From the NCBI GenBank assembly GCA_902575065.1, contig CACGPU010000001.1:184372-248371 (forward strand): a DNA stretch of 64,000 nucleotides. Reading direction: 5' to 3'. Both the position numbers and the translations under genes were made by a program. The notes under the pieces were generated by a model. That model had not been told where the DNA came from. It saw only the letters and a list, made by a program, of their open reading frames with translations, and ran no database searches. Below are positions 1 through 64,000 of the stretch, piece after piece; position 1 is the first letter of the stretch, and each line of letters starts with the position of its first letter. This DNA comes from an uncultured Alphaproteobacteria bacterium (GTDB lineage Bacteria > Pseudomonadota > Alphaproteobacteria > HIMB59).

Positions 1-73
1 TTATCGTTAATTTCAAACCTTTCATTAATTCGAAAAGAGTAAAGGATTTTATATATTTAATTAGTGTTGTCAT
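1..73 (-). CDS. nuoI: NADH-quinone oxidoreductase subunit I, N-terminal fragment cut by window edge
   Basis: Reverse-strand ATG at 73 reads MTTLIKYIKSFTLFELMKGLKLTI, directly after nuoH; typical NuoI start and operon position. Confidence 0.75.
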   Translation of the reverse strand, partial: MTTLIKYIKSFTLFELMKGLKLTI

Positions 74-75
74 TG

Positions 76-1074
76 TTAGTTAGGTAATAGTCCAAAGTAA
101 AATAAAAATGCTGATGTAATAACTACCCAAATCAAGGTAAAAGGTAGAAAGATTTTCCAGCCAAGTCGCATAAGTTGGTCATATCTATATCTTGGAAAAG
201 TTGCTCTGACCCATAAAAACACAAAAAGAATTAAAAATACTTTAATTACAAACCAAAATATTCCAGGTATTGCGTTTAAAGGGAATATATCTATTGGAGG
301 GTACCAACCTCCTAAAAATAGAATTACAGTTAGGGAGCTCATTAAAATCATATTGGCGTATTCTGCTAAAAAAAATAAGCCAAATGATATTGATGAGTAT
401 TCGGTAAAAAAACCTGCAACTAATGTGGCTTCATCTTCAGGCAAATCAAATGGGAGTCTATTTGTTTCAGCTAATGCTGAAATAATAAATATAACAAACA
501 TAGGTAACAGTGGTATAGCAAACCACATATTCTTTTGACTCTCCACAATATCAATTAAATTTAATGAGCCGACACAAATCAAAACTGTTATGATTACAAA
601 ACCTATTGATACTTCATAAGAAATCATCTGAGCTGCTGATCTCAATGCACCTAAAAAAGGATACTTAGAATTACTAGCCCAACCAGCGATAATGACTCCA
701 TAAACACCAAACGATGACACAGCAAACAAATATAGAATACCTATATTTATATTTGCTATAACATAAGTTGAGCTAATTGGGATAACAGCCCAAGCTATTA
801 AACTTAATATTAAAGTAAGCATAGGCGCAAAGATAAAAAGGAATTTGTTTGAGCTAGAGGGAAGTAAATTCTCCTTAGTGAGTAATTTTAATACATCAGC
901 AAAACTCTGTAGTATTCCGAATGGTCCAACAACGTTAGGGCCTTTTCTTAATTGAACAGCACCAAGCACTTTTCTTTCTAAGTACACTAATAATGCAACA
1001 GAAACTAGTACAGGGACAACAAAACTAAATATTTTTAAAATACCAATTGTTAACTCAAAGGATAAACTTGTCAT
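76..1074 (-). CDS. nuoH: NADH-quinone oxidoreductase subunit H
   Basis: [36 protein letters not shown] and [14 protein letters not shown] motifs; nuo operon. Confidence 0.97.
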
Positions 1075-3107
1075 TATGCTGATTTCTCCAAAAGAGATGG
1101 AGTTGAAATTATTTCATCAACACATTTGGCCATAGTGACAGAATTTTTTGAAATCACATCTGACATATAAAAATTACTTACAGGATATTCTGCCTTACAA
1201 TCTTCAAATTCAATATCTGGTGTAATTGAAGTTGAATTTTCAACAGCAATAATTTCATGATAATCAGAAAGAATTGGGTGTTTGTCAAATAACTCAGATC
1301 TTAATTGATCAAAAGTATTTGGGATAAAATCAAAAGATAATTCATCAGATAGTTTTTTTAGTATCGACCACTCTTCTTTGGCGGATCCAATTGGATTATG
1401 GCATTTTTTTGCTTCTTGAGGTCTGCCTTCAATATTTACAAAAGTACCATTTTTCTCTGTATAAAGAGGTGTTGGCAAAACAATATCAGACCCCATCGCT
1501 CCATCATCACCATGATGGCCAAAATAAACTTTAAAACAGTTATTGAACTGCTCGTCGGCAATATGTTCTGAGCCAAAAGAAAGAACCAATTCAAAATTAT
1601 CTTTTTTTAAATTAGAAAACGGCTCACAAAGGTTATTAGTAGTATTACCTATAATCAATTGGCCAACACGTGAGGCATATGGATTTAAAAAATTTAGATT
1701 ATTTTTTTCTTTTGTGATTACTTTGTATTTATCAGCATATGAAAAAATTGATTTTAAAGTTTTAATATTTTTAATTTTATTTAAAAACGCAGAGCCAATA
1801 ATTATAAGAGGGTTTGTAGATTTTTTTAATGCTTTGATTAGATTTTCATTATTTAAACTTGATAAACTCTCTCCTAGATACTCTGTTTTATAGTTCAAAG
1901 ATATATTTTCACCAATGTTAAATACTTTTGAGTCATTATTGTAAGCTTTAAATATCTTATGATTTATAATTGGTGTTTCTATTTTTGGGTTTGTTCCTAA
2001 AAGTATAATTAAATCTGAATTTTCTATATCGTTTAAAGGTGTGTTAAAACGATAACTATCTAAGCTTTCTAAGATAGCATGATTATCAGTTCGGCACTCC
2101 ACATTGTCTTTACCATAATTTGACATAAATTTTTTGATTGCATATCCGGTTTCTAAATCTACGTGCTCACCAATCAAAGCTAAAGGTTTTAGAGTTTTTA
2201 ATTTATCTTTTAAAACTTTTAATGACTCTTCCCAATTTGATATTGATAATTTTTGGTTTTCTTTAATGTAGGGTGTGTCTATTCTTTGTTGGTAGTAACC
2301 ATCGTAGTTAAATCGAACTTTATCTGATATCCACTCTTCATTTATGTATTCATTTGTTCTTGGTGTAACTCTTAAAATCTCCTCCGCTCTACTATCGACT
2401 CTGATATTAGAACCAACACTATCGAAGATATCGATTGAATCAGTACGTTTTAGCTCCCAAGGACGTGCTTTAAATTGATATGGCTTACTCGTAAGTGCTC
2501 CTACAGGGCATAAATCAATTACATTTCCTGAAAGCTCTGAAGTGATTGATTGTTCAAGGTAAGTGGTAATTTCTGCATTCTCGCCCCTACCTAACATACC
2601 TAATTCTGGGACTCCGGCTACTTCAGTGGCAAATCTTACGCACCTAGTGCAATGGATACATCTTGTCATTATAGTGTTTACCAGAGGTCCCATATTTTTA
2701 TTATCCACTGCCCTTTTATTCTCTTTATATCTGGATTTGTCGAAACCGTAGTACATGGCCTGATCCTGTAAATCGCATTCTCCACCTTGATCGCATATTG
2801 GGCAATCTAAGGGGTGATTAATTAATAAAAACTCCATAACACCTTTTCTACCTGCGTTTACTTTTTCAGAATTAGTGATTATCGACATGCCCTCCATTAG
2901 AGGCATAGTGCAGGAAGATACTAATTTTGGAGCTTTTTCTATTTCTACTAAACACATTCTACAGTTACCAGCTATAGAGAGTTTGTCGTGATAGCAAAAT
3001 CTTGGAATTTCTTCACCAGCGATTTCACAGGCTTGCATCACAGTCAGATTTTTATCTACCTGAATTTCTTTTTGATTAACTTTAATATTTATTAGATCGT
3101 CACTCAT
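1074..3107 (-). CDS. nuoG: NADH-quinone oxidoreductase subunit G
   Basis: N-terminal 2Fe-2S and 4Fe-4S cysteine motifs ([38 protein letters not shown]). Confidence 0.96.
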
Positions 3108-4375
3108 GAAGCTTTTAACTTTTTATTATATTTACTTATTAACTCTGATTTAAAATTTTTAATGAGTCCTTGTATAGGCCAAGCTGCTGCATCTCCTAAA
3201 GCGCAGATAGTATGACCCTCTACTTGCTTTGTAACATTTTCTAAAAGCTCTATTTGTTCAGGAGATATCTCTCCTCTAACTAATCTCTGCATCATTCTAT
3301 GCATCCAGCCTGTTCCTTCTCTACAGGGTGTGCATTGACCACAGCTTTCATGTTTGTAAAAGTGAGCAAATCTCTCAATCACCTCAGTAATATCATTATT
3401 CTTGTTAACAACAATCACTCCTGCTGTTCCTAAACCTGAGCCATTAGCTTTTAGATCATCAAAATTCATTAGAACTGACTCACAAATATTTTTTGGAAGC
3501 ATTGGGGTACTAGAACCTCCTGGTACTATCGCCTTTAAATTATCCCATCCCCCCTCAACTCCATCACAATGCTTTTCTACTAATTCTTTAAGTGGTATTC
3601 CCATTTCCTCTTCTATTGTGCATGGTTTATTAACGTTACCAGATATGCAAAAAATTTTTGTGCCTGTATTATTTTCAGCGCCAATTGACTTAAACCAATC
3701 TGGGCCTCTTCTTAAAATAGTTGGAACTACTGCGATTGACTCAACATTGTTAATAGTTGTTGGCATACCATACAAACCTACACCAGCAGGAAAAGGAGGT
3801 TTTAATCTTGGTTGTCCTTTTTTTCCTTCTAAACTCTCTAAAAGAGCTGTCTCTTCTCCACATATGTAAGCACCAGCACCTCTGTGAACATAAAGATCAA
3901 AATCAAATCCGCTACCACAAGCATTTTTTCCGATAAAGCCTCGTTCATATGCCTCTTCAATTGCCTTTTCTAATTGGACATATTCGTGATGGTATTCGCC
4001 CCTAATGTATATGTAACATTTAGTGGCTTGAATTGCGTATGAAGCTATCAAGCACCCTTCTACAAGAGTATGCGGGTCATTTCTAATAATTTCTCTATCT
4101 TTGCAAGTACCAGGTTCAGACTCATCAGCATTTACAACCAAATAATGCTGTTTACCAGTATTCTTTGGCATGAATGACCATTTAAGACCTGTAGAAAATC
4201 CAGCTCCACCTCTTCCTCTTAACTGACTGGATTTAACTAATTCGATAATATCATTTTGATCTTTAGACAAAATTTCTTTTGTGTTTGACCAGGAGCCTCT
4301 TTTTAAAGCTCCCTCTATGAAGGGTTCTTGAAAACCATGAAGGTTTTGAAAAACTTTATCTTTTTCATTAAGCAT
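3104..4375 (-). CDS. nuoF: NADH-quinone oxidoreductase subunit F (start moved to M14 of the ORF)
   Basis: [52 protein letters not shown] motifs; internal Met reduces overlap with nuoE. Confidence 0.95.
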
Positions 4376-4955
4376 TTTCTGAACTTCTCCTACCTTTTTG
4401 AGAGCCAATAACATTTGGTTTTCCCTCTTTAATATTGTCTATAATTTTTTTTGTAGACTCTTCATCTAAATCCTCAAAGAAGTCATTATTGATTTGTATC
4501 ATAGGTCCATTTGAGCAAGCACCTAGACACTCTACTTCAACAACTGTAAATTTATTGTCGTCACTGGTATCATTAATTTCACATCTTGTTTCTTTACAAA
4601 TAGTTTTCGTAATCTTATTTGAACCTCTAAGCCAACAAGGAGAGGTTCTACAAATCTGAATAAGATTTTCTCCAACAGGTCTTGTATTGTACATTGAATA
4701 AAATGAGGCCACTTCTGTGACTCTTATTTTAGGCATATTTAAAGTTTCAGCGATTGTTTCAATACATTCGATACTTATCCAATTATTGTTTTGCTCTTGA
4801 GCCAAATAGAGAAGAGGCATAACTGCGCTTTGTTCTCTGCCTTTAGGGTATTTAGAAATTATATTTTTGATTGATCTTAGATTGTCTTTTGACCAAGAAA
4901 ATTTTTCGCCCGATCTAGAAAAATTATTTGATAAACCTGGATGATTACCGCTCAT
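4368..4955 (-). CDS. nuoE: NADH-quinone oxidoreductase subunit E
   Basis: Thioredoxin-like 2Fe-2S pattern ([10 protein letters not shown] ... [10 protein letters not shown]); operon position. Confidence 0.94.
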
Positions 4956-6127
4956 CTGTCTACCTCTCCAAATACTATATCTAGGCTTCCTAAAATTGAT
5001 GGTACGTCAGCTAGTTGGTGGCCCTTTGATAAAAAATGTAATGCCTGTAAATGGACAAAGCCTGGTGCTCTCAACTTGCATCGATATGGTTTAGAACTTC
5101 CATCTGAAACTAATACAACACCAAATTCTCCTTTTGGTGCCTCTACACTTTTGTATGTGATACCTTCAGGAACCCTATAACCCTCGGTAAATAATTTAAA
5201 ATGATGAATTATAGCTTCCATTGAATTTTTCATTTCTGATCTCTTAGGTGGAGTAATTTTATTATTCTCAACCATTACGGGTCCTTCTGGAATATTTTCA
5301 ATACATTGTAAGATAATCTTAACTGACTCTCTCATCTCTTCCATTCTCACCAAATATCTATCATAGGTGTCACCAGTTTTTCCAACTGGTATGTTGAAAT
5401 CTAAATCATCATAAACATCATAAGGTTGAGATTTTCTTAAATCCCAAGCTATGCCACTAGCACGAAGAACAGGGCCACTGCAACTTAGTCTTATTGCATC
5501 ATCCTTTTTTAAAATACCTATATCAACAGATCGTTGTTTGAATATTCTATTTTCAGTTAGTAGTTCTTCAAGCGTATCTATGAATTTAGGAAAATTAGTA
5601 AAATACTTTTTCATTTTTTCTAATAAATTTTCAGGCAAGTCTTGGTGAACTCCACCAGGACGAAAATAAGCTGCATGAAATCTTGCTCCAGATACAGCTT
5701 CATGGAACTCCAACATTTTTTCTCTTTCTTCGAAAGCCCACAGCATTGGAGTAGCGGCACCTATATCCATAGCAAATGCTGGTATATTTAATAAATGATT
5801 TAGTATCCTCGTAACTTCTGCAAACATAACTCTGATGTATTGAGCTCGTTTAGGAGCTTCAATATTTAATAAATTCTCAACAGCTAAAGCGAAAGCATGT
5901 TCTTGACACATTGGTGAGACATAATCTAGACGATCAAAATATGGAATAGCTTGAGTATAAGTTTTCTGTTCAATTAATTTTTCAGTTCCTCTATGCAAAA
6001 GTCCAATGTGGGGTTCAGCTTTATTAACTACCTCCCCTTCTAATTGTACGAGAAGTCTTAAAACACCATGAGCGGCAGGATGTTGGGGTCCAAAGTTTAG
6101 AGTTACAGGTTTAAAATTCTCTGACAT
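4952..6127 (-). CDS. nuoD: NADH-quinone oxidoreductase subunit D
   Basis: [21 protein letters not shown] and C-terminal [11 protein letters not shown]. Confidence 0.97.
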
Positions 6128-6723
6128 TACTTCTTTTCAAGCTCCTCTTTAATTGTTTCTTTCATTCCCTCCCAGGGACTTTCATTGTCAAAATCTCTAA
6201 ATTCCTGTTTTAATGTTACAGGTTCATAAACAACTTTTTTTAAGTTTTCATCATAACGAACCTCTTCATAACCCGTCAGAGGAAAGTCTTTTCTGAGCGG
6301 ATGACCTTGAAAATTATAATCATTCATTATTCTTTGAAGATTTGGGTGATTAACAAAGTTTATACCAAAAAGATCGTAACATTCTCTTTCAAACCAATCG
6401 GCAGGCTCAAAAATTTGTGTTATTGAATTGATATCTAAATTATCTTCGGAAATGTTCGTAAAAATAAATAATCTTTTATTAAATTTTAAACTCAGAAAAG
6501 AATAAATAAGAGTAAATCGTTCATTTGAATAACTAGATTTGGATAGCATATTATCAGTTACAGTAATATCAACTAACTGGTTATAGAGTAGATCTTCGTC
6601 TTCTTTAATTTTTTGTGTTACTTCTAGTATGGAGTCTTTATTAACTAATATATTATCTATTCCAGATTTTATTGGAAAATGGAAGTTACCAGTTGAATAT
6701 TTCTGTAAAATATTTGGAGACAA
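6127..6723 (-). CDS. nuoC: NADH-quinone oxidoreductase subunit C
   Basis: [40 protein letters not shown]. Confidence 0.96.
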
Positions 6724-6728
6724 GAAAT

Positions 6729-7259
6729 TTACCTATAAATCTTCTTTTTCTTTTTAATTTTATCTTGAAGTTGCATGATGCCGTACAAAAGAGCTTCTGC
6801 TGTTGGTGGACATCCAGGGACATAAATATCAACAGGCACTATCCTATCGCATCCTCGAACAACAGAGTAAGAGTAGTGATAATATCCCCCTCCATTAGCA
6901 CAAGAACCCATAGAGATTACCCATCTAGGTTCAGGCATTTGATCATAAACTTTTCTCAAAGCAGAAGCCATTTTGTTTGTAAGAGTTCCCGCAACAATCA
7001 TTACATCAGATTGTCTTGGAGAACCTCTTGGAATTACACCTAAACGATCTAGATCGTATCTACTCATATAGGAGTGCATCATCTCAACACCACAACATGC
7101 TAAACCGAAAGTCATAGGCCATAAAGATCCTGACCTCGCCCAATTTATTAAATTTTCAAATGAAGCTGTTACAAAACCTTTTTTTTCAAATAGCTCATCA
7201 ATATTTAATGATTTGTCTTTTTCTAATACTACTCCCAATCTAGTGCTCCATTTTTCCAT
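6729..7259 (-). CDS. nuoB: NADH-quinone oxidoreductase subunit B
   Basis: [22 protein letters not shown] and [15 protein letters not shown]. Confidence 0.97.
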
Positions 7260-7588
7260 TCATATATAAATCCTACTGTGAGAATAAATAAAAAAAACAT
7301 CATTGAATAAAAACCAAGAGCTCCAATATTGCTAAGACTCACGGCCCAAGGAAATAAAAACGCAATTTCTAAATCAAATATAATGAATAGTATTGATACT
7401 AAATAAAACTTAACATCAAATTTTGATCGTGCGTCGTCAAATGCCTCAAAACCACATTCATATGCAGATAGTTTTTCAGTATCAGGTGAGCTAGGTGATA
7501 ATATTTTTGAGAGCAAATACATTGCGATTGCCATTCCTGCCCCAATAACAATGAATATCAATATGAAAATATAGTCTAGGTTATACAT
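7229..7588 (-). CDS. nuoA: NADH-quinone oxidoreductase subunit A
   Basis: [43 protein letters not shown]. Confidence 0.96.
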
Positions 7589-7717
7589 TAAAAATTTTGA
7601 TTTTCCGTAACGCAGTACATTATAAGAAACAATATGTATTTAGTGACGATAAAAATGACGCATTAGTCTTACACATAATATTTAAATATTTGAGTGTAAA
7701 AAAGTTAAAAAAATTTT

Positions 7718-8745
7718 TTATCCTTTAGAGTAATAAGCAACTCTATCTTCTGTAAAGATAGGAAATGATTCATTTATTGTTTGTTTTTTTAGATTACTAC
7801 AATAATAGCCAATATTTTCTATTAAAAGGTCCTCACATTCAGTTCCAAAGTGGATTTCATCAGCATAAATAGATTGATAAGAGCCATCTAATCTTGAACC
7901 ATAAATACCAAATTTAAAATTTGCCAAATTATCTGAGTTTTTTACACCTTTTTGATCTTTCCAAAGTGTTTGGTTTTTTCTGTAATGCAATAACTTTCCA
8001 TTTAACCAAATTTTATGAAAAGCTTTGGAAATATCCTTTTTATTAAAATTAATATTGAAGACTAAATCATACCATTTATTTCTTTGTAAATTTTTAGCAG
8101 AGATTATTTGGTACCAATCATGCCTAGCTTCACAAAAAATTCTTTTATCTGTATCTCCTGGGCCCCCAGCACCAGGTGAGCAATCATCATTCCCTCCTTC
8201 AATAATAATTACTCCTTCACTAGACTCATGTCTCCAAAGCAAACCTCTCTTCTTATCTATCTGAAGCATAAACATAGGACCAAAAAAACTCTCTGTACTA
8301 TGAAATTGCAATATTGATTTATTCATAGAGCTATCATTATTTAATTCATAATTTTCAGTGATTAAAAAAGAATAAGACAACCATATTTCTCCTTGAAAAC
8401 CATAATCGGTTCCTACCTCTACTCTTTTTTGTTTTTCACCATTTGGTCGTGAGCAATCTTTTGATTTGTTATAACACTCATCTCCTGGTGCTTGGATAAA
8501 AAAAGCAGTATTTCCATATCTTGTTTTCTCTTTCTGGAGTTGAAAAAGTACCAAGTTTTTTTTTCTTTGATATTTTTTTATTTCTTCTTTTGAACTAGAA
8601 TTCCAACCTGGATCAATTTTAAAACCTTTAATTGTCGTATCGCCAGAACTCATCCCAAGAGTCTTTAATCCATAAACATCTTTTGTTTCATAAGATGAGC
8701 ATTTAAATAAAGAAAATATTAAAAAAAATAAAATAAGAGTTCTTA
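7718..8745 (-). CDS. Putative lipoprotein with polysaccharide-lyase/concanavalin-like fold; start codon unresolved
   Basis: Hydrophobic N-terminus with lipobox-like LFKCSS; FHSTESFFGPMF...GIYGSRLDGSYQSIYADEIHFG resembles heparin-lyase-I-like proteins. The tracked ORF start lies inside the antisense of tRNA-Asp, so only the part beyond the tRNA is reported. Confidence 0.5.
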
Positions 8746-8747
8746 AG

Positions 8748-8825
8748 TGGCGGGAGCGACGGGACTCGAACCCGCGACCTCCTGCGTGACAGGCAGGCGT
8801 TCTAACCAAACTGAACTACACCCCC
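8748..8825 (-). tRNA. tRNA-Asp(GTC), CCA encoded
   Basis: Reverse strand GGGGGTG...CCTGCCTGTCACGCAGG...GGGTTCGAGTCCC...CGCTCCCGCCA folds as a cloverleaf. Confidence 0.93.
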
Positions 8826-8838
8826 GACAATTGTCGAT

Positions 8839-8914
8839 TGGTGGGCGATGACGGACTCGAACCGCCGACCCTCTCGGTGTAAACGAGATGCTCTACCAAC
8901 TGAGCTAATCGCCC
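8839..8914 (-). tRNA. tRNA-Val(TAC), CCA encoded
   Basis: Reverse strand GGGCGATTAGCTCAGTTGGTAGAGCATCTCGTTTACACCGAGAGG...GGTTCGAGTCC...ATCGCCCACCA. Confidence 0.93.
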
Positions 8915-8932
8915 TATCTAATTTGCAAAAAA

Positions 8933-9214
8933 TTAGACTGTGGACTTTATTAGTTCTTTTAACTGTTTTCCAGCAAGAAATTTTGGCTTTTTTGATGCAG
9001 GAATTTGGATTGACTCTCCCGTTCTTGGGTTTCTTCCAGTCTTAGCTTTTGTGTTAGCTACCTTAAAAGTACCAAAACCGGCAATCTTAACATCCCCTCC
9101 TGCTTTCAAAGTAGATGTGATAATATCAAATAAACTTTCTACAGCCTTAGTTGCATCTGATTTTCCAACACCATTTTTCGTACTATATTCAGCAATGAGT
9201 TCATTTTTGTTCAT
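8933..9214 (-). CDS. HU-family DNA-binding protein
   Basis: MNKNELIAEYSTKNGVGKSDATKAVESLFDIITSTLKAGGDVKIAGFGTFKVANTKAKTGRNPRTGESIQIPASKKPKF. Confidence 0.97.
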   Translation of the reverse strand: MNKNELIAEYSTKNGVGKSDATKAVESLFDIITSTLKAGGDVKIAGFGTFKVANTKAKTGRNPRTGESIQIPASKKPKFLAGKQLKELIKSTV

Positions 9215-9284
9215 ACCGAACCTCCTTAGTGATTCTATTAGTTAATTGTAGTAAGAAAAAGGTAAGAAAATCAACAACAATATA

Positions 9285-11702
9285 CTAGTTGACGAATGTT
9301 TTTTCTTGATTTTGCTGGTTTTTTGGCTTCATAGACTCTGTAACTAGGTGTCTCCAGTCCAATTTTTTGTTGATTTTACTAATTTTCCCATCGAGAGCTA
9401 AGTCCAATACCTCTTTTGCAAACTCGACTTTCTTTATTATCAACTTGTTTTGAATGTCTTTTTGTATTTCAACTAAGTCCTTTTCATTTTCTTTTGGGAT
9501 TATAACAGTTTTAATACCGTACCTTATCGCAGCCAATAATTTCTCTTTTAATCCCCCAATTGGAAGAACTCTTCCTTTTAATGTAATTTCCCCAGTCATT
9601 GCAATGTCTCTTTTAATTTTAATATCAGTTAGAGATGAAATTAATGAGGTAAATATTGTAATTCCAGCACTTGGACCATCTTTAGGTATAGCTCCTTCAG
9701 GTACATGTAAATGAATGTCTATTTTATCGAAAACCTTTGGATTTACTCCGAACTCAACGGAATTAGATTTAATGTAACCTAAAGCAGCAGTAATAGACTC
9801 TTTCATGACGTCACCAAGTTTACCTGTTGCATTAATCACACCCTTACCTGAAGATAAATTAACTTCAATATTTAAGATATCTCCACCAACCTGAGTCCAT
9901 GCAAGCCCATTGGTGATGCCCACTAAATTTTTCTTTTCTAAAACACTATCCTTGAATTTTTCCGGGCCTAAAAAATTTTTTATGGCTTTATCATCAAAAA
10001 CAAATGGTTTTTTTGACCTTGATTTATTTTTTTCTAATTGGAATACAAGTTTTCTAAATAGCTTATCAAAAACTTTTTCAAGCCCTCTGACACCCGACTC
10101 CCTAGTATAGTGTCTTACTATTTTTGTAATAGATGATTTATCAAGCTTAAATTCATTATTTTTTAAAATATTTTTATTCATTTTTCTTGGTATTAAATAT
10201 TTTTTTGCAATTTCAACTTTTTCTTTTTCTGTATAACCAGATACTTCAATGACCTCTAATCTGTCAAGAAGAGGACCAGGTATGTTGTAAGTATTACCTG
10301 TACATATAAACATTACATTTGATAAGTCATAATCAACCTCAAGATAATGATCATTAAATTGATTATTTTGCTCAGGATCTAAAACCTCTAATAATGCAGA
10401 GGATGGATCTCCTCTCCAATCACTACCCACTTTGTCAATTTCATCTAATAAAATAATGGGATTAGATGTTTTGGTTTTCTTCATAGCCTGAATAAATCGA
10501 CCAGGCATTGAGCCAATATAAGTTCTTCTATGGCCTCTAATTTCAGCTTCATCCCTAATTCCACCAAGAGAAATCTTTGCAAATTCTCTGCCAGTAGCTC
10601 TCGCTATAGATTTACCTAATGAAGTCTTACCCACACCAGGAGGTCCTACAAAGCATAGTATTGTACCAGATGCTTTCTTTGATCTTTTTTTGACTGCTAA
10701 AAATTCAAGTATTCTCTCTTTTACTTTTTCGAGACCATAGTGGTCGTCATTTAATATTTTTTCAGAACCTTTTATATCAATGACTTCTTTTGAGAATTTT
10801 TCCCATGGTATATCTAATATCCATTCTAAGTAATTCCGAATAACTGATGCTTCTGCAGACATTGGGCTCATAGATTTTAATTTTTTAAATTCATTTAAAG
10901 CTTTTTCTTTTGCCTCTTTTGATAATTTTACCTCATTAATTTTTTTCTCTATTTCAGAGTATTCGTTGGAACCATCTTCACCATCACCAAGTTCTTTCTG
11001 TATTGCTTTCATTTGTTCATTTAGGTAGTACTCTCTTTGAGTTTTTTCCATTTGTCTTTTTACTCTATTTTTTATTTTTTTCTCAAGAGCAGAAAAGTTA
11101 AGTTCTTTTGAAAAGAAATTCAGTAAGTTTTGAATTTTTTTATTAATATCAATAATTTCTAAGTTTTTTTGTTTATCCTCAATTCCTATATTTAAGTTGT
11201 AATAGATATTATCAATGAACTGATATGGATCTTCAATATTTAAAAGACCTTCAAGGATGTCATTATTATTTCCTATATTTTGTATATAATTTTGAAATTC
11301 ATTTTTTAAAACTCTTAAAGAAGCTTTTAATTCAACTGAATTTTTTTTGTTAATTACTACTGTTTCAATTTTAGCTGTAAGGAAGTTATTATTTGCCTTA
11401 GCAGCAGACTTTATCTTTACTATTTCTAAGCCTTCAGTAAGAACTTTATATGTATTGTCAGGTAACTTAAGAAACTGAATAATTTTTGATTTTACTCCAT
11501 AGGAGTAAATATCGTCAACTTGAGGATCATCAGTCGTTGGTTCTTTTTGCGTAAATAAATAAATAATCTTGTTGTTATTATTCATGGCAAAATTAATTGC
11601 ATCAATAGATTTAGCTCGGCCAACAAACAAAGGTGAGGTTATAGAGGGATAAACAACTAAGTCCCTTAAAGGTAAAATAGGTCCGATAATTTGATTTTCC
11701 AT
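9285..11702 (-). CDS. lon: ATP-dependent protease La
   Basis: Walker A GPPGVGKTSLGKSIARA; catalytic Ser motif PKDGPSAGIT; conserved synteny. Confidence 0.97.
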   Translation of the reverse strand: MENQIIGPILPLRDLVVYPSITSPLFVGRAKSIDAINFAMNNNNKIIYLFTQKEPTTDDPQVDDIYSYGVKSKIIQFLKLPDNTYKVLTEGLEIVKIKSAAKANNNFLTAKIETVVINKKNSVELKASLRVLKNEFQNYIQNIGNNNDILEGLLNIEDPYQFIDNIYYNLNIGIEDKQKNLEIIDINKKIQNLLNFFSKELNFSALEKKIKNRVKRQMEKTQREYYLNEQMKAIQKELGDGEDGSNEYSEIEKKINEVKLSKEAKEKALNEFKKLKSMSPMSAEASVIRNYLEWILDIPWEKFSKEVIDIKGSEKILNDDHYGLEKVKERILEFLAVKKRSKKASGTILCFVGPPGVGKTSLGKSIARATGREFAKISLGGIRDEAEIRGHRRTYIGSMPGRFIQAMKKTKTSNPIILLDEIDKVGSDWRGDPSSALLEVLDPEQNNQFNDHYLEVDYDLSNVMFICTGNTYNIPGPLLDRLEVIEVSGYTEKEKVEIAKKYLIPRKMNKNILKNNEFKLDKSSITKIVRHYTRESGVRGLEKVFDKLFRKLVFQLEKNKSRSKKPFVFDDKAIKNFLGPEKFKDSVLEKKNLVGITNGLAWTQVGGDILNIEVNLSSGKGVINATGKLGDVMKESITAALGYIKSNSVEFGVNPKVFDKIDIHLHVPEGAIPKDGPSAGITIFTSLISSLTDIKIKRDIAMTGEITLKGRVLPIGGLKEKLLAAIRYGIKTVIIPKENEKDLVEIQKDIQNKLIIKKVEFAKEVLDLALDGKISKINKKLDWRHLVTESMKPKNQQNQEKTFVN

Positions 11703-11725
11703 ACTATTAAGATAGTGAGGAATTT

Positions 11726-12979
11726 TTAATTTTCACCCACTTTTTTTTTTATTTTTGCTTTTTCTTTAAGTACGATTATTGGTCTATTTGAGATTACTGA
11801 CTCTTTACTTAAAACTACTTTATCCACAGAATCCTTATCAGGAATATCATACATACAATCTAGAAGTAGCTTTTCCATAATTGACCTTAGGCCTCGTGCT
11901 CCAATTTTTTTTTCAACAGCTAATTGAGCAATTTGCTCTCTACCATCTTCAGTTATCTCGAATTCAACCCCTTCAAAAGAGAAAAGGGCCCTGTATTGTT
12001 TTGATATTGCATTTTTTGGTCTTGTAATAATCTCTTTTAAATCATCTAAAGATAATTCATTCAGACTAGCGCTTACAGGAAGTCTTCCTACTAATTCAGG
12101 TATTAATCCAAATTTAATCAAATCGTCATTTTCAAGTTGTGAAGTCATTGGTTGGTCCTGATTAATTGATTTATTAAAACCTATAGACTTTTTATTTACT
12201 CGATTTTTTATAATTTTATCAATGCCTTCAAACGCGCCCCCACAAACAAACAATATATTTTTTGTATCAACTTGAAGGAACTCTTGTTGAGGATGTTTTC
12301 TTCCACCTTGAGGTGGCACGCTAGCTGTTGTTCCCTCAATTATTTTTAGCAAAGCTTGTTGAACTCCCTCACCAGATACATCTCTTGTTATGGATGGATT
12401 TTCACTTTTTCTGCCCACTTTATCAATCTCATCAATATATACGATACCCTTTTGAGCCAAAGCTACATCATAATCACATTGCTGAAGTAATCTTAAAATA
12501 ATATTTTCAACATCTTCGCCTACATATCCAGCCTCCGTCAACGTGGTAGCATCGGCAATTGTAAAAGGTACATTTAAAAATTTTGCTAGGGTTTGAGCTA
12601 AAAGTGTTTTACCACAACCTGTTGGTCCAATAAGTAATATGTTTGATTTAGAAATTTCTATATCTTTTGAAGGGTTTTGAACTCTCTTATAATGATTGTA
12701 AACAGATACAGATAATATTTTTTTTGCATGATCTTGACCAATTATATGATCATCAAGATAATTATAGATCTCACTTGGTTTTGGTATCTCAAATTTTTTC
12801 TTTGTGTCAATTTTATCATCTTCAACAAGTATATCCTTACATAAAACCACACACTCATTACAAATATAGACATTAGGTCCAGCAATTAATTTTTTAACCT
12901 CTTCTTGGCTTTTACCACAAAAGGAGCATGATATTTTTTTATCAGAACTATTAGCAGAGATTATTTTTTCATCAGACAT
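11726..12979 (-). CDS. clpX: ATP-dependent Clp protease ATP-binding subunit ClpX
   Basis: Zinc-binding [42 protein letters not shown]. Confidence 0.97.
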
Positions 12980-12981
12980 TT

Positions 12982-13572
12982 TTATTTTTCAATTCTAGTA
13001 GTAATTACTTTGTCTATCAAACCAAATTTTTGCGCCTCTTCAGGGTCGAAAAATCTATCTCTTTCCATTGCCTTTTCTATTTCACCAATGCTTATTTTGG
13101 TATGCTTTTGATATATTTCATTAAGTCTTTTTTTTGTCTTTAGAATCTCTTCAGCATGAATTTTAATATCACTTGCTTGTCCTGAAAAACCACCAGAGGG
13201 TTGATGAATCATTATTTTAGAGTGTGGTAAAGCATACCTGTTGCCCTCTTTTCCTGCAGCGAGTATTAATGAACCTGCAGAGGCAGCTTGACCAATACAA
13301 ACAGTATGAACAGGGCATTTAATATATTGCATGGTGTCATACATCGCCAATCCAGCTGTGACTAGACCACCAGGTGAGTTAATATAAAGATTAATTGGTT
13401 CCTCAGGATTTTCAGACTCTAAAAATAAAAGTTGAGCGCATATCAAAGAGGCAGTTTCATCATTGATAGCACCTGTTAAAAAAATAATTCTTTCTCTGAG
13501 CAGTCTGGAGAAAATATCAAAAGATCTCTCTCCTTTTCCTGATTGTTCAATGACTATGGGTACTAGATTCAT
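12982..13572 (-). CDS. clpP: ATP-dependent Clp protease proteolytic subunit
   Basis: [40 protein letters not shown]. Confidence 0.97.
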
Positions 13573-14773
13573 GATTTTGAGATCCTTTTTTCATAAGCTC
13601 TTCTAAGCTTAACTTAGTTTCTTTAATTTTAAAAGTTTTCATAGACTCATCTGCTATTTTATTTCTGAGAAGAGTACCATAAGCAGCTTCTGCCGTTCTT
13701 TGATCAATTTTTTCACCATAATATTTTTGAATATACTCTTGGAGTTCTTTCTGCTCAACTTTTACATTTAAAAATTTTACTAATTCAGAAAAAAGAACGT
13801 CTTTTTGAATATTCTCACTTGTGAGTTGTTTTAAACTATCAATTCTTTCTTTGTGCTCATCTTTCATTTTAGATAAATCAATTTGATATTTTCTTTTAAG
13901 TTCAAGATTTACAACCTCCTCGTTGATGTCAATCTTTTTCTTTTGTGATAGAACTTTAAGTAGATCTTCAATAAAAAACTCTTTTTGAAGATAATTCATA
14001 TCCTCATTGAGTTTATTATCAATTTTGTCATTTAATTCTTTAGTAGATTTTAATTTTAAAATCTTAATCAACTCGTCATCATTCTTGGGATAGATCTTTT
14101 TATTTATATCTTTGATTTGAGCGTTTATCTTTATTCCTTTTGTAGAAAAATTAATGTCAGATTTATTTTTAATTTTTAAAAGAGTTTTTTTTAAGTCTAA
14201 AAATACTTCTTCTTTAGTTTGGGTGTTTAAGTCTACTCTTACCTCTTTTTGAGAAAATAATTTTTTTTGTTCATCTTCATAATTTAATATTTCAAAATCT
14301 ATAACAGAATTTTCATCTGATATATCTATACTCTCTAATGAATAGTACTCTTTTCTTACTTTTTCTCTAAAATCATCGATATCTTTTTTTGTTACCTCTG
14401 ATGTAACTTTCTCTATTTCACTTGTTTTTAACTCATCCATTTTAATTTCGGGTTTTAAATAAAAAGCCAAGGTAAAATTATAATTATCTTTAAAATTAAC
14501 ATCAGGTTGTATAAGGGATTGTATTTTTTCATCCTCACTGATTTTATTTATATTTTTTGATACCTCTTCATTTAATACCTCGTTTTCAATTTGAAGACCA
14601 ATTTTAGACTTTATGATGCTTACCGGTACTTTGCCCTTTCTAAAACCTGCAATTTCAAAAGTGGGTTGCTTTTCTGATATTTTTTCGTCAATAATTTTAG
14701 CAATAGCGCTTTGATCTAAAGATACCTCAAAAGATGATTTGTAACTTTTTTTTTCTATGTTTTTATAATCCAT
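13547..14773 (-). CDS. tig: Trigger factor (start reassigned to the Met of MDYKNIEKK)
   Basis: [21 protein letters not shown] motif; upstream part of the tracked ORF is antisense-of-tRNA translation. Confidence 0.92.
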
Positions 14774-14786
14774 ATTACTTGTATTC

Positions 14787-14868
14787 TGGTGCGCCAGGAG
14801 GGACTCGAACCCCCACGGTTGCCCACTGGTTCCTAAGACCAGCGCGTCTACCATTCCGCCACTGGCGC
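14787..14868 (-). tRNA. tRNA-Leu(TAG), CCA encoded
   Basis: Reverse strand GCGCCAG...CTGGTCTTAGGAACCAG...GGGGTTCGAGTCCCTCCTGGCGCACCA. Confidence 0.9.
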
Positions 14869-14874
14869 ACAAAT

Positions 14875-14952
14875 TGGGGCGAGTAAGGGGACTTGAACCC
14901 CCGGCCTCCGGTACCACAAACCGGCGCTCTAACCAACTGAGCTACACCCGCC
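14875..14952 (-). tRNA. tRNA-His(GTG), G-1 and C73 present, CCA encoded
   Basis: Reverse strand GGCGGGTGTAGCTCAGTTGGTTAGAGCGCCGGTTTGTGGTACCGGAGG...GGGTTCAAGTCCCCTTACTCGCCCCA. Confidence 0.92.
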
Positions 14953-14978
14953 AAAAATTGAATTAATTTATAGTATAG

Positions 14979-15356
<378 letters not shown>

Positions 15357-15396
15357 TTTTTACACAAACCAAGTTAACAACTCAGGAGGTTATTAG

Positions 15397-16812
15397 ATGG
15401 ACAAAAAATCATTACAAAAAATGATCGATGAAAATGGTATTAAGTATATTGATTTTAGATTTACTGATCCTTTAGGAACATGGCAGCACTTTTCAAACCA
15501 TATTAATACATTTGAAATGGATGTATTTGAGGAAGGTATTGGTTTCGACGGCTCTTCAATTAGATGTTTTCAGTCAATTGAAGCTAGTGACATGATATTA
15601 ATTCCAGATATTGAGACTGCATTTGTAGATCCTTTTTTTACAGATCCTACTCTAGTTCTAATATGTGATATTCAAGATCCAATTACCGGACAAAAGTACG
15701 ATAAAGACCCAAGATACGTTGCAAAAAAAGCAGAAGAATACGTTAAAACCTCAGGAGTTGGTGATAGTATTTTCTTTGGACCAGAAGCTGAATTTTTTCT
15801 TTTCAACAACGTTCAAATTAACACGCACCCTCATCACTCCTCTTTTTCTGTTGACTCCGGTGAAGCCGTTTGGAATACAGGCACAGCCGAAGGTCCAAAT
15901 TTAGGTTATAAAGTTAGAAATAAAGGTGGGTACTTCCCATGCCCACCTCATGACACTATGCAGGATGTGAGATCAGAAATGGTAAATCACATGGTTGCAA
16001 TTGGTATGAGTGTTGAAGCGCAACACCACGAAGTTGCTACTGCTGGTCAATGTGAAATTGATTTAAAATTCGACACATTGGTTAAGATGGCCGATGATCT
16101 CCAAAAATATAAATACGTTGTAAGAAACACAGCAAAAAGTAATGGTTTAAGTGCTACTTTTATGCCAAAACCTCTTTCAAACGACAATGGTTCAGGAATG
16201 CATTGTCATCAAAGTATTTGGTCAAACGGTAAACCAGTATTTTATGGTGAAGGTGGATACGCTAATCTTAGTGATGAAGCAAAATTTTATATTGGTGGTT
16301 TGCTTAAGCACGCACCATCTTTATTAGCTTTTACAAATCCAACTATTAACTCTTACAAGAGATTAGTTCCAGGTTATGAGGCTCCAGTTAAGCTTGCATA
16401 CTCTAATAGAAATAGAAGTGCTATATGTAGAATACCCGCATACTCACCATCTCCTAAGGCAAAAAGAGTTGAGTTTAGATGTCCAGATGCAACTGCAAAT
16501 GGTTATTTAGCATTTTCAGCTATGCTTATGGCAGGTTTAGATGGAATAAAGAATAGAATTGATCCTGGTGAACCAATGGATAAAAATCTTTATGATTTAC
16601 CTCCTGAAGAGCAATCTAAAGTAAAAGAAGTACCTGGTACTCTTGAGGAAGCGATTAATAATCTTGAGTCAAATCATGATTATCTTTTAGAGGGTAATGT
16701 GTTTACCAAAGATTTAATCGAGTCATATATCGAATACAAAAGAGAAGAAGAAATCGAACCAAATAAACTGCTAGTTACACCTGCAGAGTTCGACATGTAT
16801 TACGATTACTAA
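15397..16812 (+). CDS. glnA: Glutamine synthetase type I
   Basis: GSI signatures; NRSAICRIP; adenylylation-site region KNLYDLPPEE; downstream of glnB. Confidence 0.97.
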   Translation: MDKKSLQKMIDENGIKYIDFRFTDPLGTWQHFSNHINTFEMDVFEEGIGFDGSSIRCFQSIEASDMILIPDIETAFVDPFFTDPTLVLICDIQDPITGQKYDKDPRYVAKKAEEYVKTSGVGDSIFFGPEAEFFLFNNVQINTHPHHSSFSVDSGEAVWNTGTAEGPNLGYKVRNKGGYFPCPPHDTMQDVRSEMVNHMVAIGMSVEAQHHEVATAGQCEIDLKFDTLVKMADDLQKYKYVVRNTAKSNGLSATFMPKPLSNDNGSGMHCHQSIWSNGKPVFYGEGGYANLSDEAKFYIGGLLKHAPSLLAFTNPTINSYKRLVPGYEAPVKLAYSNRNRSAICRIPAYSPSPKAKRVEFRCPDATANGYLAFSAMLMAGLDGIKNRIDPGEPMDKNLYDLPPEEQSKVKEVPGTLEEAINNLESNHDYLLEGNVFTKDLIESYIEYKREEEIEPNKLLVTPAEFDMYYDY

Positions 16813-19139
16813 ACTAAATTAAAAAGCAACCTGTCTAAATATTTTTTATTATCTACTTTGGACGGGTTGCTAGTTAGATTTTCAAACATAAGCAACTCTC
16901 TTAAATAATTAATATCGTCACGATATGAAAACTCTTTATTATTTATGTAGTTGATGTCTTCTTTAATTTTAAAGAGTTGAAAAAGATCCTTATTATTTTT
17001 TAAAGGATTTTTTATATCTACTATTTTTAAAAAGTATTCATTATCAATTTTAGAAAAGTTTGAAATAATTTGATTTTTCATTTTTGTAAAATACCTAACT
17101 AGTTTTAGATTATTTGTTAAAAGACATACCTTCATAAAAGACAATTTATGAAATGGTTCACTAGTCTTTGAATAAAATGAAAAGAAATTTTCAATATTAA
17201 TAACTTGATCAGAGTCTCTATCAAAAGGTTTATTTCTATCGTCAATTATTAGGATATTTGGATCAATATATTGTTTCATTATCGAGTAAAATCTCCTTAC
17301 AATTTTAATATTATCTATGTGATTATTTTTGTTTGATTGATATATAAAAAAAATATCTAAATCGGAAAAATTCGTAGCCATTTTGACACCGTAACTTCCA
17401 AATAAAATCGGTGTTAAGTCAGAGAAAATATTGCTTCTATTGACAATGTATTCATTTTTAACTAGTTCAAAAATATAAAAAATAAACTTTCTTACAGCGG
17501 TATTTCGTTTTTTGAGGAAGTCAGTATTTGTTATTTTTTTTGAAAGTAACAGATAATCTAAAAGGAATAAAATTTCATAAATATCCTGGATTGATTTTTT
17601 TAAATCTAAATCAAAATTATCAGAAAATTCTCTCAGCTTAAAAGTAGGTATGCCATAATTAAAAAAATAGACTAGTGACTCTATTAAAAAATGATTTTTG
17701 TAAATAAGATTTGTTAATTTTGAAGAATTCTCAAATATGAAAGCTAACTCTAAAAAAATTTTATTATTGTATTTGTATAAAGCAGTTAAATGGACACCAG
17801 ACTTATAATAGTTAATTAAATAGTCAAATTTTATAATTAGATCATCTCGTTTATTATGTGTTGATAAAATATTTATGAGACTTGAAATAGACTCTAAATA
17901 ATCATTTTTTACTGTTTCTGAACTATTGATGTTTTCAGCTCGTTTTAGAAGACTATCTATAATTTTTTGGCTAGACTCATTAAATTTTTCACGTCGTAAA
18001 CTTTCTCTATTTATTTTAGGGAAAAATAAACGCTGATATATTGTTTGAATTTCAGATTTATGCTTCTCTAATTTGTTTAAGAAGTTATCTAATACTGCAT
18101 TTAAATAGGTTTCATTAGAGTCAATTATATTCTGAAAAGTATTCTTTTTTATATGTAAATAATTCTCAATTTTACGGAAGTAATAATATGCCTCTGTTAT
18201 ATTTTTTAAGTCATTTTTTGGAATTATATTTTCATGTTTTTTTAAATTTATAAGTAATTTATGAATATTACTCTCTTTAAGAGAATTTATTTTACCAGAC
18301 CAAAGAAGTTGGTTAAAATGTATTATATTTTCACAAGATCGAATAAAGCCATAAGAATTTTTTATATCTAGCTTTTGTTCAGTATTACTGGAGGCAAAAA
18401 GCTTTTTAATTTCATCTATAGCGTAATAGTCAAATGTTCTTCTAAATAAAAAACTTTTTATTGCTTCCTTAAATGAGAAATATTTTTGAATATCGCCACA
18501 CAAAAAACTTGATCTATGAAATGCTAATCTCTCCCAATTTCTGCCAACTGAAGTATAATAATTAATTGCTTGATCCATATCAGATATAATTAATGAATCA
18601 CCAAAATCTGGTCGTAACCTTAAATCTATTTTATGGAAATAAGACTCAGAAATATTCGATATGTCACTAATGGTTTTCTTTATAGATTTATTAAAATCTT
18701 GGAGGGAAATAGGACTATTTTTGGAGTCATAGAATATGATTACATCGATATCAGAGGCAAAATTTAAATCTCTTACGCCAATTTTACCCATACCTAGAAT
18801 AAAATAATATTTTTTTAAACTATTATTAAATGATCTGTATAGATTGATATTAATGATTTTACTTAAAATATTTTTGCATAAAACAGACCACAATCTTGAT
18901 CCATTAGACTGAGAAATTAAATTTTGATGAATTGATAAGAAAATTAAATAAATAAGCTCATTTTTAAGTGTATTTATATTGAGAAAGTTAGTTGTAGAGG
19001 AATTAGAATATTTTTTTATATTACTTTTGTAATGGTAAAGTATTAATTGAGCATCAACCTTTGAAACATCATAAGAATTATTAAGATATTCATATTTTGA
19101 TAAGAAAGTGGAAGATTTATATAATCTCTCTAACTCCAA
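16809..19139 (-). CDS. glnE: Glutamate-ammonia-ligase adenylyltransferase (short, 776 aa)
   Basis: LGMGKIGVRDLNFASDIDVIIFYD and second FGSYGVKMATNFSDLDIFFIY nucleotidyltransferase motifs; convergent with glnA. Confidence 0.85.
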   Translation of the reverse strand: MELERLYKSSTFLSKYEYLNNSYDVSKVDAQLILYHYKSNIKKYSNSSTTNFLNINTLKNELIYLIFLSIHQNLISQSNGSRLWSVLCKNILSKIININLYRSFNNSLKKYYFILGMGKIGVRDLNFASDIDVIIFYDSKNSPISLQDFNKSIKKTISDISNISESYFHKIDLRLRPDFGDSLIISDMDQAINYYTSVGRNWERLAFHRSSFLCGDIQKYFSFKEAIKSFLFRRTFDYYAIDEIKKLFASSNTEQKLDIKNSYGFIRSCENIIHFNQLLWSGKINSLKESNIHKLLINLKKHENIIPKNDLKNITEAYYYFRKIENYLHIKKNTFQNIIDSNETYLNAVLDNFLNKLEKHKSEIQTIYQRLFFPKINRESLRREKFNESSQKIIDSLLKRAENINSSETVKNDYLESISSLINILSTHNKRDDLIIKFDYLINYYKSGVHLTALYKYNNKIFLELAFIFENSSKLTNLIYKNHFLIESLVYFFNYGIPTFKLREFSDNFDLDLKKSIQDIYEILFLLDYLLLSKKITNTDFLKKRNTAVRKFIFYIFELVKNEYIVNRSNIFSDLTPILFGSYGVKMATNFSDLDIFFIYQSNKNNHIDNIKIVRRFYSIMKQYIDPNILIIDDRNKPFDRDSDQVINIENFFSFYSKTSEPFHKLSFMKVCLLTNNLKLVRYFTKMKNQIISNFSKIDNEYFLKIVDIKNPLKNNKDLFQLFKIKEDINYINNKEFSYRDDINYLRELLMFENLTSNPSKVDNKKYLDRLLFNLV

Positions 19140-20056
19140 ATGGCATTCCTCTCAAAATAATTTAGTAAGCCACTATAATTATCAATAACTGAGATTTCTT
19201 TTTTTACTTTTTTGGAATTTGATATGTTACTAAGTGCAGTGAATATACTTTTTTTTAATAAATTAATATTTAAATATTTGTAATGCTCTAATTCATTTAT
19301 TGTATTAATTATTGAAGCTGTCTTCTTTTTGACATTCTCAAGATCTAATTTTTCTAAAAAAAAGGCATCTTTCGCAAATTGCCTACCAATCATAAATTGA
19401 GTAATATTTTTTGACTGAAAAAATTTAAAGGTTTCTAAATCATTAACCTCACCATTAGGAATAAGTTCCATTTCAGAAAACTGATCACAACATTCTAAAA
19501 ATAAATTGTAATTAATTTTTGGAATTGTTCTATTTTTTTTGGTATCTAAGTTCAAAACACCATTTCTACAATGTATAAATACTTTTTTAATTCCTATTTC
19601 ATTAAACAATTTAAGATAATCAAAAATATAACTCTTATCCTCATTCATACCTAAACCAAGTCTACATTTTACCGATACATCTTTGTTATATTTGATCAAT
19701 TCATATAAACATTTTTTTACTAAGTCATGCTTTTGGGTTAAAGCTAAACCAAGCATATTTTCTTGGACTCTGGAACTTGGGCACCCTAAATTAAAATTTA
19801 CATGTTCAATAATATCTACTTTATTTAAAATATTTATTGCTTTTTTAATTTCTTCAGGATCTGAGCCTGCAATTTGAATGGCGCTTTTATTATTTTTTAA
19901 AAAATGCTTGGTTATTGTTTTAGTCTCATTGTGGATGATTGCTTTATCCACTATCATTTCAGAAAAGGTAGTTACACTATTTCCATAAATGTTTTCCACT
20001 AAACTTCTAAAATAGCAGTCTGTGTAACCCATCATTGGTGCTAAATAATAATTCAT
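19130..20056 (-). CDS. tRNA-dihydrouridine synthase family protein
   Basis: YYLAPMMGYTDCYFRSLV, FNLGCPSSRV, VSVKCRLGL, FIHCRNG motifs. Confidence 0.88.
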   Translation of the reverse strand: MNYYLAPMMGYTDCYFRSLVENIYGNSVTTFSEMIVDKAIIHNETKTITKHFLKNNKSAIQIAGSDPEEIKKAINILNKVDIIEHVNFNLGCPSSRVQENMLGLALTQKHDLVKKCLYELIKYNKDVSVKCRLGLGMNEDKSYIFDYLKLFNEIGIKKVFIHCRNGVLNLDTKKNRTIPKINYNLFLECCDQFSEMELIPNGEVNDLETFKFFQSKNITQFMIGRQFAKDAFFLEKLDLENVKKKTASIINTINELEHYKYLNINLLKKSIFTALSNISNSKKVKKEISVIDNYSGLLNYFERNAIWS

Positions 20057-20122
20057 CGAAAAAATTCTTTTAATAATTGAAAAATACTTTAATAAAAGTA
20101 AAAATCATTAAAAATCAAGACA

Positions 20123-20455
20123 TTGGAAAATTTCAACATAAATCAACTAGTTTTTAATTCTGATGGGCTAATACCTACAATTGCTCAAGAGAAGTCAACT
20201 AATGAAATTCTTATGATGGCCTATTCAAATAAAAATTCTATTGAAATGACAGTAAAAACAAAAAAAGCTCACTTTTGGAGTAGAAGTAAAAAAAAATTAT
20301 GGTTAAAAGGGGAAACATCTGGCAATAAACTTAATATTATTAATATTTATACTGATTGTGACAGTGACGCTTTAATTTATGAAGTTGAGCTTGAAGGAAT
20401 TGGCGCTTGTCATACGGGTAAAAAAAGTTGTTTTTATAAAAAATTAGAATTATGA
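20123..20455 (+). CDS. hisI: Phosphoribosyl-AMP cyclohydrolase (TTG start)
   Basis: FWSRSKKKLWLKGETSGN, DCDSDALIYEVE, ACHTGKKSCF. Confidence 0.94.
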   Translation: MENFNINQLVFNSDGLIPTIAQEKSTNEILMMAYSNKNSIEMTVKTKKAHFWSRSKKKLWLKGETSGNKLNIINIYTDCDSDALIYEVELEGIGACHTGKKSCFYKKLEL

Positions 20456-22236
20456 GCGATATAATAGCATTTAAAGACTCGAATAATAATTATTGGGATA
20501 CTGAAGTTGAAAATAGCACTCCCATTAAACCTAAATCTGATGATGCATTAAATATAATGCGCCACGATATGGCTCATATCTTGGCTGAAGCTGTAATTAC
20601 TCTTTTTCCAAATGCTAAACCAACTATTGGCCCTTTTATAAAGAACGGTTTTTATTATGACTTTGATATGGAAAGCACTCTATCAGATGACGACTTAGCT
20701 AATATAGAAAAAAAAATGAAAGAAATTCTCTCAGAGGGAAGAGACTTTTTAAAGAGGGCTGTAACTAAAAAAGAAGCATCAGAAATATTTAAGGATAATA
20801 AATATAAATTGGAACTTATTAATAATTTAGATAATTCCGATGAAATAACACTTTACGAGCAAAAAAATTTTACTGATCTTTGTAAAGGTCCTCATCATAA
20901 AAGCACAAAAGATTATAATGCCAGCTTTAAAATAACAAATGTATCAGGGGCTTATTGGAGAGGTATTAGCACTAACAAAATGCTTCAAAGAATTTATGCA
21001 ACTGCTTGGTATTCTGAAAAAGAACTTCGAGTTTATTTAAAAAATTTAGAAGAGGCTAAAGAAAGAAATCATAGAAGATTAGGCACTGATATGGGTTTGT
21101 TCCTTCTAACTGATTTATCAGCAGGTAATGTATTTTGGAAAGATAAAGGCTTAACATTGTATCAAAATATTGAAAAATATATTCGCTCTGAGCAACAAAA
21201 ACTTAATTATTTTGAAGTAAAAACACCGGAGCTAGTATCAAATGAGCTTTGGATAAAGTCTGGTCATTGGGACAATTTTAAAGAAAATATGTTTACATCA
21301 GAAACTGACAACAAGACATTTGCACTAAAACCTATGAATTGTCCATGTCATATTGTTTTATTTAACTCTCAACTAATAACTTACAAAGATTTACCACTTA
21401 GATACTCGGAGTTTGGTAAGTGTCATAGATACGAGCCCTCTGGAGCTCTAAATGGATTATTTAGGGTCAGAGGTTTTACTCAAGATGATGCCCACATATT
21501 TTGTTCTGCTGAACAAATATATGATGTTTGTAATGAGACAACCCTATTAATTGAGAGAGTGTATAAAAAGTTCGGATTTGAAAAAATAAAATATAATATT
21601 TCTACTCGCCCAGAAAAAAGTATTGGTACGCAAGAAAACTGGGACAATGCAGAAAATCAGTTAAAAAAAGTTTTAAAAGACAACAATAAAGAATTTAATA
21701 TTTTAGAGGGTGAAGGAGCATTCTATGGCCCAAAAATAGAATTCACATTAGAGGACTCACTGGGTCGAGAATGGCAATGTGGAACGATACAAATTGACTT
21801 CAATCTCCCTGATAGATTGGGTGCAAAATACAAAGACAAAGATGACAAAAATCAAGTTCCAATAATGATACACCGAGCAGTTGTCGGATCTCTAGAAAGG
21901 TTTATAGCAATTATTCTTGAAAACACTAATGGCTGGCTTCCTTTATTTGTTACGCCCATACAACTTGCAATTCTCCCTGTGTCCGAAAAATTTGTTGATC
22001 ATAGTAACCGAATTAAAGGGGAACTTCAAAAACTGGGTGTAAGAGTAATTGTTGATGGATCTGATAACAAATTGGGTTATAAAATAAGAAATTCTGTTTC
22101 TAAAAAGATACCCTATTCTCTAGTAATGGGTGAGAAAGAGATTGAGTCAGACTCATTTACTCTAAGAAGTAATGAGGGTAAGAATACTTCTTTTGATGAT
22201 ATTAAAACTCTCTCAGATTTCTTTATCAGTAATTAA
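20452..22236 (+). CDS. thrS: Threonyl-tRNA synthetase lacking an N-terminal TGS domain
   Basis: HxxxH editing motif (MRHDMAHILAEA), CKGPHHKST, KPMNCPCH, FRVRGFTQDDAHIFC; only about 35 residues precede the editing domain. Confidence 0.95.
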   Translation: MSDIIAFKDSNNNYWDTEVENSTPIKPKSDDALNIMRHDMAHILAEAVITLFPNAKPTIGPFIKNGFYYDFDMESTLSDDDLANIEKKMKEILSEGRDFLKRAVTKKEASEIFKDNKYKLELINNLDNSDEITLYEQKNFTDLCKGPHHKSTKDYNASFKITNVSGAYWRGISTNKMLQRIYATAWYSEKELRVYLKNLEEAKERNHRRLGTDMGLFLLTDLSAGNVFWKDKGLTLYQNIEKYIRSEQQKLNYFEVKTPELVSNELWIKSGHWDNFKENMFTSETDNKTFALKPMNCPCHIVLFNSQLITYKDLPLRYSEFGKCHRYEPSGALNGLFRVRGFTQDDAHIFCSAEQIYDVCNETTLLIERVYKKFGFEKIKYNISTRPEKSIGTQENWDNAENQLKKVLKDNNKEFNILEGEGAFYGPKIEFTLEDSLGREWQCGTIQIDFNLPDRLGAKYKDKDDKNQVPIMIHRAVVGSLERFIAIILENTNGWLPLFVTPIQLAILPVSEKFVDHSNRIKGELQKLGVRVIVDGSDNKLGYKIRNSVSKKIPYSLVMGEKEIESDSFTLRSNEGKNTSFDDIKTLSDFFISN

Positions 22237-22277
22237 CTATTAAAAAGTTAATTTATAAAATAAGTTAATTTCTTAAA

Positions 22278-23174
22278 ATGAGCGATCACATTAAGGCAGT
22301 AATTATAGTAGTTTTAAGTGGATTAATATGGAGTTTTGGACCACTGGTGGTCAAAAATATGATAGACCCTCAAATCTATCAACTCCCCTACCTTGTTATT
22401 AGAGGGCTTACAGTTGCAATTATCATCGCCGCATATCTTATTCTTATTGAGCAAAAAGGCTTTTTTATGAATGTAATCAAAATAGATAAAGCTTCTGTGA
22501 TTGGTGGTCTTAGTTTAACAACAGCCATGGTTGGTTTTATTTATTCAATAAGCAATACAACTGCCGCAGTTACTCTATTTATGTTGGCGTTAATGCCTTT
22601 TTTAGCATCATTAATTGCCCTAGTGTTTATATATGAGAGAATCTCAAAACAAAATTTTATATCTATGATTATTGCGTTCATTGGTACTTTAATAATGATA
22701 TATGCAAGTGCCTTTAGTGGATCGTTGTATGGATTAATTATGGGCTTTATATCAAGTCTTGGCTTTTCAGCATTCACCGTTGTTTTGAGAAGCAAAAGTA
22801 ACTTTAAAAAATTTTATATTTTAATTTATGCAGGAATTTTTTGTGCGGCTATTTCCGCATTTTTAATGATTTTTAATGATCAAGAAATCTATTTACCTTT
22901 AAGAAATGTTTTGTTGAGCATGACTCACGGTTTAATTGTTGCAACTGGGCTTATTCTGTTTAGCATCGGTTCAAAACAATTACTTTCGGGAGAACTAACA
23001 ATGCTGTCTTTATTAGAAGTAGTTGGAGGAATTTTTTGGGCGTGGCTACCTATTCTGGGTATCAATGAAACACCAGATATAAATACAATCATAGGAGGAA
23101 TAATTATTTGCTTAGCTATAGCGATGAATTCTTATCGTTTTGATAAAAAGAGGCTTCAAAATTTAATTAGATAG
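22278..23174 (+). CDS. EamA/DMT-superfamily transporter
   Basis: Ten-TM hydrophobic pattern with duplicated EamA-like halves. Confidence 0.8.
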   Translation: MSDHIKAVIIVVLSGLIWSFGPLVVKNMIDPQIYQLPYLVIRGLTVAIIIAAYLILIEQKGFFMNVIKIDKASVIGGLSLTTAMVGFIYSISNTTAAVTLFMLALMPFLASLIALVFIYERISKQNFISMIIAFIGTLIMIYASAFSGSLYGLIMGFISSLGFSAFTVVLRSKSNFKKFYILIYAGIFCAAISAFLMIFNDQEIYLPLRNVLLSMTHGLIVATGLILFSIGSKQLLSGELTMLSLLEVVGGIFWAWLPILGINETPDINTIIGGIIICLAIAMNSYRFDKKRLQNLIR

Positions 23175-24021
23175 TAAGACCAACAACACCAATGAAAGTT
23201 AAAGAGATGCCTAAAGTTTGAATTTTAGATATTTTTTCTTTTAAAACTAGTCTAGCCAATAAAACTGTTACAAGACCAAAACCTGAAGAAATGACTACTG
23301 CAATACTCACTTTGTCAAAAGCATATGCTGAGACCAAACAAAAATAACCTGTGGTTTCTAATATTCCTTGAAAAAATAAAATAGGAACTGCTTTCTTTGT
23401 TAGAGTTATTTTAGACTTCATAAAAAATAATAAAGAAGCAATACCCAATAAGCTAAAAAATCTTACATAAATAACAGCCTCAATTGGATCTAAAGAATTA
23501 GAGGCCTCTTGAGAAAAAATAAGACCCAAAGCAAGCATGCCACTGGCCATAAATGACACAATCAGAGACTCTTTTATCTGTTTTTTTGACAAACCTAGGC
23601 TTTCTTTAAAACTATCAGCGCTTATGGATACAAATATTGCGCCGGATATTACAACAAGTGTGGCAATCCATTGAGTAAGTGTGGGTTCACTTCCTAAAAA
23701 AAATCTAATAACAAAAACAAAAAAGGGATTGGTTGCTGTTATCGAGGCTACAATTGACACTGGTCCCATTTGGAGACCTCTGTACAAACAAAGAAGTCCA
23801 AACATTATTAGAATTCCTGATAGGAAACTATTACTTAGACCAATCGCATTTGGAGAAAGACCACTTCCAAAAAAATAAAATAAAATTAAATAAAATATTG
23901 AGCCAACAACCAGCATCCAAAAAAGTGAATTTTTAAATCCAACTTCCTTAGATGAAAATCTTGCTAAAAAATCTCCAACACCAAAACTAAAAGCTGAGAG
24001 AATGCCCAATAAGATTGCCAT
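23167..24021 (-). CDS. EamA/DMT-superfamily transporter
   Basis: Multiple TM segments, EamA-like repeat ending VLKEKISKIQTLGISLTFIGVVGL. Confidence 0.8.
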   Translation of the reverse strand: MAILLGILSAFSFGVGDFLARFSSKEVGFKNSLFWMLVVGSIFYLILFYFFGSGLSPNAIGLSNSFLSGILIMFGLLCLYRGLQMGPVSIVASITATNPFFVFVIRFFLGSEPTLTQWIATLVVISGAIFVSISADSFKESLGLSKKQIKESLIVSFMASGMLALGLIFSQEASNSLDPIEAVIYVRFFSLLGIASLLFFMKSKITLTKKAVPILFFQGILETTGYFCLVSAYAFDKVSIAVVISSGFGLVTVLLARLVLKEKISKIQTLGISLTFIGVVGLTI

Positions 24022-24036
24022 CGATATAACTAAAAT

Positions 24037-24372
24037 CTAAACGTGAAAACTCTCACCACAACCGCATTCACTAGTCTGATTAGGATTTTTAAAAATAAAC
24101 CTTTCTCCAAATTCTTCTTTAATAAAGTCCATTTCTGTGCCTATTACATACATAACTGCTTTGTCCTCAATATAAAGAGGAAACTTGTAATCATTGACTA
24201 GCTCACAACCTTGTATGTTATCATTACTCACATACTCCATTGTATAACTCAATCCCGCACAACCTTTAGTGCTTAAGCCAATCTTTAAACCAATAGCATT
24301 ACTATTATTAACTAATAATTTAGAAATTTGTTCTTCAGCAGTTTTGGATAATGAAAATAATGGACTGGTCAT
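24037..24372 (-). CDS. sufA: Iron-sulfur assembly A-type scaffold (SufA/IscA)
   Basis: KGCAGLSYTM ... CGCGESFHV cysteine pattern; downstream of suf genes. Confidence 0.88.
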   Translation of the reverse strand: MTSPLFSLSKTAEEQISKLLVNNSNAIGLKIGLSTKGCAGLSYTMEYVSNDNIQGCELVNDYKFPLYIEDKAVMYVIGTEMDFIKEEFGERFIFKNPNQTSECGCGESFHV

Positions 24373-24373
24373 A

Positions 24374-24763
24374 CTAAAAACCTAAAGCTAACTTTGCATT
24401 TTCACTCATCATATCTTTATTCCATGGTGGTTGAAAGGTTAGTTTTATACTGACTTGTCCTATATCATTTAGTTCATGAACTTTTTTAGCGACCTCTAAT
24501 GGAAAACTATCAGCAACTGGACAGTTAACTGTTGTCAGTGTCATGATAATTTTAATATTGTTAAAATTATCTATTGATATGTCGTAAATTAAACCAAGAT
24601 CATAAATATTCATATCCATTTCAGGATCTTTTATATCTGTGAGAACTTTGATTATATGATCATTTGTTAATGTCACTGACTGTGATGACGATTTTTCTCC
24701 GTAAGTAATTTCACCTTCAGAATTTACTTTTGGCATAAAGTCAGAGAGTGTTTTATTATCCAT
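24374..24763 (-). CDS. sufT: SUF system protein SufT-like (MIP18/DUF59 family)
   Basis: LTDIKDPEMDMNIYDLGLIYDI ... MTLTTVNCPVADSFP; suf operon. Confidence 0.87.
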   Translation of the reverse strand: MDNKTLSDFMPKVNSEGEITYGEKSSSQSVTLTNDHIIKVLTDIKDPEMDMNIYDLGLIYDISIDNFNNIKIIMTLTTVNCPVADSFPLEVAKKVHELNDIGQVSIKLTFQPPWNKDMMSENAKLALGF

Positions 24764-24766
24764 AGC

Positions 24767-25975
24767 TTATTGAAGAAGTTTTAGAGTTTTTTTCAAAGAG
24801 TCTATAAAATGATCAATATCATTAAGATCGTTATAAATACCAAAAGAGACTCTGCAAGAACCAGGGATACCTAACTTTTTCATAAATGGTTGGCAACAAT
24901 GGTGACCTCCTCTAATCATAATACCATACTGGTCAAGAAAAGTGGCAATATCATTAAAATTTTGGTTTTTAATATTAAAAGAAACAATCGATGTAGCATT
25001 TCCATCTTCATTAGAGCCATATATATCTACTTCTTTGAATTCACGTAAAGCTTTAATTAATGTAGATCTGAGTTTTTTTTCATTCAGAAAATAGTCTTGG
25101 TAATTATTATTATTCAAATATTCCATAGCAGTTTTAAAGCCAATTGCTGCCTCAATTGAAGGCGTACCCGGTTCAAATTTATTGGGTAACATAGCATAGG
25201 AAAAATCATTAGATGAAACTTCATTGATCATCCCTCCTCCAAGTGTTGGAGGATTTAATTTATTTAAAATATCTTCTTTACCATACATAATTCCAATACC
25301 AGATGGACCATAAAGTTTATGAGATGAAAAAGAGTAAAAATCACAATCCAAATCTTTTACGTCAATTTTTAAGTGTGCTATTGATTGACAACCATCAACG
25401 GCAACATAAGTATCTTTATTAATTGATTTTTTAATCTTTTTAATATCAAGTATTTGGCCAGTTACATTTGACATATGTGTTAAAGAGAGAACCTTTGTGT
25501 AGTCATCACAATTATTAATGATATCGTCTTCAGATAAAATGCCATCTTTCGAAATAGGAATTATTTTTAATTCTAAACCTAATTTTTTACATAAGTTCAT
25601 CCAAGGCAAATAATTTGAGTGATGTTCTAATTCAGTTACAACAATCTTATCGCCCTCTTTAAGGTTTTCAGCTAATGAATTAGCAATAATATTTATAGAG
25701 TCAGTAGCCCCTCTTGTAAAAATTATCTCATTTGTAGAATTAGAATTAATAAAACTTTTTGCTACATCTCTAGATTTTTCATATAAATCTGTAGCATCTA
25801 TACTAAGTGAATTCATTCCTCTATGAACATTTTCATAAGAGTTTTCTAAAAATTCAGAAATAGAGTTAATTACTTGTTTGGGTTTCTGAGTGCTTGCTGC
25901 AGAGTCAAGATAAGTAATAGCTTTGTCTCTGATCTTTTTATCTAAAATTGGAAAATCTAATTTAATATTATTCAT
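24767..25975 (-). CDS. sufS: Cysteine desulfurase
   Basis: YLDSAASTQKP, FTRGATDSINIIANSL, SSHKLYGPSGIGIMYG, RGGHHCCQPFM. Confidence 0.96.
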   Translation of the reverse strand: MNNIKLDFPILDKKIRDKAITYLDSAASTQKPKQVINSISEFLENSYENVHRGMNSLSIDATDLYEKSRDVAKSFINSNSTNEIIFTRGATDSINIIANSLAENLKEGDKIVVTELEHHSNYLPWMNLCKKLGLELKIIPISKDGILSEDDIINNCDDYTKVLSLTHMSNVTGQILDIKKIKKSINKDTYVAVDGCQSIAHLKIDVKDLDCDFYSFSSHKLYGPSGIGIMYGKEDILNKLNPPTLGGGMINEVSSNDFSYAMLPNKFEPGTPSIEAAIGFKTAMEYLNNNNYQDYFLNEKKLRSTLIKALREFKEVDIYGSNEDGNATSIVSFNIKNQNFNDIATFLDQYGIMIRGGHHCCQPFMKKLGIPGSCRVSFGIYNDLNDIDHFIDSLKKTLKLLQ

Positions 25976-27072
25976 GATAATAAACTTTCAATTAACTCAT
26001 TTGAATAATTCTTTAACATATCGTCTTTAATTGACTCAATAATCTCAACAATAAATGCTTTTTTTAATATTTTTTTAGCTATTTCGCTATCAATACCTCT
26101 GGACTTAAAATAATAAATTTGCTCGTCATCTAATTTGGAAACAGTAGACCCGTGACTACATTTTACATCATCCGCATAAATTTCAAGTTCTGGTTTATTG
26201 TTGGCTTTCGATATGTCATCTAAAAGCAATGATCTACTCATTTGATATCCATCAGTTTTCTGAGCAATAGAGTCAACATATATCTTTCCTTGAAAGTTTG
26301 TAATAGCGCCCTTTTCAACAATAGATTTAAAAACTTCTCTACTTGATGAAGAAGGCTTTAAATGTTGTATAAAAGAATAATTGTCATTTACACCATAATT
26401 GTTGATATTAAGACCATATAAATCAAAGTTACACTCTTGATTTAATGAAGCATAAAACTCGTTTCTTGTATGGATATTATCTGATTGAAAAGAAACAAAA
26501 TTTAAATATGAGTTGTCTTGTAAATTAGTCTCAAAGTATAAAAAAGATTTATTATTTGAAACATTAAAGTGAACTACATTTAACTTAGAATTATTAAATA
26601 AATCTAAGAAAATTGATTTAGGGTACTCATCATTTGATTTGCTATTAAAAATAATAAGATTGACTTCGTTTGTAGAGGATTTAGATACATGTATGTTCTC
26701 ATTTATTTGAGAAATATCTAAAAATAAATTTCTTTCATCAAATTTATCTAAATTTACAGATTTAGTTTCCCTCTTTACTAAAGAGGAAACTCTAAAAAAG
26801 CTATCTTCATTATTGTAATTCCAGAGATTTAATTTAGCTGTTAAGTCAAATGGATTTGAAATAGAAGAGGTAATATTTTTAGTATTATCTAATAGTTCTG
26901 AAAAATTTATATCTCTAAGTAAGATTTCAGATTTGACATCTTTATGAAGTTGAGCGTATTTATAATTTTCAATTTTAAAATTTTTATATGGGTTTTGATT
27001 ATCTAAGATGTCTTTAGCATATTGAGATACACTTTCAGATTGTATCTTGTCTAAATTTAATACAAGTTCCAT
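25972..27072 (-). CDS. sufD: Fe-S assembly protein SufD
   Basis: C-terminal VKCSHGSTVSKLDDEQIYYFKSRGI; operon position. Confidence 0.93.
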   Translation of the reverse strand: MELVLNLDKIQSESVSQYAKDILDNQNPYKNFKIENYKYAQLHKDVKSEILLRDINFSELLDNTKNITSSISNPFDLTAKLNLWNYNNEDSFFRVSSLVKRETKSVNLDKFDERNLFLDISQINENIHVSKSSTNEVNLIIFNSKSNDEYPKSIFLDLFNNSKLNVVHFNVSNNKSFLYFETNLQDNSYLNFVSFQSDNIHTRNEFYASLNQECNFDLYGLNINNYGVNDNYSFIQHLKPSSSSREVFKSIVEKGAITNFQGKIYVDSIAQKTDGYQMSRSLLLDDISKANNKPELEIYADDVKCSHGSTVSKLDDEQIYYFKSRGIDSEIAKKILKKAFIVEIIESIKDDMLKNYSNELIESLLS

Positions 27073-27818
27073 TAAGCAGTTTGAGATATCTCTTCGTAAC
27101 CTTTTTCTTCTAGCTCTAAAGCTAAAGAGTAATCACCAGATTTTACGATTTTACCATCTGCAATAATATGAACAAAATCAGGCTTTATATAATTTAAAAG
27201 TCTTTGATAATGAGTGATAACTAAGAAAGAATTATCACTATTTCTTAATTTATTTACTCCCTCAGAGACAATTCTTAAGGCATCAATATCTAAACCGGAG
27301 TCTGTTTCATCTAAAATAGCCATTTTGGGACTTAACATAGACATCTGTAAAATTTCTTGTTTCTTTTTTTCACCACCAGAGTAGTTAACATTTAGATCTC
27401 TTTTAAGCATTTCAGTACTTATATTCAATTCTTCTGCTTTTGATTTCATTAATTTAGCAAATTCCAATGCGTCCATTTCACTTTGACCTAAATATTTTCT
27501 TTTAGAATTGATTGCTGTTTTCAAAAAAAATGAAGTTTGCACACCAGGTATCTCCATTGGATATTGAAATGCAAGAAATAATCCCTCGTTTGCTCTTTCA
27601 TCAACATCCAATTCCAATAAATTTTTACCATTGTAATCTATTGTTCCATCATTTATTTCATATTTATCTTTACCGGATAGCACGTAAGAGAGTGTGCTTT
27701 TACCAGAACCGTTAGGGCCCATAAGTGCGTGCACCTCACCTTTATTAATAGATAAATCCAAACCTTTAATTATTTTTTTTTCTTCAATAGAGACATGAAG
27801 GTTTTTAATTTCTAACAT
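27072..27818 (-). CDS. sufC: Fe-S assembly ATPase SufC
   Basis: MGPNGSGKSTLSYVLSG, NVNYSGGEKKKQEILQM, DETDSGLDIDALRIVSEGVN. Confidence 0.97.
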   Translation of the reverse strand: MLEIKNLHVSIEEKKIIKGLDLSINKGEVHALMGPNGSGKSTLSYVLSGKDKYEINDGTIDYNGKNLLELDVDERANEGLFLAFQYPMEIPGVQTSFFLKTAINSKRKYLGQSEMDALEFAKLMKSKAEELNISTEMLKRDLNVNYSGGEKKKQEILQMSMLSPKMAILDETDSGLDIDALRIVSEGVNKLRNSDNSFLVITHYQRLLNYIKPDFVHIIADGKIVKSGDYSLALELEEKGYEEISQTA

Positions 27819-29275
27819 TATCCTACGCTTCCCTCTAAGCTAATTGCGACTAATTTTTGAGCTTCAACAGCAAACTCCATTGGTAAATGTTGAAGTACCT
27901 CTTTACAAAAACCATTCACAATTAACCCCACTGCATCCTCACTGTTTAATCCTCTTTGCTGACAGTAAAATAATTGATCTTCGTTAATTTTTGAGGTTGT
28001 GGCCTCGTGCTCAACCATTGAGTCGGAATTACTTGACTCTATATATGGAACTGTATGAGCTCCACATTGATTACCTATTAATAGAGAGTCACATTGAGTA
28101 AAATTTCTCGCATTTTTGGCTTTCGACAAAATATTTACAAGGCCTCTATATGTATTATTAGCTTTTCCAGCTGAGATGCCTTTCGATATGATTTTAGAAG
28201 ACGTGTTTTTACCAATGTGTATCATTTTTGTGCCAGTGTCAGCTTGTTGCATATTGTTAGTTATGGCTACTGAATAAAATTCTCCTTTTGAGTTATCTCC
28301 TTGTAAAATGCAGCTTGGATATTTCCATGTAATTGCAGATCCTGTCTCGACTTGAGTCCAAGATATTTTAGAATTTTTCCCTCTGCAGGCACCTCTTTTG
28401 GTTACAAAGTTGTAGATGCCTCCCTTACCCTCTTTATCTCCTGGGTACCAGTTTTGAACTGTTGAATACTTAATTTCAGCATTATCTAGGGCAACTAACT
28501 CTACATTAGCAGCATGAAGTTGGTTTTCATCTCTCATTGGTGCAGTACAGCCTTCTAGGTAACTCACATAACTGTCTTTATCAGCAATGATAAGCGTTCT
28601 TTCGAATTGACCTGTATTCATTGCATTAATTCTAAAATATGTTGATAATTCAACTGGGCACCTTACTCCCTCAGGAATGTAAATAAACGATCCATCAGTG
28701 AAAACGGCAGAGTTTAATGCTGCGAAAGAATGATCTGATACTGGAATTACACTTCCTAGATATTTTTTTACTAATTCTGGGTGAGTTTTTACTGCCTCAG
28801 AAATTGAACAAAATACTATACCTAAGTCACTCAGTTGTTTTTTATATGTCGTGGCAACTGATACGGAGTCGAAAACAGCATCAACAGCTATACCAGATAA
28901 CATTTTTTGTTCTTTTAATGGAATACCAAGTTTTTCGTAAGTTTTTAGTATTTCTGGGTCTATTTCATCTAGTGACTTTGGTTTATCTTTTAAACTTTTA
29001 GGTATTGAGTAATAATAACAATCTTGATAATCAATTTCTGGAATATTCAATTTGGCCCATTGAGGCTTCGGTAATTTGTTGAAGACTTTAAATGCATTTA
29101 GTCTCCATTCAAGCATCCACTCTGGTTCATCTTTTTGGGCAGATATGAATTTTATTATTTCTTCATTTAAACCTTTTGGAGGTCGGATCTCGTCTACTTC
29201 AGTAGAAAAACCATATTTGTAATCACTACTACCCAGTGTGTTTACTTGTTTAATTGTTTGTTCTGTAGCTGCCAT
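27818..29275 (-). CDS. sufB: Fe-S assembly protein SufB
   Basis: [45 protein letters not shown]. Confidence 0.97.
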
Positions 29276-29335
29276 AGGTCTCGATATATATGATAAATAA
29301 GGATTTTTACAAGAAAATACGAGTAAATACCCTAA

Positions 29336-30436
29336 TTAGTTCAGTTTCTGTTTAATAATCCCACCACCTAAAACCCTATCATTATCATACAAAACACAAG
29401 CTTGACCTTTGGTAATTGACTCTGCAGGTTCATCAAACTCAAAAGAGTAGGAAGTAGATTGTTTAATAAGTTTTCCCTTTTTTGGTTCTGATAAAGATCT
29501 AATTTTTGCACTACAAGGGATTTCAACAGTTTTTTTGGAAAGGTCGTACTCTGGCATAATAAAATTCAAATCACCTAATAAAAGGGATTTACCTAACAAA
29601 TCTTTCTTATCACCAACAATTATTTGGTTTTTATCTTTAATGATATCAACAACATAAAGTGGGTCTTCATTTGCTATACCTAAGCCTCTTCTTTGGCCAA
29701 CTGTAAAATTTTGAATACCGTCATGAAAAGATAAAACATTACCTGAAAGGTCGAGTATTTCACCTTTCTTCTTATTTGACTTAATAAATTTTTTATAATC
29801 TCCATCTGGAATGAAACATATATCTTGACTATCCTTCTTGTCATAAACGATAAGACCAAGATCCTCTGCTATTTTTCTAGTTTCTGCTTTAGATATCTCA
29901 CCAAGTGGAAATCTTAGGTAATCTAACTGATCCTGTGTTGTTGCAAATAAAAAATAACTTTGATCCTTCGATTTATCCTCGGCCCTATACATATGGGCAT
30001 CTTTAATATTACCTTTTCTTCTAATGTAATGACCTGTTGCCATACAATCTGCCTCTAATTTTTTTGCAAAGTTCATTAAATCTCTAAACTTAACAGTCTC
30101 ATTACACTTAACACAAGGTATGGGTGTCTCACCATTTTCGTAAGCGTTGATAAAGTAATCGATTACATCTGATTTAAATGTTTTTTCATAATTAAATACA
30201 TAGTGGGGTATATCTAATTTTTGGGCAACTCTTCTAGCGTCATAAATATCAAGACCTGAACAACAAGAACCTTTTTTTGCAGAGTTATTAGAAGTATAAA
30301 GCTGAAGAGTTATACCTATAACATTGTATCCCTCTTTTTTTAATAGACCAGCTGTGACAGAACTGTCCACTCCACCAGACATAGCAACCACCACTGTTGT
30401 GCTTGATGGATCTTTATTAAAACCTAATGAATTCAT
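29336..30436 (-). CDS. mnmA: tRNA 2-thiouridylase MnmA
   Basis: VVVAMSGGVDSSVTAGLLKKEGYNVIG, CVKCNETVKF, DSQDICFIPDGDY, GQRRGLGI. Confidence 0.96.
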   Translation of the reverse strand: MNSLGFNKDPSSTTVVVAMSGGVDSSVTAGLLKKEGYNVIGITLQLYTSNNSAKKGSCCSGLDIYDARRVAQKLDIPHYVFNYEKTFKSDVIDYFINAYENGETPIPCVKCNETVKFRDLMNFAKKLEADCMATGHYIRRKGNIKDAHMYRAEDKSKDQSYFLFATTQDQLDYLRFPLGEISKAETRKIAEDLGLIVYDKKDSQDICFIPDGDYKKFIKSNKKKGEILDLSGNVLSFHDGIQNFTVGQRRGLGIANEDPLYVVDIIKDKNQIIVGDKKDLLGKSLLLGDLNFIMPEYDLSKKTVEIPCSAKIRSLSEPKKGKLIKQSTSYSFEFDEPAESITKGQACVLYDNDRVLGGGIIKQKLN

Positions 30437-30486
30437 TTATAACTTGCTTTTTTTATCAAAAGTAATCTATGATCTCTTCTTTAATT

Positions 30487-31125
30487 ATGCCAGAAGTATT
30501 TATACAAGGTGGCGAAGGTAAACTTCAAGCCAAATACTCACCTAGTGAGCAAGAAAAACCAAATATAGCTATAATTCTTCATCCTAATCCTAAACACGGT
30601 GGAACTATGGACACTAAAGTTAATTATGCTGCATTTAAAGTGATGAAAGATGCTGGTTTTTCAACTTTAAGAATAAATTTTCGTGGTGTTGGCAAGAGTG
30701 ATGGTGCCTTCACTGAGGGAGAGGGAGAGCTAAATGATGCGAGTGTCTCTTTAGATTGGCTCCAAAAAAAAAATGAGGATTTTAGGTCGTGTTGGATTGT
30801 AGGATTCTCCTTTGGTGCATGGATTGGATTTCAAACTCTAATGAGAAGACCAGAAGTAGATGGATTAATTTTAATAGCCCCACCTGTAAATTTGTACGAT
30901 TTTAATTTTTTATCACCCTGTCCTATAAAAACATTGATAGTTAGAGCTGAACAAGATGAAATAGTAAAAAGAGATAATTTAAAAGAATTTTTTGAAACAT
31001 TTAAAAAACAAAAAAATGCAGAAGTTTCAATGGAAACTATCTCAAAATCAAATCACTTATTTGAGGGAAAGCTAGATCCTCTTATGAATACTTTAAATAA
31101 GTATATTCAAAAACACAAAAGCTAA
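30487..31125 (+). CDS. Alpha/beta hydrolase family protein
   Basis: HPNPKHGGTMDTKV, RINFRGVGKSDGAF, VGFSFGAW nucleophile elbow. Confidence 0.85.
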   Translation: MPEVFIQGGEGKLQAKYSPSEQEKPNIAIILHPNPKHGGTMDTKVNYAAFKVMKDAGFSTLRINFRGVGKSDGAFTEGEGELNDASVSLDWLQKKNEDFRSCWIVGFSFGAWIGFQTLMRRPEVDGLILIAPPVNLYDFNFLSPCPIKTLIVRAEQDEIVKRDNLKEFFETFKKQKNAEVSMETISKSNHLFEGKLDPLMNTLNKYIQKHKS

Positions 31126-32171
31126 CACTTTTCACCTAAGTAAATATTTTTTAAAACTTTTGTAGTTTCATAATATGTAGATTGTTTTTTTAGCATATAT
31201 CTTATACCAAGTAATGCCATTCCTTGGGATTCTATAAAATCTCCATCTATTTGGAAATCATCAATTAAAAAAATATTATCAAAATAATTACTGAAAATTT
31301 TTTTTAAAGTTAGATTTTTTCTTCCACCACCCGTTAAAATAATTTTGAATTCTGATTGCGAGGAAATCAAAGAATTAATAGCAAATGGAATAACTTCAAG
31401 CAATGTATAAATTAAATCATTTAAATTTTTATCTTTAATAGAATAATCTATATATTTATGAAAATAATTTCTGTCTAAAGATTTAGGAAGTTTTTCTAAA
31501 AAATACTTGTCACTTATTATTCTCTTAAATAGAACATCAATTTTTTGACCATTATTAGATAATGAACCATCAACATCAAATCTTTCTTTAGTTTTTTCAT
31601 AAATTAAATCATTAACGATGGCATTACCAAAAGAACTATCACCAGCAGTAATTTTTTGGTTATCAATTACAGTTATATTAGTAACACCTCCTATATTCAC
31701 AAAAATAACCTTTTTTAAATCTAGTTGATTAGCTAAGACTCGGTGGAATTCTGGCATTATTGGTGCCCCATTACCACCATTTAACAAATCATTTTTTCTG
31801 AAGTTACATATAACAGGAGAGTTAGTGTTAAATCTAATACTCTTATCAAATAGTTGTATTGAAATTTTTGTTTTTTGATCGTGATATATTGTTTGTCCAT
31901 GCATTGCAATTAAGTCTATTTCGAAATTATTTTTTTTTATAAAATTGTTTATAGAATCCTTATATTCTTGATTTAGCTGGTTTATAACTTTGGTATCGTC
32001 TAAGTATCCTTTCAAAATTACATTACGTAATTTTAATTGCAGATCATCACTATATGGAATGAATTCATTTGATATATCAGTCACATATGAAACTCCATCA
32101 GATTTGACCAAGCTACAATCAATGCCATCTAAAGAAGTACCAGACATGCAACCGAGGGCGATATATTCCAT
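31122..32171 (-). CDS. anmK: Anhydro-N-acetylmuramic acid kinase
   Basis: LGCMSGTSLDGIDCSLV, HGQTIYHD, NIGGVTNITVI, ILTGGGRKNL. Confidence 0.93.
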   Translation of the reverse strand: MEYIALGCMSGTSLDGIDCSLVKSDGVSYVTDISNEFIPYSDDLQLKLRNVILKGYLDDTKVINQLNQEYKDSINNFIKKNNFEIDLIAMHGQTIYHDQKTKISIQLFDKSIRFNTNSPVICNFRKNDLLNGGNGAPIMPEFHRVLANQLDLKKVIFVNIGGVTNITVIDNQKITAGDSSFGNAIVNDLIYEKTKERFDVDGSLSNNGQKIDVLFKRIISDKYFLEKLPKSLDRNYFHKYIDYSIKDKNLNDLIYTLLEVIPFAINSLISSQSEFKIILTGGGRKNLTLKKIFSNYFDNIFLIDDFQIDGDFIESQGMALLGIRYMLKKQSTYYETTKVLKNIYLGEKC

Positions 32172-32204
32172 TTGATATCTATAAAATTATGTTAATTATT
32201 ATAT

Positions 32205-33401
32205 ATGATAGATTATATACAGTTATTTAAAGATAGAAATCTATTCAATCAATGCACTAATGAAATAGAACTTAATAATTTACTCAATAAGAAAAAAATT
32301 ATTTTTTATATTGGATTTGATGCAACTGCTGATGCATTACATGCCGGTAGTCTTGTTCAATTAAGAGCTATTAAGACTCTAATCAAACATGGTCATCAGG
32401 CTATAGTACTATTAGGTGGAGGCACAACAAAAATTGGTGACCCCTCTGGCAAAGATGCCTCAAGACAAATTTTAACTTACGAAACAATCCAAAAAAATAT
32501 TGAGAATTTTAAAAGAATATTTGAACATTATTTTAGAGATTTCAAAGAAAATATAAAATTTATAAATAATGATCAATGGCTTGATAAATTAAATTACATA
32601 GAGTTATTGAGAGATTTGGGAAGTCAAGTTTCAATCAATCGTATGCTTACATTTGAGAGTGTTAAAGAGAGACTTAAAAGAGAGCAATCATTATCATTTT
32701 TAGAATTTAATTACATGATACTCCAAAGTTATGATTTTCTTCACTTAAATAAACATGAAAATTGTGAGTTGCAAATTGGCGGCTCGGATCAATGGGGTAA
32801 TATCGTTTTGGGTATGGAAATTATATCAAAAATAAACAAAAAAGATGCTTTTGGTCTTACTACACCTCTTTTAACTACATCTACAGGTAAGAAGATGGGC
32901 AAGACCGAGCAAGGCGCTGTCTGGATAGATCAAAATAAATACAGTTCTTACGATTTCTTTCAGTATTGGAGAAATGTGGATGATAATGATGTGGAAAAAC
33001 TATTACTTATTTTTAGTGATTTAGATAAAGAAGAAATAAAAATATTAATTAAAGAAGATATCAATAATGCGAAAAAAAAATTAGCATATTTAGTGACAAC
33101 AGATTGTCACTCAGAAAGCTCAGCACAAGAGGCTGAAGAAAAAGCAAGATCAATTTTTGAAAATAATTCTTACGATAATATTGATGAAATTAACTTTAAA
33201 ATAGACTCAAAACTCATAGATACGCTAACATCCAATAGTTCGGTCTCATCAAAATCTGAAGCAAAAAGGCTAATTGAGGGTGGTGGTATAAAGATTGACG
33301 ACGACCAAATTAACGATATTAATCTTACGATTGATAAGTCTTATAACGGAAAAATACTCAAGATTGGTAAAAAAAAATATTTTAAAATTATTGTAAAGTA
33401 A
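32205..33401 (+). CDS. tyrS: Tyrosyl-tRNA synthetase
   Basis: YIGFDATADALHAGSLVQL, GGSDQWGNIVLG, GKKMGKTEQGAVW. Confidence 0.96.
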   Translation: MIDYIQLFKDRNLFNQCTNEIELNNLLNKKKIIFYIGFDATADALHAGSLVQLRAIKTLIKHGHQAIVLLGGGTTKIGDPSGKDASRQILTYETIQKNIENFKRIFEHYFRDFKENIKFINNDQWLDKLNYIELLRDLGSQVSINRMLTFESVKERLKREQSLSFLEFNYMILQSYDFLHLNKHENCELQIGGSDQWGNIVLGMEIISKINKKDAFGLTTPLLTTSTGKKMGKTEQGAVWIDQNKYSSYDFFQYWRNVDDNDVEKLLLIFSDLDKEEIKILIKEDINNAKKKLAYLVTTDCHSESSAQEAEEKARSIFENNSYDNIDEINFKIDSKLIDTLTSNSSVSSKSEAKRLIEGGGIKIDDDQINDINLTIDKSYNGKILKIGKKKYFKIIVK

Positions 33402-34410
33402 TCAATATATCCTTTATAGCATCATTAACAAAATTTAAATCATCTTTGGACTTACCTGCTCCAGCATAGTGACCGTAGCTTGAAGGAATGATACGTAATT
33501 CACCATTTTTAATATTCTTCAATTCAATTTCATTATCCTCTGGGGGGAAGTATAAATCATTTTTACCTGGCATTAAAATACATCGCGCAGTAATAGAGTT
33601 AAGAGCTTTATCAAATTGATTATTAAATTTATTATTGTTGCTAATGTCGTGCTCTTGCCAAGTTCTTATCATCGCTAATAAATCATTTGCATCCTTACGA
33701 TAATAAATTCTATTCCAAAGTTTATCCAAAACTTCTTTTGCATCTTTGTAACCATCGTCGATATATTTTTTTTCCCTAAACCAGTCTTGCCCATGCGCCC
33801 ATCCAGCCCATACTCTTGCCATTGTTGTTTTTCCATTTTGAGGTTGTTTTTCATAATTTCCAGAATTCCAGTTTGGATCTGAAGTCAAAGCAGCATATAC
33901 GCCCTCTAAAAATACATATGTATGCTCTGTGGTTTTAGCATGACCACACATAGAAATCATATTTTCTACCATGTCTGGAAAATATGACGCCCACTCAAAT
34001 GCTTGTTGTCCTCCCATTGACCAACCTATAACTAATTTAATTTTTTCTATGTTAAATATTTCTTTTAGAAGTGCGTATTGTGCTTGCACGTTATCATATA
34101 TTGTAATTAAGGGAAAATTAGGGCCATTAAAGGGTTTTTCTGTATTACTGGGTGAGGATGAAACACCATTACAAAACATATTTGGTATAATGATGAAATA
34201 TTTATCTGGATCTATGGGTAAATTATTACCAATCAGATATCCTTGCTCAAGATGCGTACCAGCATACCTAGTAGGAAATAAAATTACATTTGATTTGTCA
34301 GAATTTAGTTTCCCAAATGCTAAATAATTTAATTGTAAATCTATTATGTCGCCTGATTTTAATTTGAAATTATTTAATTGGTATTTATGTAGTTCCTCTT
34401 TACTAATCAA
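33388..34410 (-). CDS. Alpha/beta hydrolase of the homoserine O-acetyltransferase (MetX)-like family
   Basis: FPTRYAGTHLEQGYLIG, VIGWSMGGQQAFEWASYFPDMVENMI, PGKNDLYFPPEDNE. Confidence 0.8.
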   Translation of the reverse strand: MISKEELHKYQLNNFKLKSGDIIDLQLNYLAFGKLNSDKSNVILFPTRYAGTHLEQGYLIGNNLPIDPDKYFIIIPNMFCNGVSSSPSNTEKPFNGPNFPLITIYDNVQAQYALLKEIFNIEKIKLVIGWSMGGQQAFEWASYFPDMVENMISMCGHAKTTEHTYVFLEGVYAALTSDPNWNSGNYEKQPQNGKTTMARVWAGWAHGQDWFREKKYIDDGYKDAKEVLDKLWNRIYYRKDANDLLAMIRTWQEHDISNNNKFNNQFDKALNSITARCILMPGKNDLYFPPEDNEIELKNIKNGELRIIPSSYGHYAGAGKSKDDLNFVNDAIKDILITLQ

Positions 34411-35808
34411 TTAAAATAACTTTAGATATTCTTTGATTTCCCAATCAGTTGTAGTTGTATGATATCTAGACCACTCATCATATTTATATCCAATAAAATT
34501 GTTTATCATAGCCTCAGAAAAAACTTTTCTAGTTAATTTATCAGCAGCAAAAGCGTCTACTGCCTCTAATAAATTTCTTGGCAGAGTAGTAACCTCTTTT
34601 TTTTCTTTCTCGGTCAAATCATAAAGACTTTTATTAGTTGGTTTTGGGGGCTTCATTTTTTTGTCGATACCCTCTGTAACAGCTGCGGCTAATAAAGAAA
34701 AAGTTAAATAAGGATTTTGAGTTAAATCAGATGCCCTATTTTCTATACAATATCTATTTTGTGGTAGTCTTATCATAGCTGATCTATTATTACTGCCGTA
34801 TGTCATGTGTGTAGGAGCCCATGTATGACGGCCACCATCAAGGCCCTCAACTGTAGGAACAAATCCGTTATATGAGTTAACAGTTGGACACGCTAGAGCT
34901 GTAATCGCTGCTCCATGTTTTAAAATTCCAGCGACAGCATTGTAGGCCTTATCAGAGAAATTATTCCCATTCTTATATATGTTATTATTTTTCTTTTTAA
35001 TTGATGCCACACTATGATTAATGTGAGCACCAGCTCTCCAATCACTAATAGTTGTCTTTGGCATAAATGATACAAAATATCCATATTTTTTTGCAACTTC
35101 CTTGAGTAATACTCTTAAAAATACAAATCTATCAGCCATCCCTAAAATATCTGTGTAACCGAAATCTAATTCATACTGGCCATATGCGCCCTCAGCAACG
35201 ACATCATGGAGATCCCATTTCAAATCATTATTTAAAATATCTATTATTTCTTTTAAAAAATGCATTCCATCTATTGAGTACTCTGAGTCATACCCAAAAG
35301 CTTGTCTTCTCAAATTTATAGGATCTCTATCAATTGCTTTAACTGGTTTGTCGCCCTCCCACTTCATTAAGAAAAATTCGGGTTCGATACCAACAAAAAA
35401 TTTCAAGTCAGATTTAGCGCTTTCCTTTATTTGTTTTTTTAACGTCATTCTTGGGCAAACATCGTAAGGTTTGTCATTCCAATATAAATCTGCAAAAACC
35501 CATGCACATGTTTTATCCCATGGACATATAACGAGACTATCCAAATCTGGCACAGGGATTTGATCATTATCTGCTGGAGTTAATTCTGGAACAAAGGAAA
35601 CAGAATGAACAGCAAATTGAGGGCCTTTACCCATACAAAGATCCTCAAAATCAGATATAGGCATAGGCTTGGTTTTTGGACTACCCAGAAAATCAATCCA
35701 ATTAGAATAAATGTATTTTACGCCTTTTTTTTCTAAATCCTTTTTAATTTTTCTAACTTTTTTTACATCAGGTAAGGCGTCTTTAAAATTTTCAAAATAT
35801 TGACCCAA
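34411..35808 (-). CDS. Glutamine-synthetase-family ligase, substrate unknown
   Basis: Weak N-terminal GS beta-grasp, EPEFFLMKW, AYGQYELDFGYTD, TVNSYNGFVP, YGSNNRSAMIRLPQ. Confidence 0.88.
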   Translation of the reverse strand: MGQYFENFKDALPDVKKVRKIKKDLEKKGVKYIYSNWIDFLGSPKTKPMPISDFEDLCMGKGPQFAVHSVSFVPELTPADNDQIPVPDLDSLVICPWDKTCAWVFADLYWNDKPYDVCPRMTLKKQIKESAKSDLKFFVGIEPEFFLMKWEGDKPVKAIDRDPINLRRQAFGYDSEYSIDGMHFLKEIIDILNNDLKWDLHDVVAEGAYGQYELDFGYTDILGMADRFVFLRVLLKEVAKKYGYFVSFMPKTTISDWRAGAHINHSVASIKKKNNNIYKNGNNFSDKAYNAVAGILKHGAAITALACPTVNSYNGFVPTVEGLDGGRHTWAPTHMTYGSNNRSAMIRLPQNRYCIENRASDLTQNPYLTFSLLAAAVTEGIDKKMKPPKPTNKSLYDLTEKEKKEVTTLPRNLLEAVDAFAADKLTRKVFSEAMINNFIGYKYDEWSRYHTTTTDWEIKEYLKLF

Positions 35809-35884
35809 GTTAGTCTCCTCCTAAAATTTAAATCTTATCGAATTGAAATTATATGACCATAATATAAAATTACCACTTCAAATT

Positions 35885-36130
35885 ATGAATATTGATTACT
35901 TTAAAAAATCATGGATTAAATTTTACAAAAGAGGCTTTATGATGGGATTTTTTGTTTTAACTTTTATACTCACTGTTGATCAGTTTTTACAGACACCACT
36001 TTTTTTTAGTAAGATTACAGATATAAAAGTATTTATGTTCATTATATCCACTATTTTTTTTGCAGCAGTTTTTTGTGGTCTTTTAGCAGTGATTTTTTTA
36101 TCACTAATTATGATCGCTACCAAAAAATAA
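35885..36130 (+). CDS. Small hypothetical membrane protein (two predicted TM segments)
   Basis: MNIDYFKKSWIKFYKRGFMMGFFVLTFILTVDQF...; start choice uncertain (ORF open from 35843). Confidence 0.55.
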   Translation: MNIDYFKKSWIKFYKRGFMMGFFVLTFILTVDQFLQTPLFFSKITDIKVFMFIISTIFFAAVFCGLLAVIFLSLIMIATKK

Positions 36131-36871
36131 TTATAATTTAATATTTTCTAACCAATTCAGTAATTCAAGTTCTCTGTTAAATTGATTTTCATTTTCAAAA
36201 CTTTGTAATTTATTTAATAATGCTTCAAATTCATTTTCACTCATAATCTTTAAATAATTTCTTTTCCAATAACTCATTAATTTACCGATATAGTTGTATG
36301 GAAGTTCTGGATGATATTGAGTACAAAATATGTTTTGTTTTTTATGACATATAGATTGGATAGAATGATTATTCTCAGAAATTATATCAAAGTCCTTGGG
36401 AAGAGTTTCTAAACTATCGTAATGATGACCAGGTGCAGTAAATAAATTTTTTTTATTTTTATAAACAAAATGATTTTTTATAATTTTTATTTTTTCAGAA
36501 TATCCAAACTCTGGACTCATAGAACTTGATATTTTTCCTCCAAATGCTGTTACAGCCACTTGAAGACCCCAACAACTTCCCCAAATTGGTCTTTCTAGAG
36601 TTGCTATTCTATCAAATATCTTCAACTGATTTTTATTATGATCATTGTCATCATAAATATTACCTAGACCTCCGGTCCATAAAAAGGCATCGTAATCTTC
36701 AAAACTAAATTTATTTACATCCTCAATGTAAGGTTTATAAACCGAGATATTTGAGAGGGGATTTTGCTTTTTAATAATTTCTTCAAAAAAACTATATTGA
36801 TAAGAAGAATTTGATTTAACATGTTCATTATCATGGTTTTTATCCATGCCACTGATAATTAGTAAATTCAA
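36131..36871 (-). CDS. Class I glutamine amidotransferase-like protein
   Basis: RPIWGSCWGLQVAVTAFGG nucleophile region and CTQYHPELP. Confidence 0.85.
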   Translation of the reverse strand: MNLLIISGMDKNHDNEHVKSNSSYQYSFFEEIIKKQNPLSNISVYKPYIEDVNKFSFEDYDAFLWTGGLGNIYDDNDHNKNQLKIFDRIATLERPIWGSCWGLQVAVTAFGGKISSSMSPEFGYSEKIKIIKNHFVYKNKKNLFTAPGHHYDSLETLPKDFDIISENNHSIQSICHKKQNIFCTQYHPELPYNYIGKLMSYWKRNYLKIMSENEFEALLNKLQSFENENQFNRELELLNWLENIKL

Positions 36872-36880
36872 GTTTTCTGT

Positions 36881-37051
36881 TTATTTATGTCTAGAGAATT
36901 TCTTTTTTAAAATCAATTCGTTATCTTTTTTTGCTATTTTTCTTAAAATAAAAATCATAAATGCAATCCAAATAACTGCTGCTAATAGTTTATTTTCAGC
37001 TATTGATTGAATGAGATTTTGAAAAAAGAGATTTGAAGTGTTGTAATCCAT
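36881..37051 (-). CDS. Small single-TM protein (56 aa), absent from ORF track
   Basis: MDYNTSNLFFQNLIQSIAENKLLAAVIWIAFMIFILRKIAKKDNELILKKKFSRHK*. Confidence 0.6.
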   Translation of the reverse strand: MDYNTSNLFFQNLIQSIAENKLLAAVIWIAFMIFILRKIAKKDNELILKKKFSRHK

Positions 37052-37057
37052 TTATTA

Positions 37058-37083
37058 TAAGGCGGGGATAATTCCCCGCCTTA
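37058..37083. terminator. Perfect 11-bp stem-loop, probable terminator of amtB transcript
   Basis: TAAGGCGGGGA-TAAT-TCCCCGCCTTA. Confidence 0.75.
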
Positions 37084-37092
37084 AATTATACA

Positions 37093-37266
37093 TTATTTTG
37101 TTTTTTTTGCAGTATCAGACTCGTGTCTTGCTGTTGCCATAGTGACTAGCACGCATAGAGCAATAACAAAAAGGGTCCAAAATATCAGTGCACCTTCACT
37201 AGTGGCATATGTGAAATAAGCGTCCACACCTTCCCAACTATTTTCAGGTCCTGGAAATGTATTCAT
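37093..37266 (-). CDS. Small single-TM protein (57 aa) downstream of amtB, absent from ORF track
   Basis: MNTFPGPENSWEGVDAYFTYATSEGALIFWTLFVIALCVLVTMATARHESDTAKKTK*; 20 nt after amtB stop. Confidence 0.7.
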   Translation of the reverse strand: MNTFPGPENSWEGVDAYFTYATSEGALIFWTLFVIALCVLVTMATARHESDTAKKTK

Positions 37267-37286
37267 ATTTTCTCCTTCCTTATATG

Positions 37287-38564
37287 TTACTGATATGCCT
37301 TGAGATTTAACTCAGCGCTATCAATACCTGCTTTTTGAACTGCATCTGGTACACGTAACCAATTCATCATTTTCATAATAAATGATAAACCATAACCAGG
37401 TACAAATCCTACTAAGAACATGACTATACATCCAACTAACTGTCCACCAAAACTTGTTGGAGGAATATCACCAGATGCTGGATAGCCTGATGCAAATAAT
37501 CCCATTGCAATCACACCCCATATACCGGCAACTCCGTGAACAGATATAGCTCCTACTGGATCGTCGATCTTGAAAACACTATGTAACCAATTATTCGCAG
37601 GAATAATTATCACACCGCCAACAAAACCGAGAACAAAGGCTAATCCTGGATACCAAACATCAAGTCCCGACGCACAAGAGAATATACCTGCAAGTCCACC
37701 TGACATCATCCAGAATGGGTTACCTTTACTCATCCAAAATGCACCAATCATTCCACCGCCAAGACCCATTAGGGTATTGAATGCGAAAGAAGATAGTGTT
37801 GCTGGAGCACCGTAAATGTTTATCCAACCACCAAACTCTGCACCTGCCCAGATTAAACAACCACCGAGGAATCCGAAGAAACCAACAATAATCATTAACA
37901 GGCCTATAAATGAAAAACGAAGGTCATGACCCTCAATCTCATTCGCAGAACCGTCAGCATTGTATTTACCAACTCTAGGACCTAAGTTTAAGACAACTCC
38001 GAAAGCAAACCAACCTGCTACCATGTGAACAACACCAGCTGCTCCAACATCATGATATCCAAATTGTGTTACTAACCATCCATCAGGATGCCAGCCCCAT
38101 GAAGCGGCTAAGATCCAAGCTACTGATCCTAAAACAACAGCTAAGAAAGTAAATGAGCTAATTCTTATTCTCTCAAGAACAGATCCTGAAAAAATAGATG
38201 CTGTGGTACAAGCAAATAATGTAAATGCTGCCCAGAAAACACCTGTGGCTTGGTCACTTAACATTGGTCCCATTGATACGTTCCAAGGGGTTCCATAACC
38301 CTCTAGATCAATAGGAGTAAATCCCATTGGGAATGCTAAATAAATATACCAACCAAATAACCAGAAGGTTGGTATCATAAACGCGAACGCTAAAAGGTTT
38401 TTTGTAGCTGAAGAGACCGCGTTTTTAAAACGAGACGATCCTACTTCATACATCAAGAAACCTACGTGAATTGCAATCATTAACGCAGTACACCACCAAT
38501 AGTAAGCTTCCATACTGACGTTCGCTTGCATCATCACGTACGATTCAAGTTCTTCAAGTGTCAT
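37287..38564 (-). CDS. amtB: Ammonium transporter
   Basis: Amt/Mep signatures: HVGFLMYEVGSSRFKN, DVGAAGVVHMVAGWFAFG, DDPVGAISVHGVAGIWGVIAMGLFA. Confidence 0.94.
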   Translation of the reverse strand: MTLEELESYVMMQANVSMEAYYWWCTALMIAIHVGFLMYEVGSSRFKNAVSSATKNLLAFAFMIPTFWLFGWYIYLAFPMGFTPIDLEGYGTPWNVSMGPMLSDQATGVFWAAFTLFACTTASIFSGSVLERIRISSFTFLAVVLGSVAWILAASWGWHPDGWLVTQFGYHDVGAAGVVHMVAGWFAFGVVLNLGPRVGKYNADGSANEIEGHDLRFSFIGLLMIIVGFFGFLGGCLIWAGAEFGGWINIYGAPATLSSFAFNTLMGLGGGMIGAFWMSKGNPFWMMSGGLAGIFSCASGLDVWYPGLAFVLGFVGGVIIIPANNWLHSVFKIDDPVGAISVHGVAGIWGVIAMGLFASGYPASGDIPPTSFGGQLVGCIVMFLVGFVPGYGLSFIMKMMNWLRVPDAVQKAGIDSAELNLKAYQ

Positions 38565-38590
38565 TATATGATCTCCTTATAAATTATTAC

Positions 38591-38614
38591 TTTTTATTTT
38601 TATAAAAATAAAAA
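38591..38614. repeat. Perfect 24-nt A/T palindrome in the amtB leader
   Basis: TTTTTATTTTTATAAAAATAAAAA. Confidence 0.6.
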
Positions 38615-38797
38615 AGGACAGAGAAAAAATCTTTTTACAACTTTATAGAATCTTCTTTCCTGTACTTTTATGTATTTTACTTTTAATTGACTTAATTATA
38701 AAATCAAAAGAAGTTAATTAATGTTAAAAAAAGATTGAGTTCAATTGTTTTTTTAATGGTATGCACTATTTGCATATTCAAATAGAGGAGATATATA

Positions 38798-40105
38798 ATG
38801 GCAACTAACCTTCACCAATTTGCTAAAAAAAATGGTGTCAAATATTTTTTTGTAAGCTTTGTAGATTTATTTGGGGTGCTTAGATCAAAGCTTGTACCTG
38901 CAACAGCTATAGATGAAATTCAATCTGAAGGAGCTGGATTTGCAGGTTTTGCAACATGGCTTGATATGTCTCCAGCTGACTCTGATATGTTTGGTATGCC
39001 AGATGGTGATAGTGTTATCCAGCTTCCTTGGAATAAAGAAATAGCTTGGGTTGCCTCTGATTTGTATATTGATGGTAAACCAGTAGAAGCTTCACCCAGA
39101 ATAGCCTTAAAAAGACAAATAGAAAAAGCAGCTAAAAAAAATCTTTATATGAAGTCAGGTGTTGAATGTGAATTTTTTTTGGTCAATGAAGACGGGACAT
39201 CTTTATCAGATCAAAGGGATACGCAAGCAAAACCATGCTATGACTCCTCTGCTTTAATGAGAAGATATGATGTTATCACTGAGATATGTGACTCAATGAT
39301 TGCACTAGGATGGAAACCTTACCAAAACGATCATGAAGATGCGAATGGGCAATTTGAAATGAACTGGGATTTCTCGGATTGTTTAGTAACAGCAGATAGA
39401 CATGCTTTTTTTAAATTTATGGTGAAATCTATTGCAGAAAAACATTCACTAAGGGCAACTTTCATGCCCAAACCTTTTACAAATTTAACAGGTAATGGAT
39501 GTCATTGTCATATTTCTATTTGGGATAAATCTGGCAAAAAAAATATGTTTTTAGATAAAAAAGATGAATTAGGTTTATCCAAAACTGGTTACAATTTCTT
39601 AGGTGGAATAATGGAAAGTGCAGACAAAATGGCTGCTGTTTTTAACCCAACTGTAAACTCCTATAAAAGAATTAACGGTAGTGTAACAACATCAGGTGCA
39701 ACATGGTCGCCAAGCTCGATTACTTGGGCAGGTAACAACAGGACACACATGGTAAGAGTTCCTGGAGCAGGAAGATTTGAATTAAGATTAATGGATGGAG
39801 CTACAAATCCTTATTTACTTCAAGCAGGTATTTTACTTTTAGGTTTGGACGGTTTAAATAATAAAAGAGACCCTGGAAAACGATTAGATATTAATATGTA
39901 CACAGAGGGTCACAAGGCTGGGAAAGTAAAAAAATTGCCATTAAATCTTCTTGATGCAATACGTGATTTTGATAAATCAAAAATCATTAGAGCAGGTTTT
40001 GGTGATGATTTAGTCAATAGCTATGTAAAATTAAAAAATCAAGATTGGGGTACTTTTAATAAACACCTTTCTAGTTGGGAAAGAGAAACAACTCTAGATT
40101 GTTAA
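38798..40105 (+). CDS. Type III-like glutamine synthetase (GlnT) / gamma-glutamylmethylamide synthetase candidate
   Basis: KYFFVSFVDLFGVLRSKLVP, GAGFAGFATWLDMSPADSDM, DHEDANGQFEMNW, GNGCHCHISIWD: resembles rhizobial GlnT and GmaS. Confidence 0.88.
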   Translation: MATNLHQFAKKNGVKYFFVSFVDLFGVLRSKLVPATAIDEIQSEGAGFAGFATWLDMSPADSDMFGMPDGDSVIQLPWNKEIAWVASDLYIDGKPVEASPRIALKRQIEKAAKKNLYMKSGVECEFFLVNEDGTSLSDQRDTQAKPCYDSSALMRRYDVITEICDSMIALGWKPYQNDHEDANGQFEMNWDFSDCLVTADRHAFFKFMVKSIAEKHSLRATFMPKPFTNLTGNGCHCHISIWDKSGKKNMFLDKKDELGLSKTGYNFLGGIMESADKMAAVFNPTVNSYKRINGSVTTSGATWSPSSITWAGNNRTHMVRVPGAGRFELRLMDGATNPYLLQAGILLLGLDGLNNKRDPGKRLDINMYTEGHKAGKVKKLPLNLLDAIRDFDKSKIIRAGFGDDLVNSYVKLKNQDWGTFNKHLSSWERETTLDC

Positions 40106-40112
40106 ATTATTA

Positions 40113-40667
40113 ATGACACCTGAAGTTTTACAAGAAAAGTTTCTTGATTGGCAATGTCAATCTAGAATTCAGGCATTTAGAACACAAAATGGTAGACCAA
40201 ACTCATCTATGGCACCAATATTGCTTGATAAGAAAGGAAATGAACTTCTAAGAATTATTGTTGTAATTTCAGAAAATGATCCTGTAAACACAACAAAACT
40301 GTTTGAACACACATTTAAACGAACTTACGATCCAGCTGATCGATTTGATAAAATGAATAAATTTTTATCTTCTGAATATTTTATGGATAAAGATAAATTT
40401 TCAGACTCTTTATTTGCTACTTTTCCAAAAAATTCAAGTATCTCAAAAAAAGTAGTTAAAGACGGCTCATGTATTTTAGATTTTATTCACCTTTCTACAA
40501 ATTATAGATTGTCATGTTCTCCTTTTATTCTCGATAAAAATGAGGAACATTGGGAAAATATTTTTTGGCATAATAAAAATTTTAATCCTGGTTTGGGGAA
40601 TGACATAGATGTTATAAAGTTTATTCCAAATTGGAAAAAATCTAAATTAATAAGAATTAAAGATTAA
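40113..40667 (+). CDS. Conserved-looking hypothetical protein, co-oriented with glnT-like gene
   Basis: 8-nt gap after the GS-like gene; 184-aa ORF without antisense competitor. Confidence 0.75.
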   Translation: MTPEVLQEKFLDWQCQSRIQAFRTQNGRPNSSMAPILLDKKGNELLRIIVVISENDPVNTTKLFEHTFKRTYDPADRFDKMNKFLSSEYFMDKDKFSDSLFATFPKNSSISKKVVKDGSCILDFIHLSTNYRLSCSPFILDKNEEHWENIFWHNKNFNPGLGNDIDVIKFIPNWKKSKLIRIKD

Positions 40668-40680
40668 AATATTTGAAAGT

Positions 40681-40704
40681 ATAAGGGAGCGAAGGCTCCC
40701 TTAT
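40681..40704. terminator. Perfect 10-bp stem-loop between convergent genes
   Basis: ATAAGGGAGC-GAAG-GCTCCCTTAT followed by T-rich sequence. Confidence 0.85.
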
Positions 40705-40714
40705 TTATAAAATT

Positions 40715-41191
40715 TTACTCAACTAACTTAAAGTTCTCACCCTTAGCGTATGTTCTTTTTAACTGTACCAAGGGATGGTTAGGTGACATTTGAAACTTAA
40801 TTAAAAGCTCTCTTGCTAACATATCTCTATCTTGTTGGTTTTTTGGAAGTTTAATCTTCTTTGGCAAAGTGATCCAAGCGTTTGCATTTCTGTCAAAAAC
40901 AGCAGGGGTATCACCTTCAAAACCCATATGGATATCCTCTAACCAATTTAAATCATCCCAACCCATAATTTCGATATATTGTTTAAGAAATGGTGTTAAG
41001 TGCTTGTAATCAGGAATTAAGTTAACATCATAACGATAGCCAATATGCTGGCCAATCATTTTTTCTCTTGATGTTTTAATTTCCTTATCTTTTAATTTAG
41101 CTCCGCCGACAACTTGATAACCTTTTGACTTAGTAGGTTTTTTTGATTTTGCAGAAGTTGATTTCTTTTTTGTAACTTTCTTTTTAACCAT
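40715..41191 (-). CDS. Hypothetical protein with Lys-rich N-terminus, last gene of first Mgs module
   Basis: MVKKKVTKKKSTSAKSKKPTKSKG...; 9 nt downstream of MgsC-like gene. Confidence 0.75.
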   Translation of the reverse strand: MVKKKVTKKKSTSAKSKKPTKSKGYQVVGGAKLKDKEIKTSREKMIGQHIGYRYDVNLIPDYKHLTPFLKQYIEIMGWDDLNWLEDIHMGFEGDTPAVFDRNANAWITLPKKIKLPKNQQDRDMLARELLIKFQMSPNHPLVQLKRTYAKGENFKLVE

Positions 41192-41200
41192 AATACTCTC

Positions 41201-42535
41201 CTAAATTGAGTGGTAGTTATCTACACCTACTGTTAAATCTGTACCAGCTAATGGGACTTTAGCCATTGCTGATGACTCCATTGTCAATGCAGCTAGATCT
41301 TCTGGCTCAAGTGAGTGAATGTTTGTCTTACCACATGCTCTTGCTAACATTTGGCACTCAAGAGTCATAGTGCTAAGCAAATTATAAACTCTTTCTGCTG
41401 CCTCTGTTGGGTCTAATCTACTTCTAAGAACAGGATCCTGTGTGGCCACACCAACTGGACATCTACCAGTATGACAGTGATAGCAGTAACCTGCCTCCAC
41501 TCCCATTTCTTTTTCATAATCAGCTTCTGGAATATCTTTGTTACAGTTCAGTGCTACTAATCCAGCTGTACCGATAGCAATAGCATCTGCCCCAAGAGCT
41601 AAGGCTTTAGCCATATCAGCTCCATCTCTAATACCTCCAGCAAATACCAATGATATTTCACCAGTTTTGCCAACATCGTCCAAAGCTCTTCTTGCTTCTC
41701 TAATTGCCCCAATACCAGGAATACCAGTATTAGCTGCTGCGATGTGTGGACCAGCTGCTGTTGAACCTTCCATAGAGTCTAAAAATATAGAGTCAGGGTC
41801 ACATTTTGCTGCCATTCTGACATCGTCATAAACTCTTGATGCGCCTAATTTCAATTGAATTGGCACTTGATTGTCAGTTAATTCTCTTAATTCTTGAACC
41901 TTAAGAGCTAAATCGTCAGGTCCCATCCAGTCTGGGTGTCTAGCAGGAGATCTTTGATCAATACCAGCAGGTAACGATCTCATCTCAGCTACTTGGTCAG
42001 TAACTTTCTGGCCCATTAAGTGACCACCCATCCCAACTTTTTGACCTTGGCCAATGAAAACCTCAATAGCGTCAGCTAATTGAGCATGGTGTGGGTTGAA
42101 GCCATACCTGGATTGAATACATTGATAATACCATTTGTGAGAGTACCTTCTCTCATCAGGTATCATACCCCCTTCTCCAGAGCAAGTTGCACTTCCAGCC
42201 ATTGATGAACCTCTAGCTAAAGCAGTTTTTGCTTCATAAGAAAGAGCACCAAAACTCATACTTGTTATGTAAACAGGAATATCAAGTTTGATAGGATTTT
42301 TTGCTCTAGGACCTATTATTGTTTCTGTTAGACACTTCTCTCTGTAACCTTCAATAACAAATCTTGTTAATGTGCCCGGTAAAAAAACTAAATCATCCCA
42401 GTGAGGAATTTTTTTCATTAACGCCATACCACGCATACGATAACGACCAAGTTGTGATTTGATATGAATGTCGTCCATTACCTCGGGGGTAAAAATTGAG
42501 TTTTGTCCTAATAATTGTGTATTACGTTTTGCCAT
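41201..42535 (-). CDS. Glutamate-synthase-like FMN domain protein (MgsC/GlxD-like), module 1, Fe-S cysteines present
   Basis: MSFGALSYEAKTALARGSSMAGSATCSGEGGM; GIRDGADMAKALALGADAIAIGTAGL; CYHCHTGRCPVGVATQDP. Confidence 0.9.
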   Translation of the reverse strand: MAKRNTQLLGQNSIFTPEVMDDIHIKSQLGRYRMRGMALMKKIPHWDDLVFLPGTLTRFVIEGYREKCLTETIIGPRAKNPIKLDIPVYITSMSFGALSYEAKTALARGSSMAGSATCSGEGGMIPDERRYSHKWYYQCIQSRYGFNPHHAQLADAIEVFIGQGQKVGMGGHLMGQKVTDQVAEMRSLPAGIDQRSPARHPDWMGPDDLALKVQELRELTDNQVPIQLKLGASRVYDDVRMAAKCDPDSIFLDSMEGSTAAGPHIAAANTGIPGIGAIREARRALDDVGKTGEISLVFAGGIRDGADMAKALALGADAIAIGTAGLVALNCNKDIPEADYEKEMGVEAGYCYHCHTGRCPVGVATQDPVLRSRLDPTEAAERVYNLLSTMTLECQMLARACGKTNIHSLEPEDLAALTMESSAMAKVPLAGTDLTVGVDNYHSI

Positions 42536-43371
42536 TAGCCTAATATTCCTTTCTTTTCTGCTGGCTCTAGATTGTCATAATTCCAGAGCATTCTTCCTGC
42601 AACGTATTTCTTAAATTTTGAAGCTGGGACTTTGCAATCAATCTCAGCATTTTTAATTTTTTGTTCTAGCCATCTAACCTCGTGTTCATTCATTTCACCA
42701 GGTACGCAGTCTGTTCCAAGCGAATGAGGCTCTCCTCCTACAAAAATGATTCCATCATACATTGAGTCACCCATGTTTGCGTTTACATCACCACAAACTA
42801 TAATTCTTCCTCTTTGCATCATAAATCCAGTGTAAGCTCCAGCATTTCCGCCAATAAGAATAGTGCCACCTTTCATATCAATTCCGGTTCTTGCACCTGC
42901 ATCGCCTTTAACAATAAGGTCACCGCCTCTAAGAGCAGCTCCAAAACAAGATCCTGCATTGTTTTCAACAACAACTTTTCCTGACATCATATTTTCAGCA
43001 CATGACCAACCAACTCTTCCATTAACTCTCACTGTTGGTCCATCGATACAACCGATACCAAAATAACCTAAGCTACCCTCAAAGATTAAGTTTAACTTAT
43101 TTAGAATTCCCACACCAAGTGAATGTTTTGCACCAGGGTTTTTAATAACTATAGACCCATATCCCTTTCGAATTGCATCTCTAATTTTTTGATTCAATTC
43201 ATGAGCATCAATGCCTTCACAATCAATGGAGGTTCTTTTATTAAAATCAACTTCGTGATTACCGTAGTAGGTATAATTTTCTTCTTCTGTTACTTCAAAA
43301 TATAATTTTTGCGATCTACCTGATAAATTTTCATCATCAAAAGCAGTAGTTCTTTTTGTTATGCCTGCCAT
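42535..43371 (-). CDS. GXGXG-domain protein (MgsB/GlxC-like), module 1
   Basis: Repeats VNGRVGWSCAENMMSGKVVVENNAGSCFGAALRGGDLIVKGDAGARTGIDMKGG typical of the GltB C-terminal domain. Confidence 0.9.
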   Translation of the reverse strand: MAGITKRTTAFDDENLSGRSQKLYFEVTEEENYTYYGNHEVDFNKRTSIDCEGIDAHELNQKIRDAIRKGYGSIVIKNPGAKHSLGVGILNKLNLIFEGSLGYFGIGCIDGPTVRVNGRVGWSCAENMMSGKVVVENNAGSCFGAALRGGDLIVKGDAGARTGIDMKGGTILIGGNAGAYTGFMMQRGRIIVCGDVNANMGDSMYDGIIFVGGEPHSLGTDCVPGEMNEHEVRWLEQKIKNAEIDCKVPASKFKKYVAGRMLWNYDNLEPAEKKGILG

Positions 43372-44300
43372 ACTTTTACCTCCGCTTCATAAGGGTCATA
43401 TGTTTTAATTTCGTGAGGAAATATATTCCTAATTGCAACTTCCTCTGATGCACATGCTACGATGTCTTTACTTTCGTAGATTACCATTGGCTTAGCGGCC
43501 ATATGGTCTTTTGCCATTCCCAACTGATCCTTTGTTGCTACAACATATGTAAAAACTCCATCGAGTTCATCCAAGCTATCATGCATAGCTTTTTCTAGTT
43601 CAATGCCGTTAGCCATCTTATCAGCTATATAGACAGCAATTATTTCTGAGTCACAATTTGAATTAAACCTGTAACCTTTTCTTTCAAGTACTCTTCGATT
43701 GCCCCAATAATTAGTCAATTGACCATTATGAACAACTGACACATCCTCAAAAGGGAAGGCCCAATAAGGGTGTGCGGATTTAATATCTACATCAGACTCG
43801 GTAGCCATCCTTGTATGGCCAATACCGTGGGTACCCATAAATTTATCAAGGCCATATTGATTGGATACAGTATTTGCATCGCCTAAGTCTTTAATGAGCT
43901 CGAGACCCTTACCAATTGATAAAATTTCAGTTTTTTCGACTGTTTCTATCTCAGTAGCCAAATCTGTGAGGTCACCTTTAAAATCAAATATATATCTGAA
44001 AGCGTATGGGGTGCTGGAGCTTTCTTTTGTTACTTTAGCACCATGTTTTTTTAAAATAGAGTCGACAGCATTTTTTCTATTTTTTAAATCAGCAGGTGAG
44101 TCGACAGTTGCATTTACCTTTTCAGCCTCGTTTTCAGATATTTTAAATCTCATTACAAAGCCTTTTTTTAAAGGTGTTCCGTACATAGCATATCCCGTTG
44201 AGTCAGGTCCCCTATGTTTAAGACCTTGTAACATAAGGCCCATTTGTTCACCGACGTTGACTGTCTTCTTTTTATTTATAACTCCAGCTATTCCACACAT
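43359..44300 (-). CDS. Class II glutamine amidotransferase (MgsA/GlxB-like), module 1
   Basis: MCGIAGVIN N-terminal Cys; HRGPDSTGYA; GHTRMATESDVDIKSAHPY. Confidence 0.9.
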   Translation of the reverse strand: MCGIAGVINKKKTVNVGEQMGLMLQGLKHRGPDSTGYAMYGTPLKKGFVMRFKISENEAEKVNATVDSPADLKNRKNAVDSILKKHGAKVTKESSSTPYAFRYIFDFKGDLTDLATEIETVEKTEILSIGKGLELIKDLGDANTVSNQYGLDKFMGTHGIGHTRMATESDVDIKSAHPYWAFPFEDVSVVHNGQLTNYWGNRRVLERKGYRFNSNCDSEIIAVYIADKMANGIELEKAMHDSLDELDGVFTYVVATKDQLGMAKDHMAAKPMVIYESKDIVACASEEVAIRNIFPHEIKTYDPYEAEVKVWQA

Positions 44301-44319
44301 ACTTTTCTCCTATCTTATC

Positions 44320-45789
44320 TTATGGTAAGCAATCTAGGTATTTATCGAGATCCCATTGAGTCGGAGTTGCTAAAAATTCTTCCCACTCATCTCTTTTATA
44401 CTCCATAAACACTTTCATCATGTCACCTGGTAGAGCATCTTGTATTACCTTGTCGGTTTCTAATCGATCTAATGCCTCACCAAGAGTCATTGGTAATTTT
44501 TCAACTTGCTTACCAGCTTTCATTTGTTCATACATATTTTGTTGTTCAGGTTTGCCTGGATCCATTTTCTTTGTAATACCATGGTCGAATGCTTTCAACA
44601 GACCGCTTCCCATTAAGTATGGGTTGTGGGCTGAGTCGACTGATCGATATTCAAATCTACCAGGGGCAGATACCCTTAAACCACAGGTTCTGTTTTGATA
44701 TCCCCAGTCCGCATAAACTGGAGCCCAAAAACCTGTATCCCAAAGTCTTCTATATGAATTCACAGTTGAGGAACCCAAGGCTGTCAAAGCAGGAAGGTGT
44801 TCCATGACACCACCAATTGCTTGAAGGCCTATTTTTCCAGGAATTCTTCTATCTTTTCCGTCCGGCATAAAGACATTTGTACCTCCTCTACGGTGATGAA
44901 ATACATTTTCCATACCTGGGATAGTCTTGTTACCACATGGTATTAACTCATCTTTTCCGCCCTTCCAGAGTGAAATATTTGTGTGACACCCAGAAGCAGA
45001 CACGCCGACAAATGGCTTACTCAGAAAACAAGCAATCAAATTAAATTCTCTTGCTACTTGAGCACATATTTGTCTGTAAGTTGATAACCTGTCAGCGTTT
45101 CTAACAACATCATCGTAGTTGAAATTTAGTTCTAATTGTCCAGGCGCGTCCTCATGATCACCTTGGATAATGTCCAAACCCATTGCACGTGAATACTCAA
45201 TTACTTTCATGTAAACAGGTCTTAATGATTCAAATTGATCAATGTGATAGCAGTAGGGCTTAGAGAAACCTGAACCGGTCGGTGAACCATCTTCGTTTTT
45301 TGTTAACCACATCATTTCAGGTTCTGTCCCTGCTCGTAATTCTAGTTTGTGTTTCTTTTTAAATTCTTCGTGGGCTCTTTTTAAGTTACCTCTGCAATCA
45401 GATGTAAGATATCCACCAGGATCTTTTTCTTCTTCCCTGTTTCTAAAACAAGTACAAAAAACTCTGGCAATTCTTTTATCCCATGGAATTTGAACAAATG
45501 TTTCAGGGTCAGGTATACCCACTAATTCGTGAGCCTCTGGTCCATAACCTATGTAATCACCATGTCTATTTGTAAATAGATTAGCAGTAGCTCCATAAAC
45601 TAATTGGAAACCTTTATTGGCTACACTCTCCCAATGATCTGCAGGAACACCTTTACCTACAATTCGACCTGTAACAGAAATAAATTGATAATAAATGTAC
45701 TCAATTCCTAATTTATCAATTTTTTTTCTAACTTGTTTTATATAGTCTTGTCTCTTTTTATCCTTAACGTACGTTTCTAGCGCTGTCAT
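44320..45789 (-). CDS. Glutamine-synthetase-family ligase, amine substrate unknown
   Basis: GTEPEMMWL, GDHEDAPGQLELNFNYDD, ASGCHTNISLWKGG, NSYRRLWD. Confidence 0.88.
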   Translation of the reverse strand: MTALETYVKDKKRQDYIKQVRKKIDKLGIEYIYYQFISVTGRIVGKGVPADHWESVANKGFQLVYGATANLFTNRHGDYIGYGPEAHELVGIPDPETFVQIPWDKRIARVFCTCFRNREEEKDPGGYLTSDCRGNLKRAHEEFKKKHKLELRAGTEPEMMWLTKNEDGSPTGSGFSKPYCYHIDQFESLRPVYMKVIEYSRAMGLDIIQGDHEDAPGQLELNFNYDDVVRNADRLSTYRQICAQVAREFNLIACFLSKPFVGVSASGCHTNISLWKGGKDELIPCGNKTIPGMENVFHHRRGGTNVFMPDGKDRRIPGKIGLQAIGGVMEHLPALTALGSSTVNSYRRLWDTGFWAPVYADWGYQNRTCGLRVSAPGRFEYRSVDSAHNPYLMGSGLLKAFDHGITKKMDPGKPEQQNMYEQMKAGKQVEKLPMTLGEALDRLETDKVIQDALPGDMMKVFMEYKRDEWEEFLATPTQWDLDKYLDCLP

Positions 45790-45810
45790 TTTATTCCTCC
45801 TCCTTTTACA

Positions 45811-47157
45811 TCAACTCCAAGGGAACGGGCTCTTTGAAACCGGATGTAACTTCCCTTCTTCATAACGAGAAAATCTAAAAGGTTCTAGAATTTCAGATTT
45901 CTCACCAAGTAACTCATTAGATACAAGATCACCTAACCCAGCCATTTTGTATCCATGGTTTGCATCAGCTATAATATATACGTTTTCTCTGTATCGGTCG
46001 AATACGGGAAAACGATCTGGAGTAACACAGCCAATACCGCCAGCTTTTTGCTTTTTGTATTTAGCGTGACATCCATCAAATTGCTTTTGGCAAAAAGCCA
46101 AAGCTGAGGTCCATTTATCCTCAAAAGAAGCCCTTGGTTGAAACTCATCTGAGTCATGACCATAAGGGTCAAGACTTATATCGTTTACAGGTTTATTTAT
46201 GTCATATGGAGAGGAGCCGCCTTGTATACCATCTCTGTAGACATCGGGCTTATAGTAAAAACCCCACATAACATTTTCATGTATAACATCTCCTGTTTTA
46301 TTTGAGACAAGTGTAGCTTCTGTATCAACATGAATAACTGGGTACTCTGTTCCGTTTGCTGTTTTATAACTTCTTGGATCAACTTCCAACTCACCCTCTT
46401 CAAGCGCCATGTATGACCACATAGGTATATCATCAGTAAATGAACCATCAGGTTTTTTTATTTTTACGGTGTTAGGTAATTCTAAAATTTCCCAGAATTT
46501 TCTTACCCATGGACCAGCCGCAACAACTAATTGAGTGCATTCAATTTTACCCTCTGATGTTTCTACAGCCGAAACTGCGCCACTACCATTAGAAGAAATT
46601 AAATTGTTAACAGTCACACCTTCTAAAACTTTTGCACCAGCCGATACTGCTAACTTATGGAAGCCCTCTATGGCTCCTCTATTAGCTCCATATCCTGTTT
46701 TCTTTTCGTGTAAAACTGAAGTGATGCCTTGAGCTTGCCAATCTGGCAACATGTCTTTCATATACTTATCACAATCTGATGCTCCCTCAATAAACTCAGA
46801 GTCAAATCCTATTTCTTTTTGCTGCTCATAAACTTCAGACATTCCCTCTTGCATAAGCTCGGAGTTGATCTGCATGTAGCCAACTGGCTTGTAAGTTAAA
46901 GCCTCAGCATTCTCATTCCAAACATTTACAGAATGAGCCATTAGTCTTCTCATTGCAGGCTGGTAGTAATTGTTCCTTACAATTCCACATGCAACACCAC
47001 TAGCTCCATTTGCAACTTTGGATTTTTCCAAAACGACTACAGAATTTTCTTTGAGTTGGCCTTTGCTGGATAATTTTTTACAAAGATGCCATGCGGTGCT
47101 CAGACCGTGAATTCCAGCACCGATTATTAAATAGTCACATTTAGTAGGTAAGCTCAT
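45811..47157 (-). CDS. FAD-dependent oxidoreductase, DAO/sarcosine-oxidase-beta-like (start moved to MSLPTKCDY)
   Basis: YLIIGAGIHGLSTAWHL dinucleotide-binding motif; C-terminal NVYIIADANHGYKMAGLGDLVSNELLG. Confidence 0.88.
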   Translation of the reverse strand: MSLPTKCDYLIIGAGIHGLSTAWHLCKKLSSKGQLKENSVVVLEKSKVANGASGVACGIVRNNYYQPAMRRLMAHSVNVWNENAEALTYKPVGYMQINSELMQEGMSEVYEQQKEIGFDSEFIEGASDCDKYMKDMLPDWQAQGITSVLHEKKTGYGANRGAIEGFHKLAVSAGAKVLEGVTVNNLISSNGSGAVSAVETSEGKIECTQLVVAAGPWVRKFWEILELPNTVKIKKPDGSFTDDIPMWSYMALEEGELEVDPRSYKTANGTEYPVIHVDTEATLVSNKTGDVIHENVMWGFYYKPDVYRDGIQGGSSPYDINKPVNDISLDPYGHDSDEFQPRASFEDKWTSALAFCQKQFDGCHAKYKKQKAGGIGCVTPDRFPVFDRYRENVYIIADANHGYKMAGLGDLVSNELLGEKSEILEPFRFSRYEEGKLHPVSKSPFPWS

Positions 47158-47212
47158 TATTTTAGTAACCTCCAAGCAATTACATTTTGTCTGCGAGGTA
47201 TGAAAAAAACAC

Positions 47213-47239
47213 ATTTTGTTTCATATTATGAAACAAAAT
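47213..47239. promoter_or_regulatory. Candidate IclR-family operator, 27-nt palindrome
   Basis: ATTTTGTTTCATA-T-TATGAAACAAAAT: 13-nt perfect arms; core TGTTTCATATTATGAAACA at 47217-47235. Confidence 0.8.
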
Positions 47240-47274
47240 TTTTACAAAAATCTATTATTTATCAACAATAATCG

Positions 47275-48045
47275 TCAATTGGCAACAATTAGTCGAGAAA
47301 TTTTAATAGAGGCAGATTGAAGGAGATCAACATAATCCATCATAGTTTTTGGGTTTAAGATATTTTTACTTCCTGATAAAGCGATTCCTGCAAATGATCT
47401 TTTATCTTTGTCTAAAATAGCAACTCCTATTCCATAAGAGTTTTCAAAAGCTTCTCCATGATTAAGCGCATAACCGTTAGTTCTAATTTTGCCAAGTTGT
47501 CTTTTTAAATCATTTAAATTTGTAATTGTATTGTTTGTGTGAGGATAAAAATTATAGCTTCGATAAATTGTTGCAATTTCATTTTCAGGTCTGTACGCAA
47601 GCATGACTTTTCCTAAAGCACAGCAATGAGCGTCAAGTCTCATTCTAAAAGTTCTAATAGTTGCATCATCATTGTTGTCAGAAATTTTATCAGAATGAAC
47701 TATTTGAGATCCTTCAAGCATTGCCAAATAGGTAATTAAATTCGTTTTACTAGAGACCTCTTTTAAAATTTCTTTAGAAGTCTCAGAAATTGACTGAAGA
47801 TAATCTGAGGTTTCTCCAAATTGAAAAGCTTTATGTCCCATAGTGTATGTATTCGATCCAGTATTTTTATGGATATAACCAAGTTGAGATAAAACAGACA
47901 ATAGTCTAAATGTAGTTGTTCTAGATAAAACTGCTTTTCTAGAAATATTTGATGCCTTCAACGGGAAAATTGATTTTGATAAAATTTCAAGAATTTTGAA
48001 AGATTTTTCCAGAGACTTATTTATATATTTTAAATCTTGTTGCAA
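47275..48045 (-). CDS. IclR-family transcriptional regulator
   Basis: KSFKILEILSKSIFPLKASNISRKAVLSRTTTFRLLSVLSQLGYIHK wHTH; C-terminal MRLDAHCCALGKVMLAY and SYGIGVAILD. Confidence 0.93.
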   Translation of the reverse strand: MQQDLKYINKSLEKSFKILEILSKSIFPLKASNISRKAVLSRTTTFRLLSVLSQLGYIHKNTGSNTYTMGHKAFQFGETSDYLQSISETSKEILKEVSSKTNLITYLAMLEGSQIVHSDKISDNNDDATIRTFRMRLDAHCCALGKVMLAYRPENEIATIYRSYNFYPHTNNTITNLNDLKRQLGKIRTNGYALNHGEAFENSYGIGVAILDKDKRSFAGIALSGSKNILNPKTMMDYVDLLQSASIKISRLIVAN

Positions 48046-48062
48046 AACTGTCCTCCAACAAA

Positions 48063-48081
48063 TGTTCCATAGTGTGAAACA
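48063..48081. promoter_or_regulatory. Candidate IclR-family operator upstream of the iclR-like gene
   Basis: TGTTCCATAGTGTGAAACA. Confidence 0.75.
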
Positions 48082-48115
48082 TTATAGTAGAGTATAAGTT
48101 ATTAGCAACTAATGG

Positions 48116-49435
48116 TTAAATCTTTCCAGGCACCCAACCCGTTCCCGCTAAAGGAACCCTTGCCATTGCAGCAGCTTCAACTGTTAATGCACATAGGTCC
48201 TCAGGTTCAAGATTATGTAAATCGTTTTTACCGCATGCCCTGGCTATAGTTTGGGCTTCAAGAGTCATAACCTTGAGATAATTAGATAATCTTTTTCCAC
48301 CTTTTACTGGATCTAACCTTTTCATTAATTTTGGGTCTTGTGTATTTATACCAGATGGGTCTTTACCTTCATGCCAATCATCGAAAGCACCAGCTGTTGT
48401 TCCAAGTTTTTTGTAATCGCTCTCCCACTTTGGATCATTATCACCAAGTGCGATTAATGCTGATGAACCAATGGAAACAGCATCAGCACCCAATGCCATT
48501 GCTTTTGCAACATCCGCACCATTTCTAATTCCACCTGAAATAATTAACTGAACCTTCCTGTGCATATCTAAGTCTAATAAAGCATCTACTGCTGGCCTGA
48601 TACACGCCAATGTTGGCTGACCTACATTTTCGATAAATACCTCCTGTGTAGCTGCAGTACCTCCTTGCATACCATCAAGCACCACCACATCAGCACCTGC
48701 TTTTACTGCAAGAGCAGTATCGTAGTAAGGCCTAGATCCTGCAATTTTTACAAATATGGGAACTTTCCAACCTGTTATTTCCCTGAGCTCTAAAATCTTA
48801 ATTTCCAAATCATCTGGTCCGGTCCAATCTGGATGTCTACATGCTGATCTCTGATCAATTCCTTTTGGTAATGTTCTCATCTCGGCAACACGATCACTTA
48901 TCTTTTGACCGAGTAACATACCTCCACCGCCAGGTTTAGCACCTTGACCTATCACAACTTCAATAGCATCTGCTTTTCTTAAATCCTCTGGATTCATTCC
49001 ATACCTTGAGGGAAGTAATTGGTAAACCAAATGCTTTGATTGTCCTCTCTCCTCAGGGGTCATGCCTCCATCGCCTGTTGTCGTTGAAGTCCCGGCAATA
49101 CTAGCTCCTCTTCCAAGCGCTTCTTTCGCAGGTCCTGAGAGAGCTCCAAAGCTCATTCCAGCAATTGTTATTGGAATATCTAATTCAAGCGGTTTTTTTG
49201 CAAATCTTGTTCCAAGAGTGACGTTAGTACTACACTTTTCTCTGTAGCCCTCTAAGGGGTATCTTGACATTGATGCGCCTAAAAAAAGAAGATCGTCAAA
49301 ATGAGGTAATCTTTTTTTTGAACCACCGCCTCTAATGTCATAAATACCTGTTTCTGCAGCTCTTCGAATTTCAGAGTTTGTATAGTCATCAAATGTCCAA
49401 GATTTTCTTGGTGTAGTTTTAAATTTTTCTGCCAT
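48116..49435 (-). CDS. mgsC: Glutamate-synthase-like FMN domain protein (MgsC-like), module 2, Fe-S cysteines absent
   Basis: MSFGALSGPAKEALGRGASIAGTSTTTGDGGM; GIRNGADVAKAMALGADAVSIGSSAL; adjacent to SoxBDAG-like genes. Confidence 0.88.
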   Translation of the reverse strand: MAEKFKTTPRKSWTFDDYTNSEIRRAAETGIYDIRGGGSKKRLPHFDDLLFLGASMSRYPLEGYREKCSTNVTLGTRFAKKPLELDIPITIAGMSFGALSGPAKEALGRGASIAGTSTTTGDGGMTPEERGQSKHLVYQLLPSRYGMNPEDLRKADAIEVVIGQGAKPGGGGMLLGQKISDRVAEMRTLPKGIDQRSACRHPDWTGPDDLEIKILELREITGWKVPIFVKIAGSRPYYDTALAVKAGADVVVLDGMQGGTAATQEVFIENVGQPTLACIRPAVDALLDLDMHRKVQLIISGGIRNGADVAKAMALGADAVSIGSSALIALGDNDPKWESDYKKLGTTAGAFDDWHEGKDPSGINTQDPKLMKRLDPVKGGKRLSNYLKVMTLEAQTIARACGKNDLHNLEPEDLCALTVEAAAMARVPLAGTGWVPGKI

Positions 49436-50118
49436 TAGTACTCCGATACATTATCTATATTAAAATTATAAAGTTTTCTTGCTGAACCATACATTTTGAA
49501 GTTTTTAATCTCACTTTCATTTATACTTGCTTTTTTTAAAAGAGATCTCAAAATATTTTGATCTTTTTTATTCATTTTTTTCTCTTCGCAGTCAGCACCG
49601 AGTGATTTCACCTTACCCTTAATAAAAATATTTGCTTCATAGATACTGTCTCCCAGAGCGTCTCCAGCATCTCCACATATAACTAAATTTCCAGATTGAG
49701 CCATAAATGCAGACATATGGCCTACCGATCCTTTAACTATAATATCTATTCCTTTCATTGAAATCCCACAACGTGAACTAGTATCACCATCAATGATCAA
49801 AGTTCCACCATGTGCTGTAGCACCGGCTGATTGGGATGCATTGCCCTTAACATGAACAGTTCCAGACATCATATTTTCTGCAACACCTGTGCCCACATTT
49901 CCATTTACAATGATATTTGCATTCATGTTCATACCAGCACAATAGTATCCTGTGTGACCATCAATAGTGACTTCAATCTCGTCTTTTAGTCCAGCACAAA
50001 TAGCGTGATTTCCATCTGGATTTGAAATTTTAAAAATCTTTTTGTTTGATTTTCTATCTATACTCTGAAGAGTTTCATTAACTTTTCTCAATGACTCTTT
50101 TTTTAAATTTAAATTCAT
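49435..50118 (-). CDS. mgsB: GXGXG-domain protein (MgsB-like), module 2
   Basis: VNGNVGTGVAENMMSGTVHVKGNASQSAGATAHGGTLIIDGDTSSRCGISMKG. Confidence 0.87.
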   Translation of the reverse strand: MNLNLKKESLRKVNETLQSIDRKSNKKIFKISNPDGNHAICAGLKDEIEVTIDGHTGYYCAGMNMNANIIVNGNVGTGVAENMMSGTVHVKGNASQSAGATAHGGTLIIDGDTSSRCGISMKGIDIIVKGSVGHMSAFMAQSGNLVICGDAGDALGDSIYEANIFIKGKVKSLGADCEEKKMNKKDQNILRSLLKKASINESEIKNFKMYGSARKLYNFNIDNVSEY

Positions 50119-50999
50119 TATTTGCCCCAGCTGTATACTTTTCCGGGCTCTGGTTCAAAAATTTTTGCTGAATTTACATTTGGTAAGTGTGCCATTGCTT
50201 GAAACTCTGAGGCAATAGCAACATAATCCTTTGTTTCTGCAACAACTGCGGGTTTACAAGCTATCTCATCTCTAACAATTGCCATGCCATTTTTGGTTCC
50301 AGAAATAAATGTGTAAAAACCATCGAGGTCCTTCAGTCCATCCAAAAGTGTTTCTTTGAGTGATTTTTTATCAATTAATCCGTTTGAAATATAACCTGCA
50401 GCGACTTCCGTATCATTCAAGGACTTTATTTCAATCCCTTTTTTCTGAAGCGATCTTCTTAAATTGTTGTGATTTGACAAAGATCCGTTATGTACAAGAC
50501 ATTCATCCTCGCCTGTGGAATATGGATGAGAGCCGTCTGTCGTGATTGCACTTTCTGTTGCCATCCTTGTATGCCCAATAGCATGTGAGCCAGAAAACTT
50601 CTCTAGTGAAAAATTTTTAACAACATCCTTCGGATTTCCTACTTGTTTAAATATTTCTATGCAACTACCATACCCAACTAAACTTAATTCATCATGATTT
50701 TTTAAAATTTCTATAAATTTCTTTGGCTTCATTGCTGTTTCAATTATTAAATGATCTGAAATAGATTTTACTTTGATATCTTTTACTTGCTTAGATAGTT
50801 TTTTTGAAATTTCTTTTACTTGATCAGTATTAGAGCAGACCGAATATTTATATTTCTTTTTTTTCTCAGATGAGTATATCGCAAAACCTGCACTATCAGG
50901 ACCACGCGTAGCCATACTATTCATCATTCCAGTAAGAAATTTACCTAATTGTGAATTATATTTTTTATTTTTTAAATATATTCCAACTATACCGCACAT
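50118..50999 (-). CDS. mgsA: Class II glutamine amidotransferase (MgsA-like), module 2
   Basis: MCGIVGIYLK; ATRGPDSAGFAIYS; GHTRMATESAITTDGSHPY. Confidence 0.87.
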   Translation of the reverse strand: MCGIVGIYLKNKKYNSQLGKFLTGMMNSMATRGPDSAGFAIYSSEKKKKYKYSVCSNTDQVKEISKKLSKQVKDIKVKSISDHLIIETAMKPKKFIEILKNHDELSLVGYGSCIEIFKQVGNPKDVVKNFSLEKFSGSHAIGHTRMATESAITTDGSHPYSTGEDECLVHNGSLSNHNNLRRSLQKKGIEIKSLNDTEVAAGYISNGLIDKKSLKETLLDGLKDLDGFYTFISGTKNGMAIVRDEIACKPAVVAETKDYVAIASEFQAMAHLPNVNSAKIFEPEPGKVYSWGK

Positions 51000-51004
51000 T
51001 AATA

Positions 51005-51598
51005 TTAAATACCCTCATACCCATACTCTAATGACGAGTCAGTAATGCTATGGTAAAAAGAACCACCAAAGCTTCTTAATGCATAAAGGTTAAAACAAAA
51101 CGGTTGGTCGTCTAAATAGTCGATCAGTATGTTAATTCCGTTATATGTCGTGTTCACGCAATTATTTGGTTTAAACATATTTTCATTAAAATTTATTGGA
51201 GAACCTTTTTTTAAAACATTTTTTGCATTTACGCCTGATATTTGTAATACAGCTCTTGATTGTGAAATATCTGTAATGGCAAAATCCTCATCTCTAATCG
51301 ATTTATAAATTTCGTCTTTCAAGTCAATTTTTTTTGAGATAATTAACCAGGTATCAGGACCGGTCCACAATACTCTTGTTTCTTGGTTGTGAGAAACTTT
51401 TAGACTTTCTGTCGGTAAATTAAGTTGATTTATGGTAACTTTTTCAATCTCAATTGAGCTTTTTTTAAATTTAGCAATTTGGATAATACTTAGGTCTTTT
51501 ATTTCTGAAATTTTTAATAGGTTTTCTTTATTCTCATAGTCGCCAAACAAGCCGAGCTTATGATCAAAATGAAGTGGTGATAGGTTTTGTGCTCCCAT
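51005..51598 (-). CDS. mgdD: N-methylglutamate dehydrogenase / sarcosine oxidase gamma-type subunit
   Basis: WTGPDTWLIIS, DISQSRAVLQISGVNAKNVLKKG; SoxG-like, operon position. Confidence 0.82.
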   Translation of the reverse strand: MGAQNLSPLHFDHKLGLFGDYENKENLLKISEIKDLSIIQIAKFKKSSIEIEKVTINQLNLPTESLKVSHNQETRVLWTGPDTWLIISKKIDLKDEIYKSIRDEDFAITDISQSRAVLQISGVNAKNVLKKGSPINFNENMFKPNNCVNTTYNGINILIDYLDDQPFCFNLYALRSFGGSFYHSITDSSLEYGYEGI

Positions 51599-54597
51599 TA
51601 TGATCTTACCCTTGAGCCTTCGGGATCAACATAGTGTGAGGATACTACCTCAACAGGAATTGAAATATCTTTCAAAGGAGAGACAGCATATAGATTTTTA
51701 CCAATTTTATTTTTACCATCTTTTATAATAGCTATGGAAAAAGGATTATTATATTCAACACTCCAACAAGAAGATGAAACATGACCAAGTTTAGGTATTG
51801 GGGCAACAGCACTATTGTCTTCTATAATATGTGAACCCTCTGGGATCTTTGTTTTTTTGTCTAGTGGAACAAGTCCAACAATAGTTTGTCTATCCGACTC
51901 AGTGAATGCATCTTTAGATAAAGATCTTTTACCTATGAAATCTTTTTTCTGACTCACCATACTATTCAGTCCAACATCAAAAGGAATAGTACGTCCGTCT
52001 AATTCTGCTCCTGCGACATGACCCATTTCTATTCTTAAGGTTGATAGAGCTTCTGTTCCGTATGGTTGAATATCAAATGACTGTCCTACTTCCATGATCT
52101 TCTTCCACATATAAAGACCATAGTTTGACTCGACATTTACCTCATAAGCTAGTTCGCCAGAAAAAGAAATTCTATAAATTCTAGCTTTGATACCGTCTAT
52201 TGAAGAGTCCACTAGCCCCATGAATGGTAAGCCCTCATTAGACATATCTACATCAGGAAATAACTTAGATAAAAGATCTCTAGACTTTGGACCTGCCACT
52301 GCTATACCAGACCACTGTTCAGTAGTTGATAAGACATTTACATCTAAATCTGGCCATACAACTTGTAAATAATACTCTAAGTGCGATAAAACATTTGCAG
52401 CTTGGGCAGTAGTGGTAGTCATATGAAAATGATTTTCAGATAATCGAGATGTTGTTCCATCATCAAAAACCATGCCATCTTCCCTTAGCATTACACCATA
52501 TCTAGCTTTTCCAACGGGCAGTTTCAGCCATGCATTTGTATAAACTCTGTTTAAGAATTCTGGTGCATCCGGACCTTTAATATCAATCTTACCAAGTGTA
52601 GTAACATCACAAATTCCAACGTTTTTTCTTACATTTGCAGCTTCCCTATTAACAGCACTGTTCATATCCTCAGAACCCCTTGGGTAGTATCTGGGTCTTT
52701 GCCATAAACCTGCTGCTACAAAAACAGCATTATTTTCCTCATGCCATGTATGAATGGGAGATTTTCTTGTTGGTAAATAGTGATTACCAACTTCTCTACC
52801 CACGATAGCTCCAATTGTTACAGGAGTGTATGGTGGTCTAAATGTTGTATGACCAACTTCTGGAACAATCTTTTTTTCAATTTTAGATACATATTGCAAA
52901 CCATTTAAATTACTTGTCTTGCCTTGATCGCCAGCCATCCCAAGAGTTGTATATCTTTTGACGTGCTCAATTGATCTGAAGCCTTCTCTAATTGCTAGCT
53001 CTACATCAGAAACTGCAACGTCATTTTGAAAGTCGATAAAGCGTTTTGGTTTTTTTCCAGATGGTAAAGGCATACACCAGAGCTTTTCATGCTTTTCATA
53101 GCTAGGTTCATTTGAGTTGGGACTATTTGTAGGATTATTTTGATCTGTGAATTTGTTTGATAAATCAAAGCCCACTTGAAAACCTTCAGCTAGAGATTGA
53201 TTTAATGTAAAAGAACCATTAGCTGCTCCAATTGCTGTTTCTTTTTGTCTTTTTTTATCCGGTACGAACGCATCAATATCATCATTGAACTTTAATTTAT
53301 TTCCAGCTTGGGAAGATAGATGAACTGTTGGTGTCCAGCCACCGGACATACAAATGCAATCACACTCTACTGTTTCTTCTGAAATAAAAGACTCTTTTGA
53401 AGAGTCAAGCTTGCCAATGATAGCAGAATTTATCTTCAAATGTCCTTTAGTGTCTGCGATCCCTGAATTAAATTTTATAGAAATACCCTTTTGCTGAACT
53501 TCCTTGACTAATTCACCGTTTGAGCTGTCTCGAGTGTCTACAATGATTGGTTCAATATCATTTTTAATAAACTCAAGGGCAGTTGAATATGCTGTATCAT
53601 TATTGGTAAATATAATTGGTTTCTTACCAACTAATGTTTCATAAACCTTCATATACTCTTTTGCTGCTGAGGCTAATACAATTCCTGGTCTATCATTATT
53701 TCCAAAAGATATTGGTCTTTCAATAGAACCAGTTGAAACTATTACTTCTCCAGCTCTAATATAATGTAATCTTTGTCTGGGAGTGTATTTTGATGGATTT
53801 TCAATATGATCGCTAACTCTTTCAATCATTACGGTCATATTGTGATCATAGTATCCGAAGACTTGTGACCTTTTTTTTAATATTACATTTGGCATACTTT
53901 TTAGTTGGGAAATGGTATCACTAGCCCACTCTTTTCCTGACATGTTACCAATCGTAACTTCGTCAGTTAGAAGAGAGCCACCAAAATTAGGCTTGTCTTC
54001 TGCTAATATAACCCTTGCCCCATTTTTAGCAGCAGCCAGAGCACTTGCGAGGCCTGATGGGCCAGAGCCAACAACTAGTACATCGCAGTGTTCATAATTA
54101 TGTTCGTACCTATCTGGGTCAGGTAACAGTGGTGCTTTACCCATACCAGCAGCTTTTCTTATAAATGGTTCATAGATTTTCATCCAAAAACTTTTTGGCC
54201 ACATAAATGTTTTGTAATAGAAACCTGCAGGAAAAAAACGATTTAAGACATTATTTATTTCTCCAATATCAAATTGAACTGAAGGCCAACAATTTTGACT
54301 TTTAGCTTTTAATCCCTCAACTAACTCAACTTCGGTTGCAATGATATTAGGTTCAGATTTATTACCATCATGCAATTGAACCATTGCATTTGGTTCTTCA
54401 ACACCAACTCCCAAAAAACCGCGAGGTCGATGATACTTAAAACTTCTTCCAACTAAATGAACACCATTTGCAATTAAAGCAGATGCAAGAGTGTCTCCTT
54501 CATAGCCATGATAAATAGTACCGTTAAAAGTAAAGTTAATTTTTTTATCCTTATTAATAAGTCCATTTGAGTTGGTTGTTCTAAAATTGTTAGACAT
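51598..54597 (-). CDS. mgdC: N-methylglutamate dehydrogenase / sarcosine oxidase alpha-type subunit
   Basis: N-terminal 2Fe-2S-like fold (GDTLASALIANGVHLVGRSFKYHRPRG), VVGSGPSGLASALAAAKNGARV, C-terminal GcvT domain. Confidence 0.88.
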   Translation of the reverse strand: MSNNFRTTNSNGLINKDKKINFTFNGTIYHGYEGDTLASALIANGVHLVGRSFKYHRPRGFLGVGVEEPNAMVQLHDGNKSEPNIIATEVELVEGLKAKSQNCWPSVQFDIGEINNVLNRFFPAGFYYKTFMWPKSFWMKIYEPFIRKAAGMGKAPLLPDPDRYEHNYEHCDVLVVGSGPSGLASALAAAKNGARVILAEDKPNFGGSLLTDEVTIGNMSGKEWASDTISQLKSMPNVILKKRSQVFGYYDHNMTVMIERVSDHIENPSKYTPRQRLHYIRAGEVIVSTGSIERPISFGNNDRPGIVLASAAKEYMKVYETLVGKKPIIFTNNDTAYSTALEFIKNDIEPIIVDTRDSSNGELVKEVQQKGISIKFNSGIADTKGHLKINSAIIGKLDSSKESFISEETVECDCICMSGGWTPTVHLSSQAGNKLKFNDDIDAFVPDKKRQKETAIGAANGSFTLNQSLAEGFQVGFDLSNKFTDQNNPTNSPNSNEPSYEKHEKLWCMPLPSGKKPKRFIDFQNDVAVSDVELAIREGFRSIEHVKRYTTLGMAGDQGKTSNLNGLQYVSKIEKKIVPEVGHTTFRPPYTPVTIGAIVGREVGNHYLPTRKSPIHTWHEENNAVFVAAGLWQRPRYYPRGSEDMNSAVNREAANVRKNVGICDVTTLGKIDIKGPDAPEFLNRVYTNAWLKLPVGKARYGVMLREDGMVFDDGTTSRLSENHFHMTTTTAQAANVLSHLEYYLQVVWPDLDVNVLSTTEQWSGIAVAGPKSRDLLSKLFPDVDMSNEGLPFMGLVDSSIDGIKARIYRISFSGELAYEVNVESNYGLYMWKKIMEVGQSFDIQPYGTEALSTLRIEMGHVAGAELDGRTIPFDVGLNSMVSQKKDFIGKRSLSKDAFTESDRQTIVGLVPLDKKTKIPEGSHIIEDNSAVAPIPKLGHVSSSCWSVEYNNPFSIAIIKDGKNKIGKNLYAVSPLKDISIPVEVVSSHYVDPEGSRVRS

Positions 54598-54862
54598 TAA
54601 AGTCCTCGTTCATTTTACAAGTGTCAAAAATTTCATGTGTAGCGGTGTCTCTTGAGACTTTAAACCATTGTCTACATCCAGAAACATGATGCCATAGTTC
54701 TGAGTGTTTTCCTCTTGGGTTATCTCTGTAGTAAACAAAATTATCCCAATCCTCGGTTGAAATTTCTTCTCCTAGTTGAGGTCTTTTTATAGTGGCGTCT
54801 CCGCCATAAGAAAATTCATTTTGTGAGCGCTTGCCACAGTATGGGCATTTTATTTCTAACAT
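54590..54862 (-). CDS. mgdB: N-methylglutamate dehydrogenase / sarcosine oxidase delta-type subunit
   Basis: IKCPYCGKRSQNEFSYGGDA ... ELWHHVSGCRQWFKVSRDTATHEI. Confidence 0.88.
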   Translation of the reverse strand: MLEIKCPYCGKRSQNEFSYGGDATIKRPQLGEEISTEDWDNFVYYRDNPRGKHSELWHHVSGCRQWFKVSRDTATHEIFDTCKMNEDFNV

Positions 54863-54865
54863 CTA

Positions 54866-56122
54866 TTAACCGATCCAAGGTTTAGGGCCTACACCCTTTT
54901 CATCTATAATTTTTCCAGTATGGAATCTTTCAAGGTTAAAGTCTGAGTTGAGTTCATGTACTTGATCTTGTGCTATTGTATGTGCAAAAACAAAACCTGA
55001 GCTAGGAGTAGCTTTAAAGCCGCCGTAACACCAACCGCAATTAAGATATACCCCCTCAATATGAGTTTTATCGATTATTGGAGAACCATCCATGGACATA
55101 TCCATAATACCTCCCCAAGTTCGAAGCATTTTGAGTCTACTAAAGTTTGGGAAGACAGCCAATCCACCTGTTAAAACATGCTGTATCATTGGCATATTTC
55201 CTCTTTGAGCATAGCTATTGTAACCATCCAAATCACCACCCATAACCATTTCACCTTTGTCAGATTGGCTACAATAAAAGTGACCTGCTCCGAATGTAAC
55301 TACATTATGAAGTAAAGGTTTAACTGGTTCTGAGACACAAGCTTGCAGAACATGTGCTTCAATTGGAAGTCTCATATTTAACATGTCTGCTAAAAGTGTT
55401 GTGCTTCCAGCAACACACAATCCAACTTTTTTAGTTTTAATATTTCCTCTTGATGTTTGAACGCCTTCTATTTTTCCGTTGTTAACATCAAAACCTGTCA
55501 CTTCACAATTTTGAATTATATCGACACCCATTGAGTCTGCCTGTCTCGCATATCCCCAAGCAACTGCATCATGTCTTGCAGTTCCCCCACGTGGCTGCAT
55601 TAAACCACCATGAATAGGAAAACGACATGTTTCTGAAAAATCTGCAAATGGGATCATCTTTTTTAAATCATCCCTTCCAAGAAGAATTGCATCAATACCA
55701 TTTAATCTCATAGAGTTACCTCTTCTAGCGTAAGCATTCATTTGAGCATCAGAGTGAGCTAAGTTTATAATTCCTCTCGGTGAGTACATAACGTTGTAAT
55801 TTAATTCTTGGCTAAGTGTTTCCCAAAGCTTCATGCCAAACTCATAAAAATGAGCGTTTGAATCAAACATATAGTTAGATCTCAAGATGGTAGTGTTTCT
55901 TCCAACATTACCTCCACCAATCCAACCCTTTTCAAGTATGGCAACGTTTGTGATGCCATGTTCTTTTGCAAGATAATAAGCTGTTGCAAGACCATGACCA
56001 CCACCGCCTACAATTATGACATCGTATTCTTTTTTAGGCTCAGGGTCTTTCCAAGCTACCTCCCAATTTTCATGGTTGGTGAAAGCATTTTTTACTAAAC
56101 TAAAAACTGAGTACTTTTGCAT
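54866..56122 (-). CDS. mgdA: N-methylglutamate dehydrogenase / sarcosine oxidase beta-type subunit
   Basis: VIIVGGGGHGLATAYYLAKEHGITNVAILEKGWIGGGNVGRNTTILRSNY. Confidence 0.9.
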   Translation of the reverse strand: MQKYSVFSLVKNAFTNHENWEVAWKDPEPKKEYDVIIVGGGGHGLATAYYLAKEHGITNVAILEKGWIGGGNVGRNTTILRSNYMFDSNAHFYEFGMKLWETLSQELNYNVMYSPRGIINLAHSDAQMNAYARRGNSMRLNGIDAILLGRDDLKKMIPFADFSETCRFPIHGGLMQPRGGTARHDAVAWGYARQADSMGVDIIQNCEVTGFDVNNGKIEGVQTSRGNIKTKKVGLCVAGSTTLLADMLNMRLPIEAHVLQACVSEPVKPLLHNVVTFGAGHFYCSQSDKGEMVMGGDLDGYNSYAQRGNMPMIQHVLTGGLAVFPNFSRLKMLRTWGGIMDMSMDGSPIIDKTHIEGVYLNCGWCYGGFKATPSSGFVFAHTIAQDQVHELNSDFNLERFHTGKIIDEKGVGPKPWIG

Positions 56123-56178
56123 GATTCAATTAAACCTCTTCGAAAATATATATTCCTAATAAAATGCTACAATAAACC

Positions 56179-56197
56179 TGTTCCATAATATGAAACA
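56179..56197. promoter_or_regulatory. Candidate IclR-family operator in the divergent mgdA/tmm intergenic region
   Basis: TGTTCCATAATATGAAACA; same motif as 47217 and 48063. Confidence 0.78.
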
Positions 56198-56295
56198 ACA
56201 TTTTTATTATCCCTGTATTTATTACAGAGTATGACAAAAAATGGATTGGAAATTAAAATTTAATTATTAATATTAATTCAAATCGGAGGAGAATA

Positions 56296-57630
56296 ATGAC
56301 AAAAGTTGCACTAATTGGTACAGGTCCTTGTGGACTTTCTTTTTTAAGATCTCTGCATCAAGCGCAAAGCAAAGGCGAAAATATTCCTGAGGTTGTTGCC
56401 TTTGAAAAACAAGAAAGTTGGGGTGGTCTTTGGAATTATACTTGGAGAACCGGGTCTGATCAATATGGAGATCCAATTCACAATAGCATGTATAGATACC
56501 TTTGGTCGAATGGGCCAAAAGAGTGCCTTGAATTTGCAGATTATTCTTTTGATGAGCATTTCAAAAAACCAATTCCCTCCTTCCCTCCAAGAGCCGTCCT
56601 TCAAGATTACATTTTAGGTCGTGCAGAAAATTCAGATGTAAAAAAATACGTAAAGTTTAACACCACTGTTACCTCTGTTGCTGATAATGGTAATGGATTT
56701 GATATTACATACCGAAGTAAAAAAGACGATCAAACTAAAACTGAAAGTTTTGATAAATTAGTTGTTGCGACTGGTCACTTCTCTGTTCCCTACATTCCTG
56801 AATATGAGGGAATGAATAGCTTTCCAGGGAGAATAATGCACTCTCATGATTTCAGAGACGCTGAAGAGTTTAGAGATAAAAACGTTGTCGTTCTCGGAAG
56901 TAGTTACTCTGCTGAAGATGTAGCGTTACAGTGCCATAAATATGGAGCTAAAACTGTTACTATTGGTTATAGAAACAATCCAATGGGTTTCAATTGGCCT
57001 GAAGGCATGAAAGAAGTACATTACATGGATAAGATCGATGGAAATAAAGCAGTTTTTAAAGATGGCACAATTCAAGAAATGGATGCCTTAATACTATGTA
57101 CAGGTTACTTGCATCATTTTCCTTTTTTACCAGAAGATCTAAAATTAAAAACTCATAACAGGCTGTATCCTCCAAACTTATACAAAGGAGTAGTATGGCA
57201 AAATAATCAAAATTTGTTTTATCTTGGTATGCAAGATCAGTTTCATACTTTTAACATGTTTGATGCCCAAGCTTGGTATGTTAGAGACATAATAATGAAC
57301 AAAATAACTCTGCCTTCAGCTGATGAGTTAGCAAAGGATATTGATAATTGGGTTAAAAAGGAAGAGGCTCTAGAGGATGCCTATCAAATGATTGATTTTC
57401 AAACAGATTATTGTGTAGATTTATGTTCTGCTGTTGACTACCCAAAAATTGACTTTGAGTTAATTCGCAAACATTTTTATGATTGGGAGCACCATAAGGA
57501 AGAAAATATCCTGACTTATAGAGATAAATCCTTTTCCTCGCCTGTCACTGGCACCACTGGTCCCTCACATCACACTACGTGGTTGGATGCTATGGATGAC
57601 TCTATGGCTACATATTTAGATACAAAATAA
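56296..57630 (+). CDS. tmm: Trimethylamine monooxygenase (flavin-containing monooxygenase family)
   Basis: ALIGTGPCGLSFLRSL, NSMYRYLWSNGPKECLEFADYSFDEHF, VVLGSSYSAEDVA, LILCTGYLHHFPFL; amine-degradation neighbourhood. Confidence 0.9.
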   Translation: MTKVALIGTGPCGLSFLRSLHQAQSKGENIPEVVAFEKQESWGGLWNYTWRTGSDQYGDPIHNSMYRYLWSNGPKECLEFADYSFDEHFKKPIPSFPPRAVLQDYILGRAENSDVKKYVKFNTTVTSVADNGNGFDITYRSKKDDQTKTESFDKLVVATGHFSVPYIPEYEGMNSFPGRIMHSHDFRDAEEFRDKNVVVLGSSYSAEDVALQCHKYGAKTVTIGYRNNPMGFNWPEGMKEVHYMDKIDGNKAVFKDGTIQEMDALILCTGYLHHFPFLPEDLKLKTHNRLYPPNLYKGVVWQNNQNLFYLGMQDQFHTFNMFDAQAWYVRDIIMNKITLPSADELAKDIDNWVKKEEALEDAYQMIDFQTDYCVDLCSAVDYPKIDFELIRKHFYDWEHHKEENILTYRDKSFSSPVTGTTGPSHHTTWLDAMDDSMATYLDTK

Positions 57631-57639
57631 ATATTATAT

Positions 57640-57813
57640 ATGTCCAATAATACTCTTAATTTTATTGGATGGGTTTTATTTATTATTTCTGCCGTGGGCT
57701 TTATAATATCAAGTATTGGTAGTTTCTGGGCTATGTTTGGAAGTCTTTTTTTCTTTGTAGCTTGTTTTGTTTTTCTAATACCATTCTTTAGAAAAGAAAA
57801 AAATAAAGATTAA
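57640..57813 (+). CDS. Small membrane protein (57 aa, two TM) directly downstream of tmm, absent from ORF track
   Basis: MSNNTLNFIGWVLFIISAVGFIISSIGSFWAMFGSLFFFVACFVFLIPFFRKEKNKD*; 9-nt gap after tmm stop. Confidence 0.7.
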   Translation: MSNNTLNFIGWVLFIISAVGFIISSIGSFWAMFGSLFFFVACFVFLIPFFRKEKNKD

Positions 57814-58979
57814 GGAATATTTTTGTCAATCCCTTTTGGGATAAGTTTATCTTTATCGTAAAATGGTAAATCAATTATTTTGCAGTCAGCTAAATTATCA
57901 TTAACAGACTCAACTTTAATTTGAAATTCTTTCCACTCACCAGGGTAGTCAAAACGTACATAACCTACATACTTTTCTAAAGTAGGAGACCAAGTTGATG
58001 CTGAAAGATATCCAATTTTTTGTTTATTTGATGATAAATAAACTTTTGCTCTTGGAATAATTTCTTTATCGGTAGTTATACCAAATAATCTCTTTCCAAA
58101 TTTTGTTGATAAAAATTCTAAAGCTTTTTTTCCAATAAAATTTTCTTTTTCTAAATCAACTAGAGAGCCTAATCCAATTTCATAAGGATTCATTGAAGAG
58201 TCAAAATCTGTGTTGTTATCTAGGATGCCTGCTTCAATTCTTCTTATATCCATTGATTCTAGACCATCAAATGTCATACCCATCGGATATCCGATTTCAC
58301 AAATAGTATCCCAAATTTTTTTATAATTAGTCTTATTTCCTAGAGTATAAATTTCGAAGCCTAATTCAGAAGTCCATCCTGTTCTAGAGACATATACATT
58401 TTGATCAGCTATTTTTGAATAGGCTGAATGATAGTATTTAAAATCATCGTTAATTTCTCCATTCGTTAGCTTTGAAATTATATCTTTAGAAATTGGACCT
58501 TGAATTTGTATCACTCGAGAATTAGGGTCAGTTATAGTAACTTCATAGTTTTTTTGATGAGCTTTTAACCAAGTTTCAAGGGGTCCATCTGGTTGGACAT
58601 ACCAAAATTTATTTTGCTCTAATCTAAAAAGTACACCATCTATAAATATTCCGCCATTTTCATAACAGGCAATTGCATATTTACCCCTTCCTACTTTCAT
58701 ATCTTTAATTTTTCGACAAAATATTTTATCAAGAAATTCCTCTGACTGTGGTCCCTCTATTTGAATAGGTTTTTCAGGTACGTCATACATGACTGCTTTT
58801 CTTCTCAAATTCCAATAACTATCTTTGATTTTATTTCCAACAGATATTGGAAAATAGCGATCAGCGTATACACCATAAGAATTATCTTCTTTATGATAAA
58901 ATTCAAAAAAAGGTCCTTTATCAAACCTGTTATCACTAATTGGTAAAGTTGATGATTTATCTAAAAAAATTGAACTCAT
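57810..58979 (-). CDS. GcvT/aminomethyltransferase-family protein
   Basis: VQIQGPISKDII..., YVSRTGWTSELGFEIY, DGLESMDIRRIEAGIL, ENFIGKKAL. Confidence 0.87.
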   Translation of the reverse strand: MSSIFLDKSSTLPISDNRFDKGPFFEFYHKEDNSYGVYADRYFPISVGNKIKDSYWNLRRKAVMYDVPEKPIQIEGPQSEEFLDKIFCRKIKDMKVGRGKYAIACYENGGIFIDGVLFRLEQNKFWYVQPDGPLETWLKAHQKNYEVTITDPNSRVIQIQGPISKDIISKLTNGEINDDFKYYHSAYSKIADQNVYVSRTGWTSELGFEIYTLGNKTNYKKIWDTICEIGYPMGMTFDGLESMDIRRIEAGILDNNTDFDSSMNPYEIGLGSLVDLEKENFIGKKALEFLSTKFGKRLFGITTDKEIIPRAKVYLSSNKQKIGYLSASTWSPTLEKYVGYVRFDYPGEWKEFQIKVESVNDNLADCKIIDLPFYDKDKLIPKGIDKNIP

Positions 58980-58995
58980 TTAAAAGATAAAAAAA

Positions 58996-61347
58996 TTAGG
59001 ATTTAACTCTTGATTTAGTTGGATCATAAAATGGGAAAGGAACAACCTTAGCCTTTATTCTTTTTTGTTGACCATCTAACTTACCTATTTCAACTTCAGT
59101 ATTAAGCTCACTGTATTTGACATTGATTTTGCAAAGAGCAATATTTTTATTTAGAACAGGGGATTTCATACCACTTGTTATAATGCCAACTTGTTCCCTT
59201 CCATTATTTGAAGGATGAACACAGTCTCCATGCCCGGTAGTTTCATTTCCCTCAATCTCAAGTCCAACTAGTTTTCTTTGAGGGTTTGCCTTTCTTTCAA
59301 GTAAAGCTTCTTTACCAATAAAGTTATCCTCTTTTGATTTAAGAGGAACTGTAAAACCAATTCCCGCCTCAAACGGATCAGTTTGATCATCGAATTCATA
59401 ATTTGCGAAAACTAAACCAGCTTCAATTCTAACTAAATCCAAAGCGTCTAATCCCATAGGCACAATTCCAAACTCCTCTCCGGCTTTCATTACAGCATCC
59501 CAAACTTCAGCAGCTTTACTCGGATGACAGAATATTTCATAACCTAGTTCACCTGTATATCCAGTTCTAGAAACCATTAAAGGAATTCCATCTAAAGTAT
59601 TTAACCTAGCTATAGAAAACCTAAACCACTCTAAATCAGTCAATGATGTTTGATGAGGAGGGGTCCAGATTATCTTTTTTAATATTTCTCTACTCTTTGG
59701 CCCTTGGACGGAAACATTATGTAAATTATCAGTAGAAGATTTAATCCATACCTTTAAGTTATGTTCCTTTGCTTTTTCTCTTAACCATTCACCGCAATAC
59801 TCATCTCCACAAATCCACCTAAAATTATCATCCGTCATTTTGAATACTGTACCGTCATCAAGCATACCTCCATGCTCGTAGCACATCGCAGTGTAAACAA
59901 CTTGGCCAACAGATAGTTTTCTGATGTTTCTGGTGCAAGTCATTTGTAAAAGTTCTTCAGCGTCTGGGCCTCGTACTTCAAACTTTCTTAGTGCTGATAG
60001 ATCCATAATGATAGCCCGCTCTCTGCAAGCTTCATATTCTTGGTGCGCCCCGTGATTATTATAATTAGAAGCTAACCAGAAGCCTTTGTACTCAACAATA
60101 TTTTCAGTAAGTTTTGATACTCTTGGGTGAAAACCAGTTTCTTTAGTTAATTTGGGATCAGAGTCTGCTTTCATTCTAAATGCCATTCCTTTACTAAAAG
60201 GTCTATTCGGTCTATAGACTCTAACAAAAATGTCAGTAGGATTCCATCCATTAGCTGCATCTACATCGTCTGGACAGGCAGAGGAGACACAAACTAAATT
60301 TTTCAGGGCTTTAAACATCACATAGTCTCCTGGTCTAGACCATGGTTCATCAAAAATTAAAGCATTATTTGCATCAATGGCTGTGTTGTAAAATAAATTT
60401 ATAGCATTCCAACCTAGTCTTTTTCTCACAGTAAACTTATCTAATACATAATTGAAATTATCTGAGCAATTTGGATGACCAAAATAGCCAATATCATCAT
60501 AAAATTTTGAAGTACATGCAGTACCGAACGTATCATGTCTTCCGACAGTGTCTCTGTAGACTTCAACCATGGGCATTTGATTTTCATCGTAATATTTAGA
60601 ATGTAGACCTGGCATTGGAAAAGCACTACCCATTAAATATCTACTATTAGTTGTATCTATTGAGAGCTCTTGGCCTTTTTGAAGGCTCTCTGAGTCGAAT
60701 GCCATAAAGTCAGAACATTGTCTTCCATAAACATCAATTATCTGAATAAAATCTCCTTCTTTGACCTCATAGGCCATTGCGGTATATCTTTTAACAAAAA
60801 TTTCTTCAACAGGATCCATTAAAGGGTCTGGTAATAAAAATTCCCCCTCTTCACGTTTTTTATTTCTTTGAACAATTACTCGTAGTTCGGATGCAGGAAT
60901 ATTTTCATGTGTAATTTCACTTTCGCCTGGTGCAGAAATTATACAAACAATGGAGTCGTTTGTTTTAAACTCCTCAATTGAACCTGAAAGTGAATTTTGA
61001 GAAAATACTAAAATCGATTGATTAATAGACTCTACCTCATATCCAAGTTTTTTTAATTTAGTACGTGCTATTTGAGCTGACTCCTCCTCGCTCGAAAGGA
61101 TTTTTTTTGTTAATTGACCGTTGTGCTCGTTATTAAGGCCTAATGCTGATAGATTACACTCTCGCTTTGAATTAAAGCATACAATCTCGGCCAGTTGATG
61201 GCCTTCTAAATTAATTATTTTAAATTTGTCATCTGGTTCTAATTTTAATGTGAGAGAACCTCCACCAATTACCAAATAATTTTCTAAGTCGTCACCAAGA
61301 GCTGGTAATCCAGGTTCATAAGGTTGAGTAACTCTTGGGATGATCAT
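58996..61347 (-). CDS. tdm: Trimethylamine N-oxide demethylase-like (DUF1989-type N-terminus plus GcvT C-terminus)
   Basis: GDFIQIIDVYGRQCSDFMAFD, TACTSKFYDDIGYFGHPNCSDNFN, then SRTGYTGELGYEIFCHP GcvT domain; next to tmm. Confidence 0.87.
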   Translation of the reverse strand: MIIPRVTQPYEPGLPALGDDLENYLVIGGGSLTLKLEPDDKFKIINLEGHQLAEIVCFNSKRECNLSALGLNNEHNGQLTKKILSSEEESAQIARTKLKKLGYEVESINQSILVFSQNSLSGSIEEFKTNDSIVCIISAPGESEITHENIPASELRVIVQRNKKREEGEFLLPDPLMDPVEEIFVKRYTAMAYEVKEGDFIQIIDVYGRQCSDFMAFDSESLQKGQELSIDTTNSRYLMGSAFPMPGLHSKYYDENQMPMVEVYRDTVGRHDTFGTACTSKFYDDIGYFGHPNCSDNFNYVLDKFTVRKRLGWNAINLFYNTAIDANNALIFDEPWSRPGDYVMFKALKNLVCVSSACPDDVDAANGWNPTDIFVRVYRPNRPFSKGMAFRMKADSDPKLTKETGFHPRVSKLTENIVEYKGFWLASNYNNHGAHQEYEACRERAIIMDLSALRKFEVRGPDAEELLQMTCTRNIRKLSVGQVVYTAMCYEHGGMLDDGTVFKMTDDNFRWICGDEYCGEWLREKAKEHNLKVWIKSSTDNLHNVSVQGPKSREILKKIIWTPPHQTSLTDLEWFRFSIARLNTLDGIPLMVSRTGYTGELGYEIFCHPSKAAEVWDAVMKAGEEFGIVPMGLDALDLVRIEAGLVFANYEFDDQTDPFEAGIGFTVPLKSKEDNFIGKEALLERKANPQRKLVGLEIEGNETTGHGDCVHPSNNGREQVGIITSGMKSPVLNKNIALCKINVKYSELNTEVEIGKLDGQQKRIKAKVVPFPFYDPTKSRVKS

Positions 61348-61350
61348 TCT

Positions 61351-63423
61351 CTATGCTAATCCAAGAGCTTTTTTTCTTTCCTCGGCCCATTTTCTCACAA
61401 TTACATCTACTGAAATAGCCATTAAAGAAACGAATAAACCTAGTGTTATAGCAACACCAGGACCGTCTTGAGCTCTTGATAATGCTCCAAAAATAAGTTG
61501 GCCTAAATCTTCAGTTCCAATTAATGCTCCTAAAATTACCATTTGAAGAGTGAAAACAACTGTTTGATTAACGCCAAGCATAATTGTCGGGAAAGCTAAG
61601 GGAATTTCAATATTTGTCCATCTTTGTATTCTTGAGACACCGGACATGGTGCCTGCTTCATGTAAGGAGAGTGGGACACTATTTAGACCCCAGACAGTAT
61701 ATCGAGTAGCAGGAACAGTAGCATAAACAATTGCAGCTATTAACACTGAGGTATCAGTAATATTGAACAAGAAGATAACAGGTATTAAATAAACAAAGGA
61801 TGGAAATGTTTCAAAAAAATCACACACGGAGAGAATAATTTTTGACCCCCTCTCAGTCTGTGCAAATATTGATCCAACTATTATTCCATTGAGAGATGCC
61901 ATAATTACAGCAAATGTTGCCATGTACATTGTAATTAAAGCTCTGTCCCAATATTTTGACATAGCAATAAATAACATCATGCCCCCAACTAATAAGCTTG
62001 TTCTAATTCCACCAATGATATAAGCGACACCCATAGTAAGAGTCAACGTGGCAACTACTGGCATACCTAGATAAGCTTTTTTCATAGGACCTAGAACTTC
62101 AGTTAGAAGAAACTTATTGAAAGAATTGAGAGAATAGAAAAAAGTTTCCCAAACCCAATCAACAGCAGCATCAATATAGTGAGCAAAAGTAAAACCTTTT
62201 TCAATAGGTATGACATATAAGTAATTAATTTTATCGAAGTAACCATTTGCCATAAAAGCAATGATTGAAAAAATTAAAATTGAGGTTCCAAAGATGATTA
62301 AGAGTTTATATCTTTGAAAAAAAGTTAAATTTTCAAAATAATCAACTTGTTTATTCGCCCATGCTTTTGTAAATCGATCAAGGATAACAGCAATTAAGAC
62401 GATACAAAAACCTGCTTCAGCAGCTTTGCCAATTTTTAAACTATTTAAGGCAATTTTTAAATTTAGACCAAGTCCTTTTGCACCAACGAAAGACGCAATT
62501 ACAACCATTGCTAGGCATTGCATAATAACTGTATTGACACCGTTTAAAATATCTCGTCTAGCTGTTGGTATTAATACTTTAAATAAAAGCTGAGTTTTTG
62601 TACAGCCGCTCATAAGTCCCGCTTCTACTACCTCAGGTGAAATTCGTTTTAATCCTAAAATGGTATTTCTTATCATTGGTGGGGTAGCAATTACTATAGT
62701 AGCTATCGAACCTGCATGATCGCCTAAACCAAATAAAGCAATAATAGGGACTAGATATGCAAATTGAGGCATAGTTTGCATTACATTTAGTACTGGTTGC
62801 AAAGCTGTCTCAACTTTTCTATCTAGGTATCCCCATATTCCAAAGGATAGACCTAGTACAAAACAAATTGGTGTTGTAATTAGAACAAAAGAGAGTGTTT
62901 GTATAGATGGTACCCAATTTCCAAAGATTGATACATATAAAGATCCTATCCCTCCAAGTAAAGCCAATCTGATACCGCCAAGTTGGAACCCAAGCAAAAA
63001 AGCACCGACTGTAGCTGCTGTCCATGGAAGTGCTGGCCATGTCATCCAATCATTATCTTTCAGCCAAGCATCACTAACAAAAACATCAATTATTTTGTCA
63101 CCACCCAATAAAAGTTCTCTTACAAAAGTAATTAAAAATAATAAACCTTTAGATATAGATTTTGTGAATTCACGAAATGCTGCTTTTTCTTCATACATTT
63201 CAAATATGGGGTCCCATACTTTGAGAGGAAACCATTCATATAAAGCTGCATATATAATCTCATTTAACTTAATTGGTATGAAAGCTAATAAAGAGGGAAG
63301 TCTCCAAAAATAGTTACCCTCATTATGTGGAACTAAATTGTATAAAAGCAAAAATACAATTAATAAAATACCAAATTGAGCTGGTTTTGAAGATCTAATG
63401 ATATTTAAATAATTTTTATCCAC
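61351..63423 (-). CDS. tmoV: ABC transporter permease with two fused permease domains, TMAO/quaternary-amine type
   Basis: Two BPD_transp cores (EAGLMSGCTKTQLLFKVLIPTA and EAGTMSGVSRIQRWTNIEIPLA); next to tdm. Confidence 0.85.
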   Translation of the reverse strand: MDKNYLNIIRSSKPAQFGILLIVFLLLYNLVPHNEGNYFWRLPSLLAFIPIKLNEIIYAALYEWFPLKVWDPIFEMYEEKAAFREFTKSISKGLLFLITFVRELLLGGDKIIDVFVSDAWLKDNDWMTWPALPWTAATVGAFLLGFQLGGIRLALLGGIGSLYVSIFGNWVPSIQTLSFVLITTPICFVLGLSFGIWGYLDRKVETALQPVLNVMQTMPQFAYLVPIIALFGLGDHAGSIATIVIATPPMIRNTILGLKRISPEVVEAGLMSGCTKTQLLFKVLIPTARRDILNGVNTVIMQCLAMVVIASFVGAKGLGLNLKIALNSLKIGKAAEAGFCIVLIAVILDRFTKAWANKQVDYFENLTFFQRYKLLIIFGTSILIFSIIAFMANGYFDKINYLYVIPIEKGFTFAHYIDAAVDWVWETFFYSLNSFNKFLLTEVLGPMKKAYLGMPVVATLTLTMGVAYIIGGIRTSLLVGGMMLFIAMSKYWDRALITMYMATFAVIMASLNGIIVGSIFAQTERGSKIILSVCDFFETFPSFVYLIPVIFLFNITDTSVLIAAIVYATVPATRYTVWGLNSVPLSLHEAGTMSGVSRIQRWTNIEIPLAFPTIMLGVNQTVVFTLQMVILGALIGTEDLGQLIFGALSRAQDGPGVAITLGLFVSLMAISVDVIVRKWAEERKKALGLA

Positions 63424-63991
63424 CGAATAAAACTTTTATAACTTTAGAAGGGTTTATAGAGCCAACTACTGAATTTTTATCATCAACAACTTTAATAATT
63501 TCTTTACTATTTAAAATTTTTTCTGCTACGGTTTCTATAATATCATCTTTTTTAACAGCTATTTCTCCGGAGGCATGTGGATCAGAGGCATCCATGATTG
63601 ACTCTATCTTCAATACTTTTTCACGAGGGACATCCTCAGTAAATTTCCTAACATAGTCAGTAGCAGGATTTAAAACTATATTATCTGGTTTATCTAATTG
63701 TTCTATTATTCCATCTTTCATAATAGCTATTCTGTCAGCAAGCCTCAATGCTTCGTCAAAGTCATGAGTGACAAACATAATTGTTTTATTCAAAACAGAC
63801 TGGAGTCTCAAAAACTCGTCTTGCATTTCTTTTCTAATTAGAGGATCAAGCGCGGAGAAAGGCTCATCTAAAAACCAAATATCAGGTTCAACTGCTAATG
63901 ACCGAGCAATTCCAACTCTTTGTTGCTGTCCACCAGAGAGTTCTCTTGGAAAGTAATTTTCTCTACCCTTTAGGCCTACAAGCTCAACCAT
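63416..63991 (-). CDS. tmoW: ABC transporter ATP-binding protein, glycine-betaine/TMAO type, N-terminus beyond window
   Basis: ELSGGQQQRVGIARSLAVEPDIWFLDEPFSALDPLIR; C-terminal CBS-like region; Walker A lies outside the window. Confidence 0.85.
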   Translation of the reverse strand: MVELVGLKGRENYFPRELSGGQQQRVGIARSLAVEPDIWFLDEPFSALDPLIRKEMQDEFLRLQSVLNKTIMFVTHDFDEALRLADRIAIMKDGIIEQLDKPDNIVLNPATDYVRKFTEDVPREKVLKIESIMDASDPHASGEIAVKKDDIIETVAEKILNSKEIIKVVDDKNSVVGSINPSKVIKVLFGG

Positions 63992-64000
63992 TTCAAGTGC

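Follow-up and report, generated by a model that had tools for sequence, protein, structure and literature searches.

Positions 40715-47157 of the window (the whole 64,000-nucleotide stretch that was analysed, part of a 1.25-Mb draft genome with a GC content of about 33%) carry six tightly packed minus-strand genes in the order DAO, ligase, MgsA, MgsB, MgsC and U, referred to here as the module (Table 1). The gaps between consecutive genes are 21, 19, -13, -1 and 9 bases, a spacing from which a single operon is inferred from sequence alone. The DAO start at 47157 was preferred to the longer open reading frame at 47214 because the orthologues start with MxLP. Upstream of the module, on the same strand, lie an IclR-family regulator, the canonical mgsABC set and mgdABCD; beyond these are tmm and tdm. 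Rfam gave no match near the module operon.

Table 1 Features of the module and its surroundings (window positions).
Feature	Coordinates	Strand	Remarks
Ammonium transporter (amt)	37287..38564	-	recurrent module neighbour
GmaS (gamma-glutamylmethylamide synthetase), canonical route	38798..40105	+	TIGR03105 645 bits, cut-off 469.6
X40, module-associated protein, FMN split-barrel fold	40113..40667	+	AlphaFold pLDDT 95.7; Foldseek matches to PNPOx-like proteins
U, conserved orphan protein, 158 aa, module marker	40715..41191	-	no family; position of SAR11_1309
MgsC-like Glu_synthase (FMN) subunit	41201..42535	-	PF01645 3.5e-85; CxxCxxxxC Fe-S-type motif
MgsB-like GXGXG subunit	42535..43371	-	PF01493 6e-16
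MgsA-like class II glutamine amidotransferase subunit	43359..44300	-	GATase_6/7; Cys2 nucleophile retained
GS44, GS-like ligase	44320..45789	-	PF00120 (Gln-synt_C); proposed gamma-glutamyl-dimethylamide synthetase; position of SAR11_1305
DAO45, DAO-family FAD oxidoreductase	45811..47157	-	PF01266 7e-35; N,N-dimethylglutamate demethylase (proposed); corresponds in position to SAR11_1304 of HTCC1062 ('monomeric sarcosine oxidase')
IclR-family regulator, between canonical mgs set and module	47275..48045	-	PF01614/PF09339
mgsCBA, canonical N-methylglutamate synthase set	48116..50999	-	
mgdABCD/soxBDAG-type heterotetramer	51005..56122	-	proposed next enzyme after the module
Tmm-like trimethylamine monooxygenase	56296..57630	+	
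Tdm-like TMAO demethylase	58996..61347	-	relatives characterised as DMA producers

Module enzymes and their canonical paralogues

The module is made of old paralogues of the neighbouring GmaS/MgsABC/MgdABCD set, which it duplicates in kind: the identity is 29% between GS44 and GmaS, 31% for the MgsA pair, 37% for the MgsB pair and 50% for the MgsC pair, and DAO shares 23% with SoxB over 213 aa. Since the paralogue identities reach only 29-50%, the divergence must be old, and a recent duplication is ruled out. The initial annotation had described a tight minus-strand operon with a ligase, an MgsABC-type synthase and a flavin dehydrogenase, duplicating the adjacent set in kind, with a single DAO chain in place of the four-subunit enzyme and a ligase clearly different from the GmaS at 38798. 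All of this held: coordinates and domains were confirmed, the dehydrogenase is a single PF01266 chain, and GS44 reaches 300.9 bits with the GmaS model TIGR03105, below the cut-off, against 645 bits for GmaS.

The GS44 orthologues keep, in the alignment, the counterparts of RhGmaS Gln175, Asp177, Glu179, Glu186, Asn188 and Trp300 (catalytic roles from PMC7948447); the equivalents of Asp177 and Glu186 are invariant in every aligned orthologue, which meets the criterion for a GmaS-type amine ligase mechanism. The Asp50' aspartate and the Glu-flap glutamate of glutamine synthetase (GS) are missing, replaced as in GmaS. GS44 differs from GmaS in an invariant Gly instead of Asn between Gln175 and Asp177, a Pro instead of Asn after HEDA, and an insert of about ten residues in the Asp50' loop. 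These residues would fit a mechanism like that of GmaS, with an amine pocket of altered shape; that this pocket accommodates dimethylamine (DMA) is an inference. RhGmaS takes DMA poorly (Km of 16 mM versus 27 uM for methylamine, MMA), and a specialised ligase would therefore be expected.

Two other identities were rejected for the ligase. An ordinary glutamine synthetase is ruled out by the GmaS-type catalytic residues and the absence of the GS Asp50/Glu-flap residues, the activity itself being inferred without an assay. The Puu pathway is ruled out by a score of 228 bits against the GGputSyn cut-off of 650. The initial annotation had named two outcomes that would refute it, recent duplicates or a ligase with ordinary glutamine synthetase activity only; the first was not met, given the old divergence, nor was the second, as judged from the GmaS-type residues in the absence of activity data.

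Among the remaining proteins, the MCGI start (Cys2) and the VHNG motif of the MgsA-like subunit are invariant, as is the CxxCxxxxC motif of the MgsC-like subunit. Across Alphaproteobacteria, the DAO proteins share 51-83% identity. DAO has no close solved relative, the nearest solved structures being enzymes that act on amino acids; in a family profile search it resembled N-demethylating and amine-oxidising families only weakly. Protein U has no match in Pfam, NCBIfam or PDB. Its core is strongly conserved (mean column identity 55% in an alignment of 29 sequences), its structure model is weak (pLDDT 70, low confidence) and without a fold match, and its role as an accessory subunit is only inferred. 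X40, encoded downstream of GmaS, belongs to no Pfam family; its homologues lie beside U in many Alphaproteobacteria, mostly on the opposite strand.

Distribution, gene order and linkage to tdm

U is a good marker of the module. An alignment scan of GTDB genomes with U gave at least 579 confirmed loci, the top 80 of which belong to HIMB59, Pelagibacteraceae and one Geminicoccaceae; none was found in the plasmid collection. The order DAO-ligase-A-B-C-U is exact in 48/48 loci outside HIMB59 (SAR11/Geminicoccaceae) that have DAO, and also in the own genus, so the arrangement is not due to chance. The same order extends across AEGEAN-169/HIMB59, Pelagibacterales and many other Alphaproteobacteria: in a class-wide draw, 28 of 289 genomes, from many families, carry the module, not counting one additional U hit at 6e-4.

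Departures from this order were seen in a few genomes. DAO lies apart from the rest of the module in G127 and G326 and is not nearby in G231 and G319; in these genomes the ligase and synthase genes stay together, beside tdm. In G272 (L165 7738-13190) the GS44-type ligase is replaced by one of GmaS type (58%), which stands before mA-mB-mC-U. Two lineages have a gene for a nitrilase-family carbon-nitrogen hydrolase linked to the module (L155 13051-13911; L165 13194-14039), and in G131 (L146 16786-19583, flipped locus) the module is followed, about 3.6 kb downstream, by another, divergent mgsABC-like set with 36-43% identity.

The module is linked to genes of TMAO metabolism. In 37 of the 48 SAR11/Geminicoccaceae loci, the first recognised gene met upstream of DAO codes for a homologue of the Tdm of this window; the two genes overlap in one locus (L053) and are 3 bases apart in another (L077), and tdm lies just downstream of U in the Geminicoccaceae locus. 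In many other families tmm-tdm, a TMAO-type ABC transporter, and mgd/sox or gmaS-mgs genes are found near the module; amt and IclR/GntR regulators are frequent neighbours. The published locus tags of HTCC1062 (PMC3160333, PMC5069961, PMC2704228) list 1302 as opuAC, 1303 as an aminomethyltransferase, 1304 as 'monomeric sarcosine oxidase', 1305 as 'glnT', 1309 as hypothetical, 1310 as amt, 1313-1315 as glxBCD and 1316 as GS III. Reading 1302 as TmoX and 1303 as Tdm, both by inference, 1302-1310 would fit tmoX-tdm-DAO-ligase-...-U-amt, the mapping of 1303-1309 being inferred from order and annotation.

Co-occurrence with Tdm and the DmmA family

Aerobic marine bacteria that have been characterised process DMA with DmmDABC, and DmmA belongs to PF11927. 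We used PF11927 as a proxy for DmmA; absences rest on profile searches of the genomes. In the 289 Alphaproteobacteria the module was present in 19/26 Tdm carriers and in 9/263 other genomes (odds ratio 77, p 1e-17). A first sample of 23 Tdm carriers outside the genus included 17 with the module without PF11927, five with PF11927 without the module and one with neither; a second, phylum-wide sample of 23 new Tdm carriers had PF11927 in 23/23 and the module in 0/23. Combined, the 46 carriers comprise 17 module-only genomes, 28 PF11927-only genomes, none with both and one with neither (G220, where tdm is on a 3-kb contig). The Fisher p of the combined profile is 1e-11; both p-values treat genomes as independent despite their kinship. 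At E<=1e-4, PF11927 was absent from 26/26 module carriers outside the genus. In several Tdm carriers a PF11927 hit is found near tmm and tdm; in G080 the only hit is of a weaker subtype.

Counted by family, the module alone occurs in ten families and dmm alone in ten others, without overlap. On the Tdm tree the label needs 5 changes, at least 3 of them forced by well-supported branches; a ClpX tree of 29 genomes, taken as a species proxy, gives 4 label changes (bootstrap 3-5), and on it the single-clade arrangement was not rejected (AU p 0.067). A phylogeny-corrected sign test was not significant, the independent pairs being too few for power. The exchange between module and dmm is thus a repeated pattern with few independent events, and the clustering of both traits in families weakens the statistics.

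The HIMB59 genus itself encodes a distant PF11927 relative (HODM/DmmA-like; e.g. G000:C4:35428-35940; E ~1e-16) in 22/22 genomes examined. This protein, of about 255-267 aa, scores far below DmmA-type hits; it could possibly act on DMA, which would be a competing explanation for DMA use. One genome of the genus, G028, has tdm without U, with tdm on a 7-kb contig. Nine module carriers have no Tdm. A GmaS hit was obtained in 22/28 module carriers, three of the six without one being >=95% complete, and at least one SoxB/MgdA-like protein was found in 28/28, some of these proteins probably being sarcosine oxidases.

A proposed dimethylamine route and its rivals

We consider it likely (probability roughly 0.7) that the six genes specify a pathway which uses glutamate as a scaffold to process DMA, the compound that Tdm makes by demethylating TMAO. 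The sequences show the gene content, the constant gene order, the linkage to tdm/tmm, the GmaS-type residues and the mutual exclusion of module and DmmA family; substrate, intermediates and catalysis are inferred, without biochemistry. DMA is singled out because the module is linked to tdm/tmm and because it and the DMA monooxygenase family exclude each other. The initial annotation had inferred a parallel route serving a different amine or a different step, with dimethylamine and a longer-chain amine as examples; this is supported and narrowed to dimethylamine, a substrate still inferred. In the proposed pathway Tdm would convert TMAO to DMA, which the GS-like ligase would join to glutamate at the expense of ATP to form gamma-glutamyl-N,N-dimethylamide; from this, the MgsABC-like complex would make N,N-dimethylglutamate by shifting the dimethylamino group to the alpha carbon; the single-chain FAD enzyme (DAO) would remove one methyl group as formaldehyde, leaving N-methylglutamate; and the neighbouring MgdABCD would return glutamate. 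The module would replace DmmDABC, bypassing free methylamine and GmaS. The module carriers without a GmaS hit could be explained in this way, because N-methylglutamate would be made directly and GmaS would not be needed.

In a bolder reading, which we hold to be more likely than not, the module is an undescribed DMA route that closes a published gap in the methylated-amine catabolism of SAR11/AEGEAN-169 and is exchanged with DmmDABC across Alphaproteobacteria. SAR11 lacks dmmDABC, from which Lidbury et al. (2017) inferred an oceanic DMA 'bottleneck', with DMA escaping as an aerosol precursor (PMC5520151). HTCC1062 nevertheless grows when TMAO is its only nitrogen source, and a 2022 paper proposed that the strain would 'recruit an isoenzyme of DmmDABC' (PMC8918994); growth on TMAO nitrogen without dmmDABC, the one published growth result that bears on DMA use, means that some DMA-consuming enzyme is expected. 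Sun et al. (2011) noted an additional oxidase, SAR11_1304, that might act on 'unknown substrates'. The openly licensed literature searched (paywalled work was outside the search) contained no proposal of this cluster for DMA, and nothing relevant on a DMA route through dimethylglutamate or glutamyl-dimethylamide. If the reading is true, DMA is open to use by the most abundant heterotrophs of the sea, both the bottleneck argument and the gene markers from which it was inferred need revision, and two new glutamate-bound intermediates join C1 and nitrogen metabolism.

The closest rival is a second MMA route of different affinity or regulation, in which DAO would be a single-chain N-methylglutamate dehydrogenase replacing MgdABCD. 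The enzyme classes are those of the known MMA route, six carriers have no GmaS hit, and G272 has a GmaS-type ligase inside the cluster. However, most carriers already have GmaS, an MMA duplicate leaves the exclusion with the DmmA family unexplained, and the carriers lacking GmaS are equally accounted for if the module yields N-methylglutamate directly; we regard this rival as unlikely.

Less probable still are two further alternatives. DAO alone might oxidise DMA to MMA, which the ligase and synthase would then process; tdm and DAO are adjacent or overlapping in many SAR11 loci, and the weak similarity of DAO to N-demethylating and amine-oxidising families is compatible with it. Against it, most of these genomes already have GmaS/MgsABC to deal with MMA, the nearest solved relatives of DAO act on amino acids, and the ligase and synthase genes remain beside tdm where DAO is separated or not nearby. 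The substrate might also be an unrelated amine (ethylamine, ethanolamine or a polyamine), connected to trimethylamine genes only by shared nitrogen regulation, as the carriers without tdm and the common amt and IclR/GntR neighbours could suggest. This is hard to reconcile with the strong, replicated Tdm association and the DmmA exclusion; moreover, SAR11 polyamine use has been assigned to transamination (PMC8437039), and the ligase falls far below the gamma-glutamylputrescine synthetase cut-off.

The proposed DMA route shares its logic and classes (GS-like ligase, GATase/GXGXG/Glu_synthase complex, flavin N-demethylase) with the N-methylglutamate pathway. The module meets the three-subunit MgsABC criterion, with the domains in order and 31-50% identity to the canonical set, but its ligase, only 29% identical to GmaS, does not reach the TIGR03105 cut-off, and it has a single DAO chain where the heterotetrameric MgdABCD is present only in the canonical set next door. 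It would thus work like the N-methylglutamate pathway, a function that is inferred, while failing two defining tests (the GmaS-type cut-off and a heterotetramer of its own); it adds protein U, the Tdm linkage and the inferred DMA substrate. DmmDABC would occupy the same metabolic slot below Tdm without sequence relation, no module gene matching PF11927: it is a monooxygenase that frees MMA, whereas the module is proposed to act by ATP-dependent glutamylation that bypasses free MMA. The Puu gamma-glutamylputrescine pathway also combines a GS-like ligase with a DAO-family oxidase; the module additionally has a synthase complex, and its ligase is separated by the score given above. The MgsABC-like subunits correspond to the domains of GltB of glutamate synthase (GltBD), split over three proteins, and the module operon contains no GltD partner.

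Two further observations concern the canonical genes and their surroundings. The canonical MgsC of this genome (48116-49435, minus strand) has lost the Fe-S cysteine motif and reads DDWHEGKDPSG; the motif is also lost in the canonical MgsC of near relatives and in most sampled SAR11 copies, and a HIMB59-like complete genome and others retain CHHCHTGKCPVG at this site. A third GS-like ligase (34411-35808, minus strand; TIGR03105 358 bits, under the cut-off) lies near a class I amidotransferase-like gene (36131-36871, minus strand), possibly forming another gamma-glutamylation unit.
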